Source: Ruminococcus sp. | Lineage (GTDB): Bacteria; Bacillota; Clostridia; Oscillospirales; Ruminococcaceae | DNA length: 64,000 nucleotides | NCBI GenBank assembly: GCA_015066805.1 | Contig: SVNP01000002.1 | Coordinates: forward strand, 62,001 to 126,000 | Direction: 5' to 3' | In this document: positions 1 to 64,000 of the stretch, in pieces | Numbering within the stretch: position 1 is the stretch's first letter | Layout of the letters: every line of letters begins with the position of its first letter | Translations under genes and position numbers: made by a program | The notes under the pieces: generated by a model | The model's input: the letters and a program-made list of their open reading frames with translations, nothing else | Told to the model about the DNA's origin: nothing | Databases searched by the model: none

Positions 1-1
1 G

Positions 2-2743
2 GGCGGTGAAACCACCACAACAACCACTACCATGACAGCACAGCAAACCCTGATGAGTGCTGCAAGTCTGGTGATCAACGGTAACCCCGGCAATAACAAC
101 TATGTGCAGGGTACCCAGTTCGTGTACTATCAGGCTGAGGGTAATAACATTCAGAGTAATGGAAACCTCAAGTCCCTCAACTTCAATACACATGAACAAT
201 CCCTTACAATCGACGGCAACACCTATAAGACCAAGGGCGTGAAGATGCAGGGTCAAACCCGAATCGGCTTCTCCATTGGTATAAAGGGTACGTTGTATGT
301 GTATGTCAACGGTCAGAATGGTGCAGGCAATATTAACATTACATCGTTGAGTACCGGCAGAGTTTATTCATCCGCTGTATCCGCAAGTGGCACTACCGGA
401 GTGGAAGTGCTGACCTTTGAACTGGAAGAGTTCGGCGAATACTCCATTGCAAAGGGTGATGGCGCACAGTTCTTCGTGGAAGCCATTTACTTTGGCCCGC
501 CACAAGTCCGGCTCCCCTTTGACAACGCAACCGATGCCGAGCTGATGATGGATCTTATCAACAACAACAAGCTTAGGTATGACAGCAATGATCCCGGCGA
601 GTACGTTGACCCCGAAGAATGGTACAAATCCGAGCTGGCAACCCTGACCGCATATAAGCTCATCGAATACCAGATTAAGGTGCCTTACGCAGGTATTGGT
701 GGCTGGACCAAGGAACAGGGCAACGGTACTCCTTTCCCACCTACTAACAACAACTGGGGTCAGGGCACCATCGACAATGAGATCACTTGCGCACAGATCC
801 GCTTCCTTTCCAAGGTGTATCAGGCAACAGGTAATACTGATTTCTATGATTCTCTCATCAAGGGCATTGAGTTTATTCTGGGTGATGCATACGTTGGTGA
901 GTATTACAAGGATAACAAGGGTGGCATCAACAGTGGCCAGCAAAAGGACACCGGCTTGCGTTACGCAAACGGCGGCTTTGCACAGCGTTTTGATGAAAGT
1001 GAAAGCGCATATCACCACCAGATCACTTTCAACGATAACGCAATGGTCAATGTGCTGCGTATCCTCAGTGAGATCGGTACAGCCAGCGGAGATTTCTCCT
1101 TCCTGACAGTAAAAAATCCGGAACTCGCAAAAGAGGCTCTGGATGCTGTTCACCAAGGTGTACAGTGCATCCTCGATTGTCAGATCATTGTCAATAACAA
1201 CGCATCTGATTATCAGTTTCAGTATACTTACAAGGATAAGTATGTGAACGGTGACGGCACTATTACCTCTCGGGTGAATATTCCCGTTGCGACTGACAAG
1301 TGGCACGGCAGATATACCGGTTGGTGCCAGCAGCATGATCCCCAAACGCTGGAACCCGGTTGGGCAAGAGCCTTTGAGCCGCCCTCTATCAGCGCCGGCG
1401 AAAGTGTAAACGTCATTACTTATCTGATTGAGTATTACAATTCTTCAATTTGCACACCTGAACTGAAAGCCGTACTTCCTCGCCGTATCAATGCGGCTGT
1501 GGATTGGATTTCTTCGGAAGATATTAAGCTTCACGTTGAATTGATCACCGGCACAGAAACGTATGTGAAAGACAAGGACGGCAATACAACAACCAATTCT
1601 AACAGTAGAATGTATCTGCAGGCAAGCGATACTTCCGTTCTGTGGGCTCGTTTCTATTCCGTTATGGATGGTGTAACTCCTCTTTGGTGTGACCGTGATT
1701 GGAGTGACAGTAAAACTGACAGCTTCCTTGATAACTTCCGTGATTCCTACGCTAACATGACAGGTGAACGTCGTAACGGCTACAATTACGCACAGACTTC
1801 CCCCAACAGCATCGCCTCCAACCCCGATGCCTACCGCATCCCCATTGATGGCACTACCGTAAAAGACCTGATCGTATATCCCTCCAAACCTATCAGCAAC
1901 GCCAGTTCTGTTGTGGCAAAAGGCTGGTACGATTACGGCGATGCATGGGCCATCATCGGCAGCATTAAAAACCAGGAGCTGGTTTACGGCGATGAAACTT
2001 ATGTATTCTCCAATCTGCCCAACGCATTGATCGGTTGTGAGTACATTCGTCCCGCAAATGCATCTTCCGCAAAGAATGCCGCCAATGCGCTGGGTACATT
2101 CCGGCTCAGCAAAGCAGCAAATCTTTACATTCCTGTTCCCAATGGTACCAATCTCCCCGCTGAGATGAGTGGCTGGACAAAGACCACTGTTACCATTACG
2201 GTGAACAACACTACCATGACTATCTACTCCAAAGCCCTGGCACCTAATGCCGATGCAGCCGAACCGTATTCACTGTATTCTCTTGCAAATGCAGGTGTGC
2301 TGAACTACGGTGTGTTCATTGCAGTTGGTTCTGAGGATGCCACACGGTATACCACCGATGCAAAGGGTGAGGTTTCCATTGCAGGCTTGAAGGCCGATAC
2401 CTACTATGCGATTATTGAGATCGCAGCACCGATCGGTTATTTGCCGCTGGATAAACCTGCACTGTTTTCGGTATTTACCGTTAAGGAAGGCGAGCAGATG
2501 GGTACCATCGATCAGACCAAAGACCCTGAGGTGATCGACAAAACGGGCTACGTTCAAATGGAGTGGGATAGCGACAAGGCTTTGGCTTTGGATGCTGACA
2601 TTCTCAATGATTCCACTCATGTAGAGCTGCCCAACACGGGTGCAAGCCCGATCAGTATTCTGCTGCGTGGTATTGCAGCACTTCTCCCGGTTCTCGCAGG
2701 CGTGCATTTCGTATGGAAACGCATGGTGTGTCCTGTGGAATAA
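2..2743 (+). CDS. PL10 pectate lyase with SpaA-like domain and LPNTG wall anchor (5' truncated)
   Basis: The frame is open from base 2 with no start; the first visible codons encode Gly-Gly-Glu and a threonine run, so a linker and further domains lie upstream. The ATG at 32 is internal, and residues below count from it. Residues about 10-160 form a beta-rich module like those attached to pectinases. Residues about 170-605 match pectate lyase family PL10: TIDNEITCAQIRFL, ITFNDNAMVNV, LEPGWARAFEPPSIS, then WARFY and ERRNGY. Residues about 630-745 are a beta module also found in the PL11 protein of this window. Residues about 755-830 resemble a SpaA/Cna-B fold, followed by LPNTG (866-870), a hydrophobic helix and a short basic tail. 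PL10 enzymes cleave polygalacturonate by beta-elimination; the C-terminus indicates sortase attachment. The pilin and sortase genes follow directly. Confidence 0.87.
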   Translation, partial: GGETTTTTTTMTAQQTLMSAASLVINGNPGNNNYVQGTQFVYYQAEGNNIQSNGNLKSLNFNTHEQSLTIDGNTYKTKGVKMQGQTRIGFSIGIKGTLYVYVNGQNGAGNINITSLSTGRVYSSAVSASGTTGVEVLTFELEEFGEYSIAKGDGAQFFVEAIYFGPPQVRLPFDNATDAELMMDLINNNKLRYDSNDPGEYVDPEEWYKSELATLTAYKLIEYQIKVPYAGIGGWTKEQGNGTPFPPTNNNWGQGTIDNEITCAQIRFLSKVYQATGNTDFYDSLIKGIEFILGDAYVGEYYKDNKGGINSGQQKDTGLRYANGGFAQRFDESESAYHHQITFNDNAMVNVLRILSEIGTASGDFSFLTVKNPELAKEALDAVHQGVQCILDCQIIVNNNASDYQFQYTYKDKYVNGDGTITSRVNIPVATDKWHGRYTGWCQQHDPQTLEPGWARAFEPPSISAGESVNVITYLIEYYNSSICTPELKAVLPRRINAAVDWISSEDIKLHVELITGTETYVKDKDGNTTTNSNSRMYLQASDTSVLWARFYSVMDGVTPLWCDRDWSDSKTDSFLDNFRDSYANMTGERRNGYNYAQTSPNSIASNPDAYRIPIDGTTVKDLIVYPSKPISNASSVVAKGWYDYGDAWAIIGSIKNQELVYGDETYVFSNLPNALIGCEYIRPANASSAKNAANALGTFRLSKAANLYIPVPNGTNLPAEMSGWTKTTVTITVNNTTMTIYSKALAPNADAAEPYSLYSLANAGVLNYGVFIAVGSEDATRYTTDAKGEVSIAGLKADTYYAIIEIAAPIGYLPLDKPALFSVFTVKEGEQMGTIDQTKDPEVIDKTGYVQMEWDSDKALALDADILNDSTHVELPNTGASPISILLRGIAALLPVLAGVHFVWKRMVCPVE

Positions 2744-2785
2744 AGTACGTGACCAAGCCATTTTTTAACAGAAAGGAAAACTACT

Positions 2786-4375
2786 ATGAAAAAGCAAATG
2801 AAACAAGTTGCTGCCGCAACACTGGCAGCCCTGTGCTTCGGCGCAGTCGCAATCCCGACCGTGGCTTCCGCTGCGACTATTACCGTGACCAACTCTTCGT
2901 CTAACATTACTATGGATGCAACCGACACTTATACCGCCTATAAGGTGTTTGGTGTCAACGATCTGGGCGATGGGAAGATTGAGATCATTGAGGACTCTAT
3001 TTCCGATAAAGTTGCTGATGTCTTTGAGACTTTGATGGCTGCGGATAGTACATTTTCATCCTCCAGCGCGACTATCGGCGGTAAGATTACGGACTATCTG
3101 AATCACATCGCTAGCAAAAATGATGCCGTCAAAGCTATGGGCCGTGCTCTTGCGAACGCTGGGCTGACTAATGGCCAGGCTATGACAGTTGCCGATGGTA
3201 AGGCAACACTGGATGTTGGTGATGAGTTGGGTTACTATTTGGTGACCGGTGCTTCCAAGGAAGGAACCGAAACAGTTCATTCGTCTGTGATGCTGAGGAC
3301 TGCAACCGAGGATATTTCAATCGTTTTGAAGGCTGACAAGCCCACTGTTGACAAGAACATTGTTGAGAACAATGCTCTGGTGAATACCAATACTGCTGCT
3401 TTCGGTGACGTTATTACTTATCAGATTGACAGTAAAGTTCCGGATCACACCTATTATTCCACCTACTACATGAAGTTTACCGATACCATTTGTGACGGTA
3501 TTGACTTTAACGTAAATGAGACCGATGCTGAACTGACTGCTACAGTTGTAATTGGCAGCACACCGCTGGCTCCTGAGGCTTACGAACTGACTATTGACGG
3601 TAACGTGATGACCATTGTTATTCCCAACGCAAAGAGCTATGCCATTGGTGCTGACATCAAGATCACATATGATGCAACCGTGGGTAGTGACGCTGTTATT
3701 TGGAATGATGCGAGTGCAGGCAATCCCAACAAGGTTAAACTGACCTACTCCAACAATCCCAACTGGGATACCGACGGTGACGGCATTCCGGATGACAAGG
3801 ATGCAAATCCTAATACCCCCAATCCGAGTGAGCCGAATCCTGAGAATCCTAATGATCCGTTTACCCCTGAAGATTTTACTCCTCCCACCGAGGATACCCC
3901 TGAAGTTGAGGTTATCACTTATGTAACCGAACTGAACATTTACAAGCAGGATGTTACAGACCCCAACAGCAAAACTGCTATGCCCGGCGTTGAGTTTAAG
4001 CTCGTAGGCGAGGGCAAGGAGTTGACTGGTACGACCGGTGCTGACGGTAAACTCGCATTCTCCGGTTTGGATGCTGGCACTTATACCATCACCGAAGTTT
4101 CTGCCCCTGACGGTTATATCCCTGCAAGCCCTGTAACGATTGTTATTGGCGAAGTTTACACTGATGCTCAACAGTCTGCATTTTCTAAGTTCACCTACGC
4201 TGAAGGTACTAACGCAGCAGGCGATACGAATCTCTTCACAATCGACAACAAGAGGGGCACCACCCTGCCCGAGACCGGTGGCATCGGCACCACCATCTTC
4301 ACCATCGTGGGTCTGACCCTGATGGCAACTGCAACCGGCGCCTTCATCATCAAGAGAAAGGTCACCGCACAGTAA
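2786..4375 (+). CDS. SpaA-type isopeptide-forming pilin, LPETG anchor
   Basis: 529 residues. An N-terminal signal peptide ends near ASAA (about residue 30). The body has the layout of a Gram-positive backbone pilin: an N-terminal domain, then KPTVDKNIV, which sits where the pilin-motif lysine is usually found, and a fimbrial isopeptide-like domain. A calcium-type segment DTDGDGIPDDKDANPN (about 329-345) and a Pro/Asn/Glu-rich stretch follow. Next comes a Cna-B domain with the E-box-like YTITEVSAPDGY, then LPETG (494-498), a membrane helix and KRK. Class C sortases polymerise such pilins through an intermolecular isopeptide bond. The start has the ribosome site AGAAAGGAAA. It lies 42 bp after the pectate lyase and is probably co-transcribed. 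The role as shaft subunit is inferred from order and domains. Confidence 0.9.
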   Translation: MKKQMKQVAAATLAALCFGAVAIPTVASAATITVTNSSSNITMDATDTYTAYKVFGVNDLGDGKIEIIEDSISDKVADVFETLMAADSTFSSSSATIGGKITDYLNHIASKNDAVKAMGRALANAGLTNGQAMTVADGKATLDVGDELGYYLVTGASKEGTETVHSSVMLRTATEDISIVLKADKPTVDKNIVENNALVNTNTAAFGDVITYQIDSKVPDHTYYSTYYMKFTDTICDGIDFNVNETDAELTATVVIGSTPLAPEAYELTIDGNVMTIVIPNAKSYAIGADIKITYDATVGSDAVIWNDASAGNPNKVKLTYSNNPNWDTDGDGIPDDKDANPNTPNPSEPNPENPNDPFTPEDFTPPTEDTPEVEVITYVTELNIYKQDVTDPNSKTAMPGVEFKLVGEGKELTGTTGADGKLAFSGLDAGTYTITEVSAPDGYIPASPVTIVIGEVYTDAQQSAFSKFTYAEGTNAAGDTNLFTIDNKRGTTLPETGGIGTTIFTIVGLTLMATATGAFIIKRKVTAQ

Positions 4376-4470
4376 TCTGCCCCAAACCATTGAAAACCGC
4401 ACAGTAAACCCATAATCCTTGCCCTCGGAGCTTCGGCTTCGGGGGCAAGATTTCATGAAAACCGCACAAG
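4363..4470 (+). repeat. Triplicated ACCGCACA(GTAA) tract at the pilin 3' end
   Basis: ACCGCACAGTAA ends the pilin gene (from about 4365), recurs near 4396 within TGAAAACCGCACAGTAA, and appears again as TGAAAACCGCACAAG near 4456-4470. The two TGAAAACCGCACA copies flank the hairpin at 4418-4449. This looks like a small local duplication of the gene's tail. Confidence 0.55.
4418..4449 (+). terminator. Intercistronic TTCG-loop hairpin between pilin and sortase genes
   Basis: CTTGCCCTCGGAGC and GCTTCGGGGGCAAG pair around a TTCG loop with one wobble and one mismatch. Only three T's follow, so it may act as a partial terminator or RNA-processing barrier that lowers sortase expression relative to the pilin. 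Confidence 0.5.
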
Positions 4471-4491
4471 ATCGGATGAATCGTAACGCTT

Positions 4492-5355
4492 ATGAAAAAC
4501 TTTCTGCTGAATCTGCTTTTTTCCTTGATCTTCCTGTTGGGTCTGGCAATTTTGCTGTACCCCACAGTCAGTGATCTTTGGAACAAGCGCAACCAATCCA
4601 TTGTTATTTCCACATTCCAGGCGGATCTGGACAATACCGCCGAGGAAGAACTGGCCGCCGCCTTTGATGCCGCCTATGATTGGAATCTTCGCCTGCCCAA
4701 AATGCTGTATACCATGACCGGTGCCATGATCGAAGCCGATGCAGAGTACAATTCTCTGTTGAATATGACAGGCAATGGTGTCATGGGCGTGGTGGAGATC
4801 AACGCCATTAATGTGCGCCTGCCGATTTACCATGGCACCACCGATGCGGTTTTGCAGGTAGGTGCAGGGCATATTGGCTCCACCTCGCTGCCTTCCGGCG
4901 GATTAACGACCCATTCGGTGATCTCGGCGCATACCGGTCTGCCTTCTGCAAGATTGTTTACCGACCTGAACCAACTGGAGATCGGTGATGTGTTCAAAAT
5001 CACCGTGCTGAACAAAACCTTGATTTATGAGGTAGATCAGATCGAAGTTGTTTTGCCGGATCAGGTTTCATCTTTGCGGATTATGGAGGATGAAGACCAT
5101 GTAACGCTGGTGACCTGTACTCCCTACGGTGTGAATTCTCACCGGTTGCTGGTGCGGGGCACCCGTCTGCCGGATGAGATCGTAGAGGATGTAGGCTATA
5201 CCATCAATAATGAGGCGGTTTTTGTGGATAAGACCGTGTTGATTCCTTTTGTAGTTGCACCGTTGACCATGTTATATCTGGTGCGTATTTTTGCGCAGTA
5301 TTTACGCAGACCCATTGGCCGCCGCAAGAAGTACAACGGTGGTTTACCTGCATAA
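4492..5355 (+). CDS. Class C (pilus) sortase
   Basis: 287 residues, usual for pilin-polymerising sortases. An N-terminal membrane helix (about 5-22) and a second hydrophobic segment near the C-terminus (about 245-265) are class C features. The catalytic histidine is H147 in SVISAHTGLP, the nucleophile is C209 in HVTLVTCTPYG, and the arginine lies in HRLLVRG just after. The stretch before VEINAINVRLPIYHGT is where a lid normally sits; I do not see a clear Asp-Pro-Phe/Trp lid motif. The enzyme should act outside the membrane, joining the LPETG pilin into a fibre and possibly adding the LPNTG pectate lyase. It is third in the operon after a 116-bp spacer with a hairpin. No convincing ribosome site precedes the ATG. 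Confidence 0.93.
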   Translation: MKNFLLNLLFSLIFLLGLAILLYPTVSDLWNKRNQSIVISTFQADLDNTAEEELAAAFDAAYDWNLRLPKMLYTMTGAMIEADAEYNSLLNMTGNGVMGVVEINAINVRLPIYHGTTDAVLQVGAGHIGSTSLPSGGLTTHSVISAHTGLPSARLFTDLNQLEIGDVFKITVLNKTLIYEVDQIEVVLPDQVSSLRIMEDEDHVTLVTCTPYGVNSHRLLVRGTRLPDEIVEDVGYTINNEAVFVDKTVLIPFVVAPLTMLYLVRIFAQYLRRPIGRRKKYNGGLPA

Positions 5356-5391
5356 AAGCAGGAGCTTCAGCAGAAATAAGCCATACGAAAA

Positions 5392-5426
5392 AAACAGCCA
5401 CCGAGCATTTTGTTCGGTGGCTGTTT
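5392..5426 (+). terminator. Terminator of the sortase operon
   Basis: A perfect 13-bp stem, AAACAGCCACCGA with TCGGTGGCTGTTT, closes a 9-nt loop 36 bp after the sortase stop. Confidence 0.8.
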
Positions 5427-5440
5427 GGATGAAACGGAAA

Positions 5441-5471
5441 AAAGCAGCATCCTTTTTTAGGATGCTGCTTT
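5441..5471 (-). terminator. Terminator of the lipoprotein gene
   Basis: A perfect 12-bp stem, AAAGCAGCATCC with GGATGCTGCTTT, with A-rich flanking sequence gives a U-tail for transcripts arriving from the right. It lies 12 bp past the stop of the minus-strand lipoprotein gene. Confidence 0.75.
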
Positions 5472-5482
5472 GTGTGTATCAA

Positions 5483-6259
5483 TTACTCGGCTGCGGAGTC
5501 ACCCTCAGCAGGAGTATCGGTGGACTCGCCACCCTCAGCGCCGGTACCGGTAACGGTGAAATCAACCTCAATCTTGCTCCAGGAAGTAAAATCAGCAGTG
5601 TCAATGATCTGGGAGCTGTACTCGGTCATCTCGGTAGTACCAACAGGGCCATCAGCGGTGTGAGCATCATCGGGCAGGCTGTTAACCCAAGAGTTGTAGA
5701 TGTTAGCGCGCATTTCCTTGCCGTCATCAGAGGAGGTGTAGTTCTTGGCCTTCAGCTCAATTGCCTTGCCGTCTACACGGATCTCGGTGATCTCGATGCA
5801 CATTTCAGGGTACAGGGTAGTGCCGTCGTTCACCTTAACAGCAGCAAAAGCAACGCCGCCACACTTGTAAACGCCGTTGGGATCCTGACCGATGTCATAC
5901 TGTGCACCCTTGGTGGCAACATTTACGCTGACAGTGTACTGGCCGTCGCCGGTGATCTTTGCCACACCTGCATCATAGGTCAGCAGAGTTTCAGCGGTGC
6001 CATCGTAGCTGACGTAGAACTGACCGTCGTTGATGTAAAGGAATGCGTCGCCGGAGCCGGCTTCCACAGCTTCTTCAAACTCGATGGGCTCGGTGGTAGT
6101 GGTGGTCACGGTAGCAGCAGTGGTAGTAGTGGTGGTGGTGCTGGCTGCAGAAGACTCGGGTGCGGAATCCTTGGAGCTGTCATCGCCGCAAGCGGTGCAG
6201 ACAGAGAGAGCCATAACGGCTGCGAAGGTAGCTGCAAGTAGCTTCTTGGTCTTGGTCAT
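5483..6259 (-). CDS. Ruminococcal lipoprotein of unknown function
   Basis: 258 residues from the ATG at 6259, chosen because GAAAGAGGT lies just upstream and the protein then begins with a lipoprotein signal, MTKTKKLLAATFAAVMALSV, with the likely lipidated cysteine at C24 before GDDSSKD. A threonine-rich linker follows, as in cellulosomal proteins here. The mature region (about 65-235) is beta-rich, with GDAFLYINDGQFYVSYDG, KNYTSSDDGKEMRANIYNSW and ADFTSWSKIEVDFTVTG. From memory, similar lipoproteins recur in ruminococci without an assigned function. It should sit on the outer face of the membrane. The divergent LacI-family gene and a LacI-type palindrome in the gap suggest sugar-responsive control. 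A carbohydrate-binding role is only a guess. Confidence 0.8.
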   Translation of the reverse strand: MTKTKKLLAATFAAVMALSVCTACGDDSSKDSAPESSAASTTTTTTTAATVTTTTTEPIEFEEAVEAGSGDAFLYINDGQFYVSYDGTAETLLTYDAGVAKITGDGQYTVSVNVATKGAQYDIGQDPNGVYKCGGVAFAAVKVNDGTTLYPEMCIEITEIRVDGKAIELKAKNYTSSDDGKEMRANIYNSWVNSLPDDAHTADGPVGTTEMTEYSSQIIDTADFTSWSKIEVDFTVTGTGAEGGESTDTPAEGDSAAE

Positions 6260-6306
6260 GATGGTTACCTCTTTCTCATATTTATATATGTGCTGCAGTG
6301 ATACCA

Positions 6307-6314
6307 TAACGTTA
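6307..6314. promoter_or_regulatory. Possible LacI-family operator
   Basis: TAACGTTA is a perfect palindrome with the central CG typical of LacI/GalR-family operators. It lies about 50 bp upstream of the lipoprotein start, opposite the LacI-family gene. Flanking symmetry is poor, so the call is tentative. Confidence 0.33.
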
Positions 6315-6588
6315 CAATGATACAGTACAGCACTATACGATATATGGTACACTATTTTTGAAAAATTCGCAAGTGGTAAACCGCACAAATATCAAGAGGA
6401 TTACAAGACGAAAAACTGTGAATTTATACGAATTACAGCCATATTTCTACAAATTTTACCCTGCGGTGACTGTGAAAGATCACGGAAAGCATAAAAACAA
6501 GACGATTCTCATACAAATGGTAGAGAAAATGGTGGATTTTGAGCTGGATAGGCTGATAATTATACTCAAAGTTTTTTTCGATTCGGTA

Positions 6589-6617
6589 TTTACAAATCGG
6601 GAAAAATGTGCTATAAT
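6589..6617 (+). promoter_or_regulatory. Promoter of the LacI-family regulator
   Basis: TTTACA, a 17-bp spacer and TATAAT with an extended -10 TG one base upstream. The untranslated leader would be about 140 nt. Confidence 0.75.
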
Positions 6618-6762
6618 AAGTAAACGTATCTTTGTATCTTTTTGCGAAACCTGTCTGCTCCTGACGATGTATGGAAAACAGATGCGGCCTTCTTACATAT
6701 AATAATAGTATACCCTATATGCAGACAGCGGCCCGACCAAAACAGAAAAGGGGATGAATGCC

Positions 6763-7788
6763 ATGAAAAACGGTGTTCGTATGTCCGATATTGCCAAGGA
6801 ACTGGGTGTCAGCGTTGTTACGGTCTCCAATGCGCTGAACGGACGCGGTGGTGTCAGCGAGGATATGCGCCGGAAGATTCGTGACCGTGCATCGGCGCTG
6901 GGCTACCGCCCCTCAGCACCGCGCTCACCAAAAAAAATTGCGGCACAGCCCATGGATGGCGGCAACATCGGTATTCTGACCAGTGAACGCTTTGCAGGCC
7001 CTCGGGGGACCTTCTACTGGTTTCTGACCGCAGGCGTCTCCAAGGAACTGACACAAGCCAACCTTTATGCCGTATATGAAAGCGTTTCCACTGCGGACGA
7101 AGAAAACTGCGTGCTGCCCCGTATCGTGGCGGAACGGCAGGTGAGAGGTCTGATCGTGATAGGGCAGCTTTCCAGAGCATATCTGGATAAACTGGCGGCC
7201 ATGCATCTGCCGTTGCTGTTTTTGGATTTCTACAACAAGCACAGCGATATCGACGCTGTGATCTCGGATAATTTCTACGACAGCTACCTGATCACCGATC
7301 GCCTTGTTATGCTTGGCCACCGTGATATCGGTTTTATCGGCAATGTGACGGCAACCAGCAGCATTCACGACCGTTTTCTGGGCTATGTCAAATGCCTGAT
7401 GGAACACGGGCTTTCCTACCACCCCGAATGGACGCTGGATGACCGTGAGGACGGCGGAACAAACCTTATTCCCGTGCAGTTCCCGCAGCAGATGCCCACG
7501 GCTTTTGTCTGCAATTGCGATGAAACGGCGTTTCGTGTCATTGCCGAGCTGCAGCGGCTGGGCTACCGTGTCCCCGAAGATATCTCCGTGACCGGCTACG
7601 ATAACTATACCGTTTCCGATATGTGCGTGCCTGCCATTACTACCGTTGAGGTGGATCTTGCGGAGATGGCGCATACGGCGGTCACGCTTCTGCTGGCAAG
7701 GCTTGAAAATCCCACCAAGCCCGCAGCCCGCCATGTGATCCCCGGCAGAGTTATCATCAAGGACTCTATGGCGGAGCCCAGGGGGTAA
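6763..7788 (+). CDS. LacI/GalR-family transcriptional regulator
   Basis: 341 residues. The ATG at 6763 is preferred over 6754 because AAAAGGGG (to 6753) lies nine bases before it and touches the earlier ATG. Residues 4-48 are the LacI helix-turn-helix, MSDIAKELGVSVVTVSNAL, with the hinge-helix region before GYRP. The rest is a periplasmic-binding-protein-like effector domain, including VTGYDNYTVSDMCVPAITTV, the usual end of the effector domain. Members repress or activate sugar-use genes in response to a small ligand. The ligand cannot be read from the sequence. The divergent lipoprotein gene is the nearest candidate target. Confidence 0.93.
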   Translation: MKNGVRMSDIAKELGVSVVTVSNALNGRGGVSEDMRRKIRDRASALGYRPSAPRSPKKIAAQPMDGGNIGILTSERFAGPRGTFYWFLTAGVSKELTQANLYAVYESVSTADEENCVLPRIVAERQVRGLIVIGQLSRAYLDKLAAMHLPLLFLDFYNKHSDIDAVISDNFYDSYLITDRLVMLGHRDIGFIGNVTATSSIHDRFLGYVKCLMEHGLSYHPEWTLDDREDGGTNLIPVQFPQQMPTAFVCNCDETAFRVIAELQRLGYRVPEDISVTGYDNYTVSDMCVPAITTVEVDLAEMAHTAVTLLLARLENPTKPAARHVIPGRVIIKDSMAEPRG

Positions 7789-7857
7789 AAAGGTACCATA
7801 ATCGTTGGTATCGTCAAAACGCATAAAATTTGCGGCCGATTTTTGTACAAAAAGCGG

Positions 7858-7886
7858 TTGCAATTGTGAATTTTTTGTGATATAAT
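7858..7886 (+). promoter_or_regulatory. Promoter of the type IV pilus operon
   Basis: TTGCAA, 17-bp spacer and TATAAT with extended -10 (TGATATAAT). It gives a leader of about 180 nt before pilC containing small GC-rich stem-loops, for example TTCCG/CGGAA near 8010-8029. Confidence 0.78.
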
Positions 7887-8070
7887 AACTTTAGGTTCTT
7901 AGTGTGGCTATTGGTGTGCCCTGACGAAATCGCAATTTTGTTCGCTCTTGCTTTCAGGATGCGATGAGCTGCGGTTCGCCTCGGCTGCGCGCGGAAATAC
8001 AAGGGGATGTTCCGTTTCGCTCAGCGGAATGTGCCCGACAAATCAAACATTTGCAGTAGGAGGTGGTTTT

Positions 8071-9261
8071 ATGCCAAGTTATGCTTACACAGCGAAAGAC
8101 GCCGTCGGTAATATCCGTAAAGGCGTGATGGCTGCTGAGGATGAGCAGGAATTTCTGGCAAAAATCAGAGAAAAGGGAATGTATGTCACCGAATACAAGG
8201 AGCGGCGTACCGAGGTCAAGACGGTAAAGAAGTTCAAGACCCCCGAGCTTGCGTTCGCTACCCGTCAGATGGCGGCGATGCTGACATCCGGTCTGACCCT
8301 TGTTAAGGCACTGGACATTCTCTGCAGAGAGCAGGAGAGCGAAGCTGCCCGAAATGTATGGAGAGATGTGTACGAGAGCGTGCAGAAGGGTGAGTCCTTC
8401 TCCGATGCGCTGGAAGTACACGGCAGTGTGTTCCCCACGCTGATGACCTCAATGGTCGCCGCCGGTGAGTCCAGCGGTTCGCTGGATGTGATCATGCAGC
8501 GACTCAGTGACTACTACGCAAACCAGAACAAGATCTCCAACACCATCAAGAGCGCGATGGTTTACCCCATTATCCTGGGCGTTCTGACAATCGCTGTTGT
8601 TATCGGCGTTTTCGTGTTCATTATGCCTACCTTCGAGGATCTGTACGATGATCCTGCGGATATGCCCGGCCTGACCAGAGGCATGATGAACATCGGTAAG
8701 TTCCTTGTGGCGCGTTGGTACCTGGTGGTCGGCATCATAGTCGTGATCGCCTTCGTTACCATTTACGCATTGAAGCTCCCTGACGTGCGCGTCAAGTGGG
8801 ATCGGTTCATCATAAAGGGCCCCGGCTTCGGCAAGCTGGTCGTTAAGATCTATACTGCCCGTTTCGCACAGACAATGGCTTCCCTGTACTCCAGTGGTCT
8901 GCCCATGGTTGAGTGTCTGAAGCGTTCCGCCGATACCCTTTCCAACTCCTACATCTCCATGAAGTTCCGTGACATCGTGGACGAGGTGAAGAGTGGTGAG
9001 ACCCTCAGTGCCTCCATCCAGAGAGCCGATATCTTCGATTCCATGTTCTGCTCCATCATCTACGTCGGTGAGGAAGCCGGTGCATTGGATGACATCCTGG
9101 CAAAGACTGCCGAGTACTACGATGAAGAAGCGGACTCCGCTGTTAAGCGTCTGTGCTCCCTGTTGGAGCCTGTGATGCTGATTATCATGGGTATCGTCAT
9201 CGGTCTCGTCTGTGCAGCGTTCTTCCCCGCACTGTACGATTCCTTCGACAACATCGAGTAA
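8071..9261 (+). CDS. pilC: Type IV pilus inner-membrane platform protein PilC (T2SS-F family)
   Basis: 396 residues from the ATG at 8071, which follows AGGAGGTGG; upstream in-frame codons have no ribosome site and no family similarity. It opens with MPSYAYTAKDAVGNIRKG, the usual PilC/GspF N-terminus. Two T2SS-F repeats follow (about 65-190 and 265-385), with ATRQMAAMLTSGLTLVKAL and FAQTMASLYSSGLPMVECL marking their starts. Three hydrophobic helices lie near 168-190, 215-237 and 367-390. PilC is the membrane platform on which the PilB and PilT motors act. It leads the operon and is followed by a strong stem-loop. Confidence 0.93.
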   Translation: MPSYAYTAKDAVGNIRKGVMAAEDEQEFLAKIREKGMYVTEYKERRTEVKTVKKFKTPELAFATRQMAAMLTSGLTLVKALDILCREQESEAARNVWRDVYESVQKGESFSDALEVHGSVFPTLMTSMVAAGESSGSLDVIMQRLSDYYANQNKISNTIKSAMVYPIILGVLTIAVVIGVFVFIMPTFEDLYDDPADMPGLTRGMMNIGKFLVARWYLVVGIIVVIAFVTIYALKLPDVRVKWDRFIIKGPGFGKLVVKIYTARFAQTMASLYSSGLPMVECLKRSADTLSNSYISMKFRDIVDEVKSGETLSASIQRADIFDSMFCSIIYVGEEAGALDDILAKTAEYYDEEADSAVKRLCSLLEPVMLIIMGIVIGLVCAAFFPALYDSFDNIE

Positions 9262-9305
9262 ACCGAACCCCAAGGCTGCAATCAAACCATATGACAACAG
9301 GCCGA

Positions 9306-9331
9306 CCGTCTGCGGTAAGTGCCGCAGACGG
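9306..9331 (+). other. Intercistronic stem-loop after pilC
   Basis: A perfect 10-bp stem, CCGTCTGCGG/CCGCAGACGG, with a 6-nt loop and no T-tract, between pilC and the pilM-type gene. It is more likely an RNA-stability or processing element than a full terminator. Confidence 0.6.
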
Positions 9332-9375
9332 GCCTGCTGATCGTTTCAATTCAATCAGAGAGGTGGATTTCGTAA

Positions 9376-11040
9376 ATGCTTTCGTTTGATATTACCGACC
9401 GAAATATACGTATCATTAAGGGTACAGAGAGTGGCGGCAAGATCCGCATTCACTCCGCAGCAACCCTGAACCTGGAAGAAGAGGTTATCGTTAACGGCCA
9501 CGTCCGCGACGTGCCCCGTCTGGCAACCCTGATCAACCAGGTGCTGCGTACCAACAAGATGGCCGACAAGGAAGCCATCGTCAGCATCTCCTCCAACATG
9601 ACCATCTTCAAGGAGCTGCACATTCAGAAGGCCGCCAAGGAGCAGGACTTCATGAAAATGGTGCGTGCCGAGATGGCCGCTGCACTGGGTATTGATGATT
9701 CTTACTCCGTGTCTTACATCATCGTGGGCGATTCCGAGCAGCAGGAGGGTGCCGTAAAGATCCTGGCAACCGCCTGCCCCTACGAAGTGGTAGATTGCTA
9801 CAAGCGCGTGTTCAACATGCTGCAGCTCTCCCTCCGCTCCGTTATGATCGGCTGCAACTGCATCACCAAGGTTCTGCTGGCTGACACCAAGGTCAAGTCC
9901 AAGATGCCTCTGCTGGCAGTGCAGATCGACAACAACTTTATCTCCCTGAACCTGTACGAGAACGGACAGCTTTCCTTCTCCCGTTTCGCTTCTATCTCCG
10001 CAGAAGACTACGACGACTCCGAGGATTACGTATTTGAGGCAGTTAACGAGAACATCTTCCGTATGCTGCAGTTCCAGAAGAGTAAGTCTGACGGCGATTC
10101 TATCGAGAACGTGATCTTCTACGGTGATACCCGTGAGTATGTCCGTCTGACCAATGAGCTGGAGAAGATGGGCATCCGTACCAGCATCATCAACGTGCCT
10201 CCGCAGATCCACGGCTACGAGAACCTGGAGTTCTCCTCCTACGCAAACGCCATCGGCGCAATGTTCAAGCGTAATAAGGAGACCGAGCGCATCAACCTGC
10301 TGGAGACCGATACCGTCAACAACAACAAGATCAAGTCCAATTCTTCCTACTACGTTCTGCTGGTAGGCAGCCTGGTGGCTTCCATTGCAATCTGCGGTGT
10401 GGCTTACATGGTGCTGGCTCTCCAGAACAAGAGCGTGGAGAAGGACATTAAGGAGATCGCTGACAAGAAGGGCAGCGCACTGGCACAGGATCTGGAAGCA
10501 CAGCTCAACGACCTGACTGCCCTTTCCAAGAGCGTGAACGCCTATAAGGATGGCGTAAATGATGCCTACCAGGCATATCTCAGCCGTCCCTATGTGCTCT
10601 CCGAGGATTACACCCAACTGGAAGAAACCATCAAGAAGGTGGTTATGGATACCCATAAGGAGCTGGCCGATAAGGACGAGAACCTGAAGGGTGACGATCC
10701 CGATTACAGCGAGTACTATGTCATCGACAGCATGAACTACGAAGATGGTAAGATGAAGATCGAGCTGAAGGCTAAGGCAGAGGATCTGCCCCTGCAGACC
10801 ATTCCCGCAAACCTGATTCAGGCTCTGCGTGCAAGAGATGACGTTTATTACGTTGCATATGAAGGCTACACTCTTGTGAAAGAGGTCACTACCTCCGATA
10901 AGACCACCGTGGACGAAGAGGGCAACACCATCTCCGCCGGCGAAGAAGTGGAAAAGGAATACATCACTATGTCTCTGACTGTTGAGATGAAGGGTGACGG
11001 CGTAGCATATACTGAACAAGAGGAGGTACCGTTCAAATGA
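9376..11040 (+). CDS. PilM-PilN-like fusion, type IV pilus alignment protein
   Basis: 554 residues. Residues 1 to about 300 look like the actin-like PilM fold, with MLSFDITDRNIRIIKG at the N-terminus and AIVSISSNMTIFKELHI. A single membrane helix follows at about 325-348 (YYVLLVGSLVASIAICGVAY). After it comes a helical, Lys/Glu/Asp-rich coiled-coil region (about 350-420) and a small alpha/beta domain, the layout of PilN. In most bacteria PilM (cytoplasmic) and PilN (membrane) are separate partners; here they appear as one chain. The frame is continuous and the next gene overlaps by four bases, so this is not an obvious sequencing artefact. AGAGGTGG lies 11 bases before the ATG. The fusion call is inferred from length and topology. 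Confidence 0.82.
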   Translation: MLSFDITDRNIRIIKGTESGGKIRIHSAATLNLEEEVIVNGHVRDVPRLATLINQVLRTNKMADKEAIVSISSNMTIFKELHIQKAAKEQDFMKMVRAEMAAALGIDDSYSVSYIIVGDSEQQEGAVKILATACPYEVVDCYKRVFNMLQLSLRSVMIGCNCITKVLLADTKVKSKMPLLAVQIDNNFISLNLYENGQLSFSRFASISAEDYDDSEDYVFEAVNENIFRMLQFQKSKSDGDSIENVIFYGDTREYVRLTNELEKMGIRTSIINVPPQIHGYENLEFSSYANAIGAMFKRNKETERINLLETDTVNNNKIKSNSSYYVLLVGSLVASIAICGVAYMVLALQNKSVEKDIKEIADKKGSALAQDLEAQLNDLTALSKSVNAYKDGVNDAYQAYLSRPYVLSEDYTQLEETIKKVVMDTHKELADKDENLKGDDPDYSEYYVIDSMNYEDGKMKIELKAKAEDLPLQTIPANLIQALRARDDVYYVAYEGYTLVKEVTTSDKTTVDEEGNTISAGEEVEKEYITMSLTVEMKGDGVAYTEQEEVPFK

Positions 11041-11921
11041 AACTCGGATATCGTGATAGAATCATTCTTCTCGTCGTAATGGTGATCGTCGTGTTCGCCA
11101 TCGGCATCTTCGCATTCATCAAGCCCCAGTGGGAAAAGCTGGATAAGAACAAGACGCAGTTGGAAACCGATGAGGCAGCCTGGACTCTTAAGATGACAGA
11201 CTTTGACCGCATCAACACCATCCGCGACACCATTGACGAGCGTTACAACGAAGCTCTGACCCTCTGCGAGGGCTTCACCGATGAGATGGATTCCACCGAG
11301 CTGGACCAGTTCCTGCAGGAGAAGTTCATGAACATCGAAAAGCACATCAAGAACGATGTAGAGCTGGTTGGCGGTTCCACTATCTCTGATCTGGGCACCG
11401 CAACTCTGGCATACTACTACTACACCCCCAGCATCGTGACCTACCCCCTGTACGAGGCAGCCGATTTTGATGGTTCTCTGGAGAAGGAAGCTGCTCTCAA
11501 GTGCAAGGAGTCCATCATCCTGTCTTCCCGTTCCAGCCAGATCGTCGGCAACGGCAACGCAAAGCTGGCATTCAAGATCAACAAGCAGGATACCATGGAT
11601 CTCATCGACGCTGTCCGCAAGTACGCTACCGACAACAAGGACGCTATGCTGCTGAAGGCTGTTCAGATCACTGATTTTGACTTCAACGGCGAGCCCCTGG
11701 AGCGTGACGACGACGGCAACATCGTGGGCGAGCCCCCCAAGCCTGAAGACGGCGAGGCTGAGCTGGAGCCCGATGAGTACGGCTACACTGAAGTAACGTT
11801 TGACTTCCAGGTCTACTACATTCAGGAGCCCACCAAGCCCGACACCGGCAAAGCTTATGATAAGAGCATCTGGGACGGTGAAGGCTGGAGAACCTACGTT
11901 TCTGAAAAAACGGCCCAATGA
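11037..11921 (+). CDS. PilO-like type IV pilus assembly protein
   Basis: 294 residues, starting within the stop of the preceding gene (ATGA overlap), which implies translational coupling. A short cytoplasmic N-terminus is followed by one membrane helix (about 9-28). Then come IKPQWEKLDKNKTQLETDE, a coiled coil, and an alpha/beta external domain. This is the topology of PilO, which pairs with PilN to link the PilM ring to the envelope. Sequence similarity to named PilO proteins is weak; the call rests on topology and on its place after a pilM-pilN unit. A Pro/Glu-rich insert lies near residues 230-260. Confidence 0.78.
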   Translation: MKLGYRDRIILLVVMVIVVFAIGIFAFIKPQWEKLDKNKTQLETDEAAWTLKMTDFDRINTIRDTIDERYNEALTLCEGFTDEMDSTELDQFLQEKFMNIEKHIKNDVELVGGSTISDLGTATLAYYYYTPSIVTYPLYEAADFDGSLEKEAALKCKESIILSSRSSQIVGNGNAKLAFKINKQDTMDLIDAVRKYATDNKDAMLLKAVQITDFDFNGEPLERDDDGNIVGEPPKPEDGEAELEPDEYGYTEVTFDFQVYYIQEPTKPDTGKAYDKSIWDGEGWRTYVSEKTAQ

Positions 11922-11927
11922 CGCGGA

Positions 11928-11953
11928 AAGCCTTCTTGTATACAGGAAGGCTT
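11928..11953 (+). other. Intercistronic hairpin after pilO
   Basis: AAGCCTTCTTGTA and TACAGGAAGGCTT form a near-perfect hairpin with one wobble pair. No T-run follows. It separates the alignment genes from the large anchored protein. Confidence 0.55.
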
Positions 11954-11979
11954 CCCACACTTGAAAGGTGGTTTCACTT

Positions 11980-14919
11980 ATGGAACAAAATATGAAGAAA
12001 GGGAGAGTCAAGGGTACAGTCCTCTTTACCGTTGTCGCCGTGATGATGGTACTTGTGGTCTTCCTTATGTCCACGCTGATTCTGACTACATCTGCCCAGC
12101 GCCGAACCTACTATACCTACTTTGAGACGCAGGCCCAGTATGCCGCCACGGCAGCTCTGGAAACTGTGCAGAACTCTGTGTATTCCAATGAGGGTTTCTT
12201 CACCTGGATGACCAACGAAGCAAAGAACATCGGCGATGTGGCTACCATGGATGTGAACTTCGAGAATACAACCATTCCGATTTCGCAGACCAAAGAAGTG
12301 AACGGTAAAACCGTTCGGTTTGTTACTTGTGAGATCCGCAGACTGGATGACGATTACTACTGGGATGAGAAAAACGTCCGTATCGTAAGCCGTCGTACAT
12401 GGCAGATCTCCGCTACCGCAATGGTAGGCACCGGATCTCAGGCTGCTGAGTGCGTGCAGGCCTTCGTTGTGTACGAGCCTGTCCGTGAGCGTCTGGGTCA
12501 GCCCGACAATGCCGGCGTTAAGTGGACCGGTATCGCAGAGGGCTCCGGCGACGGCGAAGGTGCCGGCGTGTTTGCCTCTACCTTCAACAGCGGCAACGAT
12601 AACGTTTCCGTTTTCGGCCCCGTGTTCTCCGTGGGCGATGCTCCTCTGGGTCGTACCAAGTACCCCACCAACCTTTGGGAAGCAACCTCTATTGCTAACG
12701 AAGGTATCTATGTGGGCCGTGTGGTCTTTACCGACTCCATGATGCTGAATACAACTAAGTACGTGACCGTTCAGAACGCCTTTGAGGGCCTGGAGGTCTA
12801 CGGCAACTTTGTTGTCAACAACTATATGCATATCCAGTCCAAGCAAACACCTGCTCCCACACAGTATAACGAGCTTGGATACGTTTATGTGGATGGTATG
12901 CTGGCTGTGACCGGTGGTGCATTCTCCATCGGCGGCGTTTCCAAGCAGGAGAACATAACTGTCGGCAACGAGCAGCATGTGAACCTGTATGCAGGTGCGA
13001 TCACTGCTTCCAAGCCTTTGACCGTGAATGGCGATATTTTCCTGCATGAGCCTACCCTGAAGTCTTCCTTCTCCGATACCGGTCTGACCTATCTGGCCGC
13101 TTTTGTGGAGCAGAACGTGCAGAAAGCAAACTACAAGCACAAGGGCTACGCAGGCGGCGACCTCATCTGCGCCAACAGCGAGTTTGTCATTGATGGCAAC
13201 CGTGCTCCCAGTGTGGGCGGCGATTTCATCATGACTAACCCAGACTCCAAGCTGACTGTGCAGGGCAATGGCGATACCAAGATCGGCGGTGCTCTGATTT
13301 GTGCCGGTGAGCTGATCATGAACGCTTCCAAGTCCATTACCGCAGCAGGCGGTGTGTACGTTGATCCTACCAAGGTCACCGTATTCCAGAATCTTTCCAT
13401 CAACGGTGTGCAGTTTACCAACCAGGATACCGTTGAACAGATCACCACCAAGCTGGTTCAGGCTTGCAAGAACGCTTCGGGCGCACAGGCAAGCTACGAT
13501 CTGGACGGCGATGGTCAGGTGACAAACACCGATCTTCACAAGAATACCTACAACAACGCTGTTGTAGAGAGCCTCGGTGCAATGTCCTTCATCTACAAGG
13601 ATGGTACCACCGAGAACGAGCAGTACACCAGCCTGGTCAGCGAGATGCTCAACTGCGAGCAGACCTATCATGATGCCGATGGCAACGAGAAGAAGGTAAA
13701 GGTTGGTCTTTATCCCTTCTGCAGCCGTCTGGATGAGATCTTTATGACCTACATCCGCTGGGATCTGGCTTCCGAGAATGAGGCAACCGCAAGAGGCTAC
13801 CTCAACACCGATGAGCTGATCAAGGAGAGTAAGGCTGCTGGTCACACTTGGGATGTCAAGGAAAAGACCGACGGCACCACCAAGATCTATGTGCCCTACA
13901 CCACCACTCTCAACGAGAAGGAGCATGGTTTTATCGGCGAGATCGAAACCGGTGATAACTCCAAGCTGCATTATGCCGGCGCTTATGATACCGACACCGA
14001 GCTGCCCGGCGGCCAGCCTGCACTCGTTTTCTCTCAGCCCGGTACTTTGACGACTCAGACCTATTACTACCATGATAAGGATGGCAAGCCCGCAAATGGC
14101 ACCGTGAACAATGCAGTGTACATTGATACAAGCTGCGTGCTGGACTTTACCCAGAACAGCAATGACTGGCTGAATCTGGCCAACAACAACGGTACCATTT
14201 ATGTGGATCCTTCCGTAAACGGCTACTCCTCCGAGAATCCTCTGGTTATCTGGATCAAGGGTTCCTTTAGCAACGGGCGCCTGAACATTCTGGTCAACAA
14301 TACCTATGATTCCGTTCAGGGCAGCTACTATGCAGATCTGAACACATTCACCGACCGTGATCAGGTTGTTATCTACTGGGATGACAACTTCTATGCACAG
14401 AAGGGTAACTTCTACACCACCGGTTCCTACCACGCAGTTACCGTTGATAAGGAACTGGATTATGTGGCTAACCCCTACTATCCCGGTACTGCTTCCTGGA
14501 CAGCTCTGCCCGCAGGCCCCGAGAAGTATAAGTTTGAGTACATCCCCAACACCACCATCTATATGGATGCTACCAAGACCGGATCCTATGAGCTGCAGAA
14601 TAACTCCTTTATCTCTGCGTTCGTGATCTCTCCCTATGCTTCTCTCAGCATGCCCGCAGCAGGCGATCTGCAGGTGAAGACCACCTACCGTGAGTATCAC
14701 GCATCTGATGAGCTGTATTCGCAGGATTACGCCAACAACATCTGTCTCATTGCAATCGGTGGCTTTATTCTGGATGACTTCTGGACCAACAACGCATCCT
14801 ACATGGTATATGCAACCGATGGCAACAGACCCAAGCCCTATGGCGATGAAGCAAAGCCCGGTGAGGAGCTGGATGCTGAAGGCGACTTCCTGATCAGCGA
14901 CTTCTTCACCCCCGCTTGA
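11980..14919 (+). CDS. Large membrane-anchored beta-repeat protein of the type IV pilus operon (PilX-like N-terminus)
   Basis: 979 residues from the ATG at 11980, nine bases after TTGAAAGGTGG; an upstream GTG overlaps that site. MKKGRVKGTVLF leads into one hydrophobic helix (about 14-37) and then a helical stretch with TSAQRRTYYTYFETQAQYAA, like PilX/minor pilins that lack a prepilin peptide. Residues about 260-470 contain repeated short turns rich in G-D-x-x (YVDGMLAVTGGAF, TVNGDIFL, SVGGDFIMTNP, KIGGALICAGELIM), suggesting a beta-solenoid like bactofilins or adhesins. One EF-hand-like loop, DLDGDGQVTNTDL, lies near 507. The C-terminal third is Tyr/Asn/Thr-rich. It lies between pilO and two minor pilins, so it may be the pilus-associated adhesin. 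I do not recognise a named family. Confidence 0.8.
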   Translation: MEQNMKKGRVKGTVLFTVVAVMMVLVVFLMSTLILTTSAQRRTYYTYFETQAQYAATAALETVQNSVYSNEGFFTWMTNEAKNIGDVATMDVNFENTTIPISQTKEVNGKTVRFVTCEIRRLDDDYYWDEKNVRIVSRRTWQISATAMVGTGSQAAECVQAFVVYEPVRERLGQPDNAGVKWTGIAEGSGDGEGAGVFASTFNSGNDNVSVFGPVFSVGDAPLGRTKYPTNLWEATSIANEGIYVGRVVFTDSMMLNTTKYVTVQNAFEGLEVYGNFVVNNYMHIQSKQTPAPTQYNELGYVYVDGMLAVTGGAFSIGGVSKQENITVGNEQHVNLYAGAITASKPLTVNGDIFLHEPTLKSSFSDTGLTYLAAFVEQNVQKANYKHKGYAGGDLICANSEFVIDGNRAPSVGGDFIMTNPDSKLTVQGNGDTKIGGALICAGELIMNASKSITAAGGVYVDPTKVTVFQNLSINGVQFTNQDTVEQITTKLVQACKNASGAQASYDLDGDGQVTNTDLHKNTYNNAVVESLGAMSFIYKDGTTENEQYTSLVSEMLNCEQTYHDADGNEKKVKVGLYPFCSRLDEIFMTYIRWDLASENEATARGYLNTDELIKESKAAGHTWDVKEKTDGTTKIYVPYTTTLNEKEHGFIGEIETGDNSKLHYAGAYDTDTELPGGQPALVFSQPGTLTTQTYYYHDKDGKPANGTVNNAVYIDTSCVLDFTQNSNDWLNLANNNGTIYVDPSVNGYSSENPLVIWIKGSFSNGRLNILVNNTYDSVQGSYYADLNTFTDRDQVVIYWDDNFYAQKGNFYTTGSYHAVTVDKELDYVANPYYPGTASWTALPAGPEKYKFEYIPNTTIYMDATKTGSYELQNNSFISAFVISPYASLSMPAAGDLQVKTTYREYHASDELYSQDYANNICLIAIGGFILDDFWTNNASYMVYATDGNRPKPYGDEAKPGEELDAEGDFLISDFFTPA

Positions 14920-14935
14920 GAAATGAGGTGATCCG

Positions 14936-15715
14936 ATGAAACGCTTAAAAGGTATGACGCTCCTTGAGATCGTCATCTCAATTGGTATCTTTGCACTTCT
15001 TTCTCTGCTGATCGTACAGTGCATTACCTCTATTAACGTGATCATCCGACGCACCACTGATATGAACGAGCGTATCTATCAGGAAAAGGTGTATGTGAAT
15101 ACCCACCAAACGGCATTCATGGATGATGTACAGTCCTACGAAGCAAATGCGACCTCGCTTTCCGTTCAGTACGGCACCTTTGAAGCCTACCCTGTGGTGC
15201 AAGCCGTGGAGCGTGTAACCAAGAATGACGGCAGCCAGGAGGCCATTGACCGTGACACTCGTCTGGACAGTAATCTCCACTTCCGTTTCCTGGAGTTCGG
15301 TGGCGCTCGTGCTCAAAGTGCTAGCGAAGAAAATGGCACCGGTTTTATTACCCTGGAAGCAAGGGGCGGCAGCGTGCCTGAGATCGTCAGTGTAACGGTT
15401 AAGGGCGGCGGCACCCAGCAGGTGTATATGCCCGGTACAACCAACCCCATTCAGCAGTATGTGCTCACCGCAGCACAGTTGGATGGCGGTGACGGCAAAT
15501 TCTCGGATGGTGAGCAGATGTTCCGTGTGGATATGCCTGAAACGACCTCCGTTGTCATTATTGACTGGGTTTTGCTCCGTAACGGCAAGGAAGAGACTGC
15601 ACAGTCCATTCATACCTTCCCACAGAACCGTCTGACTGCCGGCGGCACCTACGAGACCGTGGGTAAGGCGACCGCTTATTTCTACGATGGCCGTGCATTC
15701 GGTATCGCGAAATGA
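14936..15715 (+). CDS. Minor pseudopilin with type IV prepilin signal
   Basis: 259 residues. MKRLKG is a short basic leader. Cleavage by prepilin peptidase is expected after G6, giving MTLLEIVISIGIFALLSLL with the conserved Glu at +5. The rest is a beta-rich globular domain without clear homology. A ribosome site, GAGGTG, precedes the ATG. The next gene begins after it with a small gap; an alternative in-frame start would overlap the stop. Such proteins prime pilus assembly or sit at the tip, and this one belongs with the adjoining minor pilin. Confidence 0.87.
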   Translation: MKRLKGMTLLEIVISIGIFALLSLLIVQCITSINVIIRRTTDMNERIYQEKVYVNTHQTAFMDDVQSYEANATSLSVQYGTFEAYPVVQAVERVTKNDGSQEAIDRDTRLDSNLHFRFLEFGGARAQSASEENGTGFITLEARGGSVPEIVSVTVKGGGTQQVYMPGTTNPIQQYVLTAAQLDGGDGKFSDGEQMFRVDMPETTSVVIIDWVLLRNGKEETAQSIHTFPQNRLTAGGTYETVGKATAYFYDGRAFGIAK

Positions 15716-15747
15716 AAAGTGTTAAATCTGAAGAAAGGAGTGACGGT

Positions 15748-16893
15748 ATGAAGAAACGTTTATCGGCTTTTACACTGATCGAAACCATTATCGTTATGGC
15801 GATCTTTTCCATGATCATGTTCAGTGTAATGCAGCTGATGGATCCTGTTTCAAAGTATTTTGTCAGAGGCTCCAACTTTGAAAACTCTACTGCTTGCCTG
15901 GATAATATGCGTCGCTGCATCGAGGGTAACCTGATGTATGCCGACCGTATCCATACATACGCAGGCTACGAGCCCTATCACTACACTGCCGGTGAAATGG
16001 ATGTGGATGGTGACGGCACTGCTGATATTACCGGTGTCATGACCTCCACCTACGAACCCAGTGCTGTGCTGAAGGCACAGGTCAGTGATTTTCACAGTAA
16101 GTTCTTTGACAAGCGTGTCTGCTTTGATGCTGCCGGTACCATTTATGTGCTCTGCTTCGATAACACCCAGATCATCAGTGATGATGGCCTGAAGACTGTG
16201 GCAAGCCTGACGGATTACAACGACCTGCAGCTCAATCAGGGCAAGATCCTGCTCTATGGCTTCCACTACGGTATCACACCCCAGGGTGATGGTACTGTGG
16301 CCTACTGGCTGGATGTGGATAACCCCACCATCACCCAGTGGACTGTGAACCAGAAGCTGTACGGCAACTTCGATTACACCTTCTATCTCGGTGTAAACGG
16401 CGAAAAAGATGACGGTGCAGGCAACACCGTTGCCATCACCGACCCCTCTGAACTGCTGTCTTCTTATACTATGGAATTTAAAGACTGTAAGGTACATATC
16501 AAGGTCGGCGAGGTCAAACGCAGCAAGGATGGCGGTCTGGAGCGCAACAGTCAGTCTGCAAGCTACCAGAACACCTATGCTTCTTTTATCTTAAGGAATG
16601 CATTGCAGAGAGAATTGACAAAAGAAGACGCTGTCGAAACAAATTACACCAACATTGCGCAGAACGATATCAAGATCAATTATGATCCCACCAAGAACTA
16701 CAAGGATATTACCGCATATACCCGTACTGCTCTGCCTCAGGTGGAGAACCTGATGACGATGGGCGGCCCCGGTGCAGCAGCATATGATGCGATCTCCACA
16801 GGCAACCCCGTCAGCAGCTTCTACTTCATCTTCACCACGCCGGATTCCTGCACAAACGTGGATCCCGCACAGTGGGGTATTACCGTATCCTGA
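15748..16893 (+). CDS. Minor pilin with type IV prepilin signal
   Basis: 381 residues from the ATG at 15748, after GAAAGGAG. The upstream ATG at 15712 would add twelve residues ahead of the prepilin leader. The leader MKKRLSA precedes FTLIETIIVMAIFSMIM. The residue before the cleavage site is Ala rather than the usual Gly, which prepilin peptidases often tolerate poorly. Glu is at +5. The long C-terminal domain (about 45-381) includes a DVDGDGTADITG calcium-type loop near residue 88. It is last of the forward genes before the converging prepilin peptidase. A tip or adhesive role is inferred from its size. Confidence 0.85.
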   Translation: MKKRLSAFTLIETIIVMAIFSMIMFSVMQLMDPVSKYFVRGSNFENSTACLDNMRRCIEGNLMYADRIHTYAGYEPYHYTAGEMDVDGDGTADITGVMTSTYEPSAVLKAQVSDFHSKFFDKRVCFDAAGTIYVLCFDNTQIISDDGLKTVASLTDYNDLQLNQGKILLYGFHYGITPQGDGTVAYWLDVDNPTITQWTVNQKLYGNFDYTFYLGVNGEKDDGAGNTVAITDPSELLSSYTMEFKDCKVHIKVGEVKRSKDGGLERNSQSASYQNTYASFILRNALQRELTKEDAVETNYTNIAQNDIKINYDPTKNYKDITAYTRTALPQVENLMTMGGPGAAAYDAISTGNPVSSFYFIFTTPDSCTNVDPAQWGITVS

Positions 16894-16920
16894 AAGGCAA
16901 ACACAAGCACATGAATCAAC

Positions 16921-16955
16921 AAGAAAGGCAGCCGGTGTTGCCGGCTGCCTTCTTT
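16921..16955. terminator. Bidirectional terminator between minor pilin and prepilin peptidase
   Basis: GGCAGCCGG and CCGGCTGCC form the core stem, flanked by AAGAAA and TTCTTT, so both converging transcripts end in a U-rich tail. Confidence 0.78.
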
Positions 16956-16961
16956 CATGTA

Positions 16962-17864
16962 TTATCCAAAGAGAATTGCGGAGTAGTATGAATATGTTTC
17001 CGGCTGGGGCAGGGTGCTTAAGTACCAGTCCGTAAGCTGGCTGCCGCAGATTGCTCCGATGAACAGGCCCATGCAAAGATACGGGCCAAAGGCGAACTTG
17101 GATTCGCCGGTAACCTTTTTGATGATCAACCCGAAGATTGCTGCCAGAAGAATGCCGATGAATGCCGCAGGTACCACAGCCTTCCAGCCAAGGTACAGGC
17201 CGCCGCAGATCATCAGCAGGGTATCACCCAGCTCAATGCCGCGGATCTTTTCGCCGGTTTTCTTCTGATAGTAAATTCCGCTGATCTCACCGATGAGGAA
17301 GAACGGCAGGCTGATGCAGGCTGCGCCGATCAGTCGTTCCCAGATCGTAACCTCATTGAGAAAGTGAGAGGGCACTGTCAGAATCAGAATGACTGCCAGC
17401 ACACGCAGGTCGATTTCCAGCGTGTCCCAGTCCATAAAGCCCACCACGATCAGCACCGAAGTGTACAGGCACATAATAATGGTGTTGACCGTAAAACCGA
17501 ACACGAAGAAATTCACAACGTAAAGCAGACCGTTCAGGCTCTCTACCAGTGGGTATCGGCCGGAGATCTTCTCCCCGCAGCTATGGCATTTTCCCCGCAG
17601 GAAGATCCAGCTGAAAACAGGGATCAGGTCAATGGCACGGATCTTTGTGCCGCAGGTCATACAGTGCGAGGCACGCTTGATGAGGGATTCCCCCTTGGGC
17701 AGACGGAAAATGACCACATTCAAAAAGCTGCCGATGATAATGCCGTAGGCAAATACCATGGGCACCGTCATCAGTAGGAAGGAGAGGTCAAAATACTTCC
17801 ATTCTTCCCAGAGGATGGGCTTTGCTGCAAGGAATTGTGCAGCGAAAATCAATTTTTGGTACAT
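16962..17864 (-). CDS. pilD: Type IV prepilin peptidase / N-methyltransferase (A24 family)
   Basis: 300 residues, with GGAGGTACC before the ATG. Residues about 40-90 hold the N-terminal PilD domain: GIIIGSFLNVVIFRLPKGES, then two CxxC pairs, CMTCG and CHSCGE, the zinc site of bifunctional enzymes. The membrane protease region follows with six or more hydrophobic helices. MDWDTLEIDLR carries the first catalytic Asp; GIELGDTLLM carries the second (the usual motif is GxGD, here ELGD). It removes the leader of the pilins encoded on both sides and methylates the new N-terminus. It is transcribed against its neighbours from its own promoter. Confidence 0.93.
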   Translation of the reverse strand: MYQKLIFAAQFLAAKPILWEEWKYFDLSFLLMTVPMVFAYGIIIGSFLNVVIFRLPKGESLIKRASHCMTCGTKIRAIDLIPVFSWIFLRGKCHSCGEKISGRYPLVESLNGLLYVVNFFVFGFTVNTIIMCLYTSVLIVVGFMDWDTLEIDLRVLAVILILTVPSHFLNEVTIWERLIGAACISLPFFLIGEISGIYYQKKTGEKIRGIELGDTLLMICGGLYLGWKAVVPAAFIGILLAAIFGLIIKKVTGESKFAFGPYLCMGLFIGAICGSQLTDWYLSTLPQPETYSYYSAILFG

Positions 17865-17894
17865 AACGGTACCTCCTTATATGGTTGTACTGTT

Positions 17895-17923
17895 ATTTTA
17901 TCACAGATTACATGATTTTTCAA
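17895..17923 (-). promoter_or_regulatory. Promoter of the prepilin peptidase gene
   Basis: Read on the minus strand: TTGAAA, 17-bp spacer and TAAAAT with extended -10 TG. It sits back to back with the start of pilB. Confidence 0.7.
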
Positions 17924-17951
17924 GATTAAAATCAAATTTTGGAGGTTAGGT

Positions 17952-19610
17952 ATGAGAAACATCAGAATCGGTGACTATCTTGTTGAGGAAGGTCACATCA
18001 CACCGGAACAGCTGCAGCAGGTTTTGGAAAGACAGCATGAGTCCACAGACCAGAAGCGCTTCGGCGAAGTGCTGGTGGAAATGGGCTTTATGTCCGACGT
18101 GAAGTTTGCACAGGCACTCTCCGGCAAGCTGAAGGTGCCCTATGTAGACCTGAACAATGTGGAGATCGACGGCGAGATCGCCCGTAAGGTTCCTCAGGAT
18201 CTGGCAGAGCGTAACTGCGTCATCGCCATCAACATGACCGGTCGTCGTCTTACCGTCGCAACCGATGACCCCGTTAACTTCAATATCCTGGAGGATATTA
18301 AGGTAAAGACCGGTTACGACTGTATTCCTGTTCTGGCGACCCGTGCCGCCATCAAGAAGGCCATCGGTAAGGCTTACCAGATGTCCGACCTGGGCGATAT
18401 CGAGTCCATCGGCGGTCAGGAGATCATCGACGATGACGAGTCCAAGGACCGCGTTGAGAGTGCTCCTATCGTTAAGCTGGCAACGCAGATCGTTGAGAAC
18501 TCCTTCCGTATGGAAGCAACGGATATTCATATCGAACCTTTTGAGAAGTATACGCAGATCCGTGTCCGTGTAAACGGTGACCTGATGCCTCTGATGAACG
18601 TTTCCAGTAACGTGCAGAACCAGTTGGCAACCCGTCTGAAGCTGATCTCCGGCATGAACATCGCCGAGAAGCGTATTCCTCAGGACGGCCGTTTCTCCCA
18701 GACCGTTGACGGCATTCCGCTGGACGTCCGTGTGTCCTCCCTGCCCATGGTTCACGGTGAGAAGATCGTTATCCGTATCCTGTCCACCGGCGCCATCAAA
18801 ACCCGCCGCCTGCAGGATCTGGGTATGTCCGATTATAACTACGAGCTGTTTACCAGCATGATCAAGTGCCCCCACGGCGTTATCCTGGTTACTGGCCCTA
18901 CCGGTTCCGGTAAGTCCACCACCCTGTATGCTGCTCTGGGCGCAATCGCAAGACCCGACGTAAACGTGGTTACCGTTGAGGACCCTGTGGAAAAGCAGAT
19001 CGAAGGCATCAACCAGTGTCAGGTTAACGTAAAGTCCGGTATGACCTTCTCCGCAGCTCTGCGTTCCATTCTGCGTCAGGACCCCGATATCATCATGATC
19101 GGTGAGATGCGTGATAGCGAGACGGCCGAAATCGGTATCCGTGCCGCTATCACCGGTCACTTGGTTCTCTCCACCCTGCATACCAACGACGCTGCTTCTA
19201 CCATCGTTCGTCTGGTGGATATGGGTATCCCCGCATACATGGTTGCTTCTTCCCTCATCGGCGTTGTGGCTCAGCGTCTGGTTAAGGTGCTCTGCCCCAA
19301 GTGCAGAAAGCAGAGAATGTCTACCGCAGAAGAAAACAAGCTCATGCACATCGACCATTCCGTGCCGATCTACGATGCCTGCGGCTGCAATGAGTGCGGC
19401 AACGGCTATCGCGGCAGAACTGCTATCCACGAGATCATCCACTGCTCCGCCGGTATCTCTACTCTGATTGCCAACGGTGCCGGTAAGGAAGAGCTGGAGA
19501 ATCTGGCAAGAGCAAACGGTACCAAGCTGCTGCGTGATAACGTATCCGATCTGGTTATGCAGGGCGTAACCAGTATGGATGAGCTGGTTCGTGTTACCTA
19601 CGCTGTCTGA
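17952..19610 (+). CDS. pilB: Type IV pilus extension ATPase PilB (GspE family)
   Basis: 552 residues, with TTGGAGG before the start. The N-terminal GspE/MshE domain (about 1-145) begins MRNIRIGDYLVEEGHITPEQ. The ATPase domain has Walker A GPTGSGKST (about 315-323), an Asp box, Walker B DPDIIMIGEMRDSE and a His box, followed by the tetracysteine zinc site CPKC ... CGCNECG, typical of extension rather than retraction motors. It powers pilin addition at the PilC platform. A 44-bp gap separates it from pilT. No forward promoter is clear between pilD and pilB. Confidence 0.96.
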   Translation: MRNIRIGDYLVEEGHITPEQLQQVLERQHESTDQKRFGEVLVEMGFMSDVKFAQALSGKLKVPYVDLNNVEIDGEIARKVPQDLAERNCVIAINMTGRRLTVATDDPVNFNILEDIKVKTGYDCIPVLATRAAIKKAIGKAYQMSDLGDIESIGGQEIIDDDESKDRVESAPIVKLATQIVENSFRMEATDIHIEPFEKYTQIRVRVNGDLMPLMNVSSNVQNQLATRLKLISGMNIAEKRIPQDGRFSQTVDGIPLDVRVSSLPMVHGEKIVIRILSTGAIKTRRLQDLGMSDYNYELFTSMIKCPHGVILVTGPTGSGKSTTLYAALGAIARPDVNVVTVEDPVEKQIEGINQCQVNVKSGMTFSAALRSILRQDPDIIMIGEMRDSETAEIGIRAAITGHLVLSTLHTNDAASTIVRLVDMGIPAYMVASSLIGVVAQRLVKVLCPKCRKQRMSTAEENKLMHIDHSVPIYDACGCNECGNGYRGRTAIHEIIHCSAGISTLIANGAGKEELENLARANGTKLLRDNVSDLVMQGVTSMDELVRVTYAV

Positions 19611-19654
19611 TGCATCACTGAACAAATCCGAATACAAGACGGGAGGAATTTCCT

Positions 19655-20764
19655 ATGCCTACTATTACCATCAACAAAATTCTGGACGATGTCCGTGCGC
19701 TGGGCTGCTCGGACTTGCACTTCACCGTAAATATCAACCCCGTAGTACGTCTGCACGGCCAGCTGCGTAAGATGAGCAGCTACCCTGAGATGACCGATGA
19801 GATGATCGGCGAGATCATTGAGCAGATGTGCAACGAGCAGCAGCGTGCCAGGGTTGGTCGTCACGAGGATACCGACTTTTCCTATGTGACCCGTGCCGGC
19901 TATCGTCACCGTTGCAATATCTTCTTCCAGCGTGATCACGCAGCCATCGCAATCCGTCTGCTGCGTAACGATATCCCCACCCTGGATGATCTGTTCATGC
20001 CCCCCGTTATGTCCGAGTTTGCTATGCGTCCCCGTGGCCTTGTGCTGATCACCGGCCCTACCGGTTCCGGTAAGTCCACTACGCTGGCAGGTATGATCGA
20101 CTACATCAACTGCAACAAGAGCGCGCACGTTATTACCATTGAGGATCCTATCGAGTATGTGCACGAGCATAAGCGCTGCATGATCAACCAGAGAGAAGTC
20201 GGCTCCGACGTGCCCGGCTTTGCACTGGCTCTGCGTGCCGCACTGCGTGAAGACCCCGATGTTATCCTCGTAGGTGAAATGCGTGACTTTGAGACCATTC
20301 AGGCTGCAATTACCGCCGCTGAAACCGGTCACTTGGTGCTTTCCACCCTGCATACTACCTCTGCTGCCGATACCATTAACCGTATCATCGACGTGTACCC
20401 CGAGCATCAGCAGGTACAGATCCGTACCCAGCTTGCAAATACTCTGGTGGGCGTTGTTTCCCAGACCCTGCTGCCTCTGAAGTCCGGCAACGGCCGTGTG
20501 GCAGCTATGGAAATTCTGGCTTGTACCGACGCTATTTCTGCCCAGATCCGTGAGGGTAAGATCCACCTGATCCAGTCCTCTATCCAGGCAGGTAAGGCAC
20601 ACGGCATGATGTGTCTGGACATGGAGCTGGCTCGTCTGGTGAAGAACAACACCGTCAACGAGATCGACGCTCTGGAAAAGTGCCAGGACAAGACCGAATT
20701 CTACCGTTACCTGACTGCAATGGGCGGCCAGTCCGTTATCACCAGAGAGGGCGTTATCGGCTAA
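19655..20764 (+). CDS. pilT: Type IV pilus retraction ATPase PilT
   Basis: 369 residues, close to the family norm, with GGGAGG before the ATG. Walker A is GPTGSGKST (about 133-141), Walker B DPDVILVGEMRD, and the His box is TGHLVLSTLHT. There is no zinc tetracysteine. The PilT C-terminal signature normally reading AIRNLIRE is AISAQIREGKIHLIQSSIQ here. PilT disassembles the fibre, so this pilus should retract, allowing twitching, DNA uptake or pulling onto substrate. It ends a pilB-pilT pair followed by an independent promoter for the major pilins. Confidence 0.95.
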   Translation: MPTITINKILDDVRALGCSDLHFTVNINPVVRLHGQLRKMSSYPEMTDEMIGEIIEQMCNEQQRARVGRHEDTDFSYVTRAGYRHRCNIFFQRDHAAIAIRLLRNDIPTLDDLFMPPVMSEFAMRPRGLVLITGPTGSGKSTTLAGMIDYINCNKSAHVITIEDPIEYVHEHKRCMINQREVGSDVPGFALALRAALREDPDVILVGEMRDFETIQAAITAAETGHLVLSTLHTTSAADTINRIIDVYPEHQQVQIRTQLANTLVGVVSQTLLPLKSGNGRVAAMEILACTDAISAQIREGKIHLIQSSIQAGKAHGMMCLDMELARLVKNNTVNEIDALEKCQDKTEFYRYLTAMGGQSVITREGVIG

Positions 20765-20902
20765 AACGTGATATTCTCTTCCGAGATGTTACAAAGTGGT
20801 TACAAGTTTTGTGCAACCTGCCGAAAACGATTTCTCGTTTTGGGGCTAAAAAACGGGTTTCGTAAAAGTTTGTTCATACTCTGGCAAATTTCTCGAAACC
20901 TA

Positions 20903-20931
20903 TTGACATTTCCCTTTGGTTATGTTATACT
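20903..20931 (+). promoter_or_regulatory. Strong promoter of the major pilin genes
   Basis: TTGACA, 17-bp spacer and TATACT with an extended -10 (TGTTATACT). The leader of about 100 nt contains a TCCGC-TTCG-GCGGA hairpin (20991-21004) before AAGGAGG, which may stabilise an abundant pilin mRNA. The preceding 130 bases show no other feature. Confidence 0.8.
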
Positions 20932-21035
20932 AAAACCATGGAAGACAGGAACACAACCTTGACGTCGGGATGCGTTCCTCATCCGAACCCTCCGCTTCGG
21001 CGGAACAACACATACATACAAGGAGGTTTCTTATC

Positions 21036-21524
21036 ATGAAAAAGAAAGGTTTTACTCTGATCGAGCTGATCGTTGTTATCGCAATCATCGGTGTTCTGGC
21101 TGCTATCCTGGTGCCCGCAATGCTGGGCTACGTTAAGAAGTCCAAGATCACTTCCGCTAACTCTTCTGCAAAGTCCATCTTCACTGCAGCACAGTCTGCT
21201 CTGACCGATATGGATACTGAGGATGTTTACACTGACCTGTACACCTTCACCGGCTGGAACTCAACTTCCGCTGTTACCGCTCCCGCTAACAAGGGTACTA
21301 CTACCCTGAGCGCATTCCAGTTCAAGGTATGGACCTACTTCAATGATATCACCGAGCTGGACGCTTTTTCCATCTCTGTTGCAAGCGGTACTTGTGATGC
21401 TGTTGCTGTTGTTAACGGCAACTACCCCGGCACCACTCCCAAGCAGTTCTCTGTTGACGATTACGACAAGAGCACTGTTTACTCCGCCAATCTGACCTAC
21501 CTGATCAGCTACGCTAAGAGCTGA
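21036..21524 (+). CDS. Major type IV pilin, copy 1
   Basis: 162 residues from the ATG at 21036 after a strong AAGGAGG. The leader MKKKG is followed by FTLIELIVVIAIIGVLAAIL, with Glu at +5, the canonical type IVa signature. Residues about 25-60 continue the spine helix; the remainder is a Thr/Ser-rich globular head with one late cysteine (TCDAVAVVNGNYPG). The strong promoter and ribosome site fit an abundant shaft subunit. A paralogue lies 106 bp downstream. Confidence 0.93.
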   Translation: MKKKGFTLIELIVVIAIIGVLAAILVPAMLGYVKKSKITSANSSAKSIFTAAQSALTDMDTEDVYTDLYTFTGWNSTSAVTAPANKGTTTLSAFQFKVWTYFNDITELDAFSISVASGTCDAVAVVNGNYPGTTPKQFSVDDYDKSTVYSANLTYLISYAKS

Positions 21525-21546
21525 GTTTGGTTTGACATCAAAGATA

Positions 21547-21572
21547 TGCCCCCAGCAATGGGGGCATTCTTT
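21547..21572 (+). terminator. Terminator or attenuator between the two pilins
   Basis: TGCCCCCA-GCAA-TGGGGGCA, a perfect 8-bp stem, followed by TTCTTTCT. The next gene lacks an evident promoter, so partial read-through would set a lower level for pilin 2. Confidence 0.75.
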
Positions 21573-21630
21573 CTGCAATGATTTTGACGCTTTGTAAAGA
21601 TTTGACCTGATTTTACTGGGGGATTTTTTC

Positions 21631-22200
21631 ATGTTGAAGCATAAGAATACTAAGAAGGGTTTTACCCTGATTGAATTGATCGTTGTCATTGCGATCATCG
21701 GCGTGCTGGCTGCCATTTTGGTTCCTGCCATGCTGGGCTATATTACGAAGGCTAAGATCACCAGCGCAAACTCTGCTGCCCGTAATGTGGCAAACGGTGC
21801 TTTGATCGCTCTGGTAGATATGGATAGTAATGATTACCAGCTCGCCCCTTTGACCGGTGATCTGAAGCAGGTGACCGGTACCGAGATCGCAGCTTGTAAG
21901 GATATTACCAAGAATGACGTTCCTGTCACTACTACCGACAAGGATGAGCTTCTGAAGCTCTTTTATGCAAGAGTGTATGATGCGTTTACGGATGTAGGCA
22001 AAGTTGAGCAGATCTCTTTCCGCTTTAGTGTGGCTACCTGTGATGGCGTAGGTATTATTGACGGCCGTTATCCCGGCTCTTACCCCATCGCCATTGGTCC
22101 GGATGCATTTGAATCCTATGACAAGGAGTGGACTTCTGACGTAGCCCTCGGCTACGCTATGCAGGATCCTTCCCTCTACGAAGATGCTGTTGAAGATTAA
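21631..22200 (+). CDS. Type IV pilin, copy 2
   Basis: 189 residues. The leader MLKHKNTKKG precedes a signal helix identical to copy 1, then LVPAMLGYITKAKITSANSAA. The heads diverge, although TCDGVGIIDGRYPGSYP aligns with the same place in copy 1. CTGGGGG is a modest ribosome site. This may be a second shaft pilin, a variant exchanged for the first, or a minor component. It is followed 15 bp later by a membrane glycosyltransferase-like gene, probably in the same transcript. Confidence 0.92.
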   Translation: MLKHKNTKKGFTLIELIVVIAIIGVLAAILVPAMLGYITKAKITSANSAARNVANGALIALVDMDSNDYQLAPLTGDLKQVTGTEIAACKDITKNDVPVTTTDKDELLKLFYARVYDAFTDVGKVEQISFRFSVATCDGVGIIDGRYPGSYPIAIGPDAFESYDKEWTSDVALGYAMQDPSLYEDAVED

Positions 22201-22215
22201 ACGGAGCAATATCTT

Positions 22216-23874
22216 ATGAAGCAGATTTCAACTTCAAAGAAGCAGTATTTATTACTGCTTCTTGTTTTTCTTGTATATGCAGTCGGCACTTGTCTGACGC
22301 AGTTTATGCAGGCCGATGACTTTTTCTGGTACTATACCTTCCAATACGATGAACTGGCGAAGTATCAAATGCCAAACGGTCGATATATCAGCAATATATT
22401 GACCCACCTGATCGTACGATATCCCGTTGCGCGGATATTATTGTTTACCGGGCTGCTGTTTTGTACCCTTTGGCTGATGTACAAGCTGGTGACAAGAAAG
22501 AATCAAACAGACCTGCGGGGTGGTTGGCTGGTGCTGCTGCTCTATGTAACCATGCCCGTCCGTGCCTATTCTGAAGTGCTGTATTATCTTTCTGCCTATG
22601 TGATCTATGTGCTGCCTGTGGTTTGTGTTCTAGCATATCTGCTGTTGTGTTTCACGTTCCATGAGAGTGAAGAAGATGCAAAAATGCCGCTGCGTGTCAT
22701 TGCTGCTCTGATATTGGGGACGGTGGGTGCACTTTGTCTGGAAAGCATGACGTTGTATGCTTGTTTTCTGGCAGTGTTTTTTGTGCTGTGGTCTTTGTTT
22801 GCGGCAAAAAAGCGTGGACTGTGGATGCATATTGCCTATGCGCTGGGTACTGCATTGGGCACAGCCATTATGTTCCTGAATGAAAACTATCGCTCCATTG
22901 CTTCGGATCATGATCAGCAAGGCGCACGTTATTTTGAATTTGAGTTTTCCGATATGCTGGCTAAACTGTATCAGGATATTATGCCGAAGTTCGCAAAGCC
23001 CATCCCCTTGGCGCATCTGCTGATCGTGTTGGGGTTGTACTATCTCTATCGCAAGGCAGATCGTTCCCAATGGACGCCTGCCCGCTGCCGATATGCATCT
23101 ATGGCATCCGCTATGCTGTTGATTTACGGCGCATACATTGCGTTTGATACTGTTGCGCTGACCTTTCAGGAAACCACATGGGCCATGCGTGTGTACGCTG
23201 TGCAGACCGCTCTGGTCTTTTTGTACATCATTTCTGTGATCTATCTTGTTTATCTGTTTTTACCCCGAAGGCTGCTTTTTCGTATTTGTATCTATCTTGC
23301 CAGTGCCACGCTGCACTCGCTGTTTTTCTGCGTCGTCGGGCCGATTTCCGCAAGATGCTTCTACCCCAACTATGTTTTTTGGTTTTTGGCTGCCGTGGAG
23401 ATTGCACTGCAGACGGATCCGCTACAACAGTTGCTGCATATTAACCTGAGCCGCATTGCGGCCTGTGTTGCCTGTGGTTCCATGCTGTATTGCGTGGGAA
23501 TGAATAAGTATGCCGCTCAAATACAGATTGAGCACTTGCGCGGGCAGTTGGAAAAAGGAAATGTTCGTGTGTTTGAGATCATTGATGTTCCCTATGAGAT
23601 GTTTGACGGCGGAAGCTGTGTGGAAAATCCATATTATGATGAGAAAACCCATCGCCTGCTGGATGATTTTAAGGACAGAGAGCTTCCTACATCCCGTGAT
23701 GGCATTAATTTGAAGACGGGTACGATCACAGAGCTTTACTTCCGCTTGTGGGCTGAGTATTATGATCTGGACGTGGATCCCTCTACCTATCGTACCATTC
23801 ATTTCAGTTTCTTGGATTACAACACTGACGATTACAGCACAGATACCCCGCACATCCCCACAGAAAACGAATAA
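22216..23874 (+). CDS. Polytopic membrane protein, GT-C-like (DUF6056-type), possible pilin glycosyltransferase
   Basis: 552 residues with roughly ten membrane helices. The first external loop carries MQADDFFWYY with an Asp pair (D34, D35), then NGRYISN near 55. This arrangement recalls DUF6056/GT-C glycosyltransferases, whose catalytic Asp lies in that loop. A soluble C-terminal part (about 435-552) is acidic. It follows the two pilin genes in the same direction with a 15-bp gap and is closed by a strong terminator, so glycosylation of pilin or of another surface polymer is a reasonable inference. Neither donor nor acceptor can be read from the sequence. Confidence 0.7.
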   Translation: MKQISTSKKQYLLLLLVFLVYAVGTCLTQFMQADDFFWYYTFQYDELAKYQMPNGRYISNILTHLIVRYPVARILLFTGLLFCTLWLMYKLVTRKNQTDLRGGWLVLLLYVTMPVRAYSEVLYYLSAYVIYVLPVVCVLAYLLLCFTFHESEEDAKMPLRVIAALILGTVGALCLESMTLYACFLAVFFVLWSLFAAKKRGLWMHIAYALGTALGTAIMFLNENYRSIASDHDQQGARYFEFEFSDMLAKLYQDIMPKFAKPIPLAHLLIVLGLYYLYRKADRSQWTPARCRYASMASAMLLIYGAYIAFDTVALTFQETTWAMRVYAVQTALVFLYIISVIYLVYLFLPRRLLFRICIYLASATLHSLFFCVVGPISARCFYPNYVFWFLAAVEIALQTDPLQQLLHINLSRIAACVACGSMLYCVGMNKYAAQIQIEHLRGQLEKGNVRVFEIIDVPYEMFDGGSCVENPYYDEKTHRLLDDFKDRELPTSRDGINLKTGTITELYFRLWAEYYDLDVDPSTYRTIHFSFLDYNTDDYSTDTPHIPTENE

Positions 23875-23880
23875 ACGCAA

Positions 23881-23911
23881 AAAAGGCTTCCCCTCTGTGG
23901 GGAAGCCTTTT
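23881..23911. terminator. Bidirectional terminator ending the pilin operon
   Basis: AAAAGGCTTCCCC pairs with GGGGAAGCCTTTT, a perfect 13-bp stem with a 5-nt loop, between the membrane protein and the converging GH5 gene. Confidence 0.88.
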
Positions 23912-23929
23912 GTTTGTGCTATTGCGGGT

Positions 23930-25750
23930 TCAGGGTGCAAGCTCCTCATAGGTGATGAAGGAAGCCAGATAGCGCAGAACCTTTACGGCATCGTCGCTGT
24001 TTACGACGGTATCTCCGGTTACTTCGGCATTTTCCAGACCCTTAGCAGTCACGGTAACGGTAGTGTCCTCTGCGATGTAGCGGTTGTACACGATTACATC
24101 GTTGATGGAAACCTTACCGTCTTCGTTAATGTCGCCATAGTTCAGATCAAGAGGAGTGCTCTCGGTGGTAGTGGTCTGAGAGGGTGTTACAATGCTGCCG
24201 CTCTGGCTCAGCACGGTACCGCCATCCAGATTACTGCCCTCGGTAGCAGCATAATCGGCATAGAACTCGTTGAGCGACAGGCCTGTGCCGTTGATGCCCA
24301 GAGGAATCTGGTGATCCAGACCGATGTACTTACCGGTCTCCAGGGTCTGCCAGAGGGACTTTTCAAACAATGCGTACTTATCTTCCTCCCAGAAGATGGT
24401 AGTACCGTTGCTGGTGTCGCTGACATTATTGATGCTGTAAGAGAAGCTGGACCACAGACCGCCGGTGTCACCGGAGTTGGTGTTCAGGCACCAGAAGGTG
24501 TGGTTGATGTGGTTGTTGATCATGTAATCACGAAGCAGCTCCATCCACTTCTGGTTCTTAGCGCCATCCATGTGTCCGCCCCACTCACCAATCAGCAGGG
24601 GGGCGATCTCTTCCTGATTGATATATGCCCAGGTGTCGTACCAGTAGTCATCCAGCAGGGTCTGGGTGGTGAAATCCTTTGCAAACCATGTCTGATCATA
24701 AACGGAGGGGCCGTAATCGTGAGGAGAATACACGATCTGGCTGTTGCCGCTGCCGTTGAGCTGGATAGGATAATCTCTTACGCCTCTCAGGTTGCCGCCC
24801 CACCATGCGGGGATGTAGGGAGAATTGGTCTGGCGATCGGGCATACCCCAGTAATCGCCTGCCATTGCGCCGCTGAGCGTCTGCTCAACGCCTTCGATGA
24901 AGATCAGCGCATGGGGGTTTACCTCCAGGATGGCATTTGCACACTGTGTAGCGGCATATGCCCAGTTGTTTTCGTCGGTAGAATCATCCCACTTTGCAGC
25001 AGCAGAACCTTCCTGGCCCTTACCATGGGGCTCGTTCTGGAGATCGAAGCCCAGCAAGGTGTCATCGTTCTTGTACTTTTCGGCAGCCCACACAAGGCTG
25101 TCGATCCAGAGCTGGGTGGTGACCATAGTACCGTCGGCCATCTCCTTACCGTACCACAGATTGTAGACGTGACCGGAGTTATCGGCGTGAGGACTATGCA
25201 CATCCAGGAAAGCTTTGATGCCGTACTTTTTGCACTTACCCAGGATGATATCAAAAGCACGTTCGGTGTCGATATAGGTCTTGCCGTCGGATTCCACAAA
25301 CTCCTTGTTAATGGAACCATAGGTACCGGCCTTAACGATGCCGCCGTTGCCGTCATCCATATCGGTGGGCGGATTGTAGGCGGCCTGCATACCGCCGCCG
25401 GTGAGCTGTTTCGGCTCCCCATTCATCCACTCGATCAGACATTCACTGGAGATGGGGAAGCGGATGACGTTAATGCCTCTGTCTGCCACCTCACGCAGCA
25501 GGTCATCGCAGTCAGCAGACCACAGATAGTGGGGACAACGCTCGCTGCAGTTCAGACCGAACCAGTTTGCGCCGGTGAGCCATACCTCGTTGCCGTTCAT
25601 ATCATACAGGCGGCTGCCCACAGCGTGGAGCCAGTCATCGCCGGTATCGGAAGCGGCAGGTTGGAGCTGCAGATTGATGCCCGCAGCGGTAAACACGCCT
25701 GCGGCCATTGCCGTCGCCAGCCCCAGCGACAGCAGCTTTTTGATTCTCAT
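23930..25750 (-). CDS. GH5 endoglucanase-type glycoside hydrolase with C-terminal dockerin
   Basis: 606 residues, AAGGGGG before the ATG, signal peptide at about 1-33. Residues about 38-470 form a GH5 barrel: GINVIRFPIS, DVHSPH, the acid/base E240 in LGFDLQNEPHG, and the nucleophile E389 in PLLIGEWGG. A Ser/Thr linker (about 510-530) leads to a type I dockerin: GDINEDGKVSINDVIVYNRY and a second copy ending VVNSDDAVKVLRYL. It should cleave beta-1,4-glucan or a related hemicellulose outside the cell while docked to a scaffoldin, which is not in this window. A CACAGG/CCTGTG stem at 25782-25799 lies in its 5' region. It may share a transcript with the SseB-like gene. Confidence 0.93.
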   Translation of the reverse strand: MRIKKLLSLGLATAMAAGVFTAAGINLQLQPAASDTGDDWLHAVGSRLYDMNGNEVWLTGANWFGLNCSERCPHYLWSADCDDLLREVADRGINVIRFPISSECLIEWMNGEPKQLTGGGMQAAYNPPTDMDDGNGGIVKAGTYGSINKEFVESDGKTYIDTERAFDIILGKCKKYGIKAFLDVHSPHADNSGHVYNLWYGKEMADGTMVTTQLWIDSLVWAAEKYKNDDTLLGFDLQNEPHGKGQEGSAAAKWDDSTDENNWAYAATQCANAILEVNPHALIFIEGVEQTLSGAMAGDYWGMPDRQTNSPYIPAWWGGNLRGVRDYPIQLNGSGNSQIVYSPHDYGPSVYDQTWFAKDFTTQTLLDDYWYDTWAYINQEEIAPLLIGEWGGHMDGAKNQKWMELLRDYMINNHINHTFWCLNTNSGDTGGLWSSFSYSINNVSDTSNGTTIFWEEDKYALFEKSLWQTLETGKYIGLDHQIPLGINGTGLSLNEFYADYAATEGSNLDGGTVLSQSGSIVTPSQTTTTESTPLDLNYGDINEDGKVSINDVIVYNRYIAEDTTVTVTAKGLENAEVTGDTVVNSDDAVKVLRYLASFITYEELAP

Positions 25751-25805
25751 ACTATAACCCCCTTAAGTATTTGGTAAAGAGCACAGGCGGTACCCTGTGT
25801 TCTGC

Positions 25806-25826
25806 AAAAACGGCTTTTCCGGCCGT
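25806..25826 (-). terminator. Weak terminator after the SseB-like gene
   Basis: On the minus strand ACGGC-(7 nt)-GCCGT is followed by TTTTTG. The short stem suggests read-through into the GH5 gene is possible. Confidence 0.4.
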
Positions 25827-25838
25827 AAACGCCAATGA

Positions 25839-26738
25839 TCAGAAAATACCGAAACGCTTCTTTTCGTAGAAGGGCTTACCGTTGGTGACCATATCCTTTG
25901 CACGGATGGAAGTGGCAGGTACGCATTCAAAGGGCAGGTCGGAGTAATCGCAGCACTCGGAGGAGAGGGTATTGCCGATCTCGGCGATATCGGTGTTCTC
26001 GTCAGCCTCCAGAGCGATCAGCAGAAAACGTTCATCGCTTTCGCTGGCTTCCTCAATATAAGCCTTCTTCACGCTCTTGATTTTCTTCAGTTGTGCCTTC
26101 AGCGCACCCAACAGGTCATCGGTAATGGCAGAAACGGCGGGTTCATCGGTTTCTGCAGCCTTGGCAGCCTCCAGATCAGCCATTGCCTGACGGATAGCAG
26201 CCTGCTGTGCAGCTCTGCTGTCCTCGGCAGAGGGTGCGCCGCCGCCCATGGGAACGGCAGGTCTGGGTGCGGGAGCGCTGGTCAGAACATCCAGCTCGCC
26301 GTTATGGTCGCCGATGATCATGATCTGGGGGCGAACCAGACAGAGATTGCTGCCAAAGGGGTTGATGACCATACCGCCGATGCCCTCATTGGCCTTCATA
26401 AAGCGGTAAAGATCCATAAAGCCCATGACCATGACCTGGAAACGCTCGCCGGGCTTACGGTTCTTCCGCAGCTCGATCTCATCGGTAAAGGCGGGCAGGA
26501 ATTTATCGCCCTTCTGGTTGGTCATCATCTGGAATGCCACACGAGCCTGCACCTGCTCGCCCTCCTGAGGGGGAGTAGCGGGACGCTCGATCATTGCAGG
26601 GATGAGGTACTTTGCTTCAATTGCGGCTTCGAGAAATGCCTTCTCGTGCTCACGGTTTGTCAGATCAACCTTAAAGGTTGCCATTGCATCAACAAGAACC
26701 GGGTTGGTGACCGGCTTCATCATAGGGCCTTCAGCCAT
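25839..26738 (-). CDS. SseB-family protein
   Basis: 299 residues from the ATG at 26738, preceded by AGGAGG; an earlier in-frame ATG lacks a site. Residues about 8-115 resemble the SseB N-terminal domain (EKAFLEAAIEAKYLIPAM, then FLPAFTDEIEL). INPFGSNLCL follows near 130-140. A Pro/Gly-rich, then Ala-rich helical segment (about 165-210) joins a C-terminal SseB-like domain (about 218-299) with KKAYIEEASESDERFLLIAL. The molecular role of this family is unclear; some members affect serine sensitivity or secretion. It is expressed from its own promoter. Confidence 0.8.
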   Translation of the reverse strand: MAEGPMMKPVTNPVLVDAMATFKVDLTNREHEKAFLEAAIEAKYLIPAMIERPATPPQEGEQVQARVAFQMMTNQKGDKFLPAFTDEIELRKNRKPGERFQVMVMGFMDLYRFMKANEGIGGMVINPFGSNLCLVRPQIMIIGDHNGELDVLTSAPAPRPAVPMGGGAPSAEDSRAAQQAAIRQAMADLEAAKAAETDEPAVSAITDDLLGALKAQLKKIKSVKKAYIEEASESDERFLLIALEADENTDIAEIGNTLSSECCDYSDLPFECVPATSIRAKDMVTNGKPFYEKKRFGIF

Positions 26739-26800
26739 ATTGGAACCTCCTGCGTAACGGTAAATTTCAATCGGCAATGCTTCCCGATTGTACAATTCTT

Positions 26801-26829
26801 ATTGTACCATATTCCTCCAAAAAAAGCAA
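26801..26829 (-). promoter_or_regulatory. Promoter of the SseB-like gene
   Basis: Minus strand: TTGCTT, 17-bp spacer and TACAAT with extended -10 (TGGTACAAT). Confidence 0.6.
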
Positions 26830-26849
26830 GTCTTTTTGTAAGAATGCAT

Positions 26850-27039
26850 GAAACAAAAACAGACCCCGATGGGAATATCGGGGTCTGTTGAGTGGTTGAA
26901 GCACTCCGCCTTGCCGTCGTCCGAAGAATAAAACCCGCACAAAGCAGGTGGGTATCCGCCCACGCAGTTCACGCTCCCTTCGTCCACAAAGTGGGAGGTC
27001 TGCAATCCGTGCGCGGAGCCGGGATTCCCTATTCATAGG
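26850..27039 (-). ncRNA. ssrS: Structured small RNA of about 190 nt, candidate 6S RNA
   Basis: The interval between the SseB-like and DUF1292 genes has no coding sequence but has its own promoter (27046-27074) and ends at a strong minus-strand terminator, giving about 190 nt, the usual size of 6S RNA. On the minus strand it contains GGCTCCGC near the 5' part and GGCGGAG near the 3' part, which can pair as a closing stem. Local stems are CTCCC/GGGAG and TGGGCGGATACCCA, then ACCTGC and GCGGGT. A largely double-stranded hairpin with a central bubble is the 6S form, which mimics an open promoter and binds housekeeping RNA polymerase. The naming rests on length, context and remembered resemblance to firmicute 6S sequences; no covariance search was run. 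Confidence 0.5.
26851..26888 (-). terminator. Terminator of the ~190-nt RNA
   Basis: On the minus strand ACAGACCCCGAT/ATCGGGGTCTGT form a perfect 12-bp stem with a 6-nt loop, followed by TTTTGTTT. Confidence 0.9.
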
Positions 27040-27045
27040 TGTTGG

Positions 27046-27074
27046 ATTATATCATGACGGACTTGGTCGCACAA
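27046..27074 (-). promoter_or_regulatory. Promoter of the ~190-nt RNA
   Basis: Minus strand: TTGTGC, 17-bp spacer and TATAAT with extended -10 (TGATATAAT), 35 bp beyond the DUF1292 stop. Confidence 0.7.
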
Positions 27075-27110
27075 GGCAGAGAACCAAACAGGATTCGGTG
27101 CAGCGGGGGA

Positions 27111-27476
27111 TTACTCCTCGCAGCCGCAGCCACAGCCGCAATCGCAGTCGTCATCATCGCAATCGCAGTCGCACTCAAAACGCTCAATGAAGATGTTGGC
27201 GATACGCTCGTACTCCTCGTCGCTCTCGATGGGAATGAGGATGTCGTTGCCGTTCTCGTCGGTATCCACCCACAGAACGACCAGCTCACACTCGTCCTCC
27301 AGCAGCTCCTCGGGGTTCTCCACGTGGGGGATCAGTGCGAAGTAGACTCTCTCGTTCTCCTCCAGCACATCCACCAGCTCAAACACCTTCTCGTTGCCGT
27401 TTTCGTCCACAAGGGTGTACAGTTCGGGCTGATAGTCCATCATTTCGTCCATAGGCTCGTTATGTTCGTGTGCCAT
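27111..27476 (-). CDS. DUF1292 family protein with Cys/Asp-rich tail
   Basis: 121 residues, GGAGGAACGGAG before the ATG. Residues about 15-100 match the small acidic DUF1292 (YrzB-like) domain: YTLVDENGNEKVFELVDVLE and IPIESDEEYERIANIF. The function of this domain is unknown. The last 20 residues alternate Cys with Asp or Gly (CDCDCDDDDCDCGCGCGCEE), an arrangement that could bind metal ions. The tail is encoded by a GC-rich repeat of TGC/GAC codons. The gene has its own consensus promoter. Confidence 0.87.
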   Translation of the reverse strand: MAHEHNEPMDEMMDYQPELYTLVDENGNEKVFELVDVLEENERVYFALIPHVENPEELLEDECELVVLWVDTDENGNDILIPIESDEEYERIANIFIERFECDCDCDDDDCDCGCGCGCEE

Positions 27477-27560
27477 ATTCCAATACTCCGTTCCTCCGGC
27501 AGGGTGCCGGTTATGAAATGTGTTCGGGTGACCGACAGAAGCTTTTCACCCTTCACCTAT

Positions 27561-27589
27561 ATTGTACCCGATTTTTCATGAAATGTCAA
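27561..27589 (-). promoter_or_regulatory. Promoter of the DUF1292 gene
   Basis: Minus strand: TTGACA, 17-bp spacer and TACAAT. It faces away from the large RNA's promoter 56 bp further on. Confidence 0.75.
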
Positions 27590-27644
27590 GCCCCAGTTTT
27601 GAAGAAAAAAACACAAAAACTTTTCAAAAAGTTGTCAAAAAGTA

Positions 27645-27673
27645 TTGACATCGTATAAAAAGTGTGGTATAAT
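27645..27673 (+). promoter_or_regulatory. Perfect consensus promoter of the ~610-nt RNA
   Basis: TTGACA, exactly 17 bp, TATAAT. It is the best match to the vegetative consensus on the plus strand of this window, yet no gene with a ribosome site follows for over 600 bases. Confidence 0.88.
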
Positions 27674-27679
27674 AAAGCC

Positions 27680-28292
27680 ATAACAAAGAACTTCTTCATA
27701 AAACCTTCCTTTCATATCGGCGGACAGGCGGGATGGTGTGAACCCGCCTGTATACCGATACTGAACAATTCACTCAGTCCGGCAGTACTCCTGCCGTGAA
27801 GGAATTCTTTGAGAAAGGGCGCGGTCTTTCCCACTATGAGGAATGCTTCCGCAGCCAGTCTGCATCGGAAAGGATGTGTGTCCAATGGAGTCTGAACAGT
27901 TTTCCGTTCGGTTCCTGCCGGCCCATACCATTCCCGTTGGTTTGCATTGAATATTGATCGCGATCGGTACAGCGTGATTGTACCAGCGCGTCGGTTCCGA
28001 TGAACGAAATGAATGCAAACAGGGGGTTGGGTGCTCACTGCTTTAGTGGGTCGGAGATATTTCTGTTGTGCGGCACAAAATAAACAGCCGCCTCATTTCA
28101 GCATCATCGGGAACCGGTCTGATACGGAGCGAAATCTGATCTCGGGGAGTTTCTTGCAGAGGAAACGTTCCCCCTGCCGCAGCTGCGGCTTGTATCGCTT
28201 TGCGATTGCGATAGAGAGTGACGAAGCGGGGCTTCGCAATACAATTGAATACAAATAAGGAGAGACCTGAGCAGAAAGGTCTCTCTTATTTT
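27680..28292 (+). ncRNA. Candidate large structured non-coding RNA (~610 nt), unassigned
   Basis: The 837-base gap 27477-28313 holds no credible gene on either strand. A perfect promoter would start transcription near 27680, and a terminator hairpin at 28261-28292 closes it. Between them are many stems: TATCGG/CCGATA enclosing ACAGGCGGG/CCCGCCTGT (27715-27760); CGGCAG/CTGCCG (27780-27796); TTCC..GCAG/CTGC..GGAA (27847-27870); GTTTGCATT (27940-27948) with AATGCAAAC (28012-28020) enclosing GGTACA/TGTACC and TCGG/CCGA; GGGGA..GTTTC/GAAAC..TCCCC (28144-28173); and palindrome CCGCAGCTGCGG (28177-28188). I see no RNase P GAGGAAAGTCC, tmRNA, T-box or SRP signature. The size is near that of OLE or ROOL-type RNAs, but I cannot match either. 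Alternatively it is a very long leader for the PHP gene. Confidence 0.6.
28261..28292 (+). terminator. Terminator of the ~610-nt RNA
   Basis: AGAGACCT and AGGTCTCT form a perfect stem with an 8-nt loop followed by CTTATTTT, 22 bp before the PHP gene start. Confidence 0.75.
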
Positions 28293-28313
28293 GCAGAATA
28301 AGGAGGGATCCTC

Positions 28314-29135
28314 ATGTGTACGGTGGATCTGCATACCCATAGCAGCTGCTCTGACGGACAGTATGCCCCGGCCGAGGTGGTACGCCGTGCTGCCGAAGCG
28401 GGCATTACCCATATGGCTCTGACCGATCATGATACGGCAGAGGGCATTGGGGAAGCCCGGACAGCGGCGGCAGCCTATGGTTTGCGGTTTATGGCAGGCA
28501 TCGAGTTAAGCACATCCGGCAGAGCCAGACAGCATATTCTGGGCTATGGCGTGCAGCCGGAGCATCCTGCATTGCAGACAGCGTGCCGCCTGTTTACCCA
28601 ACGCAGACTGCACCGTGCAGAAAAAATTGCAAGGCTGTTGCAATCTCAAGGGCTTGCAGTAACTGTGGAGGAAGCCGCCGCAGAAGCCAAAGGGCAGTTG
28701 GGCAGACCGCATTTTGCCCGTGTAATGATGAAAAAAGGCTATGTGGCATCCGTTACGGAGGCTTTTGAGCGATATCTGGCGACACCTGCCGTGCGAGCGA
28801 TTCCCGATCCAAAGCCCACCGCACAAGAGGCCATAGAGCTGATCCATGAGGCAGGCGGTGTGGCGGTGCTGGCACATCCCTTTACGCTGCAGCTTTCCGA
28901 AGCCGAATTCCCCTTGGTGCTGGATGCACTTTGCGGTGTTGGGCTGGATGGGCTGGAGGTGTATTATTCCAAGCATACGGCCCCGCAGACAGCGTTTTTC
29001 CTCTCTTGTGCAAAGGTGCGTTCCCTGCTGATCACGGGCGGCTCGGATTATCACGGTGAGGCGGTAAAGCCGGATATTTTCTTGGGTATGCAGGTGCCGT
29101 CATGGCTGGCAGAACAGCCCTTACCGTTTTTGTAG
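28314..29135 (+). CDS. PHP-domain phosphoesterase (RNase AM / TrpH-like)
   Basis: 273 residues, close to the YciV/TrpH family length, AAGGAGG before the ATG. The metal-binding N-terminus is DLHTHSSCSDGQ (His7, His9), followed by ALTDHDTAEG, then a conserved Glu in GIELS, with LAHPF and SDYHGE later in the chain. Family members hydrolyse nucleoside 3',5'-bisphosphates and trim RNA 5' ends exonucleolytically. The gene directly follows the large RNA's terminator, so it is expressed by read-through or an unseen promoter. The enzymatic class is secure; the exact substrate is inferred. Confidence 0.9.
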   Translation: MCTVDLHTHSSCSDGQYAPAEVVRRAAEAGITHMALTDHDTAEGIGEARTAAAAYGLRFMAGIELSTSGRARQHILGYGVQPEHPALQTACRLFTQRRLHRAEKIARLLQSQGLAVTVEEAAAEAKGQLGRPHFARVMMKKGYVASVTEAFERYLATPAVRAIPDPKPTAQEAIELIHEAGGVAVLAHPFTLQLSEAEFPLVLDALCGVGLDGLEVYYSKHTAPQTAFFLSCAKVRSLLITGGSDYHGEAVKPDIFLGMQVPSWLAEQPLPFL

Positions 29136-29143
29136 AAAATAAG

Positions 29144-29177
29144 AACCCCGCTTCCATTCTGCAATGGAGGCGGGGTT
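29144..29177. terminator. Bidirectional terminator between PHP and dockerin-peptidase genes
   Basis: AACCCCGCTTCCATT and AATGGAGGCGGGGTT pair with one mismatch around a 4-nt loop, followed by TTGCTTT. Confidence 0.85.
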
Positions 29178-29198
29178 TTGCTTTGTATGTATGATGGT

Positions 29199-30476
29199 TT
29201 ACAGCAGCGCATTCCACAGGCTTTCTGCGGAAAGTTCTTCGTTTATGATGGCGTTGGCATAATATTGCAGGATCAGCATGGCATCGGTGGTATCCACGGT
29301 GCCGTTATCGTTGACATCTGCCGATAAAGCGGTGATCTCGTCGGGGGCAGCATCGGGATCCATCAGTGAAGCTGTGTAATGCTCCAGCACGGAGATGGTA
29401 TCGGCGGTATCCACCGTGCCATCTCCATTGAGATCGCCCAAGGATTCCCACGCAACAAGCTGCAGCTCCACCGCAAAGGTGAAGGTTTCCGTATCGTTGG
29501 CGGCGGTAATGGTTACCGTTCCGTCGCCCATACCCGTGACCGTACCTGTATCGTCCACGAAAGCAATGTTTTCATCGCTGCTGCTCCAGATGAGATCCTC
29601 GCCCAGAACAGGAAGCTGCAATTGTCCGTTAAGACGGTGCATGGTAAATTCGCCGTCGGGCACAGGGGGTACCTCCTCTACGGGAGGCTCGGTGCCGGTA
29701 TCGGCGGCCAGCATTTCAAAGGTGATGCCGTAATCGTTAAGGTATACATCCTCACGGGGCTGCACCACATGGCAGATGACCCGATTGCAGCGGGTCAGCA
29801 CGCTTTCATTGAATTTATCCCATGTGTAGGATGCAATACGGATCAGTCCGCGGTTATCGGCATTGCCTTCCAGAATGGTCAGACCGTCTTCGTTGTAGCC
29901 CAGAACGATCAGTGAGTGACCGTTGCTGCCGTTATATTCGCCGTTTGCATCACCTGTGGTACGCAGATAAGCACCGGGCATGACCTTTGCAGCAGTAAAC
30001 AGCGTATAATCCGCAGTGGGAGCGTGACCCATTACCTGTGTGGAGTGCTGATAATCAATGGTACCACCGCCGTGGTAGGGCAGATCATCAAACAGGGCAG
30101 CATAGGCAGCCTGTGCGTAGATGTAGCACTGCATACCGGAAAGGCTGATGCGGGAGTTGTAGGCGTAGTAGGTGGTGTAGATATCCATAGAGGAGGAAAC
30201 TGCCAGAGAGATCTCCACAGGAGTACCGGCGGAATCCATTGCCAGATTGATATTGCCTTGGAAAACCGATTCCATTTTTTCGTTCAGTGCATCGGAAACA
30301 GTGTAGAAAATGCCATGATCCTGAATGCCCAGCTCGGGCAGATCAATGGTGGTATCTTCGGCATAAGCCGATATGGGAGAGAAGAATCTGCAACTGCAAG
30401 TGCAGCACAGGATCGCTGAACAGAAGACTGCATATACTGCACGCAAAGCGTTGCGGAAGGGGCGTAGCTTGGGCAT
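29199..30476 (-). CDS. Secreted cysteine-peptidase-like protein with Ig-like domain and dockerin
   Basis: 425 residues from the ATG at 30476, nine bases after AGAAAGGA; an ATG three codons earlier touches that site. A signal sequence (to about residue 40) ends before AEDTTID. Residues about 85-245 look like a papain-fold amidase or peptidase: C117 in SGMQCYIYAQAAY, H187 in NGHSLIVLGY and N205 in ILEGNAD could form Cys-His-Asn. A bacterial Ig-like (BIG2) domain (about 285-335; VTGMGDGTVTITA) and a dockerin (about 345-415) with DLNGDGTVDTADTISVLEHY and DVNDNGTVDTTDAMLILQYY follow. It may act on proteins or peptidoglycan in the cellulosome. The family assignment of the catalytic domain is tentative. 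Confidence 0.83.
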   Translation of the reverse strand: MPKLRPFRNALRAVYAVFCSAILCCTCSCRFFSPISAYAEDTTIDLPELGIQDHGIFYTVSDALNEKMESVFQGNINLAMDSAGTPVEISLAVSSSMDIYTTYYAYNSRISLSGMQCYIYAQAAYAALFDDLPYHGGGTIDYQHSTQVMGHAPTADYTLFTAAKVMPGAYLRTTGDANGEYNGSNGHSLIVLGYNEDGLTILEGNADNRGLIRIASYTWDKFNESVLTRCNRVICHVVQPREDVYLNDYGITFEMLAADTGTEPPVEEVPPVPDGEFTMHRLNGQLQLPVLGEDLIWSSSDENIAFVDDTGTVTGMGDGTVTITAANDTETFTFAVELQLVAWESLGDLNGDGTVDTADTISVLEHYTASLMDPDAAPDEITALSADVNDNGTVDTTDAMLILQYYANAIINEELSAESLWNALL

Positions 30477-30550
30477 TGCGCTCATTCCTTTCTTTTTTAT
30501 GCTGTTTTTTTCAATTCCCTGTCCATATATGTTGTGTCTGTATTAAGGCT

Positions 30551-30579
30551 ATTTTATCACATTGCGGCTATATTGTCAA
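30551..30579 (-). promoter_or_regulatory. Promoter of the dockerin-peptidase gene
   Basis: Minus strand: TTGACA, 17-bp spacer and TAAAAT with extended -10 (TGATAAAAT). Confidence 0.75.
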
Positions 30580-30605
30580 CATAATCCCGATATTTTTTCC
30601 GAGCC

Positions 30606-30628
30606 GAAACAAATAAAACGTTTGTTTC
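30606..30628. promoter_or_regulatory. Palindrome with LacI-type AAACGTTT core
   Basis: GAAACAAA and TTTGTTTC are perfect 8-bp arms around TAAAACG, and AAACGTTT (30616-30623) is itself palindromic with a central CG, as in LacI/GalR-family operators. It lies just upstream of the -35 of the dockerin-peptidase promoter. Confidence 0.4.
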
Positions 30629-30859
30629 ACGGTGCTTTTTTGCTCCGGAACAGGAGGTTACAAAACAATTACAAACCGGATACATCCACAACATATGCAA
30701 AGTGATTTTGCAGGGCAGGACTACATCTTGTGTTTTTGCGAACGATTGGTTATTATGCCTAAAAGAGAGTGTTGATATCATACGAATTTCTCGCAAAATG
30801 GAAGAATCTTCCTCTGTGCCGCATTCGCTGTGTAAGGGGATGAAGCCACAGGCAGAATC

Positions 30860-30888
30860 TTGACGAATCGGGAAAGCTGTGCTATAAT
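30860..30888 (+). promoter_or_regulatory. Promoter of the oxidoreductase operon
   Basis: TTGACG, 17-bp spacer and TATAAT with extended -10 (TGCTATAAT); leader about 80 nt. Confidence 0.8.
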
Positions 30889-30977
30889 ATAGAGTCGGGA
30901 GCGTGTTTCCAAAAGAAAAAACGTCTTTCCAAATCTAACCCGCCGCCATGGAAAAAGGGCGGAGAAACGAGGGAATC

Positions 30978-31478
30978 ATGCAGTGTGAATGTGCCAAGCA
31001 GAGCAGCGATCTTTCTCTGATGAAGGATGTGCTGGAAACCTATGGGGCAGTGCCGGGTAGTCTGATCACCATTCTGCAGCAGGCGCAGGCCATTTACGGC
31101 TATCTGCCCATGGATGTGATCTATCATATTGCGGAGCAGACCGGCAGCACCCCTGCCAAGGTACTGGGCGTTGCCACATTTTATACTCAGTTCCGCTTTC
31201 AGCCTGTGGGAAAATACCTCATTATGCTGTGCAACGGCACCGCCTGCCATGTAAACGGCAGCGAGCGTGTGGCACAGGCAATCTGTGAATATCTGGAGAT
31301 CTCCAACGGCGGTACCTCTGCCGATGGTCTGTTTTCGTTCAGCATTGTGGCTTGTCTGGGATGCTGTTCTCTTTCTCCCGTTATGATGATCAACGAGGAA
31401 ACTTACGGCAGCCTGACCCCCGAAAAGGCCGTGGCTGTTTTAAAAGAGATCCGTGAAAAGGAGGCTGCTGTACAATGA
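30978..31478 (+). CDS. NuoE/HydC-like [2Fe-2S] thioredoxin-fold subunit
   Basis: 166 residues from the ATG at 30978 after GAGGG. Domain order is a helical N-terminus (LITILQQAQAIYGYLPMDVI) and a thioredoxin-like [2Fe-2S] domain with ligands in MLCNGTACHVNGS and VACLGCCSLSP. This subunit supports electron transfer in NADH-linked complexes such as Complex I NuoE, HndA and HydC of bifurcating hydrogenases. It overlaps the next gene by four bases. No membrane segment is present, so the complex is cytoplasmic. Confidence 0.92.
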   Translation: MQCECAKQSSDLSLMKDVLETYGAVPGSLITILQQAQAIYGYLPMDVIYHIAEQTGSTPAKVLGVATFYTQFRFQPVGKYLIMLCNGTACHVNGSERVAQAICEYLEISNGGTSADGLFSFSIVACLGCCSLSPVMMINEETYGSLTPEKAVAVLKEIREKEAAVQ

Positions 31479-33238
31479 GCTTTCGTGTAGTCGTGGGACA
31501 GGGCAGTTGCGGCATTGCAGCCGGTGCCAATAAGGTATACGATGCTCTGGCAGAGCAGCTTGCAGACAGTGCTGTGGGGCTGGGCATTGCCGGATGCATC
31601 GGTATGTGCTGGCTGGAGCCCATTGTGGATCTCTACGAAGATGATACTCTTACCATGCGGCTGGTGCGTGTGGGCAAGGCCGATGCCAAAGCCATTGCGG
31701 ATGCCTGCAAAAACGGGGATCTTTCCGCACTTTCGGCACTTGCCATTACCGAGGAGGATGCGGCCTTTCTGACGGAGCAGACCCGTATTGTGCTCCGCAA
31801 CTGCGGTATCATTGATCCGGAATCTCTGGAAAGTGCCTTGCAGGCAGGTGCCTATACCGCTTTGAAAAAAGTTCTTGCAGAGGGAGATGGTATGTCTCCG
31901 GAAGCGGTCATCGCATGTATCAAGGAATCGGGGCTTGCCGGCAGAGGCGGCGCAGGCTTTCCCACATGGTTTAAGTGGAATGCCGCAAGACAATCGCCGG
32001 GTGAGGAAAAATACCTCATCTGCAATGCGGATGAAGGCGACCCGGGTGCTTTTATGGACAGAGCCGTCATTGAATCCGACCCCCACGCACTCATTGAGGG
32101 TATGCTCATCGGAGCCTATGCCATTGGCGCAAAAGAGGCTGTGGTCTATGTGCGTGCGGAGTATCCTCTTGCCATAAAGCGGCTGCTGAATGCCATTGCA
32201 CAGGCAAAGGCCGCAGGTTTGGTGGGCGAAAATATTCTGGGCAGCGGTTTTTCCTGTGATTTTCGTGTAAAGGCAGGCGCAGGTGCCTTTGTCTGCGGCG
32301 AGGAGACCGCCCTGATCGAATCCTTGGAGGGCAAGCGGGGAATGCCTCGCTTGAAGCCGCCTTTTCCTGCAGCGGCAGGCTACTGGCAGCAGCCCTCCAA
32401 CATCAACAATGTGGAGACTTTTGCCAATGTTGCGTGGATCATCAACAACGGCGGCGCAGCCTTTGCGGCCATGGGCACGGAACGCTCCAAGGGAACCAAG
32501 GTATTTGCCCTTACCGGCAAGATCAAGCGAGGTGGCCTGGTGGAGATCCCCATGGGTAGGACCCTTCGGGACGTGATCTTCGGTATCGGCGGCGGTATTC
32601 GTGATGACAAGGCCTTCCAGGCAGTACAAATGGGCGGCCCCTCCGGCGGCTGTATTCCGGCAGATCTGCTGGATACGGTCATTGATTATCAGGCGTTGGC
32701 AGCAACGGGTGCCATTATGGGCTCCGGCGGCATGGTGGTCATGGATGATTCCACCTGCATGGTTGCCATGGCGAAGTTTTTCTTAGACTTCACCGCAGAT
32801 GAATCCTGCGGTAAATGTGTGCATTGCCGCATCGGCACCAAGCGGATGCAGGAGATCCTTTCCCGCATGACCGAGGGCAAGGGCAAGGAAGGCGATATCG
32901 AGCTGCTGGAAGAGCTTTGTGTGGCCATTAAAGATGGTGCCTTGTGCGGTCTGGGACAGACTGCGCCCAACCCCGTGCTGACTGCCATTCGTTATTTCCG
33001 CCCGCAGTTTGAGGCGCATATTACCGAAAAAAGATGTCCCGCACACGCCTGTACCGCCTTGCTGCAGTATCGCATTGATGCCGATGCCTGCAAGGGTTGT
33101 ACCCTTTGTGCGAAAAAATGTCCCGTGCAAGCCATTACGGGCGATGTGAAGAAACCTCACATCATTGACCAAGCCCGGTGCATCCGCTGCGGACAGTGCA
33201 AAGCGGGCTGTAAATTCAACGCCATTACCGTAGCGTGA
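31475..33238 (+). CDS. NuoF/HydB-like NADH-binding flavoprotein subunit
   Basis: 587 residues, coupled to the previous gene by ATGA. An N-terminal thioredoxin-like domain (GSCGIAAGANKVYDAL, GCIGMCWLEP) precedes the FMN/NADH core: GRGGAGFPTWFKWN, CNADEGDPGAFMDR and VCGEETALIESLEG. ESCGKCVHCRIGTKRM supplies [4Fe-4S] ligands. A C-terminal two-cluster ferredoxin domain has CKGCTLCAKKCP and CIRCGQCKAGC. The layout matches HndC/HydB of NADP-reducing or electron-bifurcating hydrogenases, but no catalytic [FeFe]-hydrogenase gene is nearby. It should exchange electrons between NAD(H) and the next subunit. Confidence 0.94.
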   Translation: MSFRVVVGQGSCGIAAGANKVYDALAEQLADSAVGLGIAGCIGMCWLEPIVDLYEDDTLTMRLVRVGKADAKAIADACKNGDLSALSALAITEEDAAFLTEQTRIVLRNCGIIDPESLESALQAGAYTALKKVLAEGDGMSPEAVIACIKESGLAGRGGAGFPTWFKWNAARQSPGEEKYLICNADEGDPGAFMDRAVIESDPHALIEGMLIGAYAIGAKEAVVYVRAEYPLAIKRLLNAIAQAKAAGLVGENILGSGFSCDFRVKAGAGAFVCGEETALIESLEGKRGMPRLKPPFPAAAGYWQQPSNINNVETFANVAWIINNGGAAFAAMGTERSKGTKVFALTGKIKRGGLVEIPMGRTLRDVIFGIGGGIRDDKAFQAVQMGGPSGGCIPADLLDTVIDYQALAATGAIMGSGGMVVMDDSTCMVAMAKFFLDFTADESCGKCVHCRIGTKRMQEILSRMTEGKGKEGDIELLEELCVAIKDGALCGLGQTAPNPVLTAIRYFRPQFEAHITEKRCPAHACTALLQYRIDADACKGCTLCAKKCPVQAITGDVKKPHIIDQARCIRCGQCKAGCKFNAITVA

Positions 33239-33255
33239 AAGGAGGGGGTCTGTCC

Positions 33256-35313
33256 ATGAGCAAAATGATTACCGTAACCATCAACGACAAGGTATGTACC
33301 TGCGAGGAAGGCTGCTCCATTTTACAGGCAGCCGCAGCAAACGGTCTGGAGATTCCCAACCTTTGCAATGATGAAAGCGTCAAAGTCTACGGTGCCTGCG
33401 GCCTGTGCGCCGTTGAGGTCGTGGACGACGGCAGCGGCAAAGGGATCCCTAAGCTGCTGCGTGCCTGCTCCGCCAAGGCGGTGGATGGCTATGTGATCCG
33501 TTACGATACCGAACGGGTCAACCGTGCAAGAAAAATCGCACTGGAGCTGCTGATGAGTGACCACACAGGTGATTGTGTGGCTCCCTGCAGCTTAAACTGC
33601 CCTGCCGGCACCGATTGTCAGGGCTATGTGAAGAAAATCGCACAGGGTGATTACCATGGTGCCGTGGAGATCGTAAAGGAAAAGCTGCCTTTGCCTGCAT
33701 CCATCGGCAGAGTATGCCCCCACCCCTGTGAAAAGCAGTGCCGTCGCGGCCTGGTGGAGGAACCCATCTCCATTGCTTTTTTGAAGGCCTTCGCTGCCGA
33801 CAGAGATCTGGAACAGGATACCTACCGTGCTGCCTGCGCTGCGGAAAGCGGTAAGCGAGTAGCAGTCGTGGGCGGTGGCCCTGCCGGTCTGACCGCAGCC
33901 TATTTTCTGAGGAGAAAAGGCCATGCCGTTACCGTTTTGGATGCTGCCAAGAAAATGGGCGGTATGCTCCGCTACGGTATTCCTGCATATCGTCTGCCCA
34001 AAGCCGTGCTGGATCGTGAGATCGAAGAAATTGCCGCTATGGGTGTGACCATGCAGAATGGCGTGCGTCTGGGTGAGGATATCACCCTGGAGCAGCTCCG
34101 CAGCGAGTACGATGCCGTGATTTTGGCAGTAGGCGCATGGCGTTCCATGCAGATGGGCTGCGTGGGTGAAGATCTGGAAGGAGTCATCGGCGGCATTGAG
34201 TTTTTGCATGATATTTCCTCCGGAGAGGGTGCTCTGCCTGATCTCCGAGGGAAATCCGTGGCAGTCTGCGGCGGCGGCAACACCGCTATGGATGCCTGCC
34301 GTTCGGCAGTGCGCTGCGGTGCCGAAAATGTCTATGTCATCTATCGCCGTACCCGTGAGGAAATGCCTGCCGATCCGCTGGAGATCGAAGAATCCGTGGA
34401 AGAGGGCGTGATCTACAAGTATCTCACCAATCCTGCGGAGATCATGGGTGAAAACGGCAAAGTCACCGCTGTCAGACTGCAGATCATGGAGCTGGGCGAG
34501 CCGGATGCCTCCGGCAGACGTTTCCCTGTACCCGTAGAGGGTAAATTCGAAACCCTGCCCGTGGATATGGTCATTATGGCCATCGGGCAAAAGCTCTCTC
34601 CAAAGGGACTGGATGGCGTGGAGCTGACCAAAAAAGGTACCATTGCCGCAGATGAAGCTACATTTGTGACCAATCTGCCAAAGGTGTTTGCCATTGGTGA
34701 TGCCACTAACCGCGGTGCGGATATTGCCATTGCTGCCATCGGTGAGGCAAACCGCTGTGCCGATGTGGTGGATTCTGCCCTGAAGGGCAAGCTGTCCCCC
34801 GTGCGGAAGCCGTTTCTTTCCAAGCGGCAGGTGACTGCGGAGATGCTTGCCGACCGCGAGAAAATCGCAAGATGTAAAATGCCTGCCAGAGATGCCGCTG
34901 TCCGTCGCAGGGATTTTGATGAGGTGAATCTTGGCCTGACCGAGGACATCGCTCGCGCCGAAGCCAAACGCTGTCTGGAATGCGGCTGCCATGATTATGC
35001 CGATTGTAAGCTGATCCGCTATGCCAACCTGCAGGAGATCCATCCCGAACGGCTGGCAGGTGCCAAAAATACCCATGAGAAGGAACGCAAGCTGGTCTGT
35101 ATTGAACGGGATAACGGAAAATGTATTCTCTGCGGCCTGTGTGTGCGCTCCTGCGAGGAGGATGCAAAGCAAGGCATTCTGGGCCTTGTAGGCCGTGGTT
35201 TTACTACCGTCATCCGCCCTGAATTCCTTGACCGTGCCACAGTTGAGGTCTGTAAGACGTGTGGTAAATGTGTCAATGTATGCCCAACCGGTGCTTTGAA
35301 GCTGTTGGACTGA
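33256..35313 (+). CDS. NfnB/GltD-like FAD-NADPH subunit with NuoG-type N-terminus and C-terminal ferredoxin domain
   Basis: 685 residues from the ATG at 33256, nine bases after AAAGGAGGGGG. Residues about 1-80 form a [2Fe-2S] domain (CNDESVKVYGACGLC, later RACSAK). CVAPCSLNCPAGTDC starts a GltD/NfnB cluster domain, then FAD motif VAVVGGGPAGLTAAYFL, NADPH motif VAVCGGGNTAMDACRS and AIGDATNRGADIAIAAIGEA. The C-terminus has CILCGLCVRSCEED and CKTCGKCVNVCPTGAL, two [4Fe-4S] sites. Together with the two preceding genes this matches, from memory, the Stn-type bifurcating transhydrogenase of Sporomusa, coupling NADH, NADPH and ferredoxin. A role with a distant hydrogenase or formate dehydrogenase is the alternative. 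Confidence 0.85.
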   Translation: MSKMITVTINDKVCTCEEGCSILQAAAANGLEIPNLCNDESVKVYGACGLCAVEVVDDGSGKGIPKLLRACSAKAVDGYVIRYDTERVNRARKIALELLMSDHTGDCVAPCSLNCPAGTDCQGYVKKIAQGDYHGAVEIVKEKLPLPASIGRVCPHPCEKQCRRGLVEEPISIAFLKAFAADRDLEQDTYRAACAAESGKRVAVVGGGPAGLTAAYFLRRKGHAVTVLDAAKKMGGMLRYGIPAYRLPKAVLDREIEEIAAMGVTMQNGVRLGEDITLEQLRSEYDAVILAVGAWRSMQMGCVGEDLEGVIGGIEFLHDISSGEGALPDLRGKSVAVCGGGNTAMDACRSAVRCGAENVYVIYRRTREEMPADPLEIEESVEEGVIYKYLTNPAEIMGENGKVTAVRLQIMELGEPDASGRRFPVPVEGKFETLPVDMVIMAIGQKLSPKGLDGVELTKKGTIAADEATFVTNLPKVFAIGDATNRGADIAIAAIGEANRCADVVDSALKGKLSPVRKPFLSKRQVTAEMLADREKIARCKMPARDAAVRRRDFDEVNLGLTEDIARAEAKRCLECGCHDYADCKLIRYANLQEIHPERLAGAKNTHEKERKLVCIERDNGKCILCGLCVRSCEEDAKQGILGLVGRGFTTVIRPEFLDRATVEVCKTCGKCVNVCPTGALKLLD

Positions 35314-35342
35314 TTGTATATTTTTAAGGAGGAACCCCGAAA

Positions 35343-36371
35343 ATGTCAATGGAATTTGTAAGAAAGCTGCCTGTGCCAAAGGATATCAAGGAGCAATTTC
35401 CCCTTTCCGAAGCCTGTGCTGCCGTAAAAGCACAGCGGGATGAGGAGATCCGCAAGGTCTTTACCGGCGAATCCGATAAAATGATCCTTGTGATCGGTCC
35501 CTGCTCTGCCGACCGTGAGGACTCGGTGATGGAATACATCTACCGCCTTGCCAAGCTCAATGAGCAGGTGCAGGATAAGCTGGTGATCATTCCCCGTATC
35601 TACACCAATAAGCCCCGTACCAACGGTACCGGCTACAAGGGCATGGTGCATCAGCCCGACCCCACCAAGGCTGAGGATATGCTGGAAGGTCTGATCTCCA
35701 TTCGTAAGCTGCATACCAGAGCCATTGCCGAAACCGGCTTTACCTGTGCCGATGAGATGCTTTACCCCGAAAACTACCGCTATCTTTCCGACCTGCTTTC
35801 TTATGTTGCCATCGGTGCCCGCAGTGTGGAAAACCAGAAGCATCGTCTGACAGCAAGCGGCATGGATATTCCCGTGGGTATGAAGAACCCCACCAGCGGC
35901 GATCTGTCTGTTATGTTCAACTCCATTTTTGCAGCCCAGAGCAAGCATACCTTCATCTACCGCGGCTGGGAAGTACACTCCGACGGCAACCCGCTGGCAC
36001 ATGCAATCCTGCGTGGTTATGTGAACAAGCACGGCGAATCTCTGCCCAACTACCACTTTGAGGATCTGCTGCTGGCTTACCATATGTATGAGCAGAAGCA
36101 TCTGCAGAATATGGCAGTGATCGTGGATGCCAACCACGCAAACTCCAATAAGTGCTATCTGGAGCAGCCCAGAATCTGCAATGAGATCCTGCATAGCTGC
36201 CGCCATAATGCGGATATCAAGCGCATTATCAAGGGCTTTATGATCGAAAGCTACCTGGAGGACGGCGCACAGAAGGTGGAGGAAGGCGTTTACGGCAAAT
36301 CCATCACCGATCCCTGCATCGGCTGGGAGAAAACGCAGGATATGGTTCTGCGGATTGCGGATCAGATCTGA
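35343..36371 (+). CDS. 3-deoxy-7-phosphoheptulonate (DAHP) synthase
   Basis: 342 residues, the length of class I-alpha DAHP synthases, AAGGAGG before the ATG. Recognisable parts are ILVIGPCSAD (PEP site), PRIYTNKPRTNGTGYKG, GARSVENQKHR and VDANHANSNK. It condenses phosphoenolpyruvate and erythrose 4-phosphate at the entry to the shikimate pathway. Its feedback class (Tyr, Phe or Trp) cannot be settled by eye. It lies 29 bp after the oxidoreductase operon and probably shares its transcript, though the metabolic link is not obvious; a strong terminator follows. Confidence 0.95.
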   Translation: MSMEFVRKLPVPKDIKEQFPLSEACAAVKAQRDEEIRKVFTGESDKMILVIGPCSADREDSVMEYIYRLAKLNEQVQDKLVIIPRIYTNKPRTNGTGYKGMVHQPDPTKAEDMLEGLISIRKLHTRAIAETGFTCADEMLYPENYRYLSDLLSYVAIGARSVENQKHRLTASGMDIPVGMKNPTSGDLSVMFNSIFAAQSKHTFIYRGWEVHSDGNPLAHAILRGYVNKHGESLPNYHFEDLLLAYHMYEQKHLQNMAVIVDANHANSNKCYLEQPRICNEILHSCRHNADIKRIIKGFMIESYLEDGAQKVEEGVYGKSITDPCIGWEKTQDMVLRIADQI

Positions 36372-36380
36372 GAAGAATGG

Positions 36381-36409
36381 AAAAAGGAGGACAGATGTCC
36401 TCCTTTTTT
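36381..36409 (+). terminator. Terminator of the oxidoreductase-DAHP synthase operon
   Basis: AAAAAGGAGGACA/TGTCCTCCTTTTTT, a 13-bp stem with a tiny loop and six T's. Confidence 0.9.
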
Positions 36410-36473
36410 GTGGATTACGGCTTTTTTTACAGCGAAAAGTCACAAAAAGTCATAAATGGGATACAAAAAATAA

Positions 36474-36502
36474 TTGCATCCATTGCAAAGCTGTGCTATA
36501 AT
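36474..36502 (+). promoter_or_regulatory. Promoter of the PL11 gene
   Basis: TTGCAT, 17-bp spacer and TATAAT with extended -10 (TGCTATAAT). Confidence 0.75.
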
Positions 36503-36507
36503 GTGTA

Positions 36508-36533
36508 TTGTACGATGGTATAGAATCGTGCAA
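36508..36533. promoter_or_regulatory. Inverted repeat at the PL11 transcription start, likely operator
   Basis: TTGTACGAT and ATCGTGCAA are inverted copies (8 of 9 matching) separated by 8 bp, centred about 18 bp downstream of the -10. A dimeric repressor bound here would block initiation or early elongation. Confidence 0.5.
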
Positions 36534-36573
36534 ATATAAATAGCCCTCAGACAGAGGGGAGAAGGGGAAATTT

Positions 36574-39500
36574 ATGAAACACAGAAAGCTTGCGGCGGTG
36601 CTTGCAGGTCTGCTTTGCTTGCAGATGCCTGCCATCAGCACAGCCAATGAAACAACAGTCAGTGTAAAAGCGGCTGATCCCGTTGCCGTTGAGGCACTGG
36701 ACAGAGGCATTTCCGCAGTCAGCACCGGCTCCGGTATGCTGGTAAGCTGGCGTTACCTGGCAAACGATGCTGCCGATGCAGTATTCAAGCTGTATCGTGA
36801 CGGCTCTTTGATCTACACCAGCAACAGCGGTGATGCTACCTGTTATCTGGATGCAGGCGGCAATGCTTCCTCTCAGTACAAGGTAGAATATCTGGTCAAT
36901 GATACCGTCAAGAGCAGTGAAGCCTGTAAGCTGATCTCAGGCAGCAGCTATCTGCAGTTGCCCCTGACACCGCCTACCGGCAGCGGCTGCACCTACTCTC
37001 CCAACGATTGCTCTGTGGGCGATGTAGACGGCGATGGTCAGTATGAGATCTTCCTGAAGTGGGATCCCTCCAACTCTCAGGATAATTCCAAGAGCGGTAC
37101 CACCGGCAAGGTGTACATCGACTGCCTGAAACTGGATGGCACCCGCCTGTGGCGTGTGGATCTGGGTATCAATATCCGCGCAGGCGCACACTACACCCAG
37201 ATGATGGTAGGCGACTTCGACGGCGACGGTTTTTCCGAGCTGATCTGCAAGACCTCCGACGGTACTGTGGATGGTACGGGCAAGACCATCGGCGACGGCA
37301 GTGCCGATTACAGAAACTCCAGCGGTTATGTGCTGACCGGTAACGAGTACCTGACTCTGTTTGACGGTCTTACCGGTGCTGCACTGGATACCATCAACTA
37401 CAACCCCGGCAGAGGTACCGTAAAGAACTGGGGCGATAACTACGGCAACCGTGTAGACCGTTTCCTCTGCTCCGTTATGTATCTGGAGCCCAATCATCCC
37501 AGTGCAGTGACTGTCCGCGGATACTACACCAGAATGACCGCCTGTGCTTATGATGTTGTAGATAAAAAGCTGGTGCAGCGCTGGTATTTTGATACCGGAA
37601 ACAGCAGCTCCGCAGCCGGTTACGGCGACGGCAACCACAACTGTATGCCCGCCGATGTTGACGGCGACGGCAAGCAGGAGTTGGTTCTGGGTGCTGTTTG
37701 TCTGGATGATAACGGCACTGTGCTGTGGTGCAATAATAAGGGCCACGGCGATGCCATGCACCTCGGTGATTTCCTGCCCGACCGTGCTGGTCAGGAGCTG
37801 TGGGTGTGCCACGAGGTTGAGCCTTGGGGCGTTTCCCTGCTGGATGCAAAGACCGGCAATGTGATCTTCCACTATGACCACTCCAAGGATACCGGCCGTT
37901 GCGCCGCAGGCAATATCTACTCCGGCAACCCCGGTGGTGAGTTTTGGGGCGCACAGTCCGGCGATGTGTATGACGGCAGCGGCAATGCAGTAGGCTTCTC
38001 CAGACCCGCACAGAACTTCCTCAGCTATTGGGATGGCGATCTGGAGCGCGAGGTGCTGGACGGCTACACCGATTCTCCTGCAACCATTACCGATATTGAT
38101 GCCAACAAGAAGGCAAAGGTGATCCTTTCCACCGATGGCTACTACACCTGCAATACCACAAAGGGTACGCCCTGTCTGTCTGCCGACCTGTTCGGTGACT
38201 GGCGTGAGGAACTGATCGTTCGTGCGGCCGATCACAAGTCTATCCGCATTTACACCACTACCTACGATACCGATTATCGTATTGTTACCCTGATGCAGGA
38301 TCCTCAGTATCGTAATCAGGTAGCCAGCCAGAACGCAGGCTACAATCAGCCTCCTCATACCAGCTTCTATCTGGGATCCGATAAGAGTCTGCCCGCTATG
38401 CCCAATGTTGTGGTCGGCGCAATGGCAGGCCGCAAGCCCGGTACTGTTATGGATACCAATGCTAAGTATGCTTTCATCAACTCCGGCAGCGGTCTGTATA
38501 TGGAGATCGCAGGCGGTACGGCAGCAGCCGGCACCGATGTGCAGCAGGGCGATGGCTCTGACGGCGGCATTTACTGGACTCTGGTAGATGCAGGCGAAGG
38601 CTATTACAAGATCATTTCCACTTTGGGCGACGGCAAAACCTACTATCTGGACCTGGATTACGGCAAGGTAGAAAATGGTACCAACATCGGTATCTGGACC
38701 GATACCGCAAGTGATGCACAGAGCTTTAAGTTTGTGGATAACGGCGACGGCACTTATTTGATCACTACCAAGGCTACCGGCGATGCCAGCGGTCTGGGTA
38801 TTGTTTCCGGCTCTACCGAAGACGGCGCAACCGTGATCCAGTGGGAGTGCGACGGTTCTCCCAACCAGAGCTGGATCGTGCAGATGATCATTGACCCTCT
38901 CTACGGTGAGGTTGCTGCACCGGTACAGCCCATTGATCCCGATTACTACTCTTTCCTCAGCCTGGATGCTTCTCTGGCAGTAGGCGATACCATCTTTGGT
39001 GACCGTGATTTCACCTTTACCGCAGTGGATGCTGCCGTGGTGGGTGCCGAGTATCTGGTTACCTCCTGCGATGCCAAGTTCTCTTCCGCTGATCTGGCAG
39101 AAGTCACCGCAGCCGTGGATATGACGCTCTATGTCGGCTTTGATTCCCGCTTGACTGCTATTCCCGCATGGGCAGCAGGCTTTACCAAAACCGATCTGAC
39201 CTGTACCTCCAGTAATGATGTGACATTCAATCTGTATGCAATGGAAGTCTCTGCCGGCGAAACCGTGACGCTGGGTGCACAGGGTCAGTCCTCCGGCGTG
39301 GTTGGCTACATTGCTATGATGACCAAGAATGCAGCGCAGACCACCACTACTACAACTACAACAACTACCACCACAACAACTACTACCACAACCACAACCA
39401 CTCCTGATCCCGGCAACTATATGCCCGGCGATGTGAACTGCAATGGTCTGGTCAAAATCGACGACGTGATCCTGCTGAACCGTGTCCTCGCAGAGGATAC

Positions 39501-39630
39501 CACCGCAGTAGTGACCGCACAGGGTCTGATCAACGGTGAGTGCGACGGCGTTGCAGAGCTGGGTAACGGCGATGCAACTGCGATCCTCTCTCTGCTGGCA
39601 GGTTTGGTTGATATGCTGCCTCTGAGCTGA
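36574..39630 (+). CDS. PL11 rhamnogalacturonan lyase with ricin-type lectin module and dockerin
   Basis: 1018 residues, GAGGGGAGAAGGGG before the ATG, signal peptide to about residue 33. Residues about 38-620 are a PL11 beta-propeller: calcium-type repeats GDVDGDGQYEIF, GDFDGDGFSELI and DVDGDGKQELVLG, with AGAHYTQMMVGDFDGDG and YYTRMTACAYDV. PL11 enzymes cleave the rhamnogalacturonan I backbone. Residues about 630-770 resemble a beta-trefoil lectin (RICIN/CBM13). Residues about 790-920 are the beta module shared with the PL10 protein (here LYVGFDSRL, WAAGFTKTDLT). A poly-Thr linker (923-944) leads to a dockerin with GDVNCNGLVKIDDVILLNRV and a divergent second repeat. Expected to be secreted and cellulosome-bound. 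Confidence 0.94.
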   Translation: MKHRKLAAVLAGLLCLQMPAISTANETTVSVKAADPVAVEALDRGISAVSTGSGMLVSWRYLANDAADAVFKLYRDGSLIYTSNSGDATCYLDAGGNASSQYKVEYLVNDTVKSSEACKLISGSSYLQLPLTPPTGSGCTYSPNDCSVGDVDGDGQYEIFLKWDPSNSQDNSKSGTTGKVYIDCLKLDGTRLWRVDLGINIRAGAHYTQMMVGDFDGDGFSELICKTSDGTVDGTGKTIGDGSADYRNSSGYVLTGNEYLTLFDGLTGAALDTINYNPGRGTVKNWGDNYGNRVDRFLCSVMYLEPNHPSAVTVRGYYTRMTACAYDVVDKKLVQRWYFDTGNSSSAAGYGDGNHNCMPADVDGDGKQELVLGAVCLDDNGTVLWCNNKGHGDAMHLGDFLPDRAGQELWVCHEVEPWGVSLLDAKTGNVIFHYDHSKDTGRCAAGNIYSGNPGGEFWGAQSGDVYDGSGNAVGFSRPAQNFLSYWDGDLEREVLDGYTDSPATITDIDANKKAKVILSTDGYYTCNTTKGTPCLSADLFGDWREELIVRAADHKSIRIYTTTYDTDYRIVTLMQDPQYRNQVASQNAGYNQPPHTSFYLGSDKSLPAMPNVVVGAMAGRKPGTVMDTNAKYAFINSGSGLYMEIAGGTAAAGTDVQQGDGSDGGIYWTLVDAGEGYYKIISTLGDGKTYYLDLDYGKVENGTNIGIWTDTASDAQSFKFVDNGDGTYLITTKATGDASGLGIVSGSTEDGATVIQWECDGSPNQSWIVQMIIDPLYGEVAAPVQPIDPDYYSFLSLDASLAVGDTIFGDRDFTFTAVDAAVVGAEYLVTSCDAKFSSADLAEVTAAVDMTLYVGFDSRLTAIPAWAAGFTKTDLTCTSSNDVTFNLYAMEVSAGETVTLGAQGQSSGVVGYIAMMTKNAAQTTTTTTTTTTTTTTTTTTTTTPDPGNYMPGDVNCNGLVKIDDVILLNRVLAEDTTAVVTAQGLINGECDGVAELGNGDATAILSLLAGLVDMLPLS
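39343..39405 (+). repeat. ACN microsatellite encoding a poly-Thr linker
   Basis: About 20 consecutive ACC/ACT/ACA codons between the beta module and the dockerin. Confidence 0.85.
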
Positions 39631-39661
39631 TCGTATCACCCTCTCATTCAAACATAAAATA

Positions 39662-39688
39662 TGCCCCTTGATGCAGCATCAAGGGGCA
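39662..39688. terminator. Bidirectional terminator after the PL11 gene
   Basis: TGCCCCTTGATG/CATCAAGGGGCA, a perfect 12-bp stem with a 3-nt loop and ATTTTTATTT after it; also four bases beyond the spoVAE stop on the other strand. Confidence 0.9.
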
Positions 39689-39692
39689 ATTT

Positions 39693-40046
39693 TTATTTAT
39701 CCTTTGCACGAAAACATAAGGAAGCCAGCAATCCGAACAGCATGGCTGCGGTAATACCGCCTGCCGCAGAGGTCAGTCCGCCGGTGAGGATCCCCAGAAA
39801 GCCTTGCTCCGTAACAGCCTGACGGATACCCTTGGCCAGCAGATTGCCAAATCCGCAAAGGGGGACCGTTGCGCCTGCACCTGCCAGCTCCACCAGCTTG
39901 GGATACAGCCCCAGCGCACCCAGAATCACGCCTGTGACCACATATCCCACCAGAATACGGGCAGGTGTCAGCTTGGTAAAGTCAATGAGAAGCTGCCCAA
40001 CCGTGCAGATCAGGCCGCCTACCAGAAACGCCCAAAGATAATTCAT
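39693..40046 (-). CDS. spoVAE: Stage V sporulation protein AE
   Basis: 117 residues from the ATG at 40046, overlapping the spoVAD stop (ATGA) and preceded by GGAGGTACC. It is a small protein with three or four hydrophobic helices: MNYLWAFLVGGLICTVGQLL, then RILVGYVVTGVILGALGLY and GGLTSAAGGITAAMLFGL, with GAGATVPLCGFGNLLAKG between. It matches SpoVAE, part of the inner-membrane channel that moves dipicolinic acid into and out of the spore core. The upstream partner spoVAD is present; spoVAC is not in this window. Confidence 0.9.
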   Translation of the reverse strand: MNYLWAFLVGGLICTVGQLLIDFTKLTPARILVGYVVTGVILGALGLYPKLVELAGAGATVPLCGFGNLLAKGIRQAVTEQGFLGILTGGLTSAAGGITAAMLFGLLASLCFRAKDK

Positions 40047-41068
40047 AGGGTACCTCCTGTGGTGAAAGAAAGATGCACCAGATGGGAAATGCAGGGGATG
40101 GTTTCTCCCTGCTGGCAGAGCATAGGCGAAAGCAGCGCACCCGTAGCGGCAAACAGCAGGTTTTTGATTTCTCCCGCTGCGATCTTGGGCAGAAAATAGC
40201 CGCACAAAATACTGGCGGAGCAGCCGCAGCCCGATCCGCCTGCGTGGGTATCCTGCGTAGTGTTGTCAAACATCATAACGCCGCAATCCCGATGCACAGC
40301 GGAAAGATCATAGCCGTTCTGCGCTGCCAGTGTCAGCAGCAGATCACTGCCCACTACGCCCAGATCACCTGTCACAATAGCATCATAATCGGCAGGGGAG
40401 GTGTGGGTCGCCATAAGATACCGCAAAATGGTATCTGCGGCCGCAGGAGCCATTGCGGCTCCCATGTTGTTGGCATCGGTAATGGCAGGATCTGTAATGC
40501 AGCCGATGCATACACCTCGCACATAGGGTGGTCGGCTGCATTCTCCCACCATTACAGAGCCCGCTGCGGTTGCGGTCCATTGGGCATTGGGCGTGCGCTG
40601 ACCTCCGTAGGAAAGGGGAAAGCGAAATTGCCGTTCCGCCCCCGAAAAATGAGAAGAAGTTACCGCCGCACAATGCTGCATATGCCCGCCATCTACCATG
40701 AGGGAGGAAAGCAGCAGACCTTCTGCCATGGTGGAGCAGGCACCGTAAATGCCCAGAAACGGAATGCCCAGATGCCGCATACCAAAGGTGGCGCTTGTGC
40801 ATTGGTTGATGAGATCGCCGCCGAATACAGCATCGACTTGTGCTGTTGTACACCGGGCGTGGGAAAGCATCAGCTCTACGGTTCTGCGCTGCAGCTCGCT
40901 TTCGGCCTGCTCCCATGTCTCCTTGCCAAAGTGACTGTCCGGTTCAATGACATCAAAGCAGAAGCCCATGGGACCTTGGCCTTCTTTTTTGCCTGCAATG
41001 CTTGCCCAGCCCAGAATACTGGGCGTGTTTGGCAGCAGGATCACATCCTTGCGGGTTTGTGGGTTCAT
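40043..41068 (-). CDS. spoVAD: Stage V sporulation protein AD (thiolase-like DPA-binding protein)
   Basis: 341 residues from the ATG at 41068, preceded by TTGGGAGG. It has the thiolase-like fold of SpoVAD: SILGWASIAGKKEGQGPMG, FGGDLINQCTSATFG, YGACSTMAEGLLLSSLMVDG and VTGDLGVVGSDLL, with GGSGCGCSASILCGYFLPK near the end. SpoVAD binds dipicolinic acid during its uptake into the forespore. It overlaps spoVAE. No gene precedes it on this strand, and a possible sigma-G promoter lies just upstream, so this two-gene unit appears to start with spoVAD. Confidence 0.94.
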   Translation of the reverse strand: MNPQTRKDVILLPNTPSILGWASIAGKKEGQGPMGFCFDVIEPDSHFGKETWEQAESELQRRTVELMLSHARCTTAQVDAVFGGDLINQCTSATFGMRHLGIPFLGIYGACSTMAEGLLLSSLMVDGGHMQHCAAVTSSHFSGAERQFRFPLSYGGQRTPNAQWTATAAGSVMVGECSRPPYVRGVCIGCITDPAITDANNMGAAMAPAAADTILRYLMATHTSPADYDAIVTGDLGVVGSDLLLTLAAQNGYDLSAVHRDCGVMMFDNTTQDTHAGGSGCGCSASILCGYFLPKIAAGEIKNLLFAATGALLSPMLCQQGETIPCISHLVHLSFTTGGTL

Positions 41069-41098
41069 GGTTGCCTCCCAAAGATGAAAATACAGCAA

Positions 41099-41127
41099 GA
41101 GTATTTCCCGCAGAAACCAAAATATGC
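41099..41127 (-). promoter_or_regulatory. Possible sigma-G (forespore) promoter of spoVAD
   Basis: Minus strand: GCATA fits the sigma-G -35 GHATR exactly; 17 bp later AATACTC matches five of seven positions of the -10 CATWHTA. It lies 31 bp upstream of the start codon. Confidence 0.4.
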
Positions 41128-41173
41128 GGTTTGAGCCACCATAATAAAAAATAAGAAATAAATGTGAATTTGC

Positions 41174-41202
41174 TTGACAATGTGACAATCATATGGTATG
41201 AT
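41174..41202 (+). promoter_or_regulatory. Promoter of the two-gene unit 41258-42793
   Basis: TTGACA, 17-bp spacer, TATGAT. Confidence 0.72.
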
Positions 41203-41257
41203 GGAATCAGGAAGCGGGCGTTTCAAATTTTGCCCGTGATCATAAGGGGGTAATTGT

Positions 41258-42133
41258 ATGTATCGTGCATTACATAATCTGGATGAATCCGCTCTGCGTG
41301 CCAAGGGCGAGGCTTTGGAGCAAAAGCTGCAAAGCACCGAGTACAGCGAGCAGCAGAAGCAGGAATCACTGGCGGAATACCTGACTTTGCTGCAAAGTCA
41401 GCGGGCAGCCGCTTTGGGTATTGAGTTCTGTCAACGGCTGTTTACAAGAGTATCAGCGGCGTTCCATGCACATCTGACTACCGATCTGGCGGTGGATATG
41501 CTGTACGCTTGTATTCTGGTGCAGCAGTTTTATGCCATGGATTTTGCTCCCTGGAGAGCGCATACCGCCATTGAGGATTCCAAGGATGCGCTGAAGGCCG
41601 TAGCAGCCGATGGCAGGGATTCCGATTGCCTGCGGTATTGTCAGGCCGTGGCGGAGCTGTATGCGGAAGCTAAGTTCTGGCCCGAGGCTCTGACCTATGC
41701 CGTACAGATGCACGATGCTGCAAGCCGATTGCTGCAAAAGGGCATTACCCGCCTGGAAAACGGCGCAAGACTGGATCTGCGGGATACTGCCTGTGCCGTG
41801 TGCCTGTATGCCTCCCAGACTGCCGATGGCCTGACAGAGGAGCTGGCGCAGAAGCTGACGGTGGAGCTGGGTGCAGAGGAGTTTGCCGCAGTGGTAAAGG
41901 AAGCCGCCGAAACCGTGGGCGATACCGTTACCGATCCTGTGGAGCTGACCCCCGAGTACCTTGCCATCCGCTATGAGCTGGAAGAAAAGATCGACGAAGC
42001 ACTGGAGCATCAGCGGGGCTACTACGATTACTGCAAGGAATACTGGATGGTGAAAAAACTGATTCTGCGAAGCGATTACGGCATTGCCTGGAAATCTCCC
42101 GCAGTGCTGAACCCCGGCGTGGATTTTCACTGA
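41258..42133 (+). CDS. Uncharacterised helical protein
   Basis: 291 residues, AAGGGGG before the ATG. I do not recognise a family. It is largely alpha-helical, rich in Ala, Glu, Leu and Gln, with no signal peptide or membrane helix. Heptad-like stretches are near 10-50 (LRAKGEALEQKLQSTEYSEQ) and 215-250. Several cysteines are scattered without a metal motif. It lies 21 bp upstream of a membrane protein gene in the same transcript and divergent from spoVAD. A cytoplasmic scaffold or regulator is possible, but nothing shows it. Confidence 0.7.
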   Translation: MYRALHNLDESALRAKGEALEQKLQSTEYSEQQKQESLAEYLTLLQSQRAAALGIEFCQRLFTRVSAAFHAHLTTDLAVDMLYACILVQQFYAMDFAPWRAHTAIEDSKDALKAVAADGRDSDCLRYCQAVAELYAEAKFWPEALTYAVQMHDAASRLLQKGITRLENGARLDLRDTACAVCLYASQTADGLTEELAQKLTVELGAEEFAAVVKEAAETVGDTVTDPVELTPEYLAIRYELEEKIDEALEHQRGYYDYCKEYWMVKKLILRSDYGIAWKSPAVLNPGVDFH

Positions 42134-42154
42134 GAAAGAGGCGAAAAAACGATC

Positions 42155-42793
42155 ATGGCAACTGATCTGACAGGGCAGAAAATGCTTTCCACCATGCGTA
42201 CAAAGCATGGATGGGCGGCCTTTGGCTATGGGATCATCACCGGCTGGTTTGCGTTTTTGCTGGTGTTCAGCATCTACTTTTTCAGTCGGGAAGAATTTCT
42301 TATGGGTCTGATGACACTGGCTTTGGGCGCCCTGCTGGGCTGGGTATTCGGCAAAAAGTTCATCGAGAGTCTGAAAATCGCACTGAATCCCCGCAAAGCG
42401 ACGGTGTTCCGCAAGTACGGAGATCCCGAAGAAATTGCAGAGCGTATTTTTACGGGCAGAGAAACCATCATTCTTGAACAGAATCAGGTGGTGATCACCG
42501 GGGATTACATCCTCCACCGCAAGCATTATGAGACATTTGTGCCGCTGGCGGATATTCTTCTGGTGTACCGTAAGGAGCACCGCACCAACGGCATTCTGGA
42601 CAGCATTTCGCTGGTAGTGCATGATCGCTACGGTGACAGCTACGAATATCCCTTTAAAATGGGCAAAAAGTTTGCAGGGGATATGGATTTTGCCGTTGGT
42701 GAGATGATCAAACGGATGCCCGATTGCCGCATCGGCTACGATCAGGAAAATCTGCGCTATGTCAAGGAGCGGAAACAGCCCATTCCCGAATAA
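42155..42793 (+). CDS. Membrane protein with PH-like (YcxB-type) C-terminal domain
   Basis: 212 residues, weak ribosome site (GAAAGAGG). Two membrane helices (about 22-42 and 48-66) are followed by a beta-rich domain (about 85-190): ETIILEQNQVVITGDYI, then HYETFVPLADILLVYRKEHR. This resembles the YcxB/bacterial PH-like arrangement seen in many small membrane proteins of unknown role. It is second in the operon and closed by a strong terminator. Confidence 0.68.
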   Translation: MATDLTGQKMLSTMRTKHGWAAFGYGIITGWFAFLLVFSIYFFSREEFLMGLMTLALGALLGWVFGKKFIESLKIALNPRKATVFRKYGDPEEIAERIFTGRETIILEQNQVVITGDYILHRKHYETFVPLADILLVYRKEHRTNGILDSISLVVHDRYGDSYEYPFKMGKKFAGDMDFAVGEMIKRMPDCRIGYDQENLRYVKERKQPIPE

Positions 42794-42834
42794 AAAAAAC
42801 CGGCTTCCGATATCTGATCGGAAGCCGGTTTTTT
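42794..42834. terminator. Bidirectional terminator between 42793 and yebC
   Basis: AAAAAACCGGCTTCCGAT/ATCGGAAGCCGGTTTTTT, a perfect 18-bp stem including the A/T tails, with a 5-nt loop. Confidence 0.93.
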
Positions 42835-42838
42835 ATCT

Positions 42839-43576
42839 TTATTCCTCGTCGGGCATTTCCCAGTTATGCCAAACGTTCTGCACGTCGTCATCATCCTCCA
42901 GATGCTCCAGCAGCAGGTTCATCTTCTTGATGTGATCCTCGTCAGTCAGTGTGACATAGGTGCTGGGGAGCTGAGCAACCTCGGCGGAAACTACCAGATA
43001 GCCCTTTGCAGTCAGACCCTCACGCAGATCGCTGACCACAGCAGGGTCACATACGATCTCCACGCTCTCCTCGTCGAAGGTCATATCATCGCCGCCAAGC
43101 TCCATGACATCTTCCAGCACGGTGTCCTCATCCAGCTCGCCTTCGTGCTCCAGAATGACCACGCCTTTCTCGCTGAACAGGAAGGAAACGCAGCCGGTAG
43201 CACCCAGGTTGCCGCCGTACTTATCAAAGAAATGGCGCACATTGCCTGCGGTACGGTTTTTGTTGTCGGTGAGGCATTCTACAATGACTGCCACGCCGTT
43301 GGGGCCATAGCCTTCGTAGACCATGGTTTCGTAGTTGTTCTTGTCGCCGCCGCCTGCTGCTTTTTTGATCAGGCGGTCGATGTTCTCATTGGGCACGTTC
43401 TGGGACTTTGCCTTTGCGATGAGATCACGCAGCTTGCTGTTATTGTTGGGGTCGGGGCCGCCCTCACGAACGACCACAGAGATCTCACGGCCGATTTTGG
43501 TGAAGATCTTTGCCTTGGCGGCATCGGTTGCTTCCTTTTTGCGCTTGATGTTGTTCCATTTGGAATGTCCGGACAT
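42839..43576 (-). CDS. yebC: YebC/PmpR-family DNA-binding regulator or translation factor
   Basis: 245 residues, full length, AAGGAGG before the ATG. The N-terminus MSGHSKWNNIKRKKEATDAA is diagnostic, followed by VVREGGPDPNNNSKLRDLI and YEGYGPNGVAVIVECLTDN. YebC proteins were described as transcriptional regulators and more recently as factors that help ribosomes through proline-rich stretches. It is the last gene of the ribosomal-protein/obg cluster, 14 bp after mrnC. Confidence 0.95.
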   Translation of the reverse strand: MSGHSKWNNIKRKKEATDAAKAKIFTKIGREISVVVREGGPDPNNNSKLRDLIAKAKSQNVPNENIDRLIKKAAGGGDKNNYETMVYEGYGPNGVAVIVECLTDNKNRTAGNVRHFFDKYGGNLGATGCVSFLFSEKGVVILEHEGELDEDTVLEDVMELGGDDMTFDEESVEIVCDPAVVSDLREGLTAKGYLVVSAEVAQLPSTYVTLTDEDHIKKMNLLLEHLEDDDDVQNVWHNWEMPDEE

Positions 43577-43590
43577 AGCACAAAACCTCC

Positions 43591-45725
<2,135 letters not shown>

Positions 45726-45771
45726 TGAGTTGCACCTCCGTTTTTTCAGAATAGACGGACTGTTCTGCTGC

Positions 45772-46116
45772 TTACCGATCGGGGGCTTCCACGATATCAA
45801 CGGCAATGCCGCCGTGAAAATCCTCTGCCAGATTGGTAAAGTGGATCAGCAGTCCGTGCAGGAGTTCGGAATGTACAGGATCCGGTTTTTTCAGCCGGAA
45901 CACCAGACGGTTCAGAGCGTTGCGCTCACTGGGCTCATTGATGATCTCCAGCTCTGCGCCGAAGCACTCTGTCAGGGTATTGGCGGTCAGCTCCATGGCA
46001 GAGGAAACCGCTGCACAAAGGATGCGGGCTTGTTCACCCTGTCTGCTGCTGGCGTGCCCGATGACCGAGCAGCCTGTCAGCGCACCTTCGCGCTGTTCAA
46101 AATACGCATGAATCAT
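45772..46116 (-). CDS. prp: Ribosomal-processing cysteine protease Prp (YsxB)
   Basis: 114 residues from the ATG at 46116 after AGGAAAA. The catalytic pair lies in [20 protein letters not shown], His then Cys about 14 residues later, as in Prp. It cleaves the N-terminal extension of L27 during ribosome assembly. It sits between rplU and rpmA, the usual Firmicutes order. Confidence 0.95.
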
Positions 46117-46130
46117 GGTTTTTCCTATAC

Positions 46131-46442
46131 TTACTTGTTGATGGCTTCGATCTTGACCTGGGTGTAGGGCTGTCTGTGACCCTTTGCCTTTTTCTGTCCG
46201 CACTTGGGCTTGTAGGTAAACACACGGATCTTCTTACCCTTGCCGTTTGCGAGAACCGTTGCGGTAACGGTTGCGCCTGCAACAACGGGAGTACCAACGG
46301 TGATACCGTCCTCGCTGCCGATAGCGGCTACCTGGTCGAAGGTAACGGTCTGGCCTGCCTCAACATCGAGCTTCTCGATGCGGACAACATTGCCCTCCTC
46401 AACCTTCAACTGCTTACCGCCGGTGATGATGACTGCGTACAT
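46131..46442 (-). CDS. rplU: Ribosomal protein L21
   Basis: 103 residues from the ATG at 46442. [20 protein letters not shown] and the C-terminal [18 protein letters not shown] are characteristic. It binds 23S rRNA in the 50S subunit and is first in the rplU-prp-rpmA-obg-mrnC-yebC cluster. The ribosome site GGCAGGTG lies within a structured leader. Confidence 0.97.
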
Positions 46443-46558
46443 GGTTTCTTGGCACCTGCCTTTTCCATAATCTCGCTGCGGACGGTGCGAGCCTTGCTTT
46501 TGCGGATGCATTGCTGCATCAACATGGCATACCTCGACTTCAACCGTACACAAGCGGC
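46443..46558 (-). promoter_or_regulatory. Ribosomal protein L21 leader RNA
   Basis: The region between the promoter and rplU, read on the minus strand, contains TTGTGTACGGTTGAAGTCGA, then AAGGCTCGCACCGTCCGCAG and GCGAGAT before the start. GTACGGT can pair with ACCGTCC, and GCTCGC with GCGAGA. It resembles the Firmicutes L21 leader believed to mediate feedback by the ribosomal protein. The match is from memory. Confidence 0.6.
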
Positions 46559-46564
46559 TCTTTC

Positions 46565-46593
46565 ATTATACAGGATTCCCCCGGATTTGTCAA
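46565..46593 (-). promoter_or_regulatory. Promoter of the rplU cluster
   Basis: Minus strand: TTGACA, 17-bp spacer, TATAAT, a perfect consensus fitting high ribosomal expression. Confidence 0.85.
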
Positions 46594-46620
46594 GGAAAAC
46601 GAAAAATACCGTCGAAAAAA

Positions 46621-47484
46621 TTACGAATCGTTTTCCACTTCTTTTTGTGGATTTTCACCACCATCTGCGCTGCTGTCAGACAAAAACGGCTCATACATCA
46701 TAATTGCTGAATTTTTGACGATGCATTGCTCCGATTGCAGCTTGCCGTTGAGGTCATATTGAAGCTGCCACAACTGATTATGTCTGCTGTATCCGCCCCA
46801 GAACTCACTTTGCATGGTATGACCCCGTTCCTCGATCTCATAGCGCGACACAGGCGCGGCAGTGCTGCGGATTTCGCCCTCCAGATATTTGACGCCTACG
46901 TTCACACGAATCTGAAACACTTCCTGCGTGGGATTGTAGATCATCAGATCGCCATGGGGATAAAAGCAGGTGGCACCGCTGCCGAAGGGCTGTGTACGAT
47001 TGGAATCGGGGAACACATCATAGCCGTGGCGATGCCGTTCCACCACCATAAGCGGCGTATGTACGGTCATCCAGAACAGCAGATTGGAAAGCTGACACAA
47101 ACCGCCGCCAACGCCTGCATGAAAGGTGCCGTTTTCCAGCACCATCCCTTCCACATAGCCCTTACGGCGGGTGGGCTTGCCGATCAGATACCAGTAACTG
47201 AACACCTCTCCCGGACGGATGAGAATACCGTCAATCGCCGCAGCCGCAATTTTCAGATTCTGTATTTTATTGTATTGCAGCCACATATCTACATCCTTCA
47301 GCTTGCGCAGCAGAATGGTGCGGTGCTTGAAATGCATATGTTCCAGCGGCTGTTCCTGTAAAACTCTGGCGAACAACCGCCGTTTCCGGATCCACAAAAG
47401 CTTGCGCAGCGTTCCGTAATAAAGCATACCGCATCTTCTGCGCAGAGGGCTGCGGTGCAAGGGCTGTTGAGTCGGTTGCAACAT
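46621..47484 (-). CDS. VanW-family protein
   Basis: 287 residues, AAAAGGAG before the ATG. The VanW domain (about 75-210) shows NLKIAAAAIDGILIRPGEVF, YWYLIGKPTRRKGYVEG and AGVGGGLCQLSNLLFW. No signal peptide is evident, so it is probably cytoplasmic. VanW occurs in some vancomycin-resistance clusters but its function is unknown, and no van genes are nearby. It shares a divergent promoter region with the acyl-CoA synthetase. Confidence 0.92.
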   Translation of the reverse strand: MLQPTQQPLHRSPLRRRCGMLYYGTLRKLLWIRKRRLFARVLQEQPLEHMHFKHRTILLRKLKDVDMWLQYNKIQNLKIAAAAIDGILIRPGEVFSYWYLIGKPTRRKGYVEGMVLENGTFHAGVGGGLCQLSNLLFWMTVHTPLMVVERHRHGYDVFPDSNRTQPFGSGATCFYPHGDLMIYNPTQEVFQIRVNVGVKYLEGEIRSTAAPVSRYEIEERGHTMQSEFWGGYSRHNQLWQLQYDLNGKLQSEQCIVKNSAIMMYEPFLSDSSADGGENPQKEVENDS

Positions 47485-47545
47485 CCGTTTTTCTCCTTTT
47501 GTCAGAATCAGGTGAAGTGCAGGAAATTGTACATCTTACCGCCTT

Positions 47546-47574
47546 ATTGTACCATATATACGGAGTATTGTCAA
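47546..47574 (-). promoter_or_regulatory. Promoter of the VanW-family gene
   Basis: Minus strand: TTGACA, 17-bp spacer and TACAAT with extended -10 (TGGTACAAT). Confidence 0.78.
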
Positions 47575-47636
47575 GGCGGCGCAAAAGATCCAACCGCCAC
47601 AGTTTGCATGACTGCCGTGAAAATTCCCGTTACCTA

Positions 47637-47665
47637 TTGACTTTGCCGCTTTTATGTGTTAAAAT
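47637..47665 (+). promoter_or_regulatory. Promoter of the acyl-CoA synthetase gene
   Basis: TTGACT, 17-bp spacer and TAAAAT with extended -10 (TGTTAAAAT). Confidence 0.72.
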
Positions 47666-47732
47666 GATAGAGTACCGCAGCGCCGTGAGGCTGCGATACG
47701 CCATCGTCATGAACCGAAAGGATGTTATACAT

Positions 47733-49367
47733 ATGCCCATTACCGAAATTCTGGAGCGCAATGCTGCGCTTTATGCCAATGATATCTGCCTGGTGGAGCT
47801 GAACCCCGCTATTGTGGAGCCCCGCCGTGTGACATGGAAGGAATACGAGCTGATCGAGCCCCGCAGACCCAATGTGTATCGCCGTGAGATCACCTGGAAG
47901 GTGTTTAACGAGAAAGCCAACCGCTTTGCTCATTTTCTCCTTTCCAGAGGTGTGAAAAAGGGTGACAAGGTGGGTATTCTGCTGATGAACTGCCTGGAGT
48001 GGCTGCCCATTTACTTCGGCATCCTGAAGATCGGTGCGCTGGCAGTGCCCCTGAACTTCCGTTACGCCGCCCACGAGATCGAATACTGCGTGGATCTGGC
48101 CGAGGTCAGCGTGCTGGTGTTCGGACCCGAATTCATCGGTCGTGTGGAAAGCATTGTTGACAATCTGGGAAGTGATCGTCTGCTGCTGTATGTGGGTCAG
48201 AACTGCCCCGATTTTGCCGAGAGCTACGATGCCCTGACTGCAAACTATCCCAGCAGCAGCCCTGCTGTGATGCTGACCGATGCGGATGATGCCGCCATTT
48301 ACTTTTCCTCCGGTACCACAGGCTTCCCCAAGGCCATCCTGCACAATCACCAGAGCCTTTGCCATGCCTGCGCCGTGGAGCAGGCACATCACAGCCAGAC
48401 CAGAGAGGATGTGTTTCTTTGCATTCCGCCCCTGTATCATACCGGTGCCAAGATGCACTGGTTCGGCAGCTTTTTGGTGGGCGGCAAGGCTGTTTTGCTC
48501 AACGGCGTAAAGCCTGAGGTCATTCTGGAGGCGGTTTCCGCCGAGAAATGTTCCATTGTATGGCTTCTGGTTCCGTGGGCACAGGATATTCTGGATGCCA
48601 TTGAAAGCGGCCGTGTATCCTTGGAAAACTATGATCTTTCTCAGTGGCGGCTGATGCACATCGGCGCACAGCCTGTTCCGCCCAGTCTTATTACCAGATG
48701 GAAGCAGCATTTCCCCAACCATCAGTATGATACCAACTACGGTCTCAGTGAGTCCATCGGCCCCGGTGCGCTGCATCTGGGCGTGGAGAATATCCACAAG
48801 GTAGGTGCCATCGGCAAGGCAGGCTATGGCTGGGAAACCAAGATCACCGATGAAAACGGCGAGATCGTGCCGAGAGGTGAGGTAGGCGAGCTTTGCCTGA
48901 AAGGACCCGGTGTTATGACCTGCTATTACAGAGATCCCGAAGCCACCGCACAGGTGCTGAAGGATGACTGGCTCTGTACCGGTGATATGGCTATGGAGGA
49001 TGAGGATGGCTTTATCTTCCTGGTTGACCGTAAGAAGGATGTGATCATCAGCGGCGGCGAAAACCTGTACCCTGTGCAGATCGAAGACTTTATCCGCAAG
49101 CACCCTGCTGTAAAGGATGTGGCAGTCATCGGTCTGGCCGATAAGCGTCTGGGCGAGATCGCTGCTGCCATCATCTCCGTCAAGGAGGGCTGCACCGCTG
49201 ATGAGGAAGAAATGCGGCGTTTCTGCGAGGGTATGCCTCGTTACAAGCGTCCCCGCCGCTACATTTTTGCGGATGTTCCCAGAAATCCCACCGGCAAGAT
49301 CGAAAAGCCCCTGCTGCGTAAGATCTACGGCGCAGACAGCCTGATTGCCGATCAGAACAACGGCTGA
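47733..49367 (+). CDS. AMP-dependent acyl-CoA synthetase/ligase
   Basis: 544 residues from the ATG at 47733 after GAAAGGA. The ANL-superfamily core is complete: P-loop YFSSGTTGFPKAI, NYGLSESIGPG, TGDMAMEDEDGFIFLVDRKK and PRNPTGKIEKPLLRK with the catalytic C-terminal Lys. It activates a carboxylic acid as acyl-AMP and usually transfers it to CoA. Overall it resembles medium/long-chain acyl-CoA synthetases; the substrate is unknown. An unusual N-terminal stretch (about 25-50) precedes the standard start of the fold near EITWKVFNEKANRFAH. It probably forms a single-gene unit. Confidence 0.9.
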   Translation: MPITEILERNAALYANDICLVELNPAIVEPRRVTWKEYELIEPRRPNVYRREITWKVFNEKANRFAHFLLSRGVKKGDKVGILLMNCLEWLPIYFGILKIGALAVPLNFRYAAHEIEYCVDLAEVSVLVFGPEFIGRVESIVDNLGSDRLLLYVGQNCPDFAESYDALTANYPSSSPAVMLTDADDAAIYFSSGTTGFPKAILHNHQSLCHACAVEQAHHSQTREDVFLCIPPLYHTGAKMHWFGSFLVGGKAVLLNGVKPEVILEAVSAEKCSIVWLLVPWAQDILDAIESGRVSLENYDLSQWRLMHIGAQPVPPSLITRWKQHFPNHQYDTNYGLSESIGPGALHLGVENIHKVGAIGKAGYGWETKITDENGEIVPRGEVGELCLKGPGVMTCYYRDPEATAQVLKDDWLCTGDMAMEDEDGFIFLVDRKKDVIISGGENLYPVQIEDFIRKHPAVKDVAVIGLADKRLGEIAAAIISVKEGCTADEEEMRRFCEGMPRYKRPRRYIFADVPRNPTGKIEKPLLRKIYGADSLIADQNNG

Positions 49368-49379
49368 AGCCTGCAAAGA

Positions 49380-49403
49380 CCGCATGAACCTTCGGGCGGT
49401 CAT
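49380..49403 (+). terminator. Weak hairpin after the acyl-CoA synthetase
   Basis: GACCGC and GCGGTC enclose a 12-nt loop 12 bp after the stop; there is no real T-tract, so termination may be partial. Confidence 0.35.
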
Positions 49404-49427
49404 GCTTTGTGATACGGAGGAATATGT

Positions 49428-49895
49428 ATGGGAAAAGGCGTTTATGTGTTATCTGCCGTATTCGGCATCACGGGAGCTGTGATCGCCTTTCTGCTGACGG
49501 ATGAATTGCTGATTTCTCTTGCAGGCGGCTGCCTGATAACCGGTATGCTGCTTGCCGCATTTCTGATGACGCTGCGCCGCAGTCAACGAAAGCTGCAGGA
49601 TGCGCTGCAAAACCTGAGCTGTACTGTGCGGTATCGCTGTGAGGGTAATTTGCAGGCACCGGGCGGGGTATTTTACTGTGTGCTGTGCGTTGCGGAAGAA
49701 GGCCTTGTTTTTCTGACAGAACGGCACGGCGGTTTTCAGCCGGAGTATCTGCCGAAAGAGCAGATCCTGCGGTATCTGGTGGATGAAGCTGCTGCGGGTC
49801 TGGCTGTGGATACCGTGGACGGTCGCCGCTATGTGCTTCGTACCGCTGCACAGCGGGAATTACTCTCTCAATTACAGCAAATGGGGTGGGTCTGA
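49428..49895 (+). CDS. Small membrane protein of unknown function
   Basis: 155 residues, GGAGGAA before the ATG. Two hydrophobic helices (about 5-24 and 27-48) are followed by a soluble domain of mixed character (about 55-155) with CEGNLQAPGGVFYCVLCVAE. I do not recognise a family. It lies between an acyl-CoA synthetase and an ABC exporter with its own promoter, so it could be co-transcribed with the former. Confidence 0.7.
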   Translation: MGKGVYVLSAVFGITGAVIAFLLTDELLISLAGGCLITGMLLAAFLMTLRRSQRKLQDALQNLSCTVRYRCEGNLQAPGGVFYCVLCVAEEGLVFLTERHGGFQPEYLPKEQILRYLVDEAAAGLAVDTVDGRRYVLRTAAQRELLSQLQQMGWV

Positions 49896-49936
49896 CCACC
49901 CCATTGATTATTTTTAGGGAAATTTTCTCCGATTCG

Positions 49937-49965
49937 TTGACTTTTTCGTGCAAATATGATAAAAT
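49937..49965 (+). promoter_or_regulatory. Promoter of the ABC exporter operon
   Basis: TTGACT, 17-bp spacer and TAAAAT with a TG in the extended -10 position. Confidence 0.72.
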
Positions 49966-50044
49966 AGAATCGGTATGTTCTGACTTGATAAATATACAGC
50001 GATGCAAGGACACAGAGTCTTGAAGATAAAGGAATGAAACGATT

Positions 50045-50746
50045 ATGGCGTTTGTTACGCTGAAAGATGTATGCAAGCAATATCGTATGGATGAGATCAC
50101 CGTTACCGCATCCGATCATGTCAGCTTTTCCGTTGAGCAGGGCGAGTTTGTGATCGTTGTGGGACCTTCGGGTGCAGGAAAGACCACCATACTCAATCTG
50201 CTGGGCGGTATGGATACTTGTGACAGCGGTGAGATCGTTGTGGACGGACAGCATATCGAAGGCATGAATGCCTCGGCACTGACCCGTTATCGCCGTGAGG
50301 ATATCGGGTTTGTGTTTCAGTTCTATAATCTGGTGCAGAATCTGACTGCACTGGAGAACGTGGAGCTTTCCGCATCCTTGTGCAAAAATGCTGCAGAGCC
50401 CATGGCTATGCTGGAAAAAGTGGGGCTGCAAGACCGTGCCGATCATTTCCCCTCGCAGCTTTCGGGCGGAGAGCAACAGCGGGTATCCATTGCCCGTGCA
50501 TTGTGCAAGAATCCCAAGCTGCTGCTGTGTGATGAGCCCACGGGCGCATTGGATTTCCGTACAGGTAAGGCTGTGCTGCAGCAGCTTCACGATAGCTGCC
50601 GCAAGGATGGTATGACCGTGGTGGTCATTACCCATAACAGTGCGCTGGTACCTATGGCGGATCGTGTCATTGAGATCCGCAACAGTACCGTGGCAGATAT
50701 GCGGGTGCAGAAAGATCCCGCACCTGTTGCCGATATTGTCTGGTGA
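50045..50746 (+). CDS. ABC transporter ATP-binding protein (MacB/LolD type)
   Basis: 233 residues with a complete nucleotide-binding domain: Walker [11 protein letters not shown]-loop [17 protein letters not shown], signature [10 protein letters not shown], Walker [12 protein letters not shown] and switch His in [19 protein letters not shown] and TGALD are typical of the MacB/FtsE/LolD class, which drives mechanical work on external substrates. It pairs with the FtsX-like permease that follows after a 27-bp gap. Confidence 0.95.
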
Positions 50747-50773
50747 GTGAAAAGAAAGGATGTCCCTGAACCC

Positions 50774-53700
50774 ATGAAGTCCAAGATTCTGACGGATACC
50801 CTGCGAAAGATCACACGGGCAAAAGGCAGATTTCTGGCGTTGTTCGGTATTATTGCACTGAGCAGCGGCTTTTTTGCAGGATTAAAAGTCACAGGCCCCG
50901 ATATGAAGCAATCGGCAGAGGATTATTACCGCAAGACCCACCTTATGGATCTGCACCTGATGTCCGATATCGGGTTTAATGACGCTGCCCTTCGTCTTTT
51001 GCAGGAAACGGAAGGGCTGCATGCCATCAGTCCCGGGTATTCCGAGGCGGCTTTTCTGGCAGGTGCCGATGATGCGGAAACCATCGTCAAGCTGTACAGC
51101 ATGGATTTTGCCGCTGTGCGGGAGCAGTCTGCCATCAATCTGCCCCTACTGACCGAGGGCGAATGGCCCGATGCCCCCAATGAATGCCTGATTGAAGCCA
51201 ATACGCCATCCCGCTATGGCGTGGGCGATACCCTGACTGTTACTGTGGCCGATGCGGAAACCTCCTTGCTGAAGGAAACTGTGTTTACCGTTACAGGCCG
51301 TGCGGATTGGTCTATGTTTGTGGATTTCAACCGCGGCACGGCTTCTGTCGGTGATGGCAGCATCGACAGCTTTCTGTTGGTGCCTGCCGCTGCCTTTGAG
51401 CAGGATGTATACACCGATATCTACCTGACCTTGGAGGAAACGCAAAGTATAGACAGCTATTCCGATGCCTATGATGCCGTGATCAAACGCTATACCAAGC
51501 TGTTTGAGGATCAGGCAAAGGTTTATGTGGCTCCCAGAGTGGAGCAGGTTCGCCTAGAGGCCGCTGAGCTGCTGACAGACAGCCGCAAGGAGCTGGATGA
51601 CGGCTATGGGGAGCTGGAAGAAAATCGCCAAAAGTTTGCGGATGAGATCAAGGCTGCCGAGCAGAAGCTGGCGGATGCTTTGCAGGAGATCACCGATGGA
51701 GAGGCAGACCTGGAAACGGGTCAGGCAGAATACGAGGATGGTCTTGCGGCATATGAAAAGGCAGTGGCTGCGGTGGATCGGCAGGATGCCGATTTGCAGG
51801 TGCAGGAGGCTGCCGTTGCGGATGCATTGGCACAGCTTGCCGATGAGGATGCTTTTCTTGCAAGGCTGCAAGGTATTGTGACCGCTTATCGGGACGTGGC
51901 TTTGGGTGTTCCGTTCCCCAAGGAGATTCAGGCGTTGATCGATCAGGCTGCCGCCTATGACAGCGGTGCCTATTCCCTTTCCGATAATCTGACTGCATAT
52001 TTTCAGGCTGCGGCAGGTTCTCCCGATAAACAGCGGATGGAGGCTGCCATTGCCTACTACATTGAAAACTGCCGTGCGGAGCTGACCAATCAGACGGCGG
52101 AGGTAAAACGCAAACAGCAGTATTTTGCTGATGCCCGTGCTACCATCGAGGACGCAAAAGAGCGTCTGGCAGGGGAGAAGACAACGCTGGATGCTGCGAA
52201 ATCCCAGTTGGAAGAAGCGCAGCGGCAGCTTGCCGATGCCCGTATCCAATACGATGAAGGCGTGGCAGAGCTTGCCGAGCAAAAAGCGGAGGGTGAGCAG
52301 CAGCTTGCCGATGCGGAGCAGAAACTGGCAGAGGGCGAGGCTGAATATGCCGATGCTCAAAAGGAAATCGCCGCACTGGGCGAGGATACGCATCTCTATG
52401 TGTTTGGCAGAGCCGAAAACCCCGGCTGGAGCAGCTATGCGCTGGATACCGAGCGTGTGGATGCCATTGCGGCCGTTTTTCCGTTGTTTTTTATTCTGGT
52501 GGCGGCACTGGTCTGTCTGACCACCATGACCCGTATGGTAGAGGAGCAGCGAACCGAGATCGGTACCTACCGTGCTTTAGGCTACGGTACGGCAAGCATT
52601 TCCGTGCAATATCTGCTGTATGCTGCCATTGCCTGCGTGACAGGTGTAGCGTGCGGTACATTGATCGGTTATCAGGTGTTCCCTAAGGTGATCTTCATTT
52701 GCTATCAGCTTATGTATCGCATCCCCGAGATCACCTGCCCCTACCGTTGGGATTATGCCTTGGGATGTCTGGCAGTGGCACTGCTTTGCACTGGCATTAC
52801 CGCCATGATCGCCTGCCATGCTGTTCTGCGGGAGGCTCCCTCTCAGTTGATGCGTCCCAAGCCGCCCAAAAAGGGCAAGCGTCTTTTCATTGAACGCTGG
52901 CATTTTTTGCGGAACAAAATGTCCTTCCGCCACAAGGTCACCCTGCGGAACTTTTTCCGTTACCGCAGCCGTGTGTTGATGACAGTCATCGGCATCAGCG
53001 GATGTACGGCCCTGCTACTGACAGGCTTTGGCCTGTATCACGCGGTATCTGCCATTGTAGACCTGCAATTTGAGGAGGTTTTCCGCTACGATGCCATGAT
53101 CGCAGTCAGCGACGATGCCGTGCAGCAGGAGCAGCTTGCCGCTGCGTTGGAGCAGGATGAACAAGTAACCGAATATCAGTTCGGTCTGATCAGATCTGCC
53201 ACAGTATACGGCGAAAAAGCCGCTTATGAGATCAACATTGCGGTACCCTCGCAGCCGGAATCTTTTGATCAGTTTGTATTGCTGCGTGACCGCAAAACAC
53301 ACGAGATCTACCATATTCCTGCGGATGGTGCTGTCATCAACGAAAAGCTGGCGAAGCTGCTGGGGCTTTCTGTGGGAGATACCATTCGCCCCGAACAGGC
53401 GGAAGCCGCCCTGACAGTTACCGCCATCACCGAAAACTACGCAGGCAATTACATTTATTGCACACCTGCTGCGTATACTGCCATGTTTGGCAGCTATGAA
53501 CCCAATATCCTTTATATGAACGAAGCGTCCGGCACCGATGAATCCGCGCTGGCGGAACGGCTGCTGAAGGAGGAGGGCGCACTGGCGGTGAATTTCTCCT
53601 CTGACGGCGGCGAAAGCTTCCGTGAGCTGGTGGGTACCCTCAGCTATATTGTCATCCTTGTGGTGATCTGTTCCGGCCTGCTGGCTTTGGTGGTGCTTTA

Positions 53701-54040
53701 CCATCTTTCCAACATTAATATTACCGAGCGTATGCGAGAGCTTGCCACGCTGAAGGTGCTGGGTTTCTATCCACGTGAGGTTTCTGCTTATGTGGCGAGA
53801 GAGAATCTGCTTTCCACTGTGCTGGGTACTGCCTGCGGATTGGTTCTGGGCGTGTTCCTGTGCCGTTTTGTGGTGCAGACCGCAGAGGTGGATGTGGTAA
53901 TGTTCTGCCCGGATATCCCCGTATATTGCTTTTTCGTTGCAGCGGCCCTGACTTTGCTGTTTGCCATGCTGGTGAATCTGCTGCTGCGTCCCAAGCTGGC
54001 TGCTATTGATATGGCTGCATCCATGAAGGCCATTGAGTAA
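50774..54040 (+). CDS. FtsX-like ABC permease with large extracytoplasmic coiled coil
   Basis: 1088 residues from the ATG at 50774; AGAAAGG lies 14 bases before it, a slightly long gap. TM1 is at about 25-45. An external domain (about 50-255) is followed by a long helical hairpin (about 256-535) rich in Glu, Ala, Gln and Leu repeats, such as ELEENRQKFADEIKAAEQKL and EGEQQLADAEQKLAEGEAEY, interrupted near 362-419. FtsX-like membrane domains follow near 565-690 and 970-1075 (VCLTTMTRMVEEQRTEIGTY; NINITERMRELATLKVLGFY). A second external domain lies between. This class may export or shear surface molecules; the substrate is unknown. Confidence 0.88.
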   Translation: MKSKILTDTLRKITRAKGRFLALFGIIALSSGFFAGLKVTGPDMKQSAEDYYRKTHLMDLHLMSDIGFNDAALRLLQETEGLHAISPGYSEAAFLAGADDAETIVKLYSMDFAAVREQSAINLPLLTEGEWPDAPNECLIEANTPSRYGVGDTLTVTVADAETSLLKETVFTVTGRADWSMFVDFNRGTASVGDGSIDSFLLVPAAAFEQDVYTDIYLTLEETQSIDSYSDAYDAVIKRYTKLFEDQAKVYVAPRVEQVRLEAAELLTDSRKELDDGYGELEENRQKFADEIKAAEQKLADALQEITDGEADLETGQAEYEDGLAAYEKAVAAVDRQDADLQVQEAAVADALAQLADEDAFLARLQGIVTAYRDVALGVPFPKEIQALIDQAAAYDSGAYSLSDNLTAYFQAAAGSPDKQRMEAAIAYYIENCRAELTNQTAEVKRKQQYFADARATIEDAKERLAGEKTTLDAAKSQLEEAQRQLADARIQYDEGVAELAEQKAEGEQQLADAEQKLAEGEAEYADAQKEIAALGEDTHLYVFGRAENPGWSSYALDTERVDAIAAVFPLFFILVAALVCLTTMTRMVEEQRTEIGTYRALGYGTASISVQYLLYAAIACVTGVACGTLIGYQVFPKVIFICYQLMYRIPEITCPYRWDYALGCLAVALLCTGITAMIACHAVLREAPSQLMRPKPPKKGKRLFIERWHFLRNKMSFRHKVTLRNFFRYRSRVLMTVIGISGCTALLLTGFGLYHAVSAIVDLQFEEVFRYDAMIAVSDDAVQQEQLAAALEQDEQVTEYQFGLIRSATVYGEKAAYEINIAVPSQPESFDQFVLLRDRKTHEIYHIPADGAVINEKLAKLLGLSVGDTIRPEQAEAALTVTAITENYAGNYIYCTPAAYTAMFGSYEPNILYMNEASGTDESALAERLLKEEGALAVNFSSDGGESFRELVGTLSYIVILVVICSGLLALVVLYHLSNINITERMRELATLKVLGFYPREVSAYVARENLLSTVLGTACGLVLGVFLCRFVVQTAEVDVVMFCPDIPVYCFFVAAALTLLFAMLVNLLLRPKLAAIDMAASMKAIE

Positions 54041-54071
54041 GCGGTTTCAAGTTGATTTCAGAAAGTCCTGC

Positions 54072-54077
54072 TATACT
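54072..54077 (+). promoter_or_regulatory. Extended -10 promoter of the dockerin-CAP gene
   Basis: TGCTATACT with no good -35 at the usual distance. It lies 84 bp before the start codon. Confidence 0.4.
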
Positions 54078-54160
54078 GATTGACAGGCACCTTGTTCTTC
54101 GGTTTTTTGCGGCAGAAAGCCGTAAACATAATTCTCTTTCATCGAAAGGAGCGAACCCTT

Positions 54161-55510
54161 ATGACAAACTCAAAATGCAAGCATGGGCTTGCGGTAATGA
54201 CTGCGGCTTTTACCGCATGGTGCAGCATCGCCTGTAATCTGCAAAAGTTGCCCGTTCCGGAGCCGCTGCTCAGCAGTGTGGCGCTGGAAGCTTCGGCAGC
54301 ACGATATCTCATGGGCGATGTGGATATGAATGGTTCTTTGGAAACCTCCGATGCCATTATGATCCTGCGGGAATATGTTTACCAGATAGCAGATCCTCTG
54401 GACAGCACGCTGAATGGAACCCAGCAGATTCTGGCGGATGTGGATCACAGCGGCAATTGCGCTCCCATTGATGCCATGATGGTGCTGGAATATTATGTGG
54501 CGACCATTCTTGGGCAAACCCCCTCCGGTTGGGAGGTTTATGACACCTGGGTGCCTCCTACGTCCACTACCACACCTACTACTACCACTACCACTACGAC
54601 CTCCACAACAACAACTACTACAACGACCACCACAACTACCACCACAACTACCACCACAACTACTACCACAACTACCACCACAACGACCACGACAACAACA
54701 ACCACCACTACGACTCCCACAACCACATCTACCACATCCACAACAACAACCACTACCACAAATCCCATCCTGACAGATAATATCCGGGTGCAGATCGGCA
54801 GCCGTACCATGTGGATCGGCCAGTCTGTGAATGAGATGATCGCCAATCTGGGCACAGTGACGGAAACCATTCAGGTGCCCATGAGCAGCTATGACTGTAC
54901 GTTTTATGTATTTGCTTCCGATCCTGCCAATACCGTGATCGCTGTGACCGATGGCAGCAAGGCTGTGGGCTACTATGCAATGGGCACTTCCTATCAGAAG
55001 ACAGACGGCGCCGCTTGGTATGCGTATTCCGATGGTCTGGGTACCGGCACCACTTATGCGGTTATGGCTCTGGCAAACGGCTATTCCGTGAGCTTTAACC
55101 AGATGCAGAACCGTTCCTCTCTCAGCGGTATGTCCAAGCTGACCTTCTACATCACCAATGCCATGCGTGCTGTCAACGGTGTAGCATCACTGCAGTGGAG
55201 CGCAACTGTGGCAAGCGTGGCTGTTGCACACAGCACCGAGATGGCTACCCTCAATTACTTCGATCACGACAGCCCCAATTATGGCTCAGTGGGTGATCGT
55301 CTGAAGGCTGCGGGGATCCAGTATTTCAGTTGCGGCGAGAATATCAGCGCGGGCTACACAAATCCCTTTGAGGCTGTGAACGGCTGGTACAATTCCTCCC
55401 AGCACCGCAGAAATATCCTCAATACCAGATATGAGTACCTGGGCACAGGCTTCGCTTATGTGGAAGGCAACGGTATGGGCGTGTACGGTACACAGGATTT
55501 CTACAGCTAA
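54161..55510 (+). CDS. Secreted CAP/SCP-domain protein with N-terminal dockerin and poly-Thr linker
   Basis: 449 residues from the ATG at 54161 after AAAGGAG. A signal-like N-terminus (to about 45) is followed by a dockerin (about 50-120) with GDVDMNGSLETSDAIMILRE and DVDHSGNCAPIDAMMVLEYY. An almost pure threonine linker (about 131-203) follows, then a CAP-associated domain (about 205-320; RVQIGSRTMWIGQSVNEMI) and a CAP domain (about 323-449) with VAHSTEMATLNYFDHDSP and GENISAG. CAP proteins have diverse, poorly known roles in bacteria. The dockerin is placed before the catalytic or binding region, opposite to the other dockerin proteins here. Confidence 0.93.
   Translation: MTNSKCKHGLAVMTAAFTAWCSIACNLQKLPVPEPLLSSVALEASAARYLMGDVDMNGSLETSDAIMILREYVYQIADPLDSTLNGTQQILADVDHSGNCAPIDAMMVLEYYVATILGQTPSGWEVYDTWVPPTSTTTPTTTTTTTTSTTTTTTTTTTTTTTTTTTTTTTTTTTTTTTTTTTTTTPTTTSTTSTTTTTTTNPILTDNIRVQIGSRTMWIGQSVNEMIANLGTVTETIQVPMSSYDCTFYVFASDPANTVIAVTDGSKAVGYYAMGTSYQKTDGAAWYAYSDGLGTGTTYAVMALANGYSVSFNQMQNRSSLSGMSKLTFYITNAMRAVNGVASLQWSATVASVAVAHSTEMATLNYFDHDSPNYGSVGDRLKAAGIQYFSCGENISAGYTNPFEAVNGWYNSSQHRRNILNTRYEYLGTGFAYVEGNGMGVYGTQDFYS
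54551..54768 (+). repeat. Long ACN microsatellite encoding a poly-Thr linker
   Basis: Over 200 bases of almost uninterrupted ACC/ACT/ACA codons with a few Ser and Pro codons. Such tracts are prone to slippage, and its length may vary between strains. Confidence 0.92.
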
Positions 55511-55532
55511 TGAAAGGGTGAAATGAATAAAA

Positions 55533-55598
55533 TGCATATTATGCAGATTATAACGTATAATATACATTATTTTCTGAAAAAACTTGCATAAATATTCA
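55533..55598. promoter_or_regulatory. Cluster of ArgR-like palindromes upstream of argG
   Basis: TGCATAAATATTCA (55585-55598) closely fits the ARG-box pattern TGAATWWWWATTCA. Two further perfect palindromes, TGCATATTATGCA (55533-55545) and GTATAATATAC (55555-55565), precede it. Centres are about 21 and 31 bp apart, close to two and three helical turns, as expected for an ArgR hexamer. The box nearest the promoter ends eight bases before the -35. Confidence 0.6.
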
Positions 55599-55606
55599 AA
55601 AAGCCC

Positions 55607-55634
55607 TTGACAAATTCAAATTGCGGTGTATAAT
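55607..55634 (+). promoter_or_regulatory. Promoter of argG
   Basis: TTGACA, 16-bp spacer, TATAAT, directly downstream of the ARG-box-like site. Confidence 0.8.
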
Positions 55635-55647
55635 AGTATATGGAACG

Positions 55648-55677
55648 GCGCTCTCCGTTTTCGGGGGGCGCTTTCTT
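55648..55677 (+). terminator. Early attenuator-like hairpin in the argG leader
   Basis: GCGCTCTCCG pairs with CGGGGGGCGC (wobbles included) around TTTT and is followed by TTTCTTT. It starts about 7 nt into the transcript. Downstream, AGCC/GGCT and GGCAG/CTGCC (about 55714-55748) could form alternative structures. Confidence 0.55.
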
Positions 55678-55816
55678 TGAAATGCGATTTGCATTTTGCT
55701 TAGGCAGTGTTTCGCATTCTGTGGAGAAAAAGCCTTTTAGGCTGCCTGAAATGTCGTTAACCCCTACGGCGGATGCCGTATGAATATATCTACATACAGA
55801 AAGGATTTTGAACATT

Positions 55817-57049
55817 ATGGCTGAAAAGAAAATGCCCAAGAAGATCGTGCTGGCCTACTCCGGCGGTCTCGATACTTCCATCATCATTCCGTGGCTGAAG
55901 GAGACCTACCCCGGCTGCGAGGTCATCGCCGTTTCCGGTGACGTGGGTCAGGGTACTGAGCTGGACGGTCTGGAGGAGAAGGCCATCAAGACCGGTGCTT
56001 CCAAGCTGTATATCGAGGATCTCACCGATGAGTTCATCGAGGATTATGTGTTCCCTACCGTAAAGGCAGGTGCCGTTTACGAGGGTAAGTATCTGCTGGG
56101 TACTTCCTTTGCACGTCCTATCATCGCAAAGAGAATCGCCGAGATCGCCATGAAGGAAGGCGCAGATGCCATCTGCCACGGCTGTACCGGTAAGGGTAAC
56201 GATCAGGTACGTTTTGAGTTGACCATCAAGGCCTTCTGCCCCGATATGCAGATCATCGCTCCCTGGCGTATATGGGATATCAAGTCCCGTGATGAGGAGA
56301 TCGACTACGCAGAGGCACACAACATTCCTCTGAAGATCTCCCGTGAGACAAATTACTCCAAGGATAAGAACCTGTGGCATATCTCCCACGAGGGTCTGGA
56401 TCTGGAGGATCCCGCAAACGAGCCCCAGTACAACAAGGAAGGCTTCCTGGAGCTGGGTGTATCTCCCGAGCAGGCTCCCGATGTGCCTACCTATGTGACC
56501 ATCGAGTTTGAAAAGGGCGTGGCTGTTGCCGTTGACGGTGTCAGAATGAAAGGCAGCGACGTTGTCCGTAAGCTCAACGAGCTGGGCGGCGCAAACGGCA
56601 TCGGTATCACCGATATCGTGGAGAACCGTCTGGTAGGCATGAAGAGCCGCGGCGTGTATGAGACTCCCGGCGGCACCATCCTCTACTACGCACACGATGC
56701 ACTGGAGACCCTGTGCCTGGATAAGGCTACCGCAAGAGTAAAGGCACAGCTTGCACTCCAGTATGCCGATCTGGTGTACAACGGCCAGTGGTTTACTCCT
56801 CTCCGTGAGGCTCTGGACGCTTTTGTGGATAAGACCCAGGAGAACGTAAACGGTACCGTAAAGCTGAAGCTCTACAAGGGCAACATCATCACCGCAGGTC
56901 TGACCTCTCCCGATACCCTCTATGACGAGGAAGTGGCAACCTTTGATGAGGATGAGGTTTACGATCAGGCTGACAGCGCAGGCTTCATCAACCTGTTTGG
57001 TCTGCCCATCAAGGTTAAGGCTAAGCTGGATCAGAAGAAGCAGAAGTAA
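55817..57049 (+). CDS. argG: Argininosuccinate synthase
   Basis: 410 residues from the ATG at 55817 after GAAAGGA; an in-frame TTG three codons earlier is closer to that site. The PP-loop is [19 protein letters not shown], followed by [30 protein letters not shown] and related conserved segments. It joins citrulline and aspartate with ATP to form argininosuccinate. It is first in the arginine cluster behind ARG-box-like sites and a possible attenuator. Confidence 0.97.
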
Positions 57050-57070
57050 TTCCCGAACAATGGCAGAAAA

Positions 57071-57093
57071 GGGACGACATCCGATGTCGTCCC
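57071..57093 (+). other. Intercistronic stem-loop between argG and argH
   Basis: GGGACGACAT-CCG-ATGTCGTCCC, a perfect 10-bp stem without a T-run. The 151-bp gap holds nothing else clear. Confidence 0.6.
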
Positions 57094-57200
57094 TGCCCTG
57101 CTTTGAGTGAGCTGCTGCGCCTGCTGCTTGCAGGGCGAACATCAGGCGGAGCAACTCCCGTACAACCCTAAATCGTAAGAACGAAAGGCAGGTAATTCCC

Positions 57201-58574
57201 ATGGCAAAAATGTGGGCAGGCAGATTTTCCAAGGAGGTTGACGAAACCGTCAACGCCTTTAATTCATCTATTGCATTTGATGCAAGAATGTACCGACAGG
57301 ATATTACAGGCAGTATCGCACACGCAACCATGCTGGCAGATTGCGGCATTATCCCCGCAGAGGACAAGGCTGCCATCATCGAGGGCTTGCAGAGCATTCT
57401 GGAGGATCTGGAAAGCGGTGCGCTGCTGATTGATCCTACTGCTGAGGATATTCATATGTTCGTGGAGGCAGAGCTGACAAAGCGTATCGGCGATGCAGGC
57501 AAGCGTCTGCACACCGCACGTTCCCGTAACGATCAGGTGGCACTGGATATCCGCCTGACCCTGCGGGATGAGATTGCCGAGATCCGTGCGCTGATCGCCA
57601 AGCTGGTGCAGACTTTGGTGCGATTGGCAGAGCAGCACACCATGACCATTCTGCCCGGTTATACCCACCTGCAGCGTGCCCAGCCCGTTACGCTGGCACA
57701 TCATCTGATGGCCTATGTGTGGATGCTGCTGCGTGACGATGCACGTCTGGAGGATACCGCAGCGCGCATGAATTACTGCCCCCTGGGTGCAGGCGCACTG
57801 GCAGGCACTACCTATCCCATTAACCGTAAGCAGACTGCCGAGCTGCTGGGCTTTACCGCACCTGTTGCCAATAGTCTGGATGCGGTTTCTGATCGTGATT
57901 TCTGCGTGGAGATGGCCTCTGCCCTCTCTCTGCTGATGGTGCATCTTTCCCGCTTCTCCGAGGAGATCATCCTCTGGTGCTCTTGGGAGTTCAAGTTCAT
58001 TGAGCTGGATGATGCCTATGCTACCGGTTCTTCCATTATGCCCCAGAAGAAGAATCCCGATGTTACAGAGCTGATCCGTGGTAAAACAGGCCGTGTCATC
58101 GGTGATCTTACCACGCTGCTGACCATGCTGAAGGGTCTGCCCCTTGCCTACAACAAGGATATGCAGGAGGATAAGGAAGCCATCTTTGATGCCATTGATA
58201 ACGTTAAGCTGTGCCTGAAGACCTTTGACCCCATGCTGGCGACCATGCGTGTCAATACGGAAAATATGCGTGCCGCAGCGGCAAAGGGCTTCATCAATGC
58301 CACCGATTGCGCCGATTATCTGGTGAAAAAGGGCCTGCCCTTCCGTGATGCATACAAAATCACCGGCGGATTGGTGGCAAAGTGCATCGAGCTGGGCCTG
58401 ACATTGGAAACCCTGCCCATGACCGAATACCGGGCTGCCTGCGAGCTGTTTGCAGAGGATGTATATGAGGCGATTTCGCTGGAGACCTGTTTGAACGGCA
58501 GAATCTCCGAGGGCGGGCCTTCCGCCAAGGCTGTGGCAGAGCAGATCGCCCTTGCCAAGGCTGCAATGAAATGA
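57201..58574 (+). CDS. argH: Argininosuccinate lyase
   Basis: 457 residues, GAAAGGCAGG before the ATG. Family motifs are complete: MWAGRFSKEVDE, HTARSRNDQVALDIRL, TILPGYTHLQRAQPVTLAHH and the signature GSSIMPQKKNPD. It splits argininosuccinate into arginine and fumarate, the last step of the pathway. A small membrane protein gene begins 8 bases after its stop. Confidence 0.97.
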   Translation: MAKMWAGRFSKEVDETVNAFNSSIAFDARMYRQDITGSIAHATMLADCGIIPAEDKAAIIEGLQSILEDLESGALLIDPTAEDIHMFVEAELTKRIGDAGKRLHTARSRNDQVALDIRLTLRDEIAEIRALIAKLVQTLVRLAEQHTMTILPGYTHLQRAQPVTLAHHLMAYVWMLLRDDARLEDTAARMNYCPLGAGALAGTTYPINRKQTAELLGFTAPVANSLDAVSDRDFCVEMASALSLLMVHLSRFSEEIILWCSWEFKFIELDDAYATGSSIMPQKKNPDVTELIRGKTGRVIGDLTTLLTMLKGLPLAYNKDMQEDKEAIFDAIDNVKLCLKTFDPMLATMRVNTENMRAAAAKGFINATDCADYLVKKGLPFRDAYKITGGLVAKCIELGLTLETLPMTEYRAACELFAEDVYEAISLETCLNGRISEGGPSAKAVAEQIALAKAAMK

Positions 58575-58581
58575 GGCTTCC

Positions 58582-58818
58582 ATGAATAAAAAACGATTGC
58601 TCTACATATTTGTGGTATCGCTGATCGCTTTTGTGATCTGGATCATCGGCGAATTTATCATTGCCCGTTTTATCCCCGATGCCACCATGGCCATCTCCCG
58701 CGGATGGGTCGTGATCGTGTTTTCCGCCGCCTGTGCGTGGAGCCTGATCCGTTTTCATCGGGAGGATAAAAAAGCAAAGGAAGAGGAAGAAAATGAAAAC
58801 TACAAAAGTATATATTGA
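58582..58818 (+). CDS. Small two-helix membrane protein in the arg operon
   Basis: 78 residues. Two hydrophobic helices (about 7-28 and 41-57) are followed by a charged tail, RFHREDKKAKEEEENENYKS. The site GAGG lies just before the start, and the gene overlaps argC by 26 bases in another frame, which suggests real, coupled translation. I recognise no family. It could be a regulatory or transport-related peptide, but the sequence does not say. Confidence 0.65.
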   Translation: MNKKRLLYIFVVSLIAFVIWIIGEFIIARFIPDATMAISRGWVVIVFSAACAWSLIRFHREDKKAKEEEENENYKSIY

Positions 58819-59749
58819 CGGTCAGGCAGGCACCACCGGCCTGAAGCTGTATGACCGCATCAAGGATCGCCCCGATGTGGAGCTGCTGCTCATCGACCCT
58901 GACAAGCGCAAGGATAACCAGGAGCGTGCAAGACTCATCAATGCTTCGGATATTACCTTCCTCTGCCTGCCCGATGCGGCATCCAGAGAGGCGGTCTCCT
59001 TCATCACAAACCCCAATGTGCGTGTCATCGACGCTTCTACCGCGCATCGTACCAATCCCGACTGGGCATATGGCTTCCCGGAGCTTTCTGCTGCCCACCG
59101 TGAAAAGATCCTGACCTCCAAGCGGGTAGCCGTACCCGGCTGCTATGCTTCGGGCTTTGCATCTCTGGTCTATCCCATGGTGCAAAGCGGTATGCTGCCT
59201 GCGGATTATCCCATTACCTGCCATGCGGTTTCGGGATACAGCGGTGCAGGTAAGGCGGCCATTGAGCAGTACGAATCTGCCGACCGCCCCGCAGCACTGG
59301 GCAGCCCCCGTCAGTACGCCCTGACTCAGGGTCACAAGCATCTGCCGGAGATGCAGGCGGTTTCCGGTCTGACCGAAACGCCTATGTTTAATCCTCTGGT
59401 CTGCGATTATTTTGCAGGCATGGTAGTTTCCGTGCCCCTGCACCGCCGTCTGCTCAACGGTAATCCCTCTTTGGAGGAGGTGCACGCTATGTTCAAGGCA
59501 CACTATGCGGGACAGCAGTTCGTGCAGGTGCGTGCACTGCAGGGTGAGGACGTTCTGGAAGGCGGCTTCCTGCCTGCCAATACCCTTGCGGGCACCAACC
59601 TGCTGGAGGTGTTTGTGTGCGGCAACGAAAAGCAGATCCTCCTTGCCGCAAGACTGGATAATCTGGGTAAGGGTGCCTCCGGTGCGGCACTCCAGTGCTT
59701 CAATATCATGACAGGTGCCCCCGAAGATACCGGACTGAATACATACTGA
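58793..59749 (+). CDS. argC: N-acetyl-gamma-glutamyl-phosphate reductase, short (type 2) form
   Basis: 318 residues, shorter than the common ArgC of about 345. The start overlaps the small membrane protein. VYIDGQAGTTGLKLYDRI is the nucleotide-binding turn, and the catalytic Cys lies in VAVPGCYASGFASLVYPM. HAVSGYSGAGK and HKHLPEM are conserved. It reduces N-acetylglutamyl phosphate to the semialdehyde with NADPH. The type 2 assignment follows from length and the N-terminal pattern. Confidence 0.93.
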   Translation: MKTTKVYIDGQAGTTGLKLYDRIKDRPDVELLLIDPDKRKDNQERARLINASDITFLCLPDAASREAVSFITNPNVRVIDASTAHRTNPDWAYGFPELSAAHREKILTSKRVAVPGCYASGFASLVYPMVQSGMLPADYPITCHAVSGYSGAGKAAIEQYESADRPAALGSPRQYALTQGHKHLPEMQAVSGLTETPMFNPLVCDYFAGMVVSVPLHRRLLNGNPSLEEVHAMFKAHYAGQQFVQVRALQGEDVLEGGFLPANTLAGTNLLEVFVCGNEKQILLAARLDNLGKGASGAALQCFNIMTGAPEDTGLNTY

Positions 59750-59763
59750 AAGGAAGAAAACAT

Positions 59764-61065
59764 ATGAAGCTGCAGAGCTTTGTGGAATATCCCTTTGTGG
59801 ATGGCGGCGTTTGTGCCGCAAAAGGCTTCAAGGCAGGCGGTGTCTGTGCCGGCCTGAAGCATCATGCCCTCACCGATGAAAGCGTCTCTGAGGCAAATGT
59901 CGCCGCAAACGGCGTTACCGAGACTGCCCCCAAGAAAAACGATCTGGCTATGATTGTTGCCGATCGCGATTGTGCCGCCGCTGCGGTGTATACCTCCAAT
60001 AAGGTAAAGGGTGCACCGATTCTGGTGACCAAGCAGAATTTGAAAAACGGCAGAGCCAAGGCCGTGATCGTCAACTCCGTAAACGCCAACACCTGCAATG
60101 CGGATGGTGTGGAAAAGGCAACTGCCATGTGTAAGCTTGCTGCCGATGCTCTGAATATTGTCCCTGAGGATGTGATCGTTGCCTCCACGGGTGTTATTGG
60201 CCAGACCCTTCCCATTGAGCCCATTGCCGCTGCTGTTCCCGGTCTGGTGGAATCCCTTTCCTATGAGGGCAATGCTGCGGCAGTCAATGCCATTATGACC
60301 ACCGATACCCGCCCCAAAGAGGTTGCGGTACAGTTTAAGCTGGGCGATGTGACCTGTACGCTGGGCGGTATGCTCAAGGGCAGCGGTATGATCCATCCCA
60401 ATATGGCAACTACCCTGACTTTCCTCACCACCGATTGCGCCATTGCTCCCGCTATGCTGCAGCAGGCACTTTCCGATGTGGTGCGTGTGACATTGAACCG
60501 TGTTTCCGTGGATGGTGACCAATCCACCAATGATATGGTTTGCGTGATGGCAAACGGTGTGGCAGGCAACAAGGAGATCAACAGCGAGAACGGGGACTAT
60601 GCCGTGTTCCGCGGTGCCCTGTATGCCGTCATGCTGAACCTTGCCAGAATGTGTGCCGCTGATGGCGAAGGCGCCACAAAGCTCATTGAGTGTGTGGTTT
60701 CTCAGGCGGAAAGCGAGCAGATCGCGGAAACGGTTGCCAAGTCCGTTATTTGCTCCAGCCTGTTCAAATCCGCCATGTTCGGTGCTGATGCCAACTGGGG
60801 CAGAATCGCCTGCGCCATGGGCTACGCAGACTGCGAGTTCGATGTGACCAAGGTGGATGTGGATCTGGCATCCGCAGCGGGTAAGATTTCCGTGGCGAAA
60901 AACGGCTTTGGTATTCCTTTCTCCGAGGAGGAAGCCAAAAAGGTGCTGCTGGAGGATGAGATCCGTGTGCTGATCTCTCTCAATAGCGGTGAGGCCGCAG
61001 CCGTGGCATGGGGCTGCGACCTGACCTACGATTATGTGAAGATCAACGGCGACTACCGCAGCTAA
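59764..61065 (+). CDS. argJ: Bifunctional glutamate/ornithine N-acetyltransferase
   Basis: 433 residues from the ATG at 59764 after AAAGGAAG. The self-cleavage site is visible in KGSGMIHPNMATTLTF; cleavage before the Thr makes the alpha and beta chains and the Thr nucleophile. TSNKVKGAPI, NANTCNA and FGADANWGRI are conserved. It recycles the acetyl group from N-acetylornithine to glutamate. With argJ present, the pathway can run in cyclic form; no argA is in the window. Confidence 0.96.
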   Translation: MKLQSFVEYPFVDGGVCAAKGFKAGGVCAGLKHHALTDESVSEANVAANGVTETAPKKNDLAMIVADRDCAAAAVYTSNKVKGAPILVTKQNLKNGRAKAVIVNSVNANTCNADGVEKATAMCKLAADALNIVPEDVIVASTGVIGQTLPIEPIAAAVPGLVESLSYEGNAAAVNAIMTTDTRPKEVAVQFKLGDVTCTLGGMLKGSGMIHPNMATTLTFLTTDCAIAPAMLQQALSDVVRVTLNRVSVDGDQSTNDMVCVMANGVAGNKEINSENGDYAVFRGALYAVMLNLARMCAADGEGATKLIECVVSQAESEQIAETVAKSVICSSLFKSAMFGADANWGRIACAMGYADCEFDVTKVDVDLASAAGKISVAKNGFGIPFSEEEAKKVLLEDEIRVLISLNSGEAAAVAWGCDLTYDYVKINGDYRS

Positions 61066-61090
61066 ATCATCGGAAAGGAAAAGAAAAATC

Positions 61091-61978
61091 ATGGAACAGA
61101 TGGAACTTCTCGACAGCATTTCCAACCGCATCCGTTCGCAGGTGCTGATTGATGCCTTGCCCTATATCCAGCGTTATAACCATAAGGTGATCGTGGTCAA
61201 ATACGGCGGCAATGCCATGACCAATGAGGCCCTGAAGGAAGCCGTCATGAGCGATATCGTGCTGCTTTCTCTGGTGGGTATCCGTGTGGTGCTGGTGCAT
61301 GGCGGCGGCCCCGAGATCAGTGATATGCTGCACCGTTTGAATATCGAAAGCCGCTTTGTGGGCGGCCTGCGCTACACCGATGCCGAAACTGCCGAGGTAG
61401 TTCGCATGGTGCTGGCAGGTAAAGTCAACAAGGAACTGGTTTCTCACCTGACACGTCATCAGGGGCAGGCATTGGGTCTTTGCGGCATCGACGGCGAGCT
61501 GCTGAAGGCAACCAAAAAAGAGAGCAAGCCCGATGTGGGTCTGGTGGGCGAGATCACCGAGGTAAATACCAAGCCCATTCTTATGGCGTTGGATAACGGC
61601 TATATCCCCGTCATCGCCACCGTTGCCTGCGGTGCGGACGGTCAGGTGTACAACGTCAACGCCGATACCGCCGCTGCTGCCATTGCCGCTGCATTGGGTG
61701 CGGAAAACCTGATCCTTATGACCGATATTGCCGGTCTGCTGCGGGATAAGAATGATCCTGAGACCCTGATCCCCTCTGTGAGTATCAGCGAGGTGCAGAA
61801 CCTGAAGCGACAGGGTATCATCTCCGGCGGTATGATCCCCAAGATCGACTGCTGCGTGGAGGCTATCCGCCGCGGCGTAAAGAAGGCAGTCATCATTGAT
61901 GGCCGTGTGCCCCATTCCATTCTGGTGGAGATCTGCAGCAATGAGGGCGTGGGTACCCAGTTCCTCAGCGTGTATTGA
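61091..61978 (+). CDS. argB: Acetylglutamate kinase
   Basis: 295 residues, GGAAAGGAAAAG before the ATG. KVIVVKYGGNAMTNEALKE, VLVHGGGPEISDML, NVNADTAAAAIAAALGAENL and GGMIPKIDCCVEAIRRGVKK are the family motifs. It phosphorylates N-acetylglutamate. The N-terminal helix before the kinase fold (about 1-25) is the feature linked to hexamer formation and arginine feedback inhibition in cyclic pathways. Confidence 0.96.
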   Translation: MEQMELLDSISNRIRSQVLIDALPYIQRYNHKVIVVKYGGNAMTNEALKEAVMSDIVLLSLVGIRVVLVHGGGPEISDMLHRLNIESRFVGGLRYTDAETAEVVRMVLAGKVNKELVSHLTRHQGQALGLCGIDGELLKATKKESKPDVGLVGEITEVNTKPILMALDNGYIPVIATVACGADGQVYNVNADTAAAAIAAALGAENLILMTDIAGLLRDKNDPETLIPSVSISEVQNLKRQGIISGGMIPKIDCCVEAIRRGVKKAVIIDGRVPHSILVEICSNEGVGTQFLSVY

Positions 61979-62034
61979 TTTGGGCATATCTCCCTGTTTT
62001 TTTTGTCTGCTTTAACAAATTCATAAAATTTGCC

Positions 62035-62063
62035 TTGATTGCAGCCGCGAAATATGTTAAGAT
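62035..62063 (+). promoter_or_regulatory. Promoter of argD
   Basis: TTGATT, 17-bp spacer and TAAGAT with extended -10 (TGTTAAGAT), in the 102-bp gap after argB. Confidence 0.5.
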
Positions 62064-62080
62064 AGAAATGAGGAAAACCT

Positions 62081-63247
62081 ATGAAAACCATAGAACTCTC
62101 CGAGCAGTATTTGATGAAAACCTACGGCCGTCAGCCCATTGCCATGAGCAAGGGCAGCCGCGGTGTCTGTATTGCCGAAGACGGCAAAACCTACATTGAT
62201 TTCGGCAGCGGTATCGGCACCAATTCTTTGGGCTACTGCGATGCCGACTGGGCAGATGCAGTCTGTGCACAGGTGCGTGCCATTCAGCATACCAGTAACT
62301 ATTACTATACCGCAGTGCAGTCCCAACTGGCACAGCAGCTTTGTACTATCACCGGTTACAGCCGTGTGTTTTTCGGTAATTCCGGTGCAGAGGCCAATGA
62401 GTGTGCCATCAAGCTGGCAAGAAAATACAGCTTTGACCGTTATGGTCAGGGCAGGGGCACTGTGATCACTCTGAAAAACGGCTTCCATGGCAGAACCATG
62501 ACCACCCTTGCCGCTACCGGTCAGGATGTGTTCCATAACTATTTCTTCCCCTTCCCCGAAGGCTTTGTGTATGCAGAGGCCAATGATCTTGCCGACCTGC
62601 AGGCAAAGCTGGATGATACCGTCTGTGCCGTTATGGTGGAGATGATCCAGGGTGAAGGCGGTGTCAATGTGCTGGATGCCTCCTATGTGCAGGCAGTGGC
62701 TCAGCTCTGTGCCGAAAAAGACATTCTCCTCATCGCCGATGAGGTGCAGACCGGTGTGGGCAGAACAGGCTCCTTCCTGGCAAGTCAGCAGTTTGGTGTC
62801 ACCCCCGATATCACCACGCTGGCAAAGGGTCTGGGCGGCGGATTGCCCATCGGGGCCTGTCTTGCAGGCGCAAAATGTGCCGAGGTGCTTGGCAGCGGTA
62901 CGCACGGCTCCACCTTCGGCGGCAATCCCGTGGTCTGTGCAGGCGCAGTGGCTGTGCTGAATCGTGTAACGGAGCCGGGCTTCTTTGAGTCTGTGCAGGA
63001 AAAGGGTGAGTACATTCGGGAAGTGCTGGAAAGCTGCCCCGAAGTGGAAGAGATCTCCGGTATGGGTCTGATGATCGGCATCCGCCTGAAGAATATGCAG
63101 GCAGCCGATGTACTGGCCGCTGCCAGAGAGGCCGGTCTGCTGGTGCTGACCGCCAAGGATAAAGTCAGACTCCTGCCTCCGCTGACCATCTCCAAGGAGG
63201 AGCTGGATGCAGGTCTGGAAATATTATTGCAAATTCTGAATTCCTGA
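62081..63247 (+). CDS. argD: Acetylornithine aminotransferase
   Basis: 388 residues. Class III aminotransferase features: FFGNSGAEANECAIKLARKY, GFHGRTMTTLAATG, IADEVQTGVGRTG, and the PLP-binding Lys in TTLAKGLGGGLPIG. It converts N-acetylglutamate semialdehyde to N-acetylornithine. The ribosome site ATGAGG is close to the ATG. Confidence 0.96.
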   Translation: MKTIELSEQYLMKTYGRQPIAMSKGSRGVCIAEDGKTYIDFGSGIGTNSLGYCDADWADAVCAQVRAIQHTSNYYYTAVQSQLAQQLCTITGYSRVFFGNSGAEANECAIKLARKYSFDRYGQGRGTVITLKNGFHGRTMTTLAATGQDVFHNYFFPFPEGFVYAEANDLADLQAKLDDTVCAVMVEMIQGEGGVNVLDASYVQAVAQLCAEKDILLIADEVQTGVGRTGSFLASQQFGVTPDITTLAKGLGGGLPIGACLAGAKCAEVLGSGTHGSTFGGNPVVCAGAVAVLNRVTEPGFFESVQEKGEYIREVLESCPEVEEISGMGLMIGIRLKNMQAADVLAAAREAGLLVLTAKDKVRLLPPLTISKEELDAGLEILLQILNS

Positions 63248-63286
63248 CGGATGCGCCCGCGCATCTGTGAAGGTGAGGTGCGCATT

Positions 63287-63802
63287 ATGCTGGAATTTAC
63301 GATTTTTCCGCAACACAACAAGTATCTTGTAACGGACGCTGACAACAATGTGGTCTATACCTTGAAAAAGAAATGGCGTGGCGGCTGGGCTATCCTTGAC
63401 CGAAACCGCTATGAGCTGTATGTACTGGGAGAAGCATCTCAGGAGCGGCATCCCGTGTATCAGCTTCTGCTTAACGGCAAGCCCTGCGGTCAGTACCGCT
63501 GCCGCTCCAAGTTTCTGGAGCCTGCCATGGAGCTGACCTTCGGCGGTAAAACCATGCTGTTCCGCACCGATGATGGTATGTCCTATACCATTCTGGTAGG
63601 CGGCAAGGCCTGCGGTACCGTTACCAATATCCCCCTGCAAAAGGGCGGCGAGTATAAGTTCGAGCTGAAGATCGAACAAAGCGAGTTTGATGATTATATC
63701 CCGCTGCTGCCCATGGCCTCTCTGGAGTGTATCGCACCCAAGGAGCAGCCCAAGGCAGAGCCCCGGAAGACGGAAAAGAAGGAAGCCGTCGCCGGTATGT
63801 AA
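63287..63802 (+). CDS. Uncharacterised beta-rich protein between argD and argF
   Basis: 171 residues from the ATG at 63287 after AGGTGAGG. It is composed of short beta-strand-like stretches (YLVTDADNNVVYTLKKKWRG, WAILDRNRYELYVLGEA, YTILVGGKACGTVTN) and ends in a Lys/Glu/Pro tail. The pattern loosely recalls Tubby/LURP-one-like folds, but I would not assign it. It appears to lie within the arginine transcript. Confidence 0.7.
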   Translation: MLEFTIFPQHNKYLVTDADNNVVYTLKKKWRGGWAILDRNRYELYVLGEASQERHPVYQLLLNGKPCGQYRCRSKFLEPAMELTFGGKTMLFRTDDGMSYTILVGGKACGTVTNIPLQKGGEYKFELKIEQSEFDDYIPLLPMASLECIAPKEQPKAEPRKTEKKEAVAGM

Positions 63803-63850
63803 AGCATAAGGCTTTTGACATAAACCCAATCACAGAAAGGAATGATTCCC

Positions 63851-64000
63851 ATGAAGCATTTACTGAAGCTGCTGGATCTGTCCACCGAGGAGATCATTGA
63901 TCTGCTGAATCTGGCAGACCAACTGAAATACGAGCGCAAGCATAATATTCCCCACCCTCATCTGCAGGGCAAAACACTGGGCATGATCTTCCAGAAGGCC
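63851..64000 (+). CDS. argF: Ornithine carbamoyltransferase, N-terminal fragment (cut by window end)
   Basis: The 50 visible codons start at an ATG after AAAGGAA. MKHLLKLLDLSTEEIIDLLN and LQGKTLGMIFQKA match the beginning of ornithine carbamoyltransferase, just before the carbamoyl-phosphate-binding STRT motif, which would lie beyond the end. It forms citrulline from ornithine and completes the set with argG and argH. Confidence 0.88.
   Translation, partial: MKHLLKLLDLSTEEIIDLLNLADQLKYERKHNIPHPHLQGKTLGMIFQKA

Follow-up and report, generated by a model that had tools for sequence, protein, structure and literature searches.

The window analysed (G000:C20:62001-126000, where G000 is the source Ruminococcus sp. 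genome) is a stretch of 64,000 nucleotides that opens within a pilus operon, in which the gene order is signal peptidase I, giant tip protein, backbone pilin and class C sortase (Table 1). The tip gene lies on a 134-kb contig of a draft assembly (39 contigs, 79.6% complete) and begins upstream of the window. Its start was set at a GTG at G000:C20:54730 (window position -7270, ~7.3 kb or 7,271 bases upstream of the first window base), with an ATG 12 bases further on, and the frame is unbroken over 3,337 codons.

Table 1. Coordinates of the pilus operon features in the window
Feature	Position	Strand	Basis or remark
Giant tip gene, 3' part	2..2743	+	Residues 2425-3337 of 3,337-codon frame, cut by window edge
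First CBM77	Residues 2298-2410, before window	+	PF18283
Second CBM77	182..475 (residues 2485-2582)	+	PF18283
PL10 pectate lyase catalytic domain	746..1813	+	PF09492/TIGR02474; matches 1r76 and 1gxm
D2682 codon	773..775	+	TIDN Asp of 1gxm, Ala in the 1gxo chain
D2769 codon	1034..1036	+	Ca-binding Asp451 of Pel10A
R2880 codon	1367..1369	+	Arg524 of Pel10A, proposed catalytic base
E2891 codon	1400..1402	+	Glu535 of Pel10A
X domain 3' of lyase	1847..2269	+	blastp to two separate PL10 enzymes
Second half of split SpaA/Cna-B	2288..2629	+	Profile 33-86 of 91
E3230 codon, predicted isopeptide catalytic Glu	2417..2419	+	Invariant in 9/9 domains
N3293 codon, predicted isopeptide Asn	2606..2608	+	Invariant in 9/9 domains
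LPNTG of cell wall sorting signal	2627..2641	+	Sequence motif
Backbone (shaft) pilin, 529 aa, LPETG	2786..4375	+	PF16569, TIGR04226, PF17802, PF00746 above cut-off
Candidate cross-linking K182 codon (LKADKPT) of shaft pilin	3329..3331	+	Aligned backbones
Class C sortase	4492..5355	+	NF033745, 254.3 bits, cut-off 160

The original prediction of a PL10 lyase followed by an LPETG SpaA-type pilin and a class C sortase was confirmed by profile matches for all three genes. The subfamily model NF033902 (SpaH/EbpB) scored 71.5 bits on the backbone pilin, below its cut-off of 95. The candidate lysine of the shaft lies in a motif, LK[AT]DxP[TS], that differs from the classical YPK; this lysine is invariant in all six aligned backbones. 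The tip protein ends in LPNTG and a hydrophobic tail and its gene precedes the shaft gene, as expected of a tip pilin; a search of five tips for two patterns only, YPK-like and LKADxPT, gave no match (0/5). The enzyme had been placed at the first position of the operon, and it is the first structural gene but not the first gene, since a signal peptidase I gene immediately precedes it. The recovered upstream sequence proved to belong to a pilus operon rather than to an unrelated one, and encodes a signal-like sequence and a giant protein of tip type.

The part of the tip protein encoded ahead of the window includes a signal sequence and continues with a fibro-slime region, one half (the first) of a SpaA (Cna-B) domain and the first CBM77; the part inside the window runs from the second CBM77 through the lyase and an X domain to the remaining SpaA half and LPNTG. 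The large N-terminal region is probably an adhesin. What had been described as a carbohydrate-binding-like module proved to be CBM77, present in two copies. The X domain had no Pfam match, and it resembles the region after PL10 in two separate enzymes, L007 from the source genome and L041 from another genus (blastp E 4e-14 and 4e-13). Neither dockerin nor VWA families were among the Pfam matches of the tip at E up to 1. Pfam found no dockerin in L007 at E up to 0.001; L041 bears one.

The first SpaA half was located at residues about 2158-2212, about 1,000 residues ahead of the second half. The cassette of CBM77-CBM77-PL10-X (about 960 residues) is nested in a single SpaA domain, because the halves of that domain stand on either side of it. 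The SpaA-like domain and LPNTG signal originally assigned to the lyase are thus both present, but the SpaA sequence in the window is the second half only. A simple C-terminal fusion of the lyase was rejected because SpaA is split around it. In the alignment the isopeptide Lys, Glu and Asn residues are all kept in the split domain, and the predicted partner of N3293 is K2162, N-terminal to the insert. In a predicted structure of the corresponding tip region of Ruminococcus sp. SIG539 (overall pLDDT 52), both SpaA halves packed as one Cna-B fold; the underlying alignment was shallow (10 rows) and included whole SpaA domains bridging the gap, which eased the meeting of the halves. The split domain of this model aligned structurally with RrgA 735-859 and with SpaC, as judged from the first and last aligned residue only. 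The source-genome lyase itself gave a poor model (pLDDT 40.2).

The lyase domain was identified in the whole frame by PF09492 (Pec_lyase; E 9e-51, 173.3 bits, cut-off 22) and by TIGR02474, which barely exceeded its cut-off (193.3 bits against 189.8). Its catalytic domain and active-site residues are those of Pel10A of Cellvibrio japonicus and PelA of Azospirillum irakense, neither of which is known to be a pilin. Its best identity, 39%, is to a separate PL10 enzyme, and it carries long insertions. The lyase in the SIG539 tip has D2390, R2464 and E2475 at the positions of Asp451, Arg524 and Glu535, and is without the C-terminal ERR motif found in the other listed rows of the alignment. Together with the TIDN Asp, this makes four active-site positions conserved in the two lyases.

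The association of PL10, SpaA and LPXTG beside a class C sortase gene recurs at the same place in a second species and is rare. In SIG539 (L048), the tip is related and the same loop contains PL10 and a module resembling CBM77, in reversed order. Across the genus, pilin-nested PL10 was found in one of 30 genomes, each a species, namely the source genome; other PL10 and CBM77 frames of the genus are 251-1,014 aa long. Of 57 fibro-slime frames taken from other species, one, that of SIG539, had a catalytic carbohydrate-active family. These frames, one per locus, were drawn from the best 80 of at least 191 relatives and scanned as 4+4+25+24, with family matches in the sets of 25 and 24 not assigned to individual frames; many are without an LPXTG end by pattern and may not be pilins. 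The 23 loci omitted mostly had a short or cut-off frame or came from Planctomycetes, cyanobacteria or Fibrobacter. In twenty fibro-slime frames of congeners no match to a catalytic family was obtained (E up to 1e-5), and this, with the count of one in 30 genomes, rules out that pilin lyases are common across the genus. PL10 was found in 12 of 297 genomes, the giant frame (3,341 in that search) in the source genome only. At E up to 1e-20 a search of the 297 genomes returned the source genome and two ordinary PL10 frames, and at E up to 1e-40 the source genome alone was matched among 394 genomes of the order, and with G276 among 396 of the family; these samples overlap, and the E limits are too strict for more distant tips.

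The tip gene precedes a backbone gene and a class C sortase gene in SIG540, SIG539, L044, L045 and L050, with the lyase present or absent. The operon of SIG540 is orthologous (sortase 55% identical), and its tip has an uninterrupted SpaA domain and no lyase; this supports the assignment of the tip gene to the pilus. R. flavefaciens SAb67 (L050) has a related tip and class C sortase; the SIG540 and SAb67 proteins are fibro-slime giant tips of gut Clostridia. Unlike the tip described here, the SIG540 and SAb67 tips have a whole SpaA domain and no catalytic family; CBM_4_9 is carried by the SAb67 tip and by that of L045, a sheep omasum relative.

We consider it likely, though far from certain, that a sortase-assembled pilus is encoded here and that its tip displays a pectate lyase nested in a SpaA domain, as a vWA adhesin is nested in RrgA. 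The giant protein (about 3,330 aa) would be secreted, and the neighbouring class C sortase, in polymerising the pilus, would take its sorting signal and join it to the shaft-pilin lysine, which would place it at the fibre end. The cassette is nested in a loop at the surface of the C-terminal SpaA/Cna-B domain, whose halves would pack together, with a predicted Lys2162-Asn3293 isopeptide bond stapling the chain across the insert; we propose that the pull on the fibre would therefore pass through the staple and bypass the enzyme. Pectin may be bound by the CBM77s and possibly also by the N-terminal region, and the lyase would cut homogalacturonan where the cell touches the plant wall. The originally predicted fibre displaying a pectin-cleaving enzyme is supported in part by the operon context, the recurrence and the SIG540 orthologue, with the amendment that the enzyme is an insert in one domain of the tip rather than the whole tip pilin; its display is the putative part.

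In RrgA of S. pneumoniae pilus 1, D3 is inserted in the Ig-like D2, the flanking halves of which are locked by a Lys191-Asn695 isopeptide bond (excerpts of PMC5333627), and RrgA is listed among vWA tip pilins (excerpts of PMC5536039). In both proteins the passenger lies between two halves of an isopeptide-type Ig-like domain of a sortase-pilus tip, the bond here being predicted. The present tip differs in that the passenger is a polysaccharide lyase with CBM77s, the host domain is a SpaA adjoining LPXTG, and a fibro-slime giant forms the N-terminal part. It was likened to RrgA in plan but not classed with RrgA-type tips, because its passenger is not vWA.

The chances are about even that the two lyase insertions were independent events in the same loop, converging on a cargo socket, and not one old insertion. 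Module order differs (CBM77-CBM77-PL10-X in the source genome vs PL10-CBM77 in SIG539), the lyases are 32.4% identical while their carrier tips are about 50% identical, and each lyase is closer to a separate PL10 enzyme (39 and 42%) than to the other. Against this, a single clade of both pilin lyases was not rejected by the tree (p-AU 0.127), in which both form long branches, and the shared site and the same enzyme and CBM family are also compatible with one origin followed by reshuffling. It is rather unlikely that the nested PL10 is dead or weak and retained for pectin binding, the tip being a pectin adhesin and not an enzyme; the high divergence, insertions and long branches, the two adjoining CBM77s and the enzyme-free fibro-slime proteins with CBM_4_9 would fit such a protein, but neither pilin lyase has lost any of the four active-site positions. 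It is improbable that another sortase attaches the giant protein to peptidoglycan as a lone cell-wall enzyme while the pilin and class C sortase build fibres without it. The four further sortases of the source genome, none over the class C cut-off, speak for this alternative, as does a cell-associated amylase of a gut Butyrivibrio with a partly conserved LPXTG motif (excerpts of PMC2914790); the tip-backbone-sortase order in five relatives argues against it. A fusion or assembly error is exceedingly improbable despite the draft state of the genome, and chance or artefact was rejected because the frame is single and unbroken and a contig assembled independently from another species shows the same nesting (tip GC 41.2 vs 49.7%).

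For the favoured reading of a nested lyase displayed at a pilus tip, a more tentative extension, less likely than not, is that the C-terminal SpaA loop is a cargo socket of fibro-slime tips, into which secreted or cellulosomal enzymes would have moved more than once and in varied module orders, the isopeptide staple carrying pull past the enzyme, so that one fibre tip would both hold and cut pectin. The ruminococcal cellulosome uses the same enzyme and CBM families as the tip. There, the scaffoldin ScaE is attached to the cell wall by a sortase (excerpts of PMC4081043). Unlike the dockerin enzymes of that system, the tip lyase ends in LPNTG and has no dockerin match, and it would be attached covalently, as part of one chain, on a fibre, which suggests a route of enzyme display other than the cellulosome. 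Limited searches of the open-licence PMC literature returned no report of an enzyme at a sortase-pilus tip, though one may exist elsewhere.

Tip pilins are known chiefly as adhesins. If the favoured reading is true, the pilus would take an active part in opening plant cell walls, ending in a cutting tool and not in an adhesive only, and organisms of this kind would have a covalent, single-chain alternative to the cellulosome. Why such display could work is suggested by nesting closed with an isopeptide bond: the host domain would remain whole and bear the load. Enzyme display on Gram-positive fibres could borrow this natural design, which would also allow a direct test of whether pili are generally loaded by RrgA-type nesting.

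The left end of the window cuts the frame of the tip protein at 2-2743. With the upstream stretch added, the tip gene is one continuous frame of 3,337 codons (L006:2730-12743, the source-genome locus) in a draft genome (G000) of 2.07 Mb and 79.6% completeness, of which the window covers C20:62001-126000. The protein N-terminus, a basic stretch followed on the hydropathy profile by a hydrophobic segment ending in LLPALAEN, is interpreted as a signal sequence. The gene immediately 5' of the tip gene encodes a type I signal peptidase (TIGR02227), 42 bases separate the tip gene from the backbone pilin gene, and a further 116 bases separate the latter from the class C sortase gene. The run of pilus genes seems to end there, as the likely gene that follows (5483-6388) lies on the opposite strand. 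Genes resembling those for type IV pili or type II secretion come after the sortase pilus (window 7948-19610), including a GspF/PilC-like protein (7948-9261, best NCBIfam scores under the cut-offs) and a T2SSE/MshEN ATPase (17952-19610), and thus two unrelated fibre systems may be adjacent.

Domains and sorting signal of the G000 tip protein
Feature	Tip residues
Fibro-slime/PA14-like region	about 1263-1312
SpaA domain, first part	about 2158-2212
CBM77, first copy	2298-2410
CBM77, second copy	2485-2582
PL10	about 2673-3028
X domain	about 3040-3180
SpaA domain, second part	3204-3261
LPNTG	3300

The tip contains one SpaA domain, split by about 960 residues. The two pieces correspond to profile positions 3-49 and 33-86 of 91 and, scanned alone, each passes the Pfam cut-off of 23.1 (24.1 and 31.3 bits). 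A second lyase tip, a frame of 2,904 residues in Ruminococcus sp. SIG539 (L048), is about 50% identical to that of G000 in its N-terminal part; its PL10 (214 bits) and CBM77 (25.5, barely above the cut-off of 25) likewise lie inside SpaA, with profile positions 3-39 before the insert (27.3 bits) and 34-82 after it (40.8 bits). The SpaA halves of both tips were joined by script and aligned with seven whole domains. The junction column was identical in the two lyase tips, and the isopeptide Lys, Glu and Asn positions were invariant in all nine rows, the predicted residues being K2162, E3230 and N3293 in G000 and K2157, E2804 and N2861 in SIG539. The isopeptide bond of RrgB is described as formed by the same residue types, as is that of RrgA D4 (PMC5333627). 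An EF-hand-like loop immediately ahead of the insert, still within the first SpaA half (L006:9318-9368, tip residues about 2197-2213; PF13405 weak, E 0.025), might bind Ca near the junction. A second signal-peptidase-like gene was seen by eye between the SIG539 tip and backbone genes (L048:15853-16470).

Both tip lyases matched solved PL10 structures. In Cellvibrio japonicus Pel10A, Asp451 is given as a Ca site, Arg524 as the proposed base and Glu535 as a structural residue (review, PMC10992409); by chain alignment, using a hand-counted numbering offset of 317 at which the residue letters agree, the equivalents are D2769, R2880 and E2891 in G000 and D2390, R2464 and E2475 in SIG539. The G000 lyase carries long insertions. 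It is 32.4% identical to the SIG539 lyase and at most 39% identical to any separate PL10 compared (SIG539, at most 42%). CBM77, which matched the solved chain CBM77-RFPL, was reportedly first identified in Ruminococcus flavefaciens as a module that binds pectin.

In its make-up the insert resembles the main part of an ordinary secreted PL10 enzyme, since the X domain also follows PL10 in two separate enzymes, one of the same genome (E 4e-14) and one of another genus (E 4e-13); it was looked for in the SIG539 tip and not found. The tree gave no decisive signal on a single shared insertion. GC content was 49.7 in the G000 tip vs 52.5 in its surroundings and 41.2 vs 40.3 for SIG539, so that the tips differ by 8.5 points and each is near its own surroundings.

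PL10 occurs in 26 and CBM77 in 25 of 30 genomes of the genus, in frames that, this tip aside, span 251-1,014 aa; each of the two lyase-tip genomes has, in addition, a PL10 frame distinct from the tip (745 and 634 aa). Most PL10 frame ends inspected by eye resemble dockerins. With Pfam, one dockerin match was found in a PL10 enzyme of another genus (L041), and none at E up to 0.001 in a separate G000 enzyme (L007). The window holds a further pectin enzyme (36574-39630), a rhamnogalacturonan lyase of family 11 with Ricin-type lectin domains and no dockerin at E up to 1e-5, and a 428-aa protein in which a dockerin is combined with a Big_2 domain (29199-30485, minus strand).

At E up to 1e-40, a search of 394 genomes of the order found the tip fibro-slime region in G000 alone, and one of 396 genomes of the family found it in G000 plus G276; elsewhere in the 30 genus genomes only weak matches occurred (19 genomes, best E 2e-11). 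The region was also searched against the GTDB species set, and the best 80 of 191 relatives were kept, with SIG540 and SIG539 among the closest of these. The SIG540 operon (L043; same contig as G276, L042) matches that of G000 in plan (identity 57% for the signal peptidase, 55% for the sortase and 31% for the backbone), and its 1,876-aa tip lacks a lyase and has its SpaA domain intact. Upstream of this operon, a gene whose product is a pectate lyase (PF00544) bearing ricin-type repeats as well as a dockerin (L042:10524-13442, minus strand) suggests that pectin cutting adjoins the same pilus there through a separate, cellulosomal-type enzyme. Tip, LPXTG pilin and class C sortase genes also adjoin, without a lyase, at L044, L045 (sheep omasum Ruminococcus) and L050 (R. 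flavefaciens SAb67). A catalytic family was present in one of 57 fibro-slime frames drawn from the best 80 of 191 relatives (SIG539) and in none of 20 more distant frames of congeners, six of which carry CBM_4_9, making binding modules the commoner kind there. As CBM_4_9 modules occur in the tips of L050 (9131-13456) and L045 (4455-8747), tips that bind carbohydrate may outnumber those that carry an enzyme.

A tip pilin of Actinomyces oris is reported to have a sorting signal that directs foreign proteins to the tip (PMC11389406), and by analogy a large insert need not impede pilus assembly; RrgA, the tip pilin of Streptococcus pneumoniae pilus 1, is described as housing one domain within an isopeptide-locked domain (PMC5333627). 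In the proposed mechanism, the class C sortase would couple the tip LPNTG to a shaft lysine (candidate K182), the lyase would be suspended from a closed loop with tension routed through the K2162-N3293 staple, and the tip would both hold and cut homogalacturonan. The architecture is firm; display on the fibre and lyase activity are both predicted, likely but unproven. In kind, the locus is a sortase pilus in which the nesting is like that of RrgA and the cargo is of a new sort.
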